DNA from: a virus
Direction: 5' to 3' (one strand)
DNA length: 41,201 bases
IMG/VR virus record: IMGVR_UViG_3300035698_017699
Coordinates: 1 to 41,201 of that record
The notes beneath the pieces are model-generated. The model worked only from the letters and a program-made list of their open reading frames with translations. It searched no databases and was not told the DNA's origin. The translations under genes were made by a program, and so were the position numbers. Shown here piece by piece: positions 1 through 41,201 of this stretch; position 1 is the first letter of the stretch, and every line of letters begins with the position of its first letter.

Positions 1-2919
1 ATAAGTCGTGCTTCAATTTCATTTTGGAGCAAATCAATGCTTAGCACTTGTCATATTATTTGTCGTATTGTCTGCTAAAGTTAATCCTGATTCACGTAAT
101 CAAGTTATATTTGTAGCTGTTCAACTACTAGGCGTTCATAAGGCTCAATTTATTTTTACATATACAGTATCAAAATAAGTTTTTAAAAATGCTTTTACAT
201 TTGTCCAAGTAGTTCTTATTAATGAAAAACTATCAGCACTATTCATTCAAACTATTTCATCTGCATTTACTAAAGTTGTTTTTTCAGTAGCTCAATGGTT
301 AATAGATGCTATTGAAGTCGCATCTTCATCTCAAGTATTTGTATTACTGTTAGTTCAAGTTATATCAGCCGTTGTTGCTATAGTTCAATCCTTATCAGGA
401 AAAGTATATGTTCTTGCTGCTGTATTTGCATTTGTAAAGAAAGAAGTAAATGTATTTGCTATATTTTTAAAATTAATCTTAAACAATGTAAGTCAAGCAT
501 ATCAACCTGTCGCATCTTTTTTTGCTAAAGTTTGGAATAATCAAGTTGCCCAATCATAAACTGATTTAACGCTAGGATATTTTGTATCACTTGCTTTGTC
601 TGTATCTATATCTATGCTTTTATTTGCTACATTTTCAGGAACATATCATATATTAGTTTCAGTTGCAGACCAGTTAGATTCTGTTTGTCCAGGTGTATCT
701 GTTAAAGCTCTTACTTGATCTCATATTTTTACTACCTCCGTTCACATAGTTCAAGCTACTGATATAATCCATAGGTCTCCTTTAAGTATTGCTCCTGCTG
801 TTCAACTTCATCAAGTTGTAGGATATGTATTTACCGAAGCATCGAAGTTTCATCTATCATCAATTAGTCAAACAACTAATGAATCAGCATAATCTTTAAT
901 TGCTTTAACTCATGGATATTTAATATTTGAGGCTCAATCTGTTACAATATCTGTACTCTTATTAGCTACATCTTCTTTAGATGCATCTAATCAAGAATAA
1001 AGTGTGTTAATTGCATTATCTCAAGTATTAATATTACTTAAATTTCATAAGTTAGTTATATCATCATCAGTTACATAGTTTTTATCTGTTGCTTCTGTGA
1101 TATTAAGATTAGATATAGTAGGACTATCAGTAAATTCTAAAGCTGTTGTTCAAGAATTAATTTGTGGTATTTTTAATCACTCGCCTGTATATGCGTTTGG
1201 AGTATCTGTTAATCATAAGAATGTAGTCACTCAAGTTCAACCAGCTCAACCACCTGCTGAAGTATTTGGAATTTTACCCCTTAAATCTTCTGTAGCATAT
1301 AAAGCCCAAGTTCAACTAAGATTTGTAAATGTAAATCTTGCTATTAAAAATCAAGTTCATTGAAATATTTTAGGCACTTCATATACAGAATAATTAAAAG
1401 CATCTGCTGTTGCATCTTCTGGAGCTGTTTTTGAATAAGTACTTGTTGGTAAATTACCCATTAATTGTGAAGTTTCTCCTGTTTTATTTGCTATTCACCA
1501 TACAACAATACTAAATGAAGTGTTATTTAAACTATCTCAATTTGCATCTGTTGTTAGAGATAATAAATCTGTTACTTGTGTATAAGGAGTTGGATGATTA
1601 ACTATGTGCATATCGTTAGTAGGCATTGATTTAGCTGGATATGTATGTGCGTGCATTTGATACACAATTCATTCTGTTATTTGAACATAAGCATTAGTTG
1701 GTAATCAAGTTACTGTTCATTCAGCTCAACTATCCCATTGTGCTTCTAATAATCTAATTCTAGTTCATAAATGTACTACGTGTCATTCTTCATCAGATAA
1801 ATCATTATTTATATTCTTATTTTGTAATGCTCAATCTGCTTGTGTTAATGTTGCTGTTTGAACTACAACCTCTGCACAAGGTATATAAGCCACTGTTGGA
1901 TATCAACTTGTACTAGAGTTAAGCGAATAATCTGAACATAATATATATATATAATTCTTTTGTGGATTTGTTGCAGTTCAAGGTGTGATAGTAACTGTTG
2001 GTGGAGTTGAAACATCTAATAAATGCCAACCTTCTTTACATAATAAAGTTAATGTATCGGCTCAATCAGAAGCAGTTAAAGAACCAGTAATTGTAGTTCA
2101 ATCACTAGTAACAGATAAATCAATATTTTCTCTACAAGTTCAATTCCAAAAGTTCTCAAAAGTATCTTCTTTTGTCCTTCTTGTTTCTATATTTATTACT
2201 CAATTAGTTGCATCTTGTACTAAAGTTAATCAAACAAATATTTCATATCAAGGTAAAACTGGGGAAGTGTTAGTTAGTTCTCCTGCCACAGTAGCACTTA
2301 AATATAAAGGTTGTGCTAAGGTATATGCACTAGTATCTATATTTCTAACTCTACCATTCTTAGTTACTATTCAATGTGTTCAAGTTGGAATATCCATAGT
2401 AGACATTAATACTCAATTACCAAATCATTCAAATGTATCAGCTATTGCTAACTCAATTTTTTGATAACCATCAGTATGAACTCCTTTTATACGAGTTGCT
2501 TTACCATTTAATATAGTAGAACCAGTATTATTATATACAACCTTAAATGTTTCTTGTCAAACTTGTAATATAGGTCAAAGTCCTGTTGGTATATTTAAAG
2601 TGTATTCATCTGTATTCCAAGTTATTTCTTGTCAGTCTGTAAGTTTTATTGATTTTATTAATGACATATTATCTAAGTCATCTACTACTATTCAAGATTT
2701 TTGAATTCATTTAGCTCATCAATCTCATTTTACTAAAGCATTATCTGTAATATTTGCACCTGTAATAACATCTCAAATATCAGATACCTCTCATGCATCG
2801 TTTTTTTTCTTTAAAACTCCTGAATCACTAAAAATAGCAAGATTACCAGAATCGGGAGTATCAACTCCCGCCTCTGGTGTATTACTTAATTCTAATGGTT
2901 TTATTATTTTATTCTGCAT
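1..2919 (-). CDS. Large tail fibre/appendage protein, C-terminus beyond the window
   Basis: A code-25 frame runs from the ATG at 2919 to the window edge, giving 973 residues with no TAA or TAG; the C-terminus lies outside. Most glycines are TGA. The second half has two copies of a tail-fibre module with E-(D/N)-VANKS-(T/I)-DI followed by KYP-x-VK, and a later stretch with GTNSGTNTG-like turns and TSAKHGFAPKG, all common in phage fibre and appendage proteins. An AYTGEGLK segment and a GAGGTG glycine cluster look like linkers. The frame starts 20 bases after the stop of the next fibre gene. I infer a distal fibre or receptor-binding role; the host ligand cannot be read from the sequence. Confidence 0.85.
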
Positions 2920-2938
2920 AGCAAATATAGTTTAAAAA

Positions 2939-3922
2939 TTATCCTTGTACAATAACTCTATATTCATCAGTAGAAGGAGCAACTGCAAATTCAACTACTG
3001 CCTCATTAACAGAACTAGCTTTATTTGGAACTATAACCTCTTCTCCAGTAGATATTTCTCTCACACTTACTTGTATATCAAGTGTGTTTAAATTATGAGT
3101 AATAGTGAAGCTTGTATTAGAAGTATCTCAAATATCAACAGCATATTTTCTAACAGTGACTGTAGGATCTACTTTTATAACAGTACCTGTAATATCTATA
3201 CCATTTCAAGCTGTATATGAAGTTGAAGCTCAAAATTGTTCAAAAGTTATAGCTGTTGTTCAAATAACTATTGCTCAATCTGTTGTAATTCTCCATTGAG
3301 TATCAGCTAAAGTAGTTCATTCCTCAATAAATAAAGCAGTTGCCGATGTTAAATCTCAATCTGTATCAGCATCTAAAGACCTAGTCCACGCACCTGATGC
3401 AACTAGATATATTCAATTTTCACTAGCTGTTGTTTGATTTTTTACTAAAATTCTTTCTCCTGCTATTAATGAAATTCCATCAATAGTTTGTAATCAAGAT
3501 AAAGTAACATTGGCGACAGTAGCTGCTCTAGCAGAAGCCTTCCAATCAGTTCAATTTAATAAATCATCTACATACTGCATATTTACAGCATCAGTAGAAA
3601 CAGTAGGTGTACCTACTGAAGTTATTTTTTGACTATTCATAGAAACAGCACTAGTAGGTGCAGCCATTTGATCTAATCTATTTGTTCTTACCGCAGTATT
3701 AAAATCTGAAATGGTATTCGCTAATTGCGTTCCTGAATGATTGGCTCTATCCAAGTCGTTTATCCAAGCGGTTCCATTCCATGTATATTCTAAGTGAGTT
3801 GTGGTATTCATATACTTTTGTCCTTCTACTGGCGTACTTGGTGCGCCTGTTAAGTTGTGAATAACTAAACTTAAAGCCTGTAATTGGTTAAAATCAAGGT
3901 TTTGTCATAATCTATTGTTCAT
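2939..3922 (-). CDS. Phage tail fibre protein (327 aa)
   Basis: The code-25 frame begins MNNRLGQNLDFNQLQALSLV and ends YRVIVQG-stop. Both ends are typical of a widespread tail-fibre family whose N-terminus reads N-x-N-Q-x-QALN and whose C-terminus is a beta-rich YRV-hydrophobic segment. The middle (about residues 105-190) holds the familiar block ATVANVTLSGLQTIDG, LVKNQTTASENGIYLVASGA and ALFIEEGTTLADTQWRITTDG. The glycines in this block, such as LSG-L, EEG-T and TDG-A, are encoded by TGA, while its tryptophans are TGG; this is some of the clearest evidence for UGA=Gly. The annotated start precedes a second in-frame ATG at 3811 and is preferred because the family N-terminus lies before it. 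It is probably a structural fibre or collar of the baseplate. Confidence 0.9.
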
Positions 3923-3940
3923 AGCAATTGTATTTAATAA

Positions 3941-4237
3941 TTAAGATAAATATGCTGTACCCGAAGTACCTCAAGAAAATTCTAGTGTCAATGTGTTTAT
4001 ATCTACATATGTAATATGAAAGTTCACTATATTGGTTCAGCCACTATCTATAACTACTATTCAAGCTAAATATATTCATAAATTATGGCTTATAGCCCAT
4101 GTAGATAAAGGTGTGCTTTGGTTATGTACATAAGTACCAGTTGTAACAGGACCTGGAGGTCAAGGTGGTCAAGAGGCATTTCATTCCATAGTTACTGAAA
4201 TAGAATCCTTGCATAATATAACATTTATATCGCTCAT
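3941..4237 (-). CDS. Small tail fibre/adhesin-like protein (98 aa)
   Basis: MSDINVILCKDSISVTMEG is followed by a short collagen-like GPPGPPGP stretch near residues 22-30, then a domain with THNLGIY-like and TYVDINTLTLEFSGGTSGTAYLS-type features. The second part resembles the short C-terminal domain of many fibre proteins (TWxIxHNLG, VVDSxG, I/V-x-T-L-x-F, SGxAYL-stop). The protein lies between two fibre genes and is read in the same direction. The GPPGPPGP stretch could form a short trimeric stalk. The start ATG at 4237 follows the previous stop by four bases. It is probably a short fibre tip; which structure it caps is not known. Confidence 0.75.
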
Positions 4238-4241
4238 TTTG

Positions 4242-4565
4242 TTAAGTAGTTATTTCGTAAGTTATTATAAAATTTCCCTTCATTATTGTTCTTACAATAC
4301 TAAGCGAATCAACCCATTGCATATCGAAGAAATAAGCACCTACATCTAATCACATTTCAGCACTTGGGATTTTTAGTCTTGCCAATCAACCAGTTGCATC
4401 TGTTATTGTAAAATCAGCTTGTATTAATGGAGTAACATCGTCTATGTTGGTTTTTATTGTAAATGTGATAACAGAACTCGTTATATCAATTACAGTTCAA
4501 TCAGCGTCTTTAAAAGTCATGTTTTTTATAAACGTATCAGATTTTGTGTGGGAAATATTATCCAT
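4242..4565 (-). CDS. BppU-like N-terminal baseplate/fibre protein (107 aa)
   Basis: The 107-residue frame opens MDNISHTKSDTFIKNMTFK and continues with a D-A-D-G-T-V-I-D-I-T stretch, then beta-strand-rich text ending in TIMKGNFIITYEITT. This looks like the domain called BppU N-terminal or DUF2479, which docks receptor-binding complexes onto the baseplate: a strand with F-K-D-A-D-G, a T-I-K-T strand, and a terminal RTIMKGNF-type strand. Here it stands alone rather than heading a long fibre. The start is preceded by AAATT directly before the ATG. The family call rests on pattern recognition and is moderate. Confidence 0.65.
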
Positions 4566-4568
4566 AAT

Positions 4569-4859
4569 TTAAAAGTTAGTAATATATACATCTGAATTAG
4601 TAGCTCCAGCGGATATAATTTGTAGTTCCGATAAGTCAGCAATTTTGATTTGTTTTTCTCCAGTTGTAGCAGCTAAATTATATGAATTTGCATCAGCAGT
4701 ACCTTTGTTTATTAATACTGCTACTGTTCATCTATTTTGAATTGTTACCAAAAAATATTTCTTATTATTCTCTTGAAATTCTGGTGTAAACTTAGCATAT
4801 TCTGTTGCATTTCCCATAGCCAAAATTGTTTGACTAACCCCCGTTATAGAAAGTTTCAT
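4569..4859 (-). CDS. Small phage structural protein, family not recognised (96 aa)
   Basis: The frame begins MKLSITGVSQTILAMGN and ends SDVYITNF-stop. It is a compact beta-rich protein with a central NRGTVAVLINKG segment and a final EIQII-like strand followed by A-G-A-T-N-S-D. The style (NKGT-x-DANSY, then SAGATNSDVYI) matches small beta-sandwich decoration or fibre-associated proteins of phages, but I do not recognise a named family. It sits four bases from the BppU-like gene and within the fibre cluster. Only one TGA glycine occurs (NRG), beside several ordinary GGN codons. AAATTATG forms the start context. Confidence 0.7.
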
Positions 4860-4883
4860 AATTTTGTAAATTATTTAATAAAA

Positions 4884-6590
4884 TTAATTTGTAATTACAG
4901 TTGGAATATTACTAAAAGCTATATCATAATATATTCTAAAGTTTTTTGCGTAAATAGTTTGTGCTGTGTTTGCTTTCCGATATATCTGAATTAAATCTCA
5001 TTTTTCAACTGTTGTTGAAGTTACCGTTAATGTTTCGTAAGTTGTTCAAGGTGCCACAGCACCAATTTGAACTCAGTTCTTATATACGTAAACATAAGTG
5101 TGTGCTGAGTCAGGTGTTGTTGAGCTTTTTGCATCAACTTTTACCCTTATAATACCTTGTTCATCAATTTGCATTTCCTTAACTTTTGCCGGTATACTAG
5201 AACCTACAGATAACAAACTTCTTTCAGTATCTGCACTAGCTTGTAATGTATCACTAGCAGCTAACGACCTAACTTTTGTTTGTAAAAAATAATTATCAGC
5301 AACTTGCTTTGAATTCATATATCTAATTTCATCTGCTCAAGCCAAAGCCTCAGCATCAGTATTCATTTCTACGATACCTTTTACAGTAGTACTAGCATCT
5401 GGAATTACTATAACATATGGTTTTAATAGATTCAATTCTGTCTCGCTAATGGCAAAAAAGTCAGTTCAACTTACAATAACTCAAGTTGTTGTATTATATC
5501 CATAATAATTTCAAGGTGTTAATCCTGTTTGATTGTTATCATATCAAGTATTAAATTTTTCTATTTCTCAAATAGATCAAGTATTTTGTAATATACCTAT
5601 AAAATTAGTTCATCATAAAGTAGTTAATTTATATCAAGTAGTCATTTTGAAATACAAATCGTCAGTTGCATTTGCCCAACTTGTTGTAAATTTGCTCATT
5701 GTTCCTAATACTGCACTAGCTCAATTACTTCCTATTGAATAATAATTTACAGCGTCATCTATTCAACTTCTTTTTACTACTATATGATATAATGTTTCTA
5801 CTATTAATGTAGGTACACTTGCAAAAGTAAATGTAGTTTCTACAAAGGAAGCAGTCAGTCAAGTTCATGAAACATTATTTGAAGTTCAATTTGTAACTAT
5901 TGTTCAACTAGGAACTCAAGCATTATCAGTTTGTATTTCTACTAAAATATTATCGCTAGGTGCAGATACTTTTTTTATATTTAATTTTAGAGTTGTAATA
6001 TCTATATCTTGAGCATAAAAGCTTTGAGAAACTTCTGGTTGTGCTATACTTCATATACTATTACTAGTCCCTGTTCAAGTTTGCTCATAATCTACTAAGC
6101 TATATGCCCTTCAGATAGTTCAGGTATCTCATAACATATAATATAAACTTGCAGATTCTACCTCAATTTTTTTATTAGTTTTTAAAGAAGGCCTAATATC
6201 TTCTATATCTACATCATTAATTATAGTATCTCATTGAGCTAATAAAACATAAGCTAATGGGAAGTGTAGTTCTGGTATATCTGGTTTTACTGGTGAAGCT
6301 GATGAGACTCAATAAGTTCTTATCACTGTAGAGTCATTATTAATAGATATTAATATATACCAACTTTCTCCTATATTAGTAGGAAAAACTAAGTTAGTAA
6401 TTGATTCTAAAGATTTATTCACCTGAACATCTAAAGAGTTTGTGTAAAATCACTCTTGTAAGTTTACATAACTATTTGGTGTGGAATTAGCGGTTATTTG
6501 AAGCATAGCACTAAGTCTTGCATCATCTCTTAATTTATTATATTGCTCTATAGTTCCTAAATCTCAGGCAACAATTGCGCTTGATCTCAT
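4884..6590 (-). CDS. Tail fibre protein (568 aa)
   Basis: The protein begins MRSSAIVAGDLGTIEQYNKL followed by RDDARLSA, an N-terminus typical of fibre proteins that attach to the baseplate. A middle region (about 60-140) has VNKSLESITN and an HFPLAYVLLAQGD block. Another region resembles a carbohydrate-binding-like beta sandwich (FVETTFTFASVPTLI, ETLYHIVVKRSG). Near residues 395-450 it has ASTTVKGIVEMNTDAEA and ADEIRYMNSKQVADN, the motif that joins fibre shafts to C-terminal heads. Glycines are a mix of TGA and GGN. Stop is TAA at 4884. It lies directly after the DUF2313 gene, where PBSX-like phages place their fibres. Confidence 0.85.
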
Positions 6591-6649
6591 AATTTATATA
6601 ATTATTGATATTAAAATAAGTTTACTCTATCTTGCTATAAAAGTCAACA

Positions 6650-7255
6650 TTAACTCCAAATAGATCAATCAAAAGGTAAAGTTTCAGACACCCAATACAT
6701 AGGACTTGCTGATGGAGTTATGCCAGAAGACCAAGTAAATGTAGGATATGAAGTATTTGAAATTGTTACAGTACAATGTGCTGGTTGTAGATTATAAATT
6801 GTTTCAGCAAGTGTTGAGGGATTAAACGCATTAGTTATAAGACTACTATTTATTATTATTTCATAAGTAAATAAATCATCTCAAGTACTTACTCAATCTG
6901 TCCGAGTTTCATAAAATTCAACACTACTACTATCGCCTCAAACAACTCAATATACAACTTGTTTCAAAACCGATAAAGTTGCATCTCTTCATAAAACCAT
7001 AGATAATAATACGGATCTTCTTTCTTCTAAAGTTAGTCCTATTCAATTTATGTTAAAAAAATTCTCCCATTCAACTATTCAATATTCGTCTGAAGTTGTG
7101 ATAAGTAACTGTTTAGCTGCTGATATAATTTCGTCTGAAATAGTATCAAAAGTAAACCCTCTTACTTCATCATATTTATTTGTGATACTTCCCAACTCAT
7201 TTGATTCTTCACGAATTCAATAAGGGTAAGCATCTTTTATATAATCTTTAATCAT
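6650..7255 (-). CDS. DUF2313 baseplate wedge protein, Mu gp48/YmfQ-like (201 aa)
   Basis: Features of the Mu gp48/YmfQ/XkdU family are visible: an N-terminal helical region with a TNKYDEVRGFTFDTISDE stretch, the EERRSVLLS helix at about residue 78, and a late TLAETIYNLQPAHCTVTI segment. Family members cap the wedge beside baseplate protein J and connect to fibres. Length (201) fits the family's usual 180-220. Its ATG at 7255 overlaps the stop of the baseplate J gene by one base (TAATG), indicating translational coupling. About 60 bases of non-coding sequence separate its stop from the next start. Confidence 0.88.
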
Positions 7256-8673
7256 TAGAAATTTATGGTTATAGTTCAATTATTAGCAATACTAGTCACA
7301 CTTAATGTTTGATTAGCTGTGGGTGTAGTTAATGAAAAATCTGTAATTGCATCTAAGTTATATATTAAATTTGCAATATCTACCACTTTTATTGTGGCTC
7401 AAGTTCCTAATCATATAAAAAATTCTTGTAAAGTATCTTCTATTAAAGTAGTTAATGTAGCTTCTGTATAACTACTAGAGTCATAAGTAGTTATTGTTAA
7501 GGTAACAGCTACAGAAGTTACAGTAGGAGCATATACTACTATACTGTCGCATACAGCCCTATTGTCATCATTATTTAGTTCTGCTTGAACCGTAGCTATT
7601 AATGTTGCACTAGGTATAGGGTCTGATCATGTTTGAGTTATATAACACGATATTTCATTTACTGGATTACCTGCTTCATGTAATATTGTGGCACTACTAA
7701 CATCATCAACAGCTTCAGCAGTTATTTTGTATCAACTTATTGTAACTTTTCAATAATTATTTGACAATTCTTCTATAATTCTTGCCCTATAAACAGCATC
7801 AGTTTCTTTATTAGAACCTGAATATGTTCAAGCTATATTTGTCACCGTTTCTATTCACGTAGGTGGTTCTATCATATTTGTAATAGCTCATGCACCTACA
7901 TTATAAATAATTCATGCAGAAGTACTTTCAATTGCTATTGAAATACTTAAGGCTCAAGATTCATTTGTAACTGGTGGTATTACACTACTGGCTGTTGTTC
8001 CAACTAAATCAGAATAGTCTGGTGAAGTAGATGTACCTAATAAAAATCAACCTAAGTAAATTTTATAAGAAACAGCTAAAAGTGTAGCAGTCCAAGTTAG
8101 TAATACATTATTAGTAGATAATCAGTTTGTAATAACTACACTTAAGGTTGTTGACTCATCGGTCTCATTTCAGTTTCAATCTATAGCGGTTACCGTATAA
8201 GCATAGGTTCAATTTGATATTGATCAAGTCGCTCCAAGTGTATTAGCTAATCAAGATGGAGTACTTAATTGTCAATATAAAATACCCTCTAATGTAGTAG
8301 CAAATGTTAATACGCTTCAAGATGAATCTTCAACTGTGGATATTAATGTACCTGATGGTATTGTATAATTAGTAGTAGCCAAGGCTGAGCGACTAAAAAG
8401 TGCTATCCCTATTGAGTTGTCTGCAGCTATTCTTTCTATACCTCTATCTGTTCATAAATTTGATAATTCGTCACCTGTAGCATATGCTAAAAAAGCATTA
8501 TTTGTTTGAGTAATTAAGTCTTGCTCTAATCAATATGCCACCTCTGAAATCACCGCAGCATCCATATATACCATACTATCTGTGTTTGTATTTATGTTTG
8601 GCTCAAGTGATACCCATTTATCTAATTGTAATGTATTCCATTCATCTAATGATTTTCCTGTTATATGTGCCAT
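7255..8673 (-). CDS. Baseplate J-like protein (472 aa)
   Basis: The N-terminus has the Mu gp47/P2 gpJ layout: EPNINTNTDSMVYMD, DAAVISEVAYGLEQD, and a GTDRGIERIAADNSIG segment matching the G-x-x-x-G-I-x-R family block. Downstream are GTLISTVE-type strands, and near residue 300 the hallmark GSNKETDAVYRARI (family G-x-D-x-E-(T/S)-D-x-x-x-R-x-R-I). A fibronectin-like insertion around residues 140-210 (YAYTVTAIDGNGNETDES) is extra to the core. The protein forms the baseplate wedge ring that triggers sheath contraction. Both junctions are one-base TAATG overlaps, so it is translationally coupled to its neighbours. The length is typical for members with an insert. Confidence 0.92.
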
Positions 8674-9053
8674 TATACTACTATGTTAATATTTAAGGTT
8701 CAAACTGACAAATCTAAGTCAAGCTTAATTTCTACTTGTATATAATCATCTCCTTTTTCTAATATTTTTACAGATACTATAGCTAAAATTCTATTAGAAT
8801 CTAATAAAGGTTGCAATGATCTTGAAATATATCAACTTATTTGTGAGGCTGTTATATTAGTAATAGCTGTATTTCTAAGTTCAGCTAATAATCCACCATA
8901 ATCATCGTCATAAATCCAGCTTCATACCTCAGAAAGAATTCTATTTTGTGCTGCTTGTAATGTAGCTTCTTCGGAATCCACTATTGTAAAATCACCACTA
9001 TTTGTTAGCGAATATCAAGAACTTGCAGATAATTGTTTATCTATTAGTGTCAT
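8673..9053 (-). CDS. gp25/XkdS-like baseplate wedge protein (126 aa)
   Basis: Residues 15-40 read SLTNSGDFTIVDSEEATLQA, then a QNRILSEVGSWIYDDDYG segment and a late helix-strand region ending in VEIKLDLDLSVG. This matches DUF2634/gp25-like/Mu gp46 lysozyme-fold wedge proteins, which have a G-D-x-x-x-V block, an L-x-T-x-x-G-E-x-x-(Y/W) block and a final strand of alternating V-x-V-x-V. The gene sits next to baseplate J as in PBSX (xkdS before xkdT). Its ATG at 9053 is the only sensible start in frame. Confidence 0.85.
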
Positions 9054-9063
9054 AATAATATTA

Positions 9064-9417
9064 TTAAGTGTTATCTACGGTTATATCTCTTCAATTTGCA
9101 GTAATTGTATCTCAAGTAAGCACTACATCGCCTCATTGTATTTTAATGTCTGGTGATATTATTCTTATTTCGTCAGCCTCTAATGACATATATTGTTTTG
9201 CATTATAAGATACTATACCTAATATGGCATATTGTCACTGATTTACAACTAATAATAACACGGTATCACCTACTTTCGGAAAAGTGTTAAATCATGGTTG
9301 TTGTATAAAATCACATTTTCTATATTCTAAATCTGAAATGTTGCTCTCCACATTTATTACATAGGTTCCATCCGCATTTATTACAGATGTAGTGACATTT
9401 CAATATATTGCATTCAT
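9064..9417 (-). CDS. gpV-like baseplate spike/OB-fold protein (117 aa)
   Basis: The frame begins MNAIYGNVTTSVINADGTYV, with an OB-fold-like set of strands and a PKVGDTVLLLV turn typical of gpV, gp45 and XkdR-type baseplate assembly proteins. After an AILGIVSY strand the chain ends in a short beta-helix-like tail (LEADEIRISSPDIKIQGG). Family members form the central spike. This copy is short, so the spike helix is reduced or a separate tip exists. The gene lies between the tail hub and the gp25-like gene, the expected place. The Met at 9417 is followed by a second possible start only in other frames. Confidence 0.72.
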
Positions 9418-9470
9418 CTTATATATGGTTAATAATACTATACAGATTTAATTAAGTCAATATTAAATAA

Positions 9471-10529
9471 TTATTCAAGCTCAGTTGGCACTATTGGAGT
9501 AAAAGTGTATGCAGTATGATATTTATTTTTATTATCATAATTATAGCTAATTGCAGTTATATACATATATTGCTTTATCTCCTCATTTTGTATAAATATT
9601 TCACAAGTATCTAACATATGTAAGTCTAAAAATTCAGCTATGGTTATATTCACTTCTATTTTTATATCTTGGGCTATTCTTGTTTTTTTAACAACTCAAG
9701 TCAATTCTGCTTTTGATTTTACATCAATTGAATTACTCACAAATCTTTTTATAACAGGTGCAGTCATTGGATTGCTTGAAATATTCCTAAGCCTTTGTGG
9801 ATATACTCATGTAGATAATGAGGTATTTTCCAACTCAGTATATATTTTTGGTTTTGAGGTAGAGGTTCAATAAGTAAATCATTTAATAATGCTTTTACAA
9901 GCGGAAATACTTTCAGATATTTTAACATCTAATATTCTATTGTTATAATTCACAAATCATCCTCATTGCGTTGATAATGTAAATTGTGGATTATTTCTTA
10001 TGGTATAATCACTTTCACTAGGAAGGGATTTTTTAATAAGTGTGTTTCATGTCTTATATAAGTAAAAATTATTTCTACTTACTACGCTTTCTAATACCGT
10101 TCCTTTTCTAACTCAATTATTTGGTATCTTATATTCGGCTATTATTTTTTCTTCTCACAACTCATATTCCCATCAGTATCAACTAGTAACATCTTTTATT
10201 ATAAAATTATCAGATACTTTAATATAGTCTTTTTTCAAAGGATTTATATCATCTTCTGTTGTTAAAAATAATTCTTCTCTACCAGAAAAATCAAGTGAAA
10301 ATCAAACATTTCAAATATTAACATTTTTTTCTTCGCATATACCTCTAAATATTTCTATTTCATTATAGTATACATTTATATAAGATCAAATAGGTATTGT
10401 TTTACTATATAGTCATCATGGATTTCATAATGATATATTAAAAGAATCAACAAAATTGCTTAACTTTTTACTTATAGTAAAACTTTCATATAGCTTTATT
10501 TCCTTATTATTTATTTTTATCTTAAACAT
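9471..10529 (-). CDS. Tail hub / late control D-like protein (352 aa)
   Basis: The protein opens MFKIKINNKEIKLYESF and a SKKLSNFVDSFN block, then EIFRGICEEKNV. Later it shows KGTVLESVVSRNNFYL and ISESISACKSIIKGFTYG before a final ITAISYNYDN region. These belong to the gpD/Mu gp44/XkdQ hub family: an N-terminal strand pair, a split-barrel part, and a second module beginning L-x-x-x-x-x-x-G. Hubs surround the spike and connect the tube to the baseplate. Several glycines are TGA. The 183-base stretch at 9471-9653 looks like a separate short gene under the standard code, but TGA read-through joins it to this frame. Confidence 0.82.
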
Positions 10530-10535
10530 ATTTAT

Positions 10536-11558
10536 TTAGTAAGGGAAATAATAAGAATTATCTTTTGGTAAACACTGAAATCAATCCGTATTTCCTGTAT
10601 AGTCTAAACATATTTCTTTAGAGTAATCTATTCTATTTATTTGTGTTTTTTTAGCAGGCTCAGTAAATCAACTCGGTATCAATATTCTATCTCAAGCATA
10701 TAGTAGTCTAGCTGTCTTCCAATATAATCATTCATCTCATCTTTCAATAGTTCTAACTTCAACTCAGCGATTAATTTCAAATAAATCAGTAAATGCTACA
10801 GAATAAGCTTTTGCTATCTTCATTCAAGTATCACCCGCTTTTACATTGTAATATTTTTGGATAGTACTTGTATCATCACTGATTTCATCGTCAGTTCATA
10901 TTTCAAATCAAGTTGCTTCCCATTCTGCATATGCCTCAGCTCTCATATCAAAATTATATCTTAGCCATTCTGCATTTATTATTGGATTTACTCATGCTAA
11001 TATTTTTCCTTCAACTATAGCATCAAATAATTCTTCTGCATTATTATAAAGTAATTCAGTAGAATATATATCACTAATAGGTTTAACTTTAGCTTTTGGA
11101 AATAACTCATCACTTTTTTCTTTTAATGTTTTTGCATTAGGTGGCGTGTTTTCTAATAATTCTATAGAAAATATAAAAGATGAAGTAAGTGCATTACCTC
11201 AATCATTCATTGGCGAGTACCCTTCTCAATTTTGTGTAATAGTTAAATCACTCATAATACACTGAAAAATTCAAAGGTCTGTGTGTATAAAACTTCAAGG
11301 CTTGTTATCATTTGTTAGTCTTAATTCTTTTACTAATGATTTAGGTTCTTTGTCTCATATTCATGGTACAAATTCCCCAGTCAGAGTAAAAACTCTATTA
11401 GCTAAAACCCTCTCGTGTTCTGCTCAATTTCTTCAAGCATATTCATAAGTGGCAACCTTAGCTCATTCTTTCATAGAAAAATCTTTTATAGAAAGCGGAA
11501 ATTGAAAATCCTTCCATTTTATAATAGTTTTTCTAGTTGTACTTAATATATTAGCCAT
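10536..11558 (-). CDS. LysM-domain tail protein, XkdP-like with DNA-circulation-like N-terminus (340 aa)
   Basis: Residues about 1-75 resemble the N-terminal domain of Mu gpN/DNA circulation proteins: FPLSIKDFSMKEG, VATYEYAGRNG, then RVLANRVFTLTGEFV. The C-terminal region (about 238-315) is a LysM-like fold with YYNVKAGDTGMKIAKAY, a DLFEINR helix and LLYAGDRILIPS. Together they fit the XkdP type of tail protein that links the tape measure end to the baseplate hub. LysM may touch peptidoglycan during injection, which is inference. The gene order tape measure, LysM, hub is the PBSX order. The start ATG at 11558 lies ten bases downstream of the tape measure stop. Confidence 0.82.
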
Positions 11559-11567
11559 TAGATTTTA

Positions 11568-14216
11568 TTAAAATGTTAAACCAGAGGGTAAAGATAAAGA
11601 GGTTCATCAGCTTGATAAAGGGGTATCAACTCATCTTTTAAATAATCCTCAAAGATATGAATTTTCTTCAATTTTTAATAAATAACCATTTGTTGATACC
11701 GCTTCTTTTAGTATATCTTTTTCATATGAATTTTTTATCTTTTCAGCTTTTAATGAATCAATCATTCACATTATAGTTTGTTCCTTAGCCCCAGAAACTC
11801 ATGCTCTTCTTTTTCATTCGTCATCTAATATTATTGACTTTAAGAAAGATAAAGTTTTTTCTCAAAATAATCATTGAAGTTCATTTGAAGATACTCATCC
11901 TCATGTTTTATTTAGATCATATAATGAAACAACTTCTTTTCCTTCTTTTTTTCTTTCATTAATTGCTTTATTTAACATAGTAGAAGCAGTAATACCTATT
12001 CAATTATAACTAAGGTCTATTTCTCTATTTTTTCATTTAGATATATTAGCTTTCCAATCTTTTAATTCTAATGGAGTCATTTGTCAAGGTCTTTGTATTG
12101 CTAAATTAGAATTTCAAAACTCTAATGCGTCTACATCTGTTTTACCTATGCCTAAAACATCTGCTATAATTTTACCTAATGCTGTACCAATTACTACTCA
12201 TATAGTAACTCATGCTAGTCATGCAACTATTCAGCCTGCTATAGTGCTTCACATAACAGATGCACTTCAAAGAACTGTTTTAGAAGCAAAAGCCATTCAT
12301 AATGCACCCGTTATAGAGTTTACTAATAATGCCTTAGTTCATGCAGCTAATACTAATCAAACAACTAAATCACCTCAAGCAGAACCTCAAAATATTTTTC
12401 TTATTAATTTTATTCCAGGGGAGTTAAATGCAATCTCAAACATATGAATCATTGCACCAATTCATTTTGTGATAGCTGTTATTGTTCTCATAACAGCTTC
12501 AAAGTCTTCTTTTAAACTACCATCTGCAGCATATATTCAGAAAGCCTTTAATGCCTTTCACATTTCAGCTAAAAATGGATTTGTTTTTTTAATGGTTTCT
12601 AAGTTTTTATCAAATACTTCTATAAGATTATTAATATTTATATTTTTACCTTGAAGCATTCATGTTAATGCTTTTAAAACTCAATTTAATGACGGCTCTA
12701 GTTTACCAAGTGCATCATTTTTAGCAGCAGTATATACAGATGAGGCCTGGTTATATAAATAAGCAAAAGATGCTTCAGTTTGTTTCTTTTTAGCTAATGA
12801 TTTTTCAGCTCTAGATTCTTCTGTTCAAAATGAATTTATTATATTATTAATATCAAGTTCACCTCATTTATATGCACTCATTAATTCTTGTCTTACTTCC
12901 TGTGCTCATTGAATCATACTTAAAAATTCACCCGCATTTAATCATATTTTTTCTGCTTTTTTCATAGCATCCATATAATTTCATAATGCTTCTTCTGGAG
13001 TAGCTGAAATAAGCTCTCAATCTTCTCATTCCACACTAAATAGTTTATTTTTAACTTCTGCCGTAGAATCATATCCTTGTAAAAACTTTCTAACTTTATT
13101 TGTTTTTTCTTGAGTTCCCATAGTAAAGGGTTGAAATACTCACTCTGAGTCTTTTTTTCACTTCAATGTAGCTATTACTTTATTTGAGGCTTTATGTGAC
13201 TCGTTAAGCTGTGATGTTTCTGATCTACTTAATGCAGAAGTATGTCTAGAGGCCAACATAACACTTTTTAACTTAGTCCCCCTTGCATATCTAGCTAACA
13301 CTCATTCTATTGTAGCTCATTGTACAGACATTCAAGTAAGTACAACCCTACTTATTCATGTACTTAGGGTATGTAAATCTCAAACGGATTCATCCATAAA
13401 AGAAGACATCATACCTAATCATTTTATAATATTTTCTGGATTTTTTAAATCTTCTGGCATATATCCGTCACTTAACATCATTCTAGTATATAACTCAGAA
13501 GCATCTCCTATTGTACCTCAATGTCATTTAGCCCATAATCAAAGCTCTCATAATGCCGCGGTTACTTCTTGTACTTGAGTAGCCGCTTCTTTATCGGTAG
13601 TGTCTTTACCTATATTAATTGGTATTGCTCATGAAACTATTGGAGATACTTGAGCCACAAATTCTGCTGGATTTACTCCAGCTTTTGCGGCTGCTTGATT
13701 TATACCTTTATATAATTCTTCTTTACCAACCTGATTATTATATGGATTAGCAATATTACTAAGTACTGTCATTTCATTTGAAAAATCTAGATAATCACTA
13801 GTAGCTCTACGTAATTGTATACCACCCGTTATTGCTGCAAATGTACCCATTAATTTAGTTGCTCTAACTATATCTCTTCCCATTCATTTAAATCACGCAC
13901 TCATACCAGAAAACATTTTATTTCCAGTAGTACCTCACATTTTGCTAAGAGACTTGTTTAATCTATCTACTTCAGAAGCTGATTTTTTAGCTTCATCTCA
14001 AATACCATCAACACCTGTAGCTGCTTTTTTAACAGCATTATTCATAGACCTGGCATTTTTAACTATTTTATTCATAGAGGTACCTAACGAAGCCAAGTCT
14101 GCTTTAAACTCTTTTAAAGATTTTTCTGCACCATGAAGGGCTCACTGTATTCACTTAACAGCAGATACAAGACCTTTATTATCTCATTTGAATTTTATAT
14201 TTAAAGTTTTTGCCAT
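11568..14216 (-). CDS. Tail tape measure protein (882 aa)
   Basis: The longest continuous structural frame begins MAKTLNIKFKWDNKGLVS, followed by a helical KSLKEFKADLASLGTSMNK region and AAATGVDGI. Near residue 110 it has MGRDIVRATKLMGTFAA and a GINQAAAKAGVNPAEFV block, a tape-measure layout. A predicted membrane-like stretch lies around residues 620-680 (ALLVNSITGAL, VMGSTIAGGIVAGLAG with many TGA glycines), as in other tape measures, which enter the host membrane. Short C-terminal helices end in LSLPSGLTF. It sets tail length and scaffolds the tube. The 882 residues suggest a tail of roughly 130 nm if the usual ratio near 1.5 angstrom per residue holds. Confidence 0.93.
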
Positions 14217-14221
14217 AATTT

Positions 14222-14901
14222 TTATTTAGAAAATTTACCAGCTCTTATATCCGCTACTTTTTTATCAAAATTTGGATCTATCATTTTTCTACCTAATGCA
14301 CTTTCTTCTCAAGAGTTGGTTTCTTTGTCAATTGATTTTTTTTCAAATTCGTTTTGCTTTTCTTTAACTGCCCAGATCCAGTACCATTGCCCTTCGGTAA
14401 TTTCAGTCACTCTACAGCCAAAAAATGAACAAGCTTCTCTAGAGTGTATGAACTTAAAGACATCCCACGCACTGATTTTTTTTTTATTTCTGAAATGAGG
14501 TCTAGGAAGTCTTTTTCTGTCTCTAAACTTTGTGCTGGAGCATATCTTTCTTGAGTTCTATTATATAAGTCAAATAAAGCATCTGTTTCATCTACTGAAA
14601 GCTCACCCACTTCATCTATACTTGCAAAGAATTTAGTGTCTGTCTCTCAAACAAAGCAGGCTTTTCTTAATAGTTCTCTAGTTGTGAAATTTAAAACTAT
14701 ATTTATGTCTTCTTTGAAGCCTGCTTTTTCTGCTTCTGATTTTCAAAAAAGAGTGCTTTTAAATATCTCGTCTTGAGTTAATACCCTTAATCAAATTCTT
14801 AGTGTATCTAGAAAAGGAAAATCATATACTTCTATAGTGTTTACTCATCTTCTTATTTTTCTAAGTTCAGCATAAGTCATTTCAGTTTTTTTATTGTTCA
14901 T
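14222..14901 (-). CDS. Tail assembly chaperone, -1 frameshift fusion (226 aa)
   Basis: After the lysine codons that end at 14476, the -1 frame reads ISAWDVFKFIHSREACSF, then EITEGQWYWIWAVKEKQ, and ends RAGKFSK with a TAA at 14222, six bases before the tape measure start. The downstream part is rich in Trp, Phe and charged residues and reads as natural protein, unlike the Lys-rich zero-frame tail. This matches the gpGT-type product of many tailed phages, made by a minority of ribosomes. A sequencing error in the A run would give the same picture; the position just upstream of the tape measure favours true frameshifting. Confidence 0.75.
14293..14901 (-). CDS. Tail assembly chaperone, zero-frame product (202 aa)
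   Basis: The gene lies directly upstream of the tape measure, the fixed place of tail assembly chaperones (lambda G, XkdN). The ATG at 14901 gives MNNKKTEMTYAELRKIRRG, an EVYDFPFLDTLRIGLR segment, and an acidic helical region (VGELSVDETDALFDLY, then SLETEKDFLDLISEIKKK). In zero frame it continues past a TGA (VEG) to a TAG at 14293, adding a Lys-rich tail. Under the standard code it would stop at that TGA. A -1 shift on a run of ten A within it yields the longer fusion described separately. The chaperone coats the tape measure during tail assembly. Confidence 0.82.
14476..14485 (-). promoter_or_regulatory. A10 slippery site for -1 frameshifting
   Basis: On the coding strand the sequence is GAAAT, ten A, then TCAGTG. 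Zero frame reads AAA AAA AAA TCA; one base back reads AAA AAA AAA ATC AGT and enters the long second frame. Lys tRNAs can re-pair perfectly on such a run, and transcriptional slippage is also possible. No obvious stem-loop was checked downstream. Confidence 0.65.
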
Positions 14902-14912
14902 ATTTATATATA

Positions 14913-15362
14913 TTATTTAGTATAAGTAGCTGTTGATGTTGGAGTTTCCCACACCTTCAGTGATTTTAATTTTATTCAATAATCTCTAATTAATGGTAAT
15001 TCAATTATCTCAAACCAATATTTACAAAGATTTTCCGCAGTAGGCATAAAATCTAAAAAATGTAATTTACAAGGGTCTTGGTCTCATAAGTCAATCATTT
15101 TTATAAGATATTCTTTAAAAGGATCTTCTTTATAAAATACTGCTCAATGATCATATTCTTTATCAATATAATCCAACATAACCTGTTTTAAGTCTCAGTA
15201 ATCTATTATCATTCAAAAATTACTCGCATACTTAACATCACTAACTTCTCACTCAACAGTAGCTTCAATTTTATATCTATGTCAATGTAGACTTCTACAC
15301 TTACTTTTATGATAACAAACTCTATGAGCCATGTCTATCTCTATTTCTTTTGTAATATTCAT
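14913..15362 (-). CDS. queD: QueD-like 6-carboxy-tetrahydropterin synthase (149 aa)
   Basis: The frame has the full PTPS/QueD signature: zinc ligands H13 and the C22-R-S-L-H26-G-H28 block (the C-x-x-x-H-G-H motif specific to QueD), GMIIDYGDLK near residue 50, a D71-H72 pair, PTAENL near residue 108, and a terminal KVWETPTSTATY with E139. QueD converts dihydroneopterin triphosphate to 6-carboxy-tetrahydropterin, the first committed step to preQ0 and 7-deazaguanines. Phages use this route to make modified guanine in DNA or to boost host queuosine. It sits between the tail tube and the chaperone, 12 bases upstream of the latter, an unusual place. No queC, queE or transglycosylase is visible in the window. 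Confidence 0.9.
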
Positions 15363-15429
15363 AATAATAATTTAAAAAAATAAGCAACATATATAAATAT
15401 ATATTACCTATTTAGATATGGTAGTCAAA

Positions 15430-15455
15430 ATAAAACTAGAATTAACTAGTTTTAT
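15430..15455 (-). terminator. Rho-independent terminator after the tail tube gene
   Basis: A perfect 10-bp inverted repeat (ATAAAACTAG, loop AATTAA, CTAGTTTTAT) overlaps the tail tube stop codon. On the minus strand it is followed by a short T-rich stretch. It would reduce transcription into queD and the chaperone while keeping tube RNA high. Confidence 0.6.
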
Positions 15456-15865
15456 GTATCTGTTTTAGATGTTATTGTCCACCCTGAACAACTTCAACTC
15501 ATTTTGAAAGTAGAAGACTCAGATAGAGAAACATCATGAGAATTTACGGTACATTCTTGTAATACAAGTATTTGACCTAAATTTGTAGAATCTGTTCTAT
15601 CTGGGTTAACAAACGTTAACTCAATATTAAATTTGATACCATCTTTTAGGGTATTTAAATCTTTAATATTATCATATAGAACAACTTGGTCAGCACTCCA
15701 ATCGTATTCAGCTTGCTTTCTCCTTCTCAAAGAACCTCATATAACTTTTATTATATCTTCAGGAGATTTTCAATTAACAGTAACTCAGCTTACTACTGCT
15801 CTTTGGTCTCAGTTTATAAGGATAATTCATGCAGATATATCCAAAGCATCTTTTAAAACACTCAT
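15452..15865 (-). CDS. Tail tube protein, XkdM/core-like (137 aa)
   Basis: MSVLKDALDISAGIILINGD starts a 137-residue frame with a VVSGVTVNG strand, a basic SLRRRKQAEYDW stretch, and DGIKFNIELTFVN. It ends GSCSGWTITSKTDT. The size and the place directly after the sheath gene fit the myophage tail tube (core), though direct sequence signatures of this family are weak. Seven or so glycines are TGA, which split the gene under the standard code. A hairpin lies between sheath and tube, and a terminator overlaps the stop, consistent with separately tuned high expression. Confidence 0.75.
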
Positions 15866-15888
15866 ATTTGTAGTAGTTAATATATAAT

Positions 15889-15914
15889 ATAGACTATACT
15901 AGCATATAGTCTAT
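15889..15914. repeat. 10-bp inverted repeat between sheath and tube genes
   Basis: ATAGACTATA, loop CTAGCA, TATAGTCTAT form a perfect hairpin in the 61-base gap after the sheath stop. On the minus strand it is followed by ATTATATATT rather than a clear T run. It may be a weak terminator or an RNA-processing or stability element separating two highly expressed genes. Confidence 0.5.
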
Positions 15915-15926
15915 GTAATGTCAAAA

Positions 15927-17264
15927 TTATAATGCAATTTTGAAATTTAAAGTGATAAAGTTCAAAGGTTTACCAGGAGAAATAGCAAGATCAATATTAA
16001 TTTTAGTATCATCTTCAGAATCAGTAGTAACAATTGGTTCTCTATATGCAGGAGTATTAGTATTAGCATCTGCAATTAATATATCATTACCTGCAAAAAT
16101 ATCTAGTAATGAGATAATTTTTTGTTTAATACTTTCTCTAATTTGAGGAGTATTACCTTTTTGCATATATAATGTTCTAATATTATCTCAAATAGTTTTT
16201 TCAATAACATCTACATTCAATCTAATTGAAGCTTCTCTCCATGTAGTATCAGGAACTCAATCTGTAGTTTTACTAGTAGTTACAAATCTAACTATATGAA
16301 TTGTACCATATTTTAATTCAATAGGAGTAATTCAGCCAGATATTAAACTATCTAAATCAGTACCTAGTGCATTAATACCTCAAAATCATACAAACTCTGT
16401 AAAATTATGATTAAGTTTTGGTAATCAATTTCAAACAATTGCACCAGCTAATGCAGCAGCACTTTCTCAACCACTTACTGTATTTCAGTCAAAATCTATA
16501 AATAATGGAAAAGGTATTATTACTCTATCGCTATTAGCTGTAGTAGCCTTAACTATAACAGCAGCAGCATCATCTCATGATTCAGCTCATTGAACATATA
16601 CACAAGGAATTCAATTAAGAGTAGTAGAATTTGTACACATTAAAGTTATAGCTGCAGCAACTACTACAGAGTTAGATTCTGAAACTACTAGGCTTTTAGA
16701 TTCATCTGCCTCCATAGCGGTAATAGCCGCTGTATAATCTCAGTCTACTTTTGCGGTAACTATTCTTGCTGTTTCACCAATATAGTGAGCATACGTTAAA
16801 GCAGTTGTAAATGTAACAGTTGTACCTATTCATGTAAGAACTTCTCTTTTTTCTTCCCTAGAATAAGTATTACCTGTACCAACAAAAACTTCATCACCAG
16901 CAGTATAAATCGTAGCATCTGCTACAGTTACTGTGGCAACTCATGCGGCGCTATCGCCTGTTAAAGTTCACTCAGCCGCAGCTGTAGCACTATCCATTGT
17001 AGGAACTCAAATTGAAATAGCCCTAATCGAACCAGCTCATTCAGCAAAAGCTCTCCTAATCATAGGAACAAGACTTGCTCAATAAGTATAGTCTGAGCCA
17101 AAAATTGTGTCTGCTTCAGATATTGAAGAAATTGTATAAACTTGATCAGCAGTTCATTTTTCAGAAGTTCAAATTATACCCACAACTATATTAGTTGTAC
17201 TTGGAGTAGTCATTAACTCTGTTACTTCAGTTATCGAAACCTTTGGAACTAATAAATTAGTCAT
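15927..17264 (-). CDS. Contractile tail sheath protein (445 aa)
   Basis: The protein begins MTNLLVPKVSITEVTE followed by TNIVVGIIGTSEKG, a typical sheath N-terminus. Near residues 55-80 it has FGSDYTYGASLVPMIRRAF, and the C-terminal third holds TTWREASIRLNVDVIEKTI, RTLYMQKGN and the final PLNFITLNFKIAL strand. These fit the phage tail sheath family (gpFI/XkdK type), where the C-terminal strand hooks neighbours in the contractile lattice. This identifies the virion as a myovirus. The 445 residues fit the usual 400-480. TGA glycines occur throughout but GGN also appears often. Confidence 0.93.
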
Positions 17265-17289
17265 ATGTATATTCTTATATTATAAACTA

Positions 17290-17886
17290 TTAAGAAGTTT
17301 CTAAGGTTGTACTAAATTCCGTATCTAGTATTTTAGAATTAACTTCCTCAGAAAGATAATCAACGGAGAAATTTACGCTAATTGACGCAATGTGTAAATT
17401 TGGGTCAAAGCTAGGTATAATCGCTCAATCTATATCTTTATTAAAGTAGAACTTCATTTGTAAATCTGTGGGGGCTCATACTTTATCAACACCCGCAAAT
17501 CTTCTAATGGGTATATGTGTTCTACTTCAAATTGAAGATCACTTTAATGCTTCATACAAAAACCCTTGTAATTTATTACATTCTGTAGTTGTAGTTCACA
17601 TTATATCAAATTGCAATAAGGAGCTATAAGTATATCAATACAAAGTATTGACAGTACTAGATGTTCCTCAATTAATTCAATGGTATCACCCAATTCTATT
17701 ATTTGACCAAGTATCATTTGACACTCGTTTCAATACAATAATTGGTAAAGTTAATTGTATCTCCGTATCTGGAGTATCAGTTCTAAAAGTTACCCCTATA
17801 AAATTTCAAGTATTATTTAAGTAATATACCCAACTTTTTATTATATCTGTTAATAAGGTTTCTTGTTGTACTGAAACGAATGTCAT
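17290..17886 (-). CDS. Putative tail terminator / tail completion protein (198 aa)
   Basis: The frame opens MTFVSVQQETLLTDIIKSW and contains TPDTEIQLTLPIIVLKRV, a GTTTTECNKLQGFLYEAL helix and a final IASISVNFSVDYLSEE segment. I do not recognise a named family. Its place between the gp10-like protein and the sheath, its size, and the strand-helix-strand pattern fit a tail terminator (XkdJ or Mu gp37 position). Such proteins cap the tube and join it to the connector. Six or more glycines are TGA. The call rests mainly on gene order. Confidence 0.55.
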
Positions 17887-17892
17887 ATGCTT

Positions 17893-18399
17893 TTATTTAA
17901 AAATACTATTATAATTAGCCGCCGCTATGGCAATTACATTTTTTTCTTCTATAGCTAGTATCCTTCTCCATATAGGTCTAGGTGGTATTACTGTCATACC
18001 AGTACCCCAGCTTTTTCTTGGTCTTCCCTTTATACCTTTTTGGTTTTTGAATATATTTGCAAAAAGCCATCCTCTTTGTCTTTTTGACATTTTATAAATA
18101 ACTCAATATTCGTGTATTATAGCTAGCCATTCCATTTTAGAATAAACCTCTACATTGTTTGTTGTTGTTTTAAAACTAACTGCATTTCTTAATTTCCAAC
18201 TGTCAAGTAATTCACTACCTGGATTCATCCTACTTGTAAGCCATCAAGGTCACTTATGTCAATGAGCATCTCTAACTTTTCTTCTAAGGTGTTTTCACAC
18301 TGCTCTCATCGTATTTCTTTGAGAGGATCAAATTTCTTTAAGTGTTTCTTTTAAGTATCAATCAAGCTCACCAAAAGTTTTAAAATAACTAGTTGTCAT
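17893..18399 (-). CDS. HK97-gp10/Mu gpG-like tail completion protein (168 aa)
   Basis: MTTSYFKTFGELDGYLKETL leads into RAVGKHLRRKVRDAHG, an ELLDSWKL segment, then EWLAIIHEYG near residue 100 and VIPPRPIWRRIL near 145. The I-H-E-(F/Y)-G and I-P-x-R-(P)-(F/I) pair is the signature of HK97-gp10/phage virion morphogenesis proteins, which act at the head-tail joint. Under the standard code only the last 65 residues appear as an open frame; a TGA at the EYG glycine hides the rest. The ATG at 18399 overlaps the preceding gene by 11 bases. Confidence 0.85.
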
Positions 18400-19015
18400 A
18401 ATCTTTTATATATTTATTTATTCAAACTGCCAAGTAATGAGGAAACGGTATAATCCACTTAACTTCATACGTATTTTCATTATATACTATCTTGTCCTCT
18501 TTTTCAATACTTTCTGGGAAAAATATAGTAGCTACTAATTCTGTATCTTCTAATTTTCATCATGGAATCATTTTTATAAACTGTCCTTTTAATAATTTAG
18601 CTGAGTCTACAAGAGCTTTAATTGTCCTTGTTTCTTGTATTTTAGGTCAAATCCACTCTCACATAACCGCATCATAATTAGGTTGACATAAACTAAGTTT
18701 ATCTATTGTAATGTCTTCATGGAAAATTGTATCATTTTGTAACATTATAACTTCTAAATGTTTTCATAAAGAATCTGAATATTCATATGTACCTCATACT
18801 ATAAAATTTTTACTATCGTGTATTACTTTGTCTCTTACTACTAAATCATATACATCAGAATATAAAGTATACGTAATATGTTTTTGTTTTGTTTCCAACT
18901 CCCTCATTGAGGTGAATTTTTTTGGTTCATACCTACATTTCATGGTAATATTATTTTCAAAAATACCACTACTGTTTATTCTTTGCGTTGTAACTTGTTT
19001 ATCTGCTCAAAACAT
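18389..19015 (-). CDS. Head closure / connector-like protein (208 aa)
   Basis: The frame starts MFGADKQVTTQRINSSG and has NNITMKCRYEPKKFTSM, VRDKVIHDSKNFIVGG, EVIMLQND, and a second domain with TIKALVDSAKLL and VATIFFPESIEKEDKIVYN. The two-fold beta pattern with a D-x-V-x-x-x-x-x-x-x-V-x-G strand is like head closure (stopper) proteins of the XkdH/gp7 kind, but no named motif is certain. It lies between the connector adaptor and the gp10-like gene, the expected stopper position. The stop is TAG. Confidence 0.55.
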
Positions 19016-19024
19016 AATTTAATA

Positions 19025-19708
19025 TTAATAAGTATTTTGACTGGTTCTTTTAAGTTTATATAATAAGGCTTTCACTCAATCATCTATAAATGGATTATCA
19101 GAAGCACCTCATATTGAATTATATTTTCATTTATAACTAAGTGAGCTTCCTCATAGTTTAACAGAATAATCTCAAGAGGTAAAACTTTGAACAGATTTAT
19201 CGCTTCATATAATTCAATTATTAGAATTATAGTCAGCCCTTAATAAGTTTCAAACAATTTTTGAAGAAGCTAATTTTACCTTATTAGGAATTCCTTTATC
19301 TTCTTTTGTATATGATATTTTATAATTTACTTTTGCCTGAGATGCAATTTTCCTATTTAAATTATAATAATCCACAGTTAATGGTGCATATAAATATCAA
19401 GGTTTTTCAAATATTGTTAAATAAGTTAAGTCTAATGATGTATATTCTTCTCAATAAGTATTTATTTTTATATCTGTTATTGTATCCAAAAACATAGACC
19501 TAGCTTTTATATACAATTGATTATTAGCTTGAATTATCGTTGTTCATTCCTCATCTACAACTGGATCATAATTAATCGAATATCAAATATAATCATCAAT
19601 TAGTTCTGCTGCTAAATCTATATATACCTCTAATTCTGCTGACGAATATCCTGATAGATCATATCAATTCTTATATGTGGCTAATTCAGCCTCTGTTATG
19701 TACCCCAT
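19025..19708 (-). CDS. Head-tail connector adaptor, gp6/DUF3199-like (227 aa)
   Basis: The opening MGYITEAELATYKNGYD, then SSAELEVYIDLAAELIDDYI, is the helical start of gp6/gp15-type adaptor proteins (Y-x-T-x-x-E, then a long helix with A-x-x-x-I-D). ANNQLYIKARSMFLDTI follows. The C-terminal part (KIVGNLLRADYNSN, SFTSGDYSVKLG) has the loop and strands that contact the next connector. Adaptors sit on the portal ring. Position after the capsid gene block fits. Length is longer than the minimal 100-residue members, nearer the XkdG/YqbG type. Confidence 0.72.
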
Positions 19709-19711
19709 ATT

Positions 19712-19942
19712 TTAAGTGTTATTAGCAATATAAGATTTTAAAGCTTTTATTTCATTTATCATTTTACTGGCATTTACATTAAAATCATAAGCTTTAGTTA
19801 TAAAATTATCAGCATCTTCTTTTACATCATTTTTAAATATAAAAGAGAATCTTCTATATCCGCTACTTTTTATTTTACATTCATGTCATTTAGCCCTAAG
19901 AAAGGCAGATACATATAAGTCGTTAGTTGTGTATTCTTCCAT
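19712..19942 (-). CDS. DUF5659-like small protein (76 aa)
   Basis: MEEYTTNDLYVSAFLRAKGH and a following FSFIFKND segment match the short DUF5659 domain found beside phage structural genes: (Y/F)-x-T-x-D-L-x-x-(A/S)-x-(L/F), K-G-x-x, then F-x-F. Its function is unknown. The start used is the ATG at 19942; a second ATG at 19948 is in another frame. One glycine (SSGYRR) is GGA, so few TGA are needed here. Confidence 0.6.
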
Positions 19943-19973
19943 TTTTCATAATAATATAATATAATCTAGATAA

Positions 19974-19997
19974 TTAAGACATACCTCTATGCCTTAA
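19974..19997. repeat. 9-bp imperfect hairpin
   Basis: TTAAGACAT, loop ACCTCT, ATGCCTTAA pair with one G-U. It lies in the 68-base gap after the Lys/Glu-rich gene, on the minus strand followed by AT-rich sequence. It could be a weak terminator. Confidence 0.35.
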
Positions 19998-20010
19998 CTA
20001 CAAAACGATA

Positions 20011-20331
20011 TTATTTTCTTTTACCAAAAACACCTTTACTTTTTTTCTTTTTCTTTGGAGTTTCTTTTTTAACATCTATTTTTTCTTCAACCACTTTTTC
20101 AATTTCTTTTTCTTCAACAACAACTTTTTTAACTTCTTCCACAAGAACTTCTTCTTTAGGAATTATTTTTGGAGCGTTTTCAATTACTCAAGTAATTTTA
20201 TAAGTAGGTGGTAATCATACAACCTCTGATTCCGGTATAAGACATTCAGCATTTTCATCAAATGTATATGCCTTATTTCAAATATTTAATATTCTACCAG
20301 GAGATTGTGCTTTAATCTTTAATAATTTCAT
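20011..20331 (-). CDS. Small protein with Lys/Glu-rich tail (106 aa)
   Basis: Residues 1-50 form a compact beta-rich part: MKLLKIKAQSPGRILNIG, NKAYTFDENAECLIPESE, PPTYKITGVIE. From residue 55 on the chain is a low-complexity Glu/Val/Lys repeat (VEEVKKVVVEEKEIEKVVEE) and then a Lys cluster (KKKKKSKG) to the end. Small head proteins with charged tails occur next to capsid genes, but I do not recognise this family. The tail is compositionally like the acidic linker in the protease-scaffold protein. Start by ATG at 20331 just after a 16-base palindrome. Confidence 0.6.
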
Positions 20332-20332
20332 C

Positions 20333-20348
20333 TTTTCTAATTAGAAAA
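20333..20348. repeat. 16-base perfect palindrome
   Basis: TTTTCTAATTAGAAAA lies in the 24-base gap between the 396-aa head protein stop and the next start. It may be a binding site or a short hairpin; nothing else marks it. Confidence 0.4.
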
Positions 20349-20355
20349 TAATTTA

Positions 20356-21546
20356 CTAAAATACTTTAGTTAAGTAATTTAGTGTAATTACTTGGGTACC
20401 ATCAAGTGCAGTAATAGTTTCTACTGTGCTATTTGTGGCATCAATAGTTGGTAATTCTATATTTGCAGTTGTATTAGCAGTAGAACCAGCTAAATCTCCA
20501 AGTACATTAGTAATTACTGGATGAACAAATTCTTCACCCGCAGCTGAGGCTGTAAAAATCAAATCAGCAACTGAGCTAGTTAATACTATACCTTCAGCTA
20601 AATATGCTGCAGCATTAGCTGTAACAAAGTTAGAGTTAGTAGTAGTTAAATTAGTGTCAAAGCTAGCAGTTAAACTTAATCAGCCCGCAGCAGTAATCAA
20701 TGCTGTACTACCATTTTCAGTAGTAGTAGCAACAACAAAAGTTGTAGTACCTGTAGTGTCTTCTGTAGCATTTTCTATAGTAAAATCTGTACCAGCCGCC
20801 GCAGCAGTGATTACAATTTCATGGTCACTAGTACCAGCATTTGTAACGGTAGCAGTTGCAATACCAGCTTTAGCTGCTATTTTAACAGCTAATGCAGCAA
20901 TAGTAGTATCATTATCTGTATCATATGCTTGTGTAACTGTAACTCAATCAACATCAACAGTGATAGAATCAGTAGCAACAAAGTCAGCAGAAGCAGTTAA
21001 TGTTTTAACAGCAGCTGATCCAATAGTCCCCGTAACTGTTACTGTGTCTACTTGTTTTTGTCCAACCTCTCTAGAAGTATCTATCATAACCGAAGTTACA
21101 TCAGTACTAGTTTCAATATCTCTATATAAACCTAATTTATCAGTTAATCAAACTGAAACAGCATCTCACGCAGTAGTTAATACTGGTAAGGCTATACTAG
21201 TAATTGTTTTAAATGCTTTAACACCTTTTACGGTATTAGTTGCATTTAATGCTATAACATCAACAATAATTCTGTCAGCCCAGTTTGTTCAAGTAATTGT
21301 AACATTACCTGCCATTAAAGCTGCACCTCAAACAATTGAAACACACCTTAATATATCTGGACTAGTTATACCAGTTGTAATAGTTTGAGTGGCAGTAGTT
21401 AAGGCAGTAGATGCCAAAACATTAGCAGCTCAAAGAGCTAAAGGTAATATAAATTCTTGTTTTGCTGGGAATCCTCATTCTAAAGTATCTACAGCATATC
21501 ATTTTGTGATTGCTCATAACACTTGTGAAAGTCTTCTTTTGAACAT
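20356..21546 (-). CDS. Head-associated structural protein with beta-repeat domain (396 aa)
   Basis: The protein begins MFKRRLSQVLGAITKGYAV followed by FPAKQEFILPLALGAANVL. The centre (about 170-270) is an Ala/Thr/Val-rich beta domain: TVTVTGTIGSAAVKTL, SITVDVDGVTV, DTDNDTTIAALAVKIAAKAG and SDHEIVITAAAAGTDF, like repeat domains of phage decoration or sheath-like proteins. Its plus strand shows a false 244-residue open frame. It directly follows the capsid gene past a terminator, so a decoration or head fibre role is likely; no named family recognised. The stop is TAG. Confidence 0.65.
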
Positions 21547-21580
21547 ATTTTTTTATTTAAAGGGTAAAGTTATAATAAGA

Positions 21581-21600
21581 AAGGGAGATCAGTCTCCCTT
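21581..21600 (-). terminator. Terminator after the major capsid gene
   Basis: AAGGGAGA, loop, TCTCCCTT form a perfect 8-bp GC-containing stem, rare in this AT-rich genome. On the minus strand it is followed by TCTTATT. It lies 4 bases after the capsid stop codon (21605), consistent with partial termination that keeps capsid RNA high. Confidence 0.7.
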
Positions 21601-21604
21601 GATA

Positions 21605-22564
21605 TTATTTAACTCTTATATTTGTAATTTGGATTTGAAATTCTTCAGCTCTATTTACTAATACAGTACATTCTGTAACCATAAATTTAATAGATGCTCC
21701 AGTTTTTGCTAAATCTGCTTTACCTAAACCATATAAGTCTTCCATGTAGATAACTGATTGTCATTGAGTACTTTCACAGACAATAAGAATATCTTCAACG
21801 GTATTACCTGCATAAGTAGCAGTATCTCCAGAAATTGCAAATGTGTTAATAAAAGGTAAATTACCCGCCATAGAAGCAAAGTTTTTAACTCTTAAACCTG
21901 TAGAAACTTCGTTTGTAGCATCAAGATTAACTCTAACATCACCAGAAAGTGAATCGTCAATAGCTCTTTGCATACCAAAACCAGTATATATAGCAGTTGG
22001 TCTTACTCCATAAGTAGTCATTATTAATTCAATACCTTGATTTAATAAATCTGGTCTAAAACCTAAAGCATTATTATTATCATCAACAACATTAGTAGTA
22101 ATACCTACTTTTAATCAATCAAATTGTAATGCTGAAACACCATCATCACCAGTGATTATAAATTGTTCCTCATCTTGAATTGTTTCTCTAATTGCAACCT
22201 CTAATTGTTCACTTTCTTGTTCTAAGAAAGTTTTACCAGCAGCAAGCATTTTATCTGTAATAGATTTAACTTTACCAAACTCTTTATAGATTGCACTTCT
22301 TCTAACATACCCAGTAGCATCTTCAGTTGGAGTTCAACCTTCAGCAAATGGAGAATTACCTACACCAAGTGTAGTCATAACATTCCATGAAGCGGCTAAA
22401 CCAGAACCAGTTTTTCTAGGAAGTCTGTCTCTAATTGGAGTTTCTTTTAAAGGAAGTCTATTAATAAATCCATCTAAATTTTCTCTAGTTAATATTGCAC
22501 CAGCTACATAAGTAGGAGTTTCTAATGTTTTTTCAACATTATTTAGTGTGTCTAATATACTCAT
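21605..22564 (-). CDS. Major capsid protein, HK97-fold (319 aa)
   Basis: The frame starts MSILDTLNNVEKTLETPT, then NRLPLKETPIRDRLPRKTG, a typical major capsid N-domain with the E-T-P-I-(R)-D block. The middle has IYKEFGKVKSITDKMLAAGK, EAIRETIQDEEQFIITGD, and PTAIYTGFGMQRAID, with the final IKFMVTECTVLVNRAEEF strand. This matches encapsulin-like HK97-fold capsid proteins. It has only about three TGA glycines against some two dozen GGN codons, unlike the fibre genes. Flanked by the protease-scaffold gene upstream and a terminator downstream. No signal or extra domain is seen. Confidence 0.9.
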
Positions 22565-22587
22565 TTTTGTGTATAATTAATTATAAA

Positions 22588-24543
22588 TTATTGTGCCGCA
22601 CCAAGTACAGCAGTTCTAGCACTAGCATAACTCATTTCTTTATTTTCATCCATTTTAGCAAGAATTAAATCTTCTTGAGATCTATCAGCATCTTTTTCCA
22701 TGTATCCTTTTTGAATACTAGTAGCAAAGCTTTTTCTATCCCCCGAAGTTTTTCAAATTACTTCAACAGTTTCAATAACAGTTTTTAGAGCACCCGCCAT
22801 TTTTTCCATTATTTCTTTGTCTTCATCTTGTTTTTTAACAGATTTACTTAATGACTCAGAATTAGCAGCAGAAATAGCATCAATTTTTTCATTCATAGAT
22901 TTCTCTAAGTTTGAAATCGATTCAGCAGTACTTTTTGTAGCAACTTCTACAGCAGAAGTTATTGCACCTAATAATGCTTCATCTATGCTAGCCTTTTTTT
23001 CTGTTGTATCAGCATTAGTATCTTCTACCTTAGGGGCATCTTCAACCACAACATCTTCTTCAATAATTTCTTCTTCAACATCTTCTTCATTATTTTCTTC
23101 TTTAATAACTTCTTTTTCTTCAACTACAACTTCTTTTTCTTCTTCTTTAACAACTTCTTTTTCTTCTTCTTTAACAACTTCTTTTTCTTCAACTTTTTCT
23201 TCAACTTTTTCCTCCTCAACAACTTCTTCAGTATTTTTAACAACCTCTAATTTTGCTAAATCATCAGTATATTTAGCAATCAATATTTTTAATTCAGCTT
23301 CATTCATAGTTTTATTACTATTAGTTTTTAAAATATCTCTATCAATTAAGACAGAATAAGCTTTCGCTAATTTATTAATTTCCACATCTGATAGATCATT
23401 TCCATCATATTGCGGTCTAGAACTTTTATCAACCTTATATTTAATACAACTTTTCATAAGATCAACTTCATCATTCGTTATCTCCCTAGCAGAGCTTTCT
23501 TTCAGTTCAAAGTTTTTTGAAGTAGAAAGTAATTGTTTATAAGCTGCATAAAGAAACTCCATCGCCCAATTTCTTTCTTGAGCATTAATCCGAGAATATT
23601 CTCATTTAGCCAATCTATACATAGAATAAATAATCCAGTCTTTTCTTAATTTTAAATTTATGTCCATATATGGTATAAGTCTAGAATCAGAACTTAGTGG
23701 TAAAAAACTATAATCTGGCAAATTCATCATTGATTCCCAATCTAGTCACACTGGTTCCTTAATTTCGTCAGCACCAATTACGGAATAAATTCTGTAAATC
23801 ATGCCTACAATCTTATAATCTAAGTATTTTAATTCAGACATAGAATAAGATTCATAACATTCAGAAGTCTCGTCCCGATCAGATTTAACTGTTTTAGCTT
23901 CACCTATTCATTTTATAAAAATACCATTATTAGCGGTTATCGTAGATTGTATTAATTCTTCAATTTCACTAATAGCTTTCACGTAAGTATCACTAGCTTT
24001 TTTTGCACCTTCATTTAAACTTATAGCTGCCAAAGTTTCTTTTTTTTCTTTTATATTAAAAGATTTAGCTAGACTTAAAGTTGCATTGTAGTTGGCTGGA
24101 TTTTTTACAACAGAGATTTCCTTTAGTATAATATCAGTATACACCTTTATGGATTTTCATAGTTCTGTATTAAATTCGCTTATAGCGTCTAAAACCATTC
24201 ATCCAACAGATAAGGCTATCTCAAATCACTTATTAAGTAATACTTCAATATCTTTTCACATAGATAAATCTAAATCTATTTCTCATTTTACAAAAACTTT
24301 TCAATCTTCTGTAAAATCCGCCTCTTTCCATATTCATATTTCTGAGAAGATATTATCTCCATGCTCTACCTTAATTGGTATTCATCACATATTCACTGAG
24401 TCGTGCATACCCTTTATGGCTTCATCAGAAAATCTTTCTGAATCTCTATCCAAAGTATTGTCTGTAGCAATTCCTTCTATTTTTAGGACATTAGAATTTT
24501 TGTCTACATACGACTTAGTTACTGGTATATTAAGTTTAAACAT
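22588..24543 (-). CDS. Fused prohead protease and scaffold (651 aa)
   Basis: Residues 1-160 have the caudovirus prohead protease pattern: MFKLNIPVTKSYVD, GIATDNTLDRDSERF, a VEHGD block with H61, FEIALSVGG with S112, and KEISVVKNPAN. H61 and S112 are the likely catalytic pair, as in the HK97 gp4/U35 group. A helical middle (about 170-430) leads into a long Glu/Lys/Val low-complexity stretch (about 440-505), then coiled coil (ESISNLEKSMNEKIDAIS) and a GKTSGDRKSF segment. Protease-scaffold fusions occur in several phages; the scaffold part directs capsid assembly and is then cleaved. The gene is directly upstream of the capsid protein. TGA glycines split it in the standard code. Confidence 0.82.
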
Positions 24544-24565
24544 TTAGTAGTTTATTAAAAAATAA

Positions 24566-24586
24566 AACCAACCTTGATGATTGGTT
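24566..24586 (-). terminator. Terminator after the Com-like gene
   Basis: AACCAA and TTGGTT pair around a 9-base loop. On the minus strand the stem is followed by TTATTTTTTAATAA. It lies about 50 bases after the Com-like stop and before the protease start. Confidence 0.6.
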
Positions 24587-24636
24587 CTCTTGGAACTCTA
24601 ATATATGTGTCCTGTAAAAAGACTAGCACAAGTATT

Positions 24637-25038
24637 TTAAAAAGTCAAACTTTTTATTTTGCTAAGTAGGTTTTCTTGTACCCTATGTGGTAATGTCTTG
24701 TATGACATATCATATAAATTCTTCATTTTAAATGCGTGTACTTCTTTACAGTGAGTGCATTTAATCTCAACTATTAATCAATATCATAGTCATCTACATA
24801 ATAATCTTTTACAATTAGGACATCTTAAGTCTCTAGAAAAGCTCTGAAATTGTACTCCCTTTAAACCCTCATCATTACTTTTTCTTGTAGGTCATACATA
24901 AATTGTTTGCCTAGACTTTCTATCAAGTATCTCTATATGTCATTTTCAGACAGCTCTGCACAACAAATTTTTATTAACAGGATGTCTAAACTCTTTTAAT
25001 GTAACTTTTGGATTTAATTCTATGGTATAATTATTCAT
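24637..25038 (-). CDS. Com-like zinc-ribbon protein (133 aa)
   Basis: Residues 70-105 carry LRCPNCKRLLCRG, then IVEIKCTHCKEVHAFK: two C-P/T-x-C pairs spaced as in Mu Com, the small zinc protein that activates translation of the Mom DNA modification enzyme. Residues 1-65 are an extra N-terminal part (YTIELNPKVTLKEFRHP, KSRQTIYVGPTRK). Com-like ribbons are also found alone beside portal and capsid genes, so a Mom link is not shown. It lies four bases downstream of the portal stop. If a Mom-type enzyme exists it is outside the window. Zinc binding is near certain, the regulatory role is inference. Confidence 0.65.
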
Positions 25039-25041
25039 TTT

Positions 25042-26400
25042 TTATTCATCATCATTTAAAGGTTTCTTTTTGTTACTATCAATTTTTGGTTTTGGTACTT
25101 TTTTCTCTGGTTTTACTACCTGAGCTGGAGGAGTAATTTTTTCTATAGGATATCAGTCTCTTTCTTGGACATATTGAGGAGCATATATACCGTTTGCTAT
25201 ATTTAGCTCATCTGTTTCAGCTAAAACTAATGAATCAGCAAGAGTATCTATATCAATAAATGCAAATTCTATCTTTTTATATCCATCTGTATCTCACATT
25301 TTTCTAATTATACCTCTTGTGAAATATTCTTCTATTAATCTTTTCATAGATTTAACTCATCTAGCGTTTGACATAGAAGCATGAACTTCAGCAGTACTCC
25401 TATTAAGATCAACATCTATATTTGCATCTTGGGCAGTTAATCAATAAGTAGCAAGTTTTATTCTAGATAACCACTCAATATATTGGCTAAATTGCATATC
25501 TTTATTAGATTTTTGGAAAGGAGTATACTTTCTATCAGCTCAACTTCACCACATAAACTTCATCGCCTCAGTGTTTCAAATAACTGTAGCATTCCAAGTA
25601 GCCATTACTCATGTAGCTTCTTCCTCAGTTATATCTCCTAAATCTAATAATCAAGCTGGAACATTATTAGAAGAAAATGTTTTCATATTATACATTTCAG
25701 CCTCCATACTAGCTTGCACTTGCATCATTATACTCTCTATCGGAGATAATCAATATCAATATAATTCTAAACTATTTTGAGGATTAGCCATTATATATAT
25801 TAGTTCATCTCTAGTAAAATTTGCTACATCTTTGTCTGATACAAATTGTTTATATGCTGTAGGGCCTGGTGCATTTCAATAATTATCCACAACAGGACGT
25901 ATAGTAGCTGCATCTACAGAATTTAGTTGAACTATCTTTTTTCAGTCTTTACTTCTAACTATTTCTATAGCTCAGGCATCTAATGTTAATATGTCTTCTA
26001 TTACTCTATCTAATAACATTCTCATATTTTCGTCATTTTCATTCATGTCTTCAAATAACAAATATGCTTCTTCAATCTCAGCTGCATATTTGTCTTCTGC
26101 TTTTTTATCTTTTTTATACCTATCTTTTACTTTTATTTGCCACTTACTTTGTGACACTGTCTTTTTTATAACATTGATACATATTCTTATTATAGCATCG
26201 GATAATGCGACTCTTCTTAGAACTGCAAAAGAGATAACTGAGGGTTTCCTTAGTCAATCTTTTTTCTTGCTAATCATTTTTTGTTTAACGTCATCTAAAG
26301 CAAGAGCTTTCATTCTACCTTCTTTCTCTTTTTTACCTATTGCTATAAGAGTATTAACTCAAATCTTATCAGATTTCTTTTTCTTATATTTTTTGCTCAT
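25042..26400 (-). CDS. Portal protein (452 aa)
   Basis: Visible portal features: ISFAVLRRVALSDAIIRICI near residue 60, the LDRVIEDILTLDAGAIEIVR block near 135, VDAATIRPVVDNYGN, and ADRKYTPFQKSNKDMQFSQY followed by RIKLATYGLTAQDANI, as in PBSX/HK97-type portals. The C-terminus is Lys/Pro rich (PAQVVKPEKKVPKPKID). Portals form the dodecameric DNA gate. Length is usual. The start ATG at 26400 opens MSKKYKKKKSDKIGV. It precedes the Com-like and protease genes, the standard head order. About seven to ten TGA glycines. Confidence 0.9.
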
Positions 26401-26471
26401 TTAAAAAGGTGTAAAATAATATTACTATTAATATAATAATAATATTACTTATTCAGAAATTAAATGCAAAT

Positions 26472-26515
26472 AAAAAAGCATTATACTATAAATACAACGC
26501 TTTTTATATACACTT
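26472..26515 (-). terminator. Long-loop terminator upstream of the portal gene
   Basis: AAAAAAGC and GCTTTTT(A) pair around a 29-base loop. On the minus strand the stem ends in a T run (GCTTTTTTATT). It sits just after the stop of the small membrane protein (26529), so the portal operon may have its own start signal in the AT-rich 26401-26470. Confidence 0.5.
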
Positions 26516-26528
26516 TATATACGGATTA

Positions 26529-26660
26529 TTATGGTAAATTAACAGCTATAATAAAGAAAAAAGACCATGTTAATATTCCTTTATTAGTATAAGTGTTAGG
26601 GTCTGTAAAAAAGAATGTGATAAATAATATCAACGCTAATATATTTTTAAAAGATTCCAT
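26529..26660 (-). CDS. Small membrane protein (43 aa)
   Basis: MESFKNILALILFITFFF starts with a strong hydrophobic segment, followed by a polar turn (TDPNTYTNKG) and a second hydrophobic segment (TWSFFFIIAVNLP). It has no TGA and no recognised family. Two-segment membrane proteins of this size next to terminase can be holins, but there is no endolysin nearby to support that. The AAATTATG start context matches other genes in the window. Confidence 0.55.
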   Translation of the reverse strand: MESFKNILALILFITFFFTDPNTYTNKGILTWSFFFIIAVNLP

Positions 26661-26670
26661 AATTTTATAA

Positions 26671-26868
26671 TTATCTAAATAAACTTGTTATTAATCATTT
26701 TAAACTAAAGGTAGTTTTATGATATATTTTGTTATAATTTTGTTTTTTCATATTAGTCGTAGCTCAATATGGAGTTTTAAATCCTACATTGTGTGCAAAA
26801 AATCTTCTTGGAGAAAATCTAGCTTTAGCCATTCATTTCAATGATGGTGTTCTAAATCAAATATTCAT
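26671..26868 (-). CDS. Small basic protein, conserved-looking (65 aa)
   Basis: The frame reads MNIGFRTPSLKGMAKARFSP, RRFFAHNVGFKTPYG and ends in a TTFSLKGLITSLFR tail. It is rich in Arg, Lys and aromatic residues, with an YNKIYHKTTF segment recalling small basic proteins of Firmicutes elements (x-K-A-x-Y-N-K-V-Y-x-K-T-T-F), whose role I do not know. Four glycines are TGA, so it is invisible under the standard code. It lies between terminase and the small membrane protein. Confidence 0.6.
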
Positions 26869-26933
26869 AATATAATATAATTAATTAATATAATAGTATT
26901 ATATTCTTTTTATTATGAAAGTCAAATCTTTTT

Positions 26934-29792
26934 TTAAAATAAACTTATACTATTTTTTTCTTCTATAGCTCTTTGTAAAACTTCTATCTTATAATCCATT
27001 TCCATTTGTTTTTCTACTTGCTTTTTTAATCTTTCATAATATTTTTCTTTTTCCCTTATGGCTCTATGATGAGCTAATGCTGGACTCTCGTCTTCATCTT
27101 TAGCTATTAAATTTTGCATTGATATAGAACTTTTTGGAGTATGTTCTACTATATTAGCACAAACTCAAGCCAAAGCATCTGCTACATCTTTACTATTATG
27201 TACAAATACTCCACTAGCTAAAGCAAAGTTCTCTGTATTAGGTACAGTTATGTCGTATACTTTTATAGGAACTTTAAGAATTAATTTTTTAATACTTAAT
27301 ATCTTGTGGTTATGATAACTTTCTACTGTATTTAATTTTCCTCTTCTTTTAGCTTTTTGATAATGCATTCAACATAATCATTTTGCAGAGTGCCTGTTTT
27401 TACATCAATCTATATTACATTTTTTATTTTTTTCTCCATAAACTCAGTCTTCCCATAATTTTTTCATTTTATTAGAGTGTTTTTCTGTATGGTTTAATTT
27501 TATATATCATTCTTTCATTTGTTTTTTTCTAACTTCCCAAAATTCTTTTCAATGATGACTAGCATGTTCTTTTTGTGACATTATTTCTAAATTACCTCTA
27601 GAATTATTTCTTTTATTAAGGTCTTTGTGATGTACTATTTTATTTTTAGGTAGTCATACAGCTAATTTATGAGTTAATACTCTTTTTTTTCTAATAGGAC
27701 ACCGAACTCTTTCATATTCCGCATATCATCATTTAAAGCTAACACTTCTATATAATGGCATTATACTTATTTCTTGTGTTAAGTTTTGAGCCTGAACCCA
27801 ATCTCAATCTATTGTCATAAATAAATGTTCTGGTGTACATTTTATTACTGAATAATTATCTAATAATATTTCTACTAATTCTTTTGTTTCTTTTGTAACT
27901 CTACAGTTTTTACCTCACTGAATAGAGACTCAGCTTTTATCAATACTATAAACATCAAAATGTTTTCTGTTAACCAATTCTTCCATTGTAGGACAAGTTC
28001 AATCAGCTAATGCTATCCTAGTATCTCAAGTAAAACAACCAGATGGTGGATGATCTACCTTTGTTCATTTAATTAACTCTAATTGTTTTAATTCCCTTTC
28101 TAACACAGCATCATATGGTATTTCTATCCTATCTTCATATATAGCTGCTTTTACAATATCATAAGGTCAGGTGTCTTTATCCACTGAAACATAATCTGTT
28201 CTAAATCATTTCTTCTCTATTATTTGTCTGAAATCTTTGCTCGCATACTGATCAAATGTCACTAGCTTAATTGCATATCACCTATCTTTTAAATCATAAA
28301 TTCTTTGCCTTACCTCTGAAAGATCCACTTCTCCTGTGTCTTCTGTTATTCAAATTCTTTCTGTTAAGTCAATAACAAAACTCATCCTATACTCATTTAT
28401 TGTTTCGTCCTTAATCCATCATCAGAAGTGGCCCATGCAAAATCAAGCATGATCTCATTTTCAATCTCTATTAAATCATATATCTATATGAATAAAATAA
28501 GGAATTCTTTGTGGTCTAAGTTTAAATTTATACTGTCATGGTGATATTACTGGATTTTCAATAGACATATCAAACATATCTGTTACTTTTTTTGGGTTTG
28601 AGAAAAATCAAGATATTGATGCAGATGGAGTAGCTCAAAAATCTCTTTTAGCTTTCTCGGGGTTTTGCTGAAAAGATACAAGGAAATCTCATGGAATCTC
28701 CCGAACATCATAATCAATTGTAATTGGTCATCAATCAATATAGTTTATATTCCTGCCTTCTTTTTCAAGTTTTTTTGGATTTCATCAAATAATTATTTCA
28801 CCTCTTCTAATATCAAAGTAAAACTTGCCCTCCATATCAAGATTTTTTTCATTTTTAGCCTTCCATGTTGGTAGTTGGATAGAATATATTCAAGGATATT
28901 TTTTTCTTCAAGAAGCAGTAACTTCTCTACTTCTTCAAATCATTTCTGTGATGAAATCTCACTCATATCTAGGAGAAGATATTGCCATTATTAGTCAGTT
29001 TCATTTTCAGAATCTAGAAATAATTCTGGCTTGTAGCGAATCAAATATATCTTTTGCAACACTTTGCTCATCATTATCTAAATAGAAAGCGGCTTCATCT
29101 AAAACCGCACAAAAAATATTAAATCATAATGGTGTAGTAGCTTTTGAGTTTCATGAGGTTAATAATACTTTTTCTTTTTTAAACCTTATTGAAGTTTGTT
29201 GAACATCAGGATTAAATTGCATAAAAAAAGGACTTCAATCATATCCGTCAGAACCATATATAAATGCTTTTATACCCGCAAAAACTACTTCTAAAGCTTG
29301 CGTAGAAGTAACTCACATATTCATAATAGTAATTGGCTTATCAGCTACTACATCATATGTCTTATGAGGGTCTCTTAAACACAAAAGATGGTGTGCCCAA
29401 TAAGCTACCATTATTTGAGATGAGAAAGATTTACCAGATCAAATACCCGCTAATTCCACAGCTTGAACATAAGCCCCTTCTATAATATCTCTACATATTT
29501 TTCTTACTTGTGGATATATTCCTTCTCAGTTTCTAGTTTTTTTACCAAGATAATGAGGGTCATTAAGAAATGTGTCCAGTGACACTTTTGGCATTCTCCA
29601 CTTTACTGGATCATATAACCACTCATATATGTGGAAAAAATCTGTTTTATTAACAGCATGTTTTAATGCTTCATTTATCATCAGCTGCATTTGTTCAGAA
29701 AAACAATCTACAGCATTCATTAGCTCTTCAATAAATATGTTTTCATCAAATTGCTCTAAATTTTTTGGTAAATCGGAATCCTTAAACCTCAT
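26934..29792 (-). CDS. terL: Large terminase subunit interrupted by an HNH intein (952 aa; 671 aa after splicing)
   Basis: ATPase motifs: Walker A A-G-I-G-S-G-K-S (residues 115-122, G118 by TGA) and Walker B AVLDEA with D232-E233. Nuclease motifs: HIDIG (D437), VTFDQYA (D514) and, after the intein, SKDVADALAG (D869/D872). The intein fills residues 586-866 and splits G585 from S867. Spliced product would be 671 residues, long for the family because of an 80-residue charged, helical C-terminal tail (KEKYYERLKKQVEKQ). TerL packages DNA through the portal and cuts it. Until the intein leaves, the last nuclease motif is separated by 281 residues. The start at 29792 is MRFKDSDLPKNLEQFD. Confidence 0.95.
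27195..28037 (-). mobile_element. Intein with HNH homing endonuclease in TerL (281 aa)
   Basis: Block A is CFTGDTRIALADGT, block B VIKCTPEHLFMT (T-x-x-H), block F KVYDITVPNTENFALAS, and block G GVFVHN followed by Ser. This is the standard Cys1...His-Asn | Ser+1 splicing set. An HNH domain sits in the middle with IVHHKDLNKRNN and NLEIMSQKEHASHH, and a further CNIDGCKNRHSAKGLCGMHY zinc knuckle occurs after it. HNH inteins are homing elements that copy themselves into intein-free terminases. All key splicing residues are present, so splicing should work. It uses TGA glycines (FTG, DG), showing it is adapted to code 25. Confidence 0.93.
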
Positions 29793-29859
29793 AATATATA
29801 TGTTAATTATTTTTCTTAATCATACCTATTTGAAACATAAATGCAAAAAAATAATTATA

Positions 29860-29949
29860 CTATATTTTTTTTCTAATTATTTTATTAGGTCTTTTATAGT
29901 CTGGACGTTTTTTTAATCACCTTTTACTTGGTAATAATTCTATTCACAT
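29860..29949 (-). CDS. Very small basic ORF overlapping a zinc-finger gene (29 aa)
   Basis: ATG-TGA-ATA opens MGIELLPSKRGLKKRPDYKR and ends with a Lys/Arg-rich tail before TAG. It overlaps the end of the zinc-finger gene by ten bases. The length is too short for certainty; the basic composition and in-frame TGA glycines fit other genes here. Confidence 0.3.
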
Positions 29950-30353
29950 TTTAATATTGTTAGTGGTAATCTAATTTTTTGTGAATTAAGTTTTTTATCC
30001 CTTCTCTTTTTCCAGTTTTCATGTGTGCGTATAGAATGTTTTTTCTTTTTACCTGGTTCTAAATTTTTATAATATTCTCTTGCATATTCGGCTATTTTTT
30101 CCTTATTGTTTGCTGTATATATTCTTCTCTTACTTTTTAATAGTTGATTAGCTTTATTATCTATAATTCTATTATTCCTGCCTATTAAATTAAAACAAAT
30201 TCTACATTTTGATTTATAGCTTTTTATTCCACTTTTAGCATATCAATTACTTGGAAAATCAGAAACGACTCTATCGCAACCACAATTAGTACACTTTTTA
30301 TAAGGTTTTCATTTATATTCAAATATTTTACTTCTTGGTTTTTTATCTTTCAT
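29940..30353 (-). CDS. Zinc-finger protein, homing-endonuclease-like ribbon (137 aa)
   Basis: The protein has C-T-N-C-G-C near residue 21 and S-K-C-R-I-C near residue 49, the paired ribbon seen in HNH/EndoVII-type phage proteins (C-x-x-C, F-x-x-x-x-x-x-x-G, C-x-x-C). No catalytic H-N-H is visible, so it may be a DNA-binding accessory or a decayed endonuclease. The rest is basic (RNNRIIDNKANQLLKSKRR, KKKKHSIRTHENWKKRR). Its ATG overlaps the C5 methyltransferase stop by 11 bases. Confidence 0.65.
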
Positions 30354-32489
30354 TAAATAAGTTATCAAAAATATTTTTAACAACAGGAACTGAAACTGCA
30401 TTTCACATTTGTTTATATGCTTGGCTATTTGATACAAAATCGGTAGACCAATTATCAGGGAAGCCTTGTAGTCTAGAATATTCTGTTGGAGTAAGTTTTC
30501 TTATCTGCATTCCCTCTGAAATTTTAATCCCTCTCCTTTATTAGTTGTTAGTGTGGGTGACTGGGTATTTATATTATAAATATTTCAATTAATTCATCTT
30601 CAACTAGGGTTTACATTTGTAATTATTTTTTTACAAACCATATATCATTGCTTGTTTGTAAATCAAGATCAAGTTCATAGTGTACCGCTAACCCTTTCCA
30701 TTATCCTATTATTAAATTTATTAAATAATATTTTTGGTTGTCTATGTCATCATTGAGATGTGTTTAATGTTGGTGCGATGGTATCATATATTCTTTTTAA
30801 ACTTTCATAGCTTAATTTATTATATTGTTCATCTGTCATATAGAATTTCTCGTCAACTTCTTCTTCTAATATATCTTTTAAGAAAGTAGTAAGTTCTTGT
30901 CATTGTGGGAATTTATATATTAAATCTTTTAATGGTATTTTTTCTCATACTATAAAAACTCTTTCTCTGTTTTGTGGTAATCAGAAGTCTTTTGTATTTA
31001 ATACTTTAAAATTAAATAAATACCCTGCTTCCCATATTCTTTCAAATATACTTTTTCTAAACTTGTTAAACTTCTTACTCATCAATCCTTTAACATTTTC
31101 AAAAATAAAATATTTAGGTTGTTTTTTTTCTAATATTTGTAATAAGTATTTTACTAATACCGTTCTTCATCATTCTAAGTTTTGTTTTCATGCCACTGAT
31201 ACATCCTGACAATTATGAACTATCGCATTATTAGCTGTATACGAATTATCATTTTCAACCTCTATATTATAAACTGTATTTATTTCATTTAAATATTCTT
31301 TTGATTTAAAGGGTAGCCATATATATCAACCTATTTCCAATCAATTATCTTGTTTCTTCTTTTCTTTTTTAATATCTAAATCAAAACTATCTCTTTGATT
31401 ACATATTCTTCATTCTATTATACATTTAGGTTTTCTTTTTGTATAATAAATAGACGTTGGTGTTCAATAAACCTTGTGAACTAATTGCTGTATTCATAAT
31501 ATTAAGTTTTTAGATACTGAAGTTACTCTGTAATATCAATTTTTTTTAGTTCAATCTCAATCTATATATCATAATATTAATTGCTCTAAATATTTTTTAT
31601 CTAATCACATTATGTTTGTTGGTATAAATTTTCAATAACTATATTTTCAAAATTGTTCCATATAATCTACTAATTCCGTATTAGTAATATAGTATTTTAA
31701 AACTGTTCTTTCTTCTGCTTTAGAATAATTATATAATCATACTAATAACTCTTCTACTTCTTTATATTCATTTTTATTACAACATAACACAACTCTATTT
31801 GAAGTACTAAATATATTGGGTCATCTACTATATTTTCACCACCAACCATCGGCCAATAATCTTCAAACTAATTTATAAAACTTTAATTCTTTAGTGTTTT
31901 CTGTAATAGTTTCTTGTCTATTAAATCATATAAAATCTCATTTATTTAAATGTTCTACATTTTTCCATTTAGGTTCACTAAAAATTCTTTCATATCTTCT
32001 GATTTTATTATTCCGCTTCCTGGTCATCTCTCTAACATAATAAGGATGTTCATTTGTAGCAAAAGTATCTAAACTTCATTGTATTTTTATTTTATAAATT
32101 CATTTTTTATTTGGTGTTATAAAATGTTTTAATACTTTTTGATATTTATTGGTATGAGTTAAAACATAGTCTCAAACTATTATATCTTTAATATCTTTGT
32201 ATCAATCTTTGGTTAATATCATTGTTCACTCTTTAAAGCAAGGAAATCCACCAGTTAATAAATCAAAATCGTCTAATAAATCTATATCTATTTCAGATAT
32301 ATCTCCTAAGTCTTTGGTATTTGGAAATCTCTTATTATATACTTGTTTTGCGTATTTATCAATTTCTGAATAACCAATGCACTCTACATTCTCTTTTCAA
32401 ATTGATTGTTCAAGAGCTAGATGAAATCATCATACTCAAGCAAAGGTGTCTATATATTTTACTTTTTTACATGCCTTACATTGTTTCAT
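30343..32489 (-). CDS. C5 cytosine DNA methyltransferase with intein; frame break near the 3' end
   Basis: Motif I is Y-I-D-T-F-A-G-V-G-G-F (residues 12-22, its glycines all TGA). Motif IV reads LTGGFP then, after the intein, C427-Q-D-V-S. Motif VI is FIFENVKGL, motif VIII QNRERVFIVG, motif IX TIAPTLNTSQGG and TQSPTLTTNKGEG, and motif X QMGNAVSVPVVK. The intein (residues 84-426) ends just before the catalytic Cys427. The first frame ends by TAA at 30501; motifs IX-X (IRKLTPTEYSRLQGFPDNW onward, 59 residues) lie in the -1 frame to 30343. A missing A in the TTAAAATTT run near 30522-30525 would rejoin them. Spliced and corrected, the enzyme is about 372 residues. It would methylate cytosine in phage DNA, probably to escape restriction. 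Confidence 0.88.
30520..30526 (-). other. Frame break in the C5 methyltransferase
   Basis: In zero frame the gene reads TTA AAA TTT CAG and soon stops. One base back it reads AAA ATT TCA GAG and continues into the conserved motif X. Either a lost A in a run, an assembly error, or Lys-tRNA slippage. Confidence 0.7.
31212..32240 (-). mobile_element. LAGLIDADG intein at the catalytic cysteine of the methyltransferase (343 aa)
   Basis: Block A is CFKEGTMILTKDGYKDIK, block B FATNEHPYYVRE (T-x-x-H), block F TVYNIEVENDNSYTANN, and block G AIVHN followed by Cys. Two LAGLIDADG helices are visible: LVGRLLADGWWG and LILGYIDGDGTKKN, the sign of a DOD homing endonuclease. Insertion is between Pro and Cys of the motif IV PCQ, so the +1 splicing nucleophile is the enzyme's own catalytic Cys. 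Glycines in the endonuclease motifs are partly TGA. Splicing residues look intact. Confidence 0.93.
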
Positions 32490-32509
32490 AATCGTTTCTT
32501 TATTAAGTA

Positions 32510-32653
32510 TTATTTTATTTCAGTAGTTGCTGTTGTAACTGTCATCACCATTTTACCTTTTCAACATTGAGGACATCAATCATTACAATAAGGGCAATAA
32601 CTACATCAGCAAGGGCAAATACATTTACTACATATGTGCATATAATTATTCAT
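32510..32653 (-). CDS. Cysteine-rich small zinc-binding protein (47 aa)
   Basis: MNNYMHICSKCICPCGCSYC is followed by PYCNDGCPQCGKGKM and a Thr-rich tail. Ten cysteines fall in the first 35 residues, in C-x-x-C and C-x-C pairs, enough for two zinc sites or a metallothionein-like cluster. No family recognised. It starts 164 bases upstream of the methyltransferase start on the same strand; a role with that gene is possible but not shown. Two glycines of the cysteine region are TGA. Confidence 0.6.
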
Positions 32654-32692
32654 AGTTTTTGTTTAAGTATTATTATAGCTCCTTATATTAGT

Positions 32693-32914
32693 TTAAAATA
32701 ATCTATTTATTATTCAATCTAAAGCCAAACTTCAAATTAGTTCGTGTTTATTTATGCTTAAACTAGTATTTCATTCTGAATCCACTACACAATATGTATA
32801 ACTAACCCTATCTTCTACAAATGATATTTGGTATCAATCATCTCTATCCCATTTATTTCAAGAGTGAATAAATCAGTTTATTTTCATAATATTTGTAAAT
32901 CTTTTATTTCTCAT
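32693..32914 (-). CDS. Hypothetical small protein (73 aa)
   Basis: The frame MRNKRFTNIMKINGFIHSG continues with GYQISFVEDRVSYTYCV and ends in KHELIGSLALDGIINRLF. Soluble, mixed alpha/beta, no recognised family. TGA codes for six or so of its glycines. It starts three bases after the stop of the 26-residue membrane peptide upstream, which suggests translation as a pair. Confidence 0.55.
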
Positions 32915-32917
32915 AAT

Positions 32918-32998
32918 CTAATAATTTAATAAATAAATTGCTACTCACATTGCTAGTATAGTTGATAATCATAGTATTAGTCTTTCTTTAGGTGTCAT
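32918..32998 (-). CDS. Single-pass membrane peptide (26 aa)
   Basis: MTPKERLILGLSTILAMGVA and a short IYLLNY tail give a positively charged start and one hydrophobic helix, then TAG. It lies between the 73-residue protein and the thioredoxin-like gene without gaps. Too short for family assignment, but the helix is convincing and glycines use TGA. Confidence 0.45.
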
Positions 32999-32999
32999 A

Positions 33000-33245
33000 T
33001 TATTTTATTATTGCTAAAATATCTTTCTCACTTATTTCTCAATTTAATCTAGCTATTTCTTTTTCTCATTTATAGAAGATTATAGTTGGTACATTAGTCA
33101 GCTTTTTATTTCTTATATATCTATCTCTTTTTTTTATATCTGACATTTCAAATTGTTCTACTTTTAAGTTTAGTTTATCAAAGTGTCTTTGGACTAAATT
33201 ACAAGGCTTACATCATTCTAGGTAATATTTTTCTATTCTTATCAT
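33000..33245 (-). CDS. Thioredoxin/glutaredoxin-like protein (81 aa)
   Basis: MIRIEKYYLEGCKPCN carries the redox pair C12-x-x-C15 (G-C-K-P-C) after the first strand, then a helix (LVQRHFDKLN), and later TNVPTIIFYKGEKEIARLNG with the cis-Pro (V-P) and the following strands. It is a short Grx/NrdH-type thioredoxin fold. A partner could be a ribonucleotide reductase or the neighbouring rhodanese. The start ATG overlaps the rhodanese stop by seven bases, so both are probably translated together. Confidence 0.8.
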
Positions 33246-33529
33246 TGTTTATTATTATTCAAATAAGCCTCAATTCCTCACTCTATACTTATTGTATTAT
33301 ATCACATATTTTGTAATACTATTGCCATAAAGTCTGTTCTGCTTCCTGTTCTGCATATTAAATATACTGGTCTACTCATATTTATTTGACTCATATTATC
33401 TATTAATTCATCTTTTGGTATATGTATAGCTTGTGGTATTTTAGGAAGTGTTTTAAACTCTTCTTTTTCTCTTATGTCTATTAATTGGATTTTATTTAGA
33501 TCAAGTTTTTTAAATTCTTTTATGTTCAT
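33239..33529 (-). CDS. Single-domain rhodanese (96 aa)
   Basis: Residues 16-32 read LIDIREKEEFKTLPKIP, then AIHIPKDEL, and the active loop LICRTGSRT with C59. After TGA glycines it ends in GYNTISIEGGIEAYLNNN. These are the L-I-D-x-R-x-x-x-E-(F/Y), I-P and C-R-x-G-x-R hallmarks of a GlpE-like rhodanese, which carries sulfane sulfur on its cysteine. Under the standard code it lacks the final EGG helix. Phage-borne rhodanese is unusual; with the adjacent thioredoxin-like protein it may supply sulfur for tRNA or DNA modification, which is inference. Confidence 0.88.
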
Positions 33530-33555
33530 ATTATATCTTTTTTGTTAAAAACAAG

Positions 33556-33942
33556 TTATTCTAATGGCATTTTACCTCTTTTAAAACATTTTTCGTTATA
33601 GAATTTTCATGATTTTAAATAAAATTCTATTGTATAAATCATTTCTGCTATCATATCATCTCTTGTTTCCTTATCTAATACATTATAATTATATCTTAAA
33701 ACTTCTATAAGTTGTTCATGTGGTAGCATTGTTCAGAAGAAATCATGTTTCCCACTATGTTTAACTACATTTCATAATTTTTTATTAGCTCAATATTCAC
33801 TTCATTCTCTATGTTTTGCAATTAAATGATCCACATTTTCTTTAACCTTATTTCTAATCTTGCGAGTTTTCCTACTTAACTTTTTCTTTTTAAGTTTATC
33901 TGCTCTACTGGTATCATCAATTTTTAAAGGTTGGTTGTTCAT
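33556..33942 (-). CDS. Hypothetical basic protein (128 aa)
   Basis: The N-terminus is highly basic (ADKLKKKKLSRKTRKIRN), then EGSEYGANKKLG, FFGTMLPHEQLIEVL and a helical C-terminal IYTIEFYLKSGKFYNEK. No named motif is seen. A basic N-terminus with a folded second half suggests nucleic acid contact. The start is preceded by a 21-base leader identical to that of the 120-residue gene at 35812. Confidence 0.5.
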
Positions 33943-33944
33943 AA

Positions 33945-34088
33945 TTATTTTTTAATATTATTTAAACATTCCATTATCTCATCTCTTTTTTCTTCTATCA
34001 GTTTATCTATACTAGGTTTATCTAAACTTTGATTTCTATTTTCTATAAGAGTAGTTAGTTCATTTTCTAAGTCTTTTATTATTTTCAT
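33945..34088 (-). CDS. Small coiled protein, paralogue A (47 aa)
   Basis: MKIIKDLENELTTLIENRNQ, then SLDKPSIDKLIEEKRDEI, ending NNIKK. Its sequence aligns along nearly its whole length with the 48-residue product at 35316-35462: (E)-L-E-x-E-L-T-x-L-I-E, L-x-x-P-S-I-D-K-L-I-x-E-K-R-x-E-I. Probably a helical hairpin. Function unknown. Confidence 0.55.
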   Translation of the reverse strand: MKIIKDLENELTTLIENRNQSLDKPSIDKLIEEKRDEIMECLNNIKK

Positions 34089-34091
34089 TAT

Positions 34092-34298
34092 TTATTTATT
34101 TAATTTTAATTCTAATTTATTAATAACATCTTTACTTATTCTAATAATTTTGTTACCCCATCCCTCTTTTCAAGTCATTATAGTTTCCTTTAATCAATTT
34201 TTATATATCAACATAACTAGACTAGGTATAGATATTCAAAAATAATTAGCCACTTCTTTTCTTGTAAAATATTTCTTTTCAAGTTCTTGTCCTTTCAT
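34092..34298 (-). CDS. Small HTH protein, MerR/excisionase-like (68 aa)
   Basis: MKGQELEKKYFTRKEVANYF, then GISIPSLVMLIYKNG: (Y/F)-(F/L)-T-R-K-E-V-A-x-x-(F/L)-G-I-S, the helix-turn-helix of excisionase and MerR-type small regulators. The wing is TGKEGWGNKIIRIS. It may act in excision or in transcription control of the cluster. The TGA glycine at the turn (FGIS) matches the family's conserved Gly. Confidence 0.7.
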
Positions 34299-34319
34299 CT
34301 TTAGTATTATATTATGTAA

Positions 34320-34424
34320 TTAAAAATCTATCGTAAAACCATCTTCATATTCTCAATCTAAAAAGAAAAATCATATAAAAAATAATGTTATCCATATAAT
34401 TAAAAATATTTGTATTGCATTCAT
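34320..34424 (-). CDS. Single-pass membrane peptide (34 aa)
   Basis: MNAIQIFLIIWITLFFIGFF gives one strong membrane helix, followed by an acidic tail (LDGEYEDGFTIDF). No family. Likely inner membrane; the acidic tail would lie in the cytoplasm or periplasm depending on orientation. Confidence 0.45.
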
Positions 34425-34446
34425 ATTCCTTTATTTAATATATAAA

Positions 34447-34845
34447 CTAATTAATTTTTTCTAAAACTTGCCCTAATTTTGTAAATTTTTCTAGTCATAT
34501 TATTTCAAAGTAAAATTTTCAACTCCAATTGTTTATTTGGGTAATTCAGAAATTTAATCAAACCTCAAAAATATATTGTTTTTTTAGTCTTTCGTGTAGA
34601 GTTTTTATATTTTCTCTAAAATTATCTAATAGTTCTGCTCTTTTATAATGGTTACATTTTCTACAAGAACATAATAAATTATTTTCGTTATTCATTAAAT
34701 TATTAGTAGAATATCTAGAGTTTCAAGAAATTCTTTGAGGTACAATATGGTCTATTTGCATTTCTTTATATTCTATTTTTCTTCAACAATATCAACATCT
34801 ACCCTTTGTTTCATTATAAAATTTTTCTCTATCAGATTTCTTCAT
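34447..34845 (-). CDS. HNH endonuclease (132 aa)
   Basis: GRCGYCG (C17, C20) and MQIDHIVPQ (D32-H33) followed by NNENNLLCSCRKCNHYKRA form a complete HNH zinc-bound nuclease (C-x-x-C, D-H-x-x-P, N-x-x-x-L-x-C-x-x-C-N). A free-standing homing endonuclease or a packaging-associated HNH are the usual options; its distance from TerL favours the first. The C-terminal half (KLGQVLEKIN end) is helical. Stop is TAG. Confidence 0.88.
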
Positions 34846-34870
34846 CGTTTCTTATTATTAATAATATAAA

Positions 34871-35020
34871 CTAATTAATCTCTCATCTTTGTTTTGCCCA
34901 ATGTTCTCTATAATGCTCTTGGTGTTCTTTACATCTATAATAAAATCAACAGAATAATTTACAATTAGGACATTTTTTATTTATAGAAATATCATAAGCT
35001 ATTTTTCTTTTTTTAGACAT
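34871..35020 (-). CDS. Small zinc-knuckle protein (49 aa)
   Basis: MSKKRKIAYDISINKKCPNC continues KLFCGFYYRCKEHQEHYREH. Two or more Cys pairs with His suggest a single zinc finger in a basic short protein. Its ATG lies inside the end of the 99-residue gene (overlap of eight bases). No family recognised. Confidence 0.5.
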
Positions 35021-35312
35021 ATCTTTTAAGTGTAATAATTAAAGTATATTTATCCGACATTAATCATATACATTCATATCATTTTAACAGCTGTATCCAC
35101 TGCATTATTTCTCATTTTTTATATGATTCATAGTTTTTATAGTTTGTAGGTAAATATCATTCAACTACTATATTTCATTTAGAAGACATAGATATTTGTG
35201 GATGCTTTATTTCTAACTCTAATTGTATAATTTTTATTTCTTCTGTATTATATATATAATTTAAGTTTTTTCTTTTTCTTAAATCAATATCTTTTAAATA
35301 AACTTCTTTCAT
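35013..35312 (-). CDS. Hypothetical protein (99 aa)
   Basis: MKEVYLKDIDLRKRKNLNYI, a helical LELEIKHPQISMS part, then YKKGEIMQWIQLLKGYECIG and TLIITLKRYV. Mixed fold of unknown family. The context is the small-gene part of the early operon; the ATG follows AGATT. Confidence 0.5.
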
Positions 35313-35315
35313 AAT

Positions 35316-35462
35316 CTATCTATTAATAATATTATCTAAAACCTCCACTATTTCATTTCTTTTTTCTTTTATTAGTTTATCTATACTTGGAATATTTAAG
35401 TTTTGTGTTTTCTTTTCTATTAATTCTGTTAATTCAGTTTCTAGTTCTGTTATTGTTTTCAT
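35316..35462 (-). CDS. Small coiled protein, paralogue B (48 aa)
   Basis: MKTITELETELTELIEKKTQ, then NLNIPSIDKLIKEKRNEI, ending in DNIINR. It is about half identical to paralogue A at 33945-34088, so a recent duplication with other genes inserted between. Function unknown. It overlaps the 120-residue gene by 13 bases. Confidence 0.55.
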   Translation of the reverse strand: MKTITELETELTELIEKKTQNLNIPSIDKLIKEKRNEIVEVLDNIINR

Positions 35463-35812
35463 AATAAATTGTTATCAAGTAAATATTCTAGCATTTTTTC
35501 TATTGCTTGTAGTAGAGTTTTTCAACTAACTCAATGTATTCTAGTTATATTCATTCAATGTTGATATTGTACATACCAAGTAAAATCAAAAGGTCAGAAA
35601 TTTAAAAAATATCATTCTAGCTGTTTTGGCAAAAACTCTATTGCTTCTTCTAATGTTAAAGTTTTATATTTAAATATTAAATTTTCTTCACTATATAAAT
35701 TAAAAGTACATATATCAGGTTTTACTTCTTTAAACATTTGAAACCAACAATATTCAGTTTTTTTTAAATAAGGAGCTAGTCTTTTACTTAATTCTAAGTT
35801 TATTGTTTTCAT
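35450..35812 (-). CDS. Hypothetical protein (120 aa)
   Basis: MKTINLELSKRLAPYLKKTE, YCWFQMFKEVKPDICTF, LTLEEAIEFLPKQLEG, and after further TGA glycines GKTLLQAIEKMLEYLLDNN. The repeated L-x-E-A-I-E-x-(L/M)-L pattern suggests two similar helical ends around a beta part. I recall no function. Under the standard code only the N-terminal 66 residues are seen. Confidence 0.55.
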
Positions 35813-35814
35813 AA

Positions 35815-36012
35815 TTATTTTTTAATATTAATATTCTCACACTCACTCTCATCTACTATTAATGAGCTACAGGCTTGTTCCATCATAAACCTAACTCTTT
35901 CTTTAGTACTTTCTACTATGTCACATATAACTACATATTCTTTTCATTTGTATTTTAATATAGTAAGATCGTTTCCTACCATAAACTCTTTAGGTGTTAT
36001 TAGTTTTTTCAT
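35815..36012 (-). CDS. Hypothetical small protein (65 aa)
   Basis: MKKLITPKEFMVGNDLTIL followed by KGKEYVVICDIVESTKERV and an MMEQACSSLIVDESE tail. An alpha/beta pattern, no recognised family. It lies directly downstream of the DPPY methyltransferase. Confidence 0.5.
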
Positions 36013-36052
36013 TTTTTAATTATTTAATAATTTTAAATTCTTCTCAAAGTTT

Positions 36053-36829
36053 TTATTTTATTCTTTCTTTAGCAATATTAAAATAAGTTTCATCTAGCTC
36101 TATTCAAATTCACTTAATGGGATTTTTAATATACCTTTTCACTTCTTTATTAATTTCATTAATTGCAACTCAAATAGTTCAGCTTCACATAAAGAAATCA
36201 GCAATAAGTCATCAATTAGAATGAGTTAATATAAGTTTTTTATATAAATCTACAGGTTTTTGAGATGTATGTATTTTACTTCAAGCACTAGGTTCTGGAA
36301 TATCTAAAATTACATCAGTAGGATAATTACTGTATTCTCTTTTAAATTCTGCTTTATGGCTTGGTCTTACTCATGCAATAGTTCAAAATCTTCCTTTTCA
36401 AGCTTTAATAGTTTTATCACAAATAATTAATCATTGAGGATTGTATATCATTCTTCTTTTTTCTCATATTTGAGATATATGTCCCATAGGAGCTTTGCTA
36501 AAGACAAGTATATCTTCGTGTTTTGTCATAGGTCTATTTTTACTATGTACAAAATTAGTAGAATTGTTTTTTATCCAAGTATATTTATATTTATAATTTT
36601 CTATATCTGATAACATAACTCTAGGAGTAAAACTTCAACTTGCAAATATTATTATACTTCAATTTGGTTTTAATTTTTCCCAAGTTAAATCAAAGAATTT
36701 ATTAAAATCTACATATTTATCCCACTTACTAGCTATGGTATTATACGGGGGGTCAGTAATTATTAAATCTATACTATTATCTTCTAATTTATCCATTTCC
36801 TCTAAACATTCTCAATTTATTAGTTTCAT
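36053..36829 (-). CDS. DNA methyltransferase, DPPY (N6-A/N4-C) type (258 aa)
   Basis: Motif IV comes first (IDLIITDPPYN, D26-P-P-Y29), motif I last (ADFFMGSGTIGVAI, glycines by TGA), with PSAGSKIHTSQKPVDL in between, the beta-class order of N6-adenine/N4-cytosine methyltransferases. GIGIELDETYFNIAKERI closes the SAM site. Length 258 fits phage members. No restriction enzyme is next to it, so it is an orphan: it may protect phage DNA or mark it for packaging or replication control. Start context AATTATG. Confidence 0.92.
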
Positions 36830-36831
36830 AA

Positions 36832-37224
36832 TTATTTATGGTTATGTAATATACAAATATTCTTTTCTTCACAATCAGCACAATTTCTTAGTATTCTTTT
36901 ATTCTTTACATCCATACATCATTTTACTTCTAGTTCTTTAGTCATTTCTTCTGGTGTAAGTTTTGGTTTTTCAATTATTTCAGGTTTAAGAGTATTTTTA
37001 ATTTCTAAAATTCTTCTTATTTCTTTATTAATCTTACAACATAAATCTGTATGGCTATCTGCTTCTTCTCTTGTAACATTATTATTTATTTCTTCTTGTG
37101 TTACTTGCTGTAATCAAGCTAATGATTCAAGCACACTTCTTTCAGTTTCTAGTATTTTAGTTATCTTTTTTGGTTTTTCTTCAGGATGATTAGTTTTATC
37201 CTGCCTGTAATTAAAATTATTCAT
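36832..37224 (-). CDS. Hypothetical protein with Cys motif (130 aa)
   Basis: MNNFNYRQDKTNHPEEKPKK leads into a long helical part (ETERSVLESLAGLQQVTQE, RREADSHTDLCCKINKEIRR) and a C-terminal CMDVKNKRILRNCADC with ICILHNHK, a possible four-ligand zinc site. Helical N-terminal and zinc end may form a DNA-binding protein, but no family is recognised. Confidence 0.5.
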
Positions 37225-37244
37225 AATTATTTATTATTTATAAA

Positions 37245-37880
37245 TTAAAAATCATATATTAAACTAAGTTTAGTTTCTTTTGGATATTCTCACTTCTTCC
37301 ATACACAGTGCATATACTCAACAGAATCTGTTCTTCAATCTTGAGTAAAGCCCATTCTTCTATTGTGTACATATGTTCTAATTGGCATGTGTTTTTTCCA
37401 AAATTCTTGCCTAACCTTTCATCAAAAATAGTTTAATCTCAAAAGCATTATCACATATCCTCACTCTTTACAACATTTTAATGCTTCAACTATTATATCT
37501 TGTGCAATATTAAAAGGTGGATTAGTTATAATTAAATTATAACCAACAACACTTGACTCAGACCATTTAGTAAAATCTAAATGATGAGCAGCTAAACTAT
37601 CTTCCCTTAAATCGTTTGTAGTAAGAAAATTACTATCTACACCTAAATCAATTAATACCTCTGGATAACTCATATCATTATATTTTATAAATTCGCCAGT
37701 TTCTTTATTTATATGCTCTAAATTACCTCAAGCACATGGATCTAAAATTAAAGCACCTCTTAAAATATAATTTTCATCCTCACAAAATTTTTCTAAAAAA
37801 GATTTTATTGGTTTTTGGGGCGTAACATAATAATCTGCTATATGAGTATCTCTTGCCTTACTTCTATTTGTTGAACTCAT
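37245..37880 (-). CDS. Class I methyltransferase, NPPF type (211 aa)
   Basis: ALILDPCAGGN (residues 44-53) is motif I and LIITNPPFN (N120-P-P-F) is motif IV, in gamma-class order, followed by EGGYVIMLLRLNYFGG. N-P-P-F is typical of N6-adenine methyltransferases. It lacks a clear target-recognition domain (211 residues), as in small phage adenine methylases. It is the third methyltransferase of the window. Overlaps the next gene by one base (TAATG). Confidence 0.85.
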
Positions 37881-38056
37881 TATTTTAATTTATTAGTTAT
37901 AAATTCTTTAGCTTTCCTTGCTATTTTTATGCTTTCATATAATGCTAAATATTTTGTTTTATATTTAAAATATTTAACTGTAATCCAACCTATAAATACT
38001 ATTAAAAATAAATAACTTAATGTTAAATATATTATTGCCCCATAAGAAATTTTCAT
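37880..38056 (-). CDS. Small membrane protein (58 aa)
   Basis: MKISYGAIIYLTLSYLFLIV continues FIGWITVKYFKYKTKYLA and a basic helical tail. One N-terminal membrane helix, then a charged amphipathic part. No family. Its stop and the next start share TAATG. Confidence 0.5.
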   Translation of the reverse strand: MKISYGAIIYLTLSYLFLIVFIGWITVKYFKYKTKYLALYESIKIARKAKEFITNKLK

Positions 38057-38066
38057 AATATTTTAA

Positions 38067-38741
38067 TTAATTTTCTAATTTTTTTTGTTCAAATCTAGTT
38101 GCTAATTTATCCTTTAATGCATCTAAAGCTGGATTTTCTATTTCTCAAAAAGCAATTTTTCTACTATTATCTACAAATACATTTAATTGATTTGTAACAT
38201 TAGTAATACCTGCATTAATATTTTTTCTAGAGTCGTTCCAATTCTTATTCTCTATCATCTGTTGTCTCATAGCATAAAGTTCTTTTAATGCTCACATATA
38301 TTCAAATGGTGTCCATTTTTTTGCTTTGTCTGAAACAAACAGCGACGCTTTTTCAATAATATTCTCCTGTTGTGCATACATACTTTGTTTTATACCCTCT
38401 AAGTGTTCTTCTAATTCTAAATTATCTGGCTTCTCATAATTTTTAAAATGATTTGCTATAACTGATTTCACAGATTTCTCAGAAGTATATCAAACCCAAC
38501 CTTTAACTGTGGCTAACTTATTTATTTGTACAAATATAGACTTAGTTGATATTCACATTAAATGTAAGCTTACAACATGATCTCTTTTTGCTTTCGTGCT
38601 TGCATCATCACCTCTAATGTTTCAAGTTTTGTTTGCAAATTCCATTCATGGTTCAACAGATGCTAATTTTTCCATAGTTTTCATAATTGCAACTTCATCA
38701 ACCCTAGATAATTCTTTAAGTTTTTTTAATTTCTTTGCCAT
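38067..38741 (-). CDS. HTH protein, candidate small terminase (224 aa)
   Basis: MAKKLKKLKELSRVDEVAIM starts a basic, helical chain with HVVSLHLMGISTKSIFVQIN, a helix-turn-helix with T/S at the recognition helix, and KWTPFEYMGALKELYAMRQQ later; the C-terminus has RFEQKKLEN. Size, HTH and coiled region fit a small terminase (DNA-recognising partner of TerL), though it lies 8 kb upstream of TerL. Alternatives are a replication or transcription protein. Confidence 0.5.
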
Positions 38742-38781
38742 ATTTTAGTTTTATGTGTAAAGTATATTTATATACTACCCA

Positions 38782-39072
38782 TTATCATGAATCATCAAAA
38801 TGAATTCTTCTTTTTTTAATAATCATAACTTCATAATCCCCTTTATAGTCTATTTTTCTAGGTTTAACAATTATTTTATAATATTCTCATAAATCTGCTA
38901 TTATTTTACCTTCAAGTAAATAAAAAAATGGTTTCGCTCAAATTGTCCGAATTTTACTCCTAAATAATACTTTTTTTATTTTTTCTTCTTTTATGGAGTC
39001 TTTATCTTGTTTATTTATTCTTTTTTTTACTTCTCTATTAGATAACATTTTTCATTCATAAATAACAGCCAT
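38782..39072 (-). CDS. First gene of the minus-strand operon, hypothetical (96 aa)
   Basis: MAVIYEGKMLSNREVKKRIN, then FRSKIRTIGAKPFFYLLEGK and YKIIVKPRKIDYKGDYEVMI. Basic alpha/beta protein without a recognised family; its last residue is a TGA glycine before TAA. As the first gene after the divergent promoter region it may be early expressed and regulatory. Confidence 0.55.
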
Positions 39073-39090
39073 ATAATTTTGTTAAAAATA

Positions 39091-39126
39091 ATACTATTAT
39101 CTTATACGTAAAACAAATAAAGTCAA
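39091..39126 (-). promoter_or_regulatory. Candidate minus-strand promoter
   Basis: A TTGACT -35 box (39121-39126 on the plus strand as AGTCAA) is followed by 16 bases and TAAGAT as a loose -10. It points toward the long minus operon. The -35 is inside one arm of the palindrome. Confidence 0.4.
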
Positions 39127-39148
39127 AATTAAATAAACTTTTGACTTT
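39119..39148. promoter_or_regulatory. Palindromic candidate operator between divergent units
   Basis: AAAGTCAAAA, ten-base spacer TTAAATAAAC, TTTTGACTTT: a perfect 10-bp inverted repeat. Each arm holds a TTGACT box. A dimeric HTH protein, perhaps the one encoded just to the right, could bind here and block both promoters. Confidence 0.55.
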
Positions 39149-39168
39149 TAGAATAAAATAGATAAAAT
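39141..39168 (+). promoter_or_regulatory. Candidate plus-strand promoter
   Basis: TTGACT, 16-base spacer, TAAAAT, close to the sigma70 consensus. It would drive the HTH gene from about 39175. Confidence 0.55.
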
Positions 39169-39201
39169 AAGAATACTTATTACTTAATAATTAATTATGT
39201 T

Positions 39202-39564
39202 TTGATACACTTTGGTAAAAGACACAGATTTTACAAAAATAAATATTCTGAAAGAACAAAAGGAAGTTATTTTGGTAAACTAACTTCAATAAGAGAGTTA
39301 AATGGTAAAAACATCACCATGCTTAACTATTATAAAAATAAATATACAGAATTGCTTAGAGAAAAAGAATATGCAAGGGAAAATAAAATGAATCTATTGA
39401 AAAATATAGTAAAATTTAGAAAAAAACATTGAGCTAGCTATAAAAGTATGTCTAAAGAACTAAAAATAGATGCTAGCTATATTAGTCTTATGATGACATG
39501 AAGACATAAGCCAAAATTAAAAACAATAAATGAATTTGTAGAAAAATTATTAATTTTAAAATAA
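39202..39564 (+). CDS. HTH regulator-like protein (up to 120 aa)
   Basis: The code-25 frame ends in SYKSMSKELKIDASYISLMM, TGRHKPKLKTINEFV: a helix-turn-helix of the Cro/XRE kind (S-(M/L)-x-(K/E)-x-L-x-I-x-x-S-Y-I-S-x-x-x-x-(G)). A coiled N-terminal part (NYYKNKYTELLREKE) precedes it. The start is uncertain: TTG at 39202 is the first possible, ATG at 39319 (before LNYY) a safe one. A short frame from the ATG at 39197 (MFGYTLVKDTDFTK) ends after 28 residues and might be the true N-terminus if a base is lost. The gene lies right after the palindrome, as repressors do. Confidence 0.62.
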
Positions 39565-39566
39565 AA

Positions 39567-39894
39567 ATGGGAACGAATTATTATATGAGAGAAAATATAT
39601 GTAAAAGTTGTAATAGGTTTAACGAGACACATCTCTGAAAAATCTAGCTGCGGTCGGGATTTTACAATACGTCACCACAAAGAATTTTATAATTCTTGGG
39701 CTGAGTTTCAAAAATATTTAAAATGAAAGAAAATATTTAATGAATATGATGAAGAGTTAACTGTAAAAGAATTATTAGACCTAATTAAGCTAAAGAAAAA
39801 AGACTCTCCGTTTGCTCATAGAAATAATGGTGATTATGATAGTAGTTGAATATATATAGATTGATTTTATTTTTTAGATGTAGAATTTTGCTAA
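39567..39894 (+). pseudogene. Frameshifted small zinc-finger-like gene
   Basis: The ATG at 39567 reads MGTNYYMRENICKSCNRFNE, then HLGKI and a TAG. One base away the frame reads SSCGRDFTIRHHKEFYNSWA, EFQKYLKGKKIFNEYDEEL and ends with TAA at 39892. Removing one A from the run AAAAA near 39640 joins them into HLGKSSCGRD, giving a natural C-x-x-C...C-G zinc site and about 108 residues. Real mutation or a homopolymer error. No family recognised. Confidence 0.5.
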
Positions 39895-40043
39895 TAAAGC
39901 TATTTAAAAAATATAAGAAAAGAGTGTGCAATATACTTAACTGAAAATTATTAGCTAAAGAATATGCTAAATCTTGTAGGCATAAGGTTAGACCTACCTC
40001 AGAGAAATTTTATAAGCAAAGTAAACATAAGTTTACATTTTAA
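39888..40043 (+). CDS. Possible small basic protein (51 aa)
   Basis: TTG start, LIKLFKKYKKRVCNIL, then a TGA glycine and LLAKEYAKSCRHKVRPTSEK. Basic, no family; the start codon is weak and the overlap with the preceding stop small. It could be non-coding. Confidence 0.3.
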
Positions 40044-40052
40044 ATTAATATT

Positions 40053-40193
40053 ATGAAACTAAATACTAAATGGGAAAGGTGTATACAATGGGTTAAAGAT
40101 GAGTGGAATTTAGAGAAAGAAATAATTATAAGTCTATGAATTATTTATGCTATCATACTATTAATTTTTTACTGTCTATACCATACTAACTAG
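40053..40193 (+). CDS. Small membrane protein (46 aa)
   Basis: MKLNTKWERCIQWVKDEWNL, then ISLGIIYAIILLIFYCLY: a charged amphipathic start and one C-terminal membrane helix. The single TGA codes the helix glycine. TAG stop is 18 bases before a terminator. Perhaps a small phage membrane factor. Confidence 0.5.
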
Positions 40194-40211
40194 AAATATA
40201 ACTAATGAACT

Positions 40212-40240
40212 AAAAAGACTAAATAATATTAGTCTTTTTT
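40212..40240. terminator. Strong bidirectional terminator
   Basis: AAAAAGACTAA, six-base loop, TTAGTCTTTTT form an 11-bp perfect stem with A runs before and T runs after on both strands. It separates the plus-strand set from the minus-strand zinc-ribbon gene, and would stop transcription from both sides. Confidence 0.8.
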
Positions 40241-40292
40241 GAGAAATCATTTTTCGTTTTAGTCTCGGAGCGACTGGATGTTTTAAGCTACT

Positions 40293-40649
40293 TTAAGCCA
40301 ACTCATTTTTTCATTGACTTTTACTTTTATTAGTGCATAAGTGACATTTTTTAGCTATTCACCATTGAGAGAGTGGTAAAAGCACTTTATTTCAGCATTT
40401 ACAGAGAACATATAGTTGTCTTTTTCTTTGCCTATTTTGCATTCTTGGTGCCTCCATAAGTATAGTTAGATCATAATACCTGTTTCATGGCTTTATTTTT
40501 CTAAGCTTTAAACATCAGCAACTCTTTGTTTGTCACGAATCTACTCTAGCTTTTCTGAAAAGCTTTACAATACCACAATTAGTACAAGCACACCGAAGCA
40601 TTAATGTCTTTTTACCTCTGGCGGTGTATTGTGGCTTTCAAATACCCAT
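40293..40649 (-). CDS. Tandem zinc-ribbon DNA-binding-like protein (118 aa)
   Basis: Code-25 frame from ATG 40649: MGIGKPQYTARGKKTL, LRCACTNCGIVKLF, RVDSGQTKSCGCLKLR, then KPGNRYYDLTILMEAPRM and LYVLCKCGNKVLLPLSQW with IAKKCHLC. The C-x-C-x-x-C-G ... S-C-G-C-L block and the second C-x-C-G ... C-x-x-C are the ribbon repeats found at the start of AP2/HNH-type homing proteins and in free phage DNA-binding proteins. No nuclease domain follows. Four TGA glycines. It runs toward the strong terminator. Confidence 0.72.
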
Positions 40650-40675
40650 AACCTTTAATCACATAATAGATCTAT

Positions 40676-40870
40676 TAATATATACATAAGGATAGGATAA
40701 CAAATATTTCTGAAATAGCAATCTAGAAACCTTTCCTTGCTTTACACCTAAATTTTTCTAGCGTCAGACTAGAGGTTGCCTTTTTTTGGAACCTTCAATC
40801 GGGTTACACCTAAATTTTTTCGAGTGAGGTATTTCAGAGATCATACACATATATACATAAGAACAAATGG
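40676..40870. repeat. Repeat-rich non-coding region
   Basis: TTACACCTAAATTTTT occurs at 40742-40757 and again at 40804-40819, inside a longer imperfect direct repeat (about 40727-40761 and 40789-40824, both starting AACCTT). ATTTCTGAAATA (40706-40717) is nearly inverted by TATTTCAGAGAT (40830-40841). ATATACATAAG with a nearby ACAAAT also appears twice (near 40680 and 40850). A short hairpin TCTAG...CTAGA lies between. No gene is visible. Confidence 0.6.
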
Positions 40871-41201
40871 TGGCTAATAATAGTCCTATTACACACAGGC
40901 TGATATTGTATGTAGACAGCAGGGGGTCCTTTCTACAAGGTTTTTATTTAAAATAAAATTTAATTAAATTATTTTTTTTATTTATTTTTTTATTTATTTT
41001 TTATATGAATTTATAATATATAAAATAATATTATAAAATAATAATAAAATTTAAATATATTTATACATAAAAGCATATAAAATATGGAATTTATAAAAGT
41101 ATATTATAACACAAAGTATATATTTTATATATATTTTATATGGCTTATATATGCCGTTTATATGTGCTTGACTATTTTAAAAATAGAGTATTATTTTATT
41201 A
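40871..41201. other. Non-coding, nearly pure A/T segment
   Basis: From about 40940 to the end the sequence is almost only A and T, with a few isolated G/C. No frame of note in any code. Next to the repeats it would melt easily, as in a DNA-unwinding element of an origin, or may be the end region of the contig. The 70 bases before it (ACACACAGGCTGATATTG..., CAGCAGGGGGTCC) are the most GC-rich spot nearby and carry no visible gene. Confidence 0.4.

Follow-up and report, generated by a model that had tools for sequence, protein, structure and literature searches.

The QueD family itself is already known in phages, and what is new here is the poorly known phage group in which we found it. When queD of E. 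coli is mutated, the QueD encoded by phage 9g complements the defect, and phage DNA is protected by 7-deazaguanines (PMC6884629). The window, by which we mean the whole 41,201-nucleotide stretch analysed, carries a queD gene whose product belongs to the same family and has the same catalytic residues as the QueDs (phrog_2389) of phages 9g and Dp-1 and of the CAjan group. A literature search returned no report of 7-deazaguanine genes in phages of alternatively coded CPR bacteria. We consider it fairly probable that the gene encodes a working QueD that serves 7-deazaguanine modification of the phage DNA, with its partner enzymes coming from the host or from parts of the phage genome outside the fragment.

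Genetic code, host and extent of the record

The record and the frame that marks its left edge are as follows.

1-41,201: IMG/VR virus record IMGVR_UViG_3300035698_017699, linear, 41,201 bases
1-2919, minus strand: 973-aa tail-fibre-like frame, cut by the left edge of the record

The record uses genetic code 25, in which TGA encodes glycine. Coding coverage of the whole record, taken as the fraction of its length in frames of at least 150 aa, was 0.95 with table 25 versus 0.09 with table 11, and TGA makes up 63% of the glycine codons genome-wide. This code is that of Gracilibacteria and Absconditabacteria, in agreement with the sequence-only reading of the DNA as a phage of a CPR host; the host, assigned from the genetic code alone, would belong to one of these groups. 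A search of genome contigs with a tRNA-Gly(UCA) pattern gave 13 matches, none of them from Gracilibacteria or Absconditabacteria. One contig (L026), placed in a "Lentisphaeria" MAG, resembles a mitochondrial genome in having respiratory-chain genes and TGA codons at positions that look like Trp, and mis-binning is probable.

The left edge falls inside the tail-fibre-like frame and PHROG/Pfam annotation recognised no replication genes on the 41.2-kb record, so the genome is probably incomplete. A search with the portal protein found a single relative of the phage, a 6.2-kb contig (L035) that is about 80–85% identical and ends short of queD. Searches for relatives with the sheath and chaperone proteins and with the protein encoded at 17290-17886 found none. 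The terminase large subunit gene (26934-29792) contains an intein at residues of about 593–866, where L035 has a gap, and the C5-cytosine methylase gene (30501-32489) contains one at residues of about 84–426.

The queD gene and its product

The gene and its signature motif occupy the following positions.

14913-15362, minus strand: queD, 6-carboxytetrahydropterin synthase / PTPS family, 149 aa (table 25, ATG start, TAA stop)
15279-15299, minus strand: C-x-x-x-H-G-H motif, with Cys22 at 15297-15299 and His26-Gly27-His28 at 15279-15287; Gly27 is encoded by TGA

The frame stays open only when TGA is read as a sense codon, and its seven in-frame TGA codons encode all seven glycines of the protein. 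Five of these seven fall on columns where most relatives have glycine (HGH, GM(V/I)D, GDL, DHG and GIK), which favours glycine as the meaning of TGA; tryptophan was rejected on this ground. The exclusive use of TGA for glycine in queD, compared with 63% genome-wide, suggests that the gene fits this genome well and is adapted to code 25. The major capsid gene (21605-22564) uses TGA for 3 of its 29 glycines and GGT for 21, and glycine codon choice may follow expression level.

The protein matched Pfam PTPS (PF01242) over its full length (E=3.7e-31, 108 bits against a cut-off of 22.4) and the "QueD-like" family phrog_2389 (4.9e-32), and with profile E-values around 1e-31 a chance reading frame was rejected. 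With TIGR03367, the QueD model, it scored 82.3 bits, just below the cut-off of 89.25 bits, which is a naming threshold and no defining property. Of 10 other phage QueDs tested, 9 also scored below it (71.5–88.8 bits), among them members of full clusters and the annotated QueDs of MS1 and Bhz54. The shortfall is therefore no argument against QueD.

In QueD/PTPS enzymes, zinc is bound by residues corresponding to H13, H26 and H28, the catalytic cysteine is C22 in CxxxHGH, and D71-H72, E110 and E139 also take part. Aligned with ten viral relatives, the window protein has all eight of these residues, none of which varies within the viral set, and it keeps 25 of the 26 columns that are invariant in the other ten, the sole change being F55 to Y. 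The AlphaFold model (pLDDT 84.4) shows the PTPS fold, and Foldseek matched it, with E-values down to 4e-10, to QueD2 (7v0f), E. coli QueD (4ntk) and human PTPS, the same PDB proteins that the profile search found. This evidence upholds the earlier description of a complete QueD with its C-x-x-x-H-G-H motif and zinc ligands: the frame is intact, it matches the PTPS profile and every catalytic residue is there. By its residues the enzyme is predicted to be catalytically competent.

Surroundings of queD on the record

The genes around queD form a contractile-tail operon on the same strand, and their labels rest on different kinds of evidence.

15927-17264, minus strand: tail sheath (phrog_279, E=2.6e-21)
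15452-15865, minus strand: 137-aa gene directly after the sheath, putative tube by position
14293-14901, minus strand: 202-aa gene after queD with an A8 run and an overlapping frame, which together with its position make it a putative tail assembly chaperone
14222-14410, minus strand: overlapping frame after the A-run near 14343, candidate programmed-frameshift extension of the chaperone
11568-14216, minus strand: 882-aa gene, putative tape measure by position and length

The sheath was identified by homology, and the labels "tube", "chaperone" and "tape measure" reflect position and architecture: the 137-aa gene had no family or PDB match, the 882-aa gene had no PHROG or Pfam match, and the chaperone label rests on the A8 slippery run around 14343 followed by the overlapping frame, an arrangement like that of gpG/gpGT frameshifts. 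With this qualification, queD does lie between tube and chaperone genes, as first described. The accompanying remark that no metabolic gene is expected there was fair. Among the viral QueD loci for which we read the neighbourhood, none has queD in a tail operon; in these relatives the gene stands with pathway or replication genes, and we found no relative that has queD at this tail position.

The start of queD lies 89 bases past the upstream gene and its end 11 bases ahead of the next. The gene resembles its neighbours in strand, spacing, G+C, start context and TGA usage, and the last three make it look like an integral part of the operon. Promoter-like sites were no better than the shuffled level, and a clear promoter of its own was rejected. 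The same similarities argue against an assembly or binning artefact that wrongly joined queD into the tail operon, as does the finding that TGA-aware patterns revealed no other code-25 queD near enough to be the source. Such an error would be favoured by the lack of a second record over the queD locus, the only near relative (L035) stopping before it, and we regard it as very improbable.

A position among tail genes might also point to a structural role in the tail or to another pterin or T-fold role, in the folate or biopterin branch. PTPS-family enzymes have several activities, and a gracilibacterium without folate synthesis has been described (PMC6851277). We nevertheless judge roles of this kind decidedly unlikely, as a structural protein would not have kept the whole active site and the kin of this QueD occur with QueE and QueC, not with folate genes. 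A Glu substitution in the motif marks the PTPS-III (folate) type, and the motif here has Cys and no such substitution.

Searches of the 41.2-kb record, a fragment, with PF01227, PF06508, PF04055, PF01702, phrog_887 and local models found no FolE, QueE, QueC, TGT, DpdA or radical SAM protein; for the transglycosylase in particular, PF01702, phrog_887 (DpdA-type) and the local TGT-like model all gave no match on this fragment. This result confirms the observation that partner enzymes are missing from the window, and since the record is a fragment it is weak evidence on the pathway as a whole. Besides queD, the record carries three DNA methylase genes within 30501-38000, of C5, N6/N4 and phrog_799 type.

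Viral relatives and the proposed function

A first scan yielded 12 viral QueDs with 37–54% identity, none on contigs showing code 25. The records of these 12 nearest viral QueDs found first encode FolE in all cases, and QueC and a radical SAM/QueE match in 10 each; several also encode QueF and a transglycosylase of DpdA type (phrog_887). A profile scan extended the set to about 80 QueD loci, most with FolE and QueE nearby. Among ten records of this wider set checked whole, two lacked FolE, and both are short (18 and 9 kb).

The nearest relative of the window QueD (61% identity) is encoded by a code-25 phage, IMGVR_UViG_3300033562_002159 (L044/G013; 38.9 kb, G+C 0.21, code-25 coverage 0.73 versus 0.04). 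There, queD comes first in a queD-folE-queE cluster that lies close to replication genes, and the phage also carries an MT-A70 methylase, a small PTPS-like protein, a TIM-barrel protein and a dCTP-deaminase-like gene; queC was not found in it. The QueDs of the window and L044 group as sisters in the tree (100/98); the QueD of a standard-code phage, L002, comes next (97/81), and the code-25 pair sits within a clade of standard-code phage QueDs. This nesting fits movement of the pathway between phages across the genetic-code boundary. When TGA-aware QueD DNA patterns were used to look for more code-25 queDs, the sole code-25 match was a contig already known. Overall, these relationships support the descent of the window queD from a lineage of phage 7-deazaguanine DNA-modification genes.

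Beyond QueD, the window and L044 clearly share one tail-fibre-proximal protein (42%) and a 36-residue stretch. Because so little else is shared, a single gene could plausibly have passed from one code-25 phage to another, unrelated one, and the main rival to our interpretation is that queD hitch-hiked from a co-infecting phage as a moron or relic, with the pathway absent and little or no function. This would account for a queD that is alone on 41 kb and in an atypical late operon. On the other hand, the gene is intact and has kept 25 of 26 invariant columns despite 39–60% overall divergence, and TGA at all its glycines together with the conserved columns indicates long residence under purifying constraint. 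We therefore think a functionless passenger rather unlikely, and a working QueD for DNA modification remains the reading we favour.

A TIM-barrel family annotated as of "unknown function" (phrog_19058/20335) adjoins more than 30 viral QueD loci. Its members include the following.

L044, 12530-13324: TIM-barrel family member
L002, 15712-16500: TIM-barrel family member
L006, 12473-13273: TIM-barrel family member
L046, 10300-11118: TIM-barrel family member
About 30 more loci: TIM-barrel family members

The AlphaFold model of the L044 protein (pLDDT 90.9) had tRNA-guanine transglycosylases as its top Foldseek PDB matches, which makes the family a candidate for the base-inserting enzyme. It is likely, judging from the model, a divergent DpdA. 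Cui et al. 2023 reportedly described more DpdA subfamilies and 7-carboxy-7-deazaguanine in phage DNA, and the TGT-like family of the present clusters might represent one of those subfamilies.

Other genes recur in these clusters. A second small PTPS-like protein (phrog_17812, with an "HRH" motif) occurs in queC-less clusters (L044 11177-11533, L006 11507-11860, L002 14536-14892), and its L006 copy has a weak PTPS match (E=0.0012); it possibly acts on 7-carboxy-7-deazaguanine. A phosphoribosyltransferase-like "GVPRGG" domain is fused to FolE or lies beside it in phage 7-deazaguanine clusters (L003 5913-6770, L005 11042-11914, L013 10995-11969), and is unfused in L007 (10428-10829). In G001, a standard-code phage with a queC-less cluster, a chaperonin (GroEL)-like frame was seen by eye (L123, 5977-7458).

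Transglycosylases also bear on the possibility that QueD raises or restores queuosine in host tRNA and leaves the phage DNA unmodified. Phages with preQ0 genes and no DpdA are a recognised group for which this role has been proposed (PMC6884629), and the record lacks a transglycosylase. The closest kin clusters, however, have DNA-type or TGT-like transglycosylases. The hosts of the DpdA-less group reportedly possess the complete Q pathway. That a bacterium with hardly any cofactor synthesis should have one is doubtful, and a lone QueD would be useful only where every other step exists. We regard a queuosine role as possible but improbable.

In the favoured reading, that of DNA modification, QueD would take the 7,8-dihydroneopterin triphosphate that FolE makes from GTP and turn it into 6-carboxy-5,6,7,8-tetrahydropterin, the second step to 7-carboxy-7-deazaguanine and preQ0, and a 7-deazaguanine in the phage genome would shield it from host restriction enzymes. 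The genes for FolE, QueE and a TGT-like transglycosylase would lie on the portion of the genome that the record lacks, or the host or its prey would supply some of these enzymes. The queD gene would have been acquired from the pathway of another phage, and in the late tail operon its expression probably rides on late transcription. An Absconditabacterium lacks nearly all cofactor synthesis, yet has restriction systems of type I, II and III (PMC8080830), which makes a phage-borne pathway plausible; where hosts are restriction-rich and cofactor-poor, such phages would need to carry a large share of the pathway on their own genomes. Against this stand the separation of queD from any cluster, its place in a late operon and the absence of partners in 41.2 kb, and the three DNA methylases alone could cover anti-restriction. 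The suggestion of 7-deazaguanine in the phage DNA is thus borne out as to the origin of QueD in phage 7-deazaguanine clusters, but not by any partner or transglycosylase on the record; for this phage we infer both the existence of the partners and the modification of the DNA.

A broader scheme, which we put forward tentatively and do not expect to hold in full, is that code-25 CPR phages hypermodify guanine by a queC-less route of FolE, QueD and QueE with a divergent TGT-like transglycosylase, perhaps ending at 7-carboxy-7-deazaguanine, and that the window queD moved to the late tail operon, tying base supply to late transcription. Sister QueDs are now found in two largely unrelated code-25 phages, one of which has folE, queE and a TGT-like gene, and the TGT-like family beside more than 30 QueD loci is a testable candidate for the base-inserting enzyme.

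Compared with known systems, the window QueD has the fold and active site of E. coli QueD (4ntk/4ntm) and Acinetobacter QueD2 (7v0f), which are products of chromosomal bacterial genes with about 22–26% identity in structural alignments. Its identity to annotated phage QueDs is about 30–34%, and it differs from them in standing alone in a tail operon and in using code 25. L044 shares with the window a sister QueD and the same recoding, whereas its queD lies in a queD-folE-queE cluster with a TGT-like gene and most of its other genes are unrelated to those of the window. The next nearest QueD (54%), from IMGVR_UViG_3300020045_008807 (L002/G001), accompanies folE, queE and the same TGT-like family, with no queC found in that record. 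The few TGA stops of G001 suggested a code-25-compatible genome, a reading rejected on the seven that are present. Unlike the window, this phage thus uses TGA as a stop and has its genes in the order queE-queD-...-folE.
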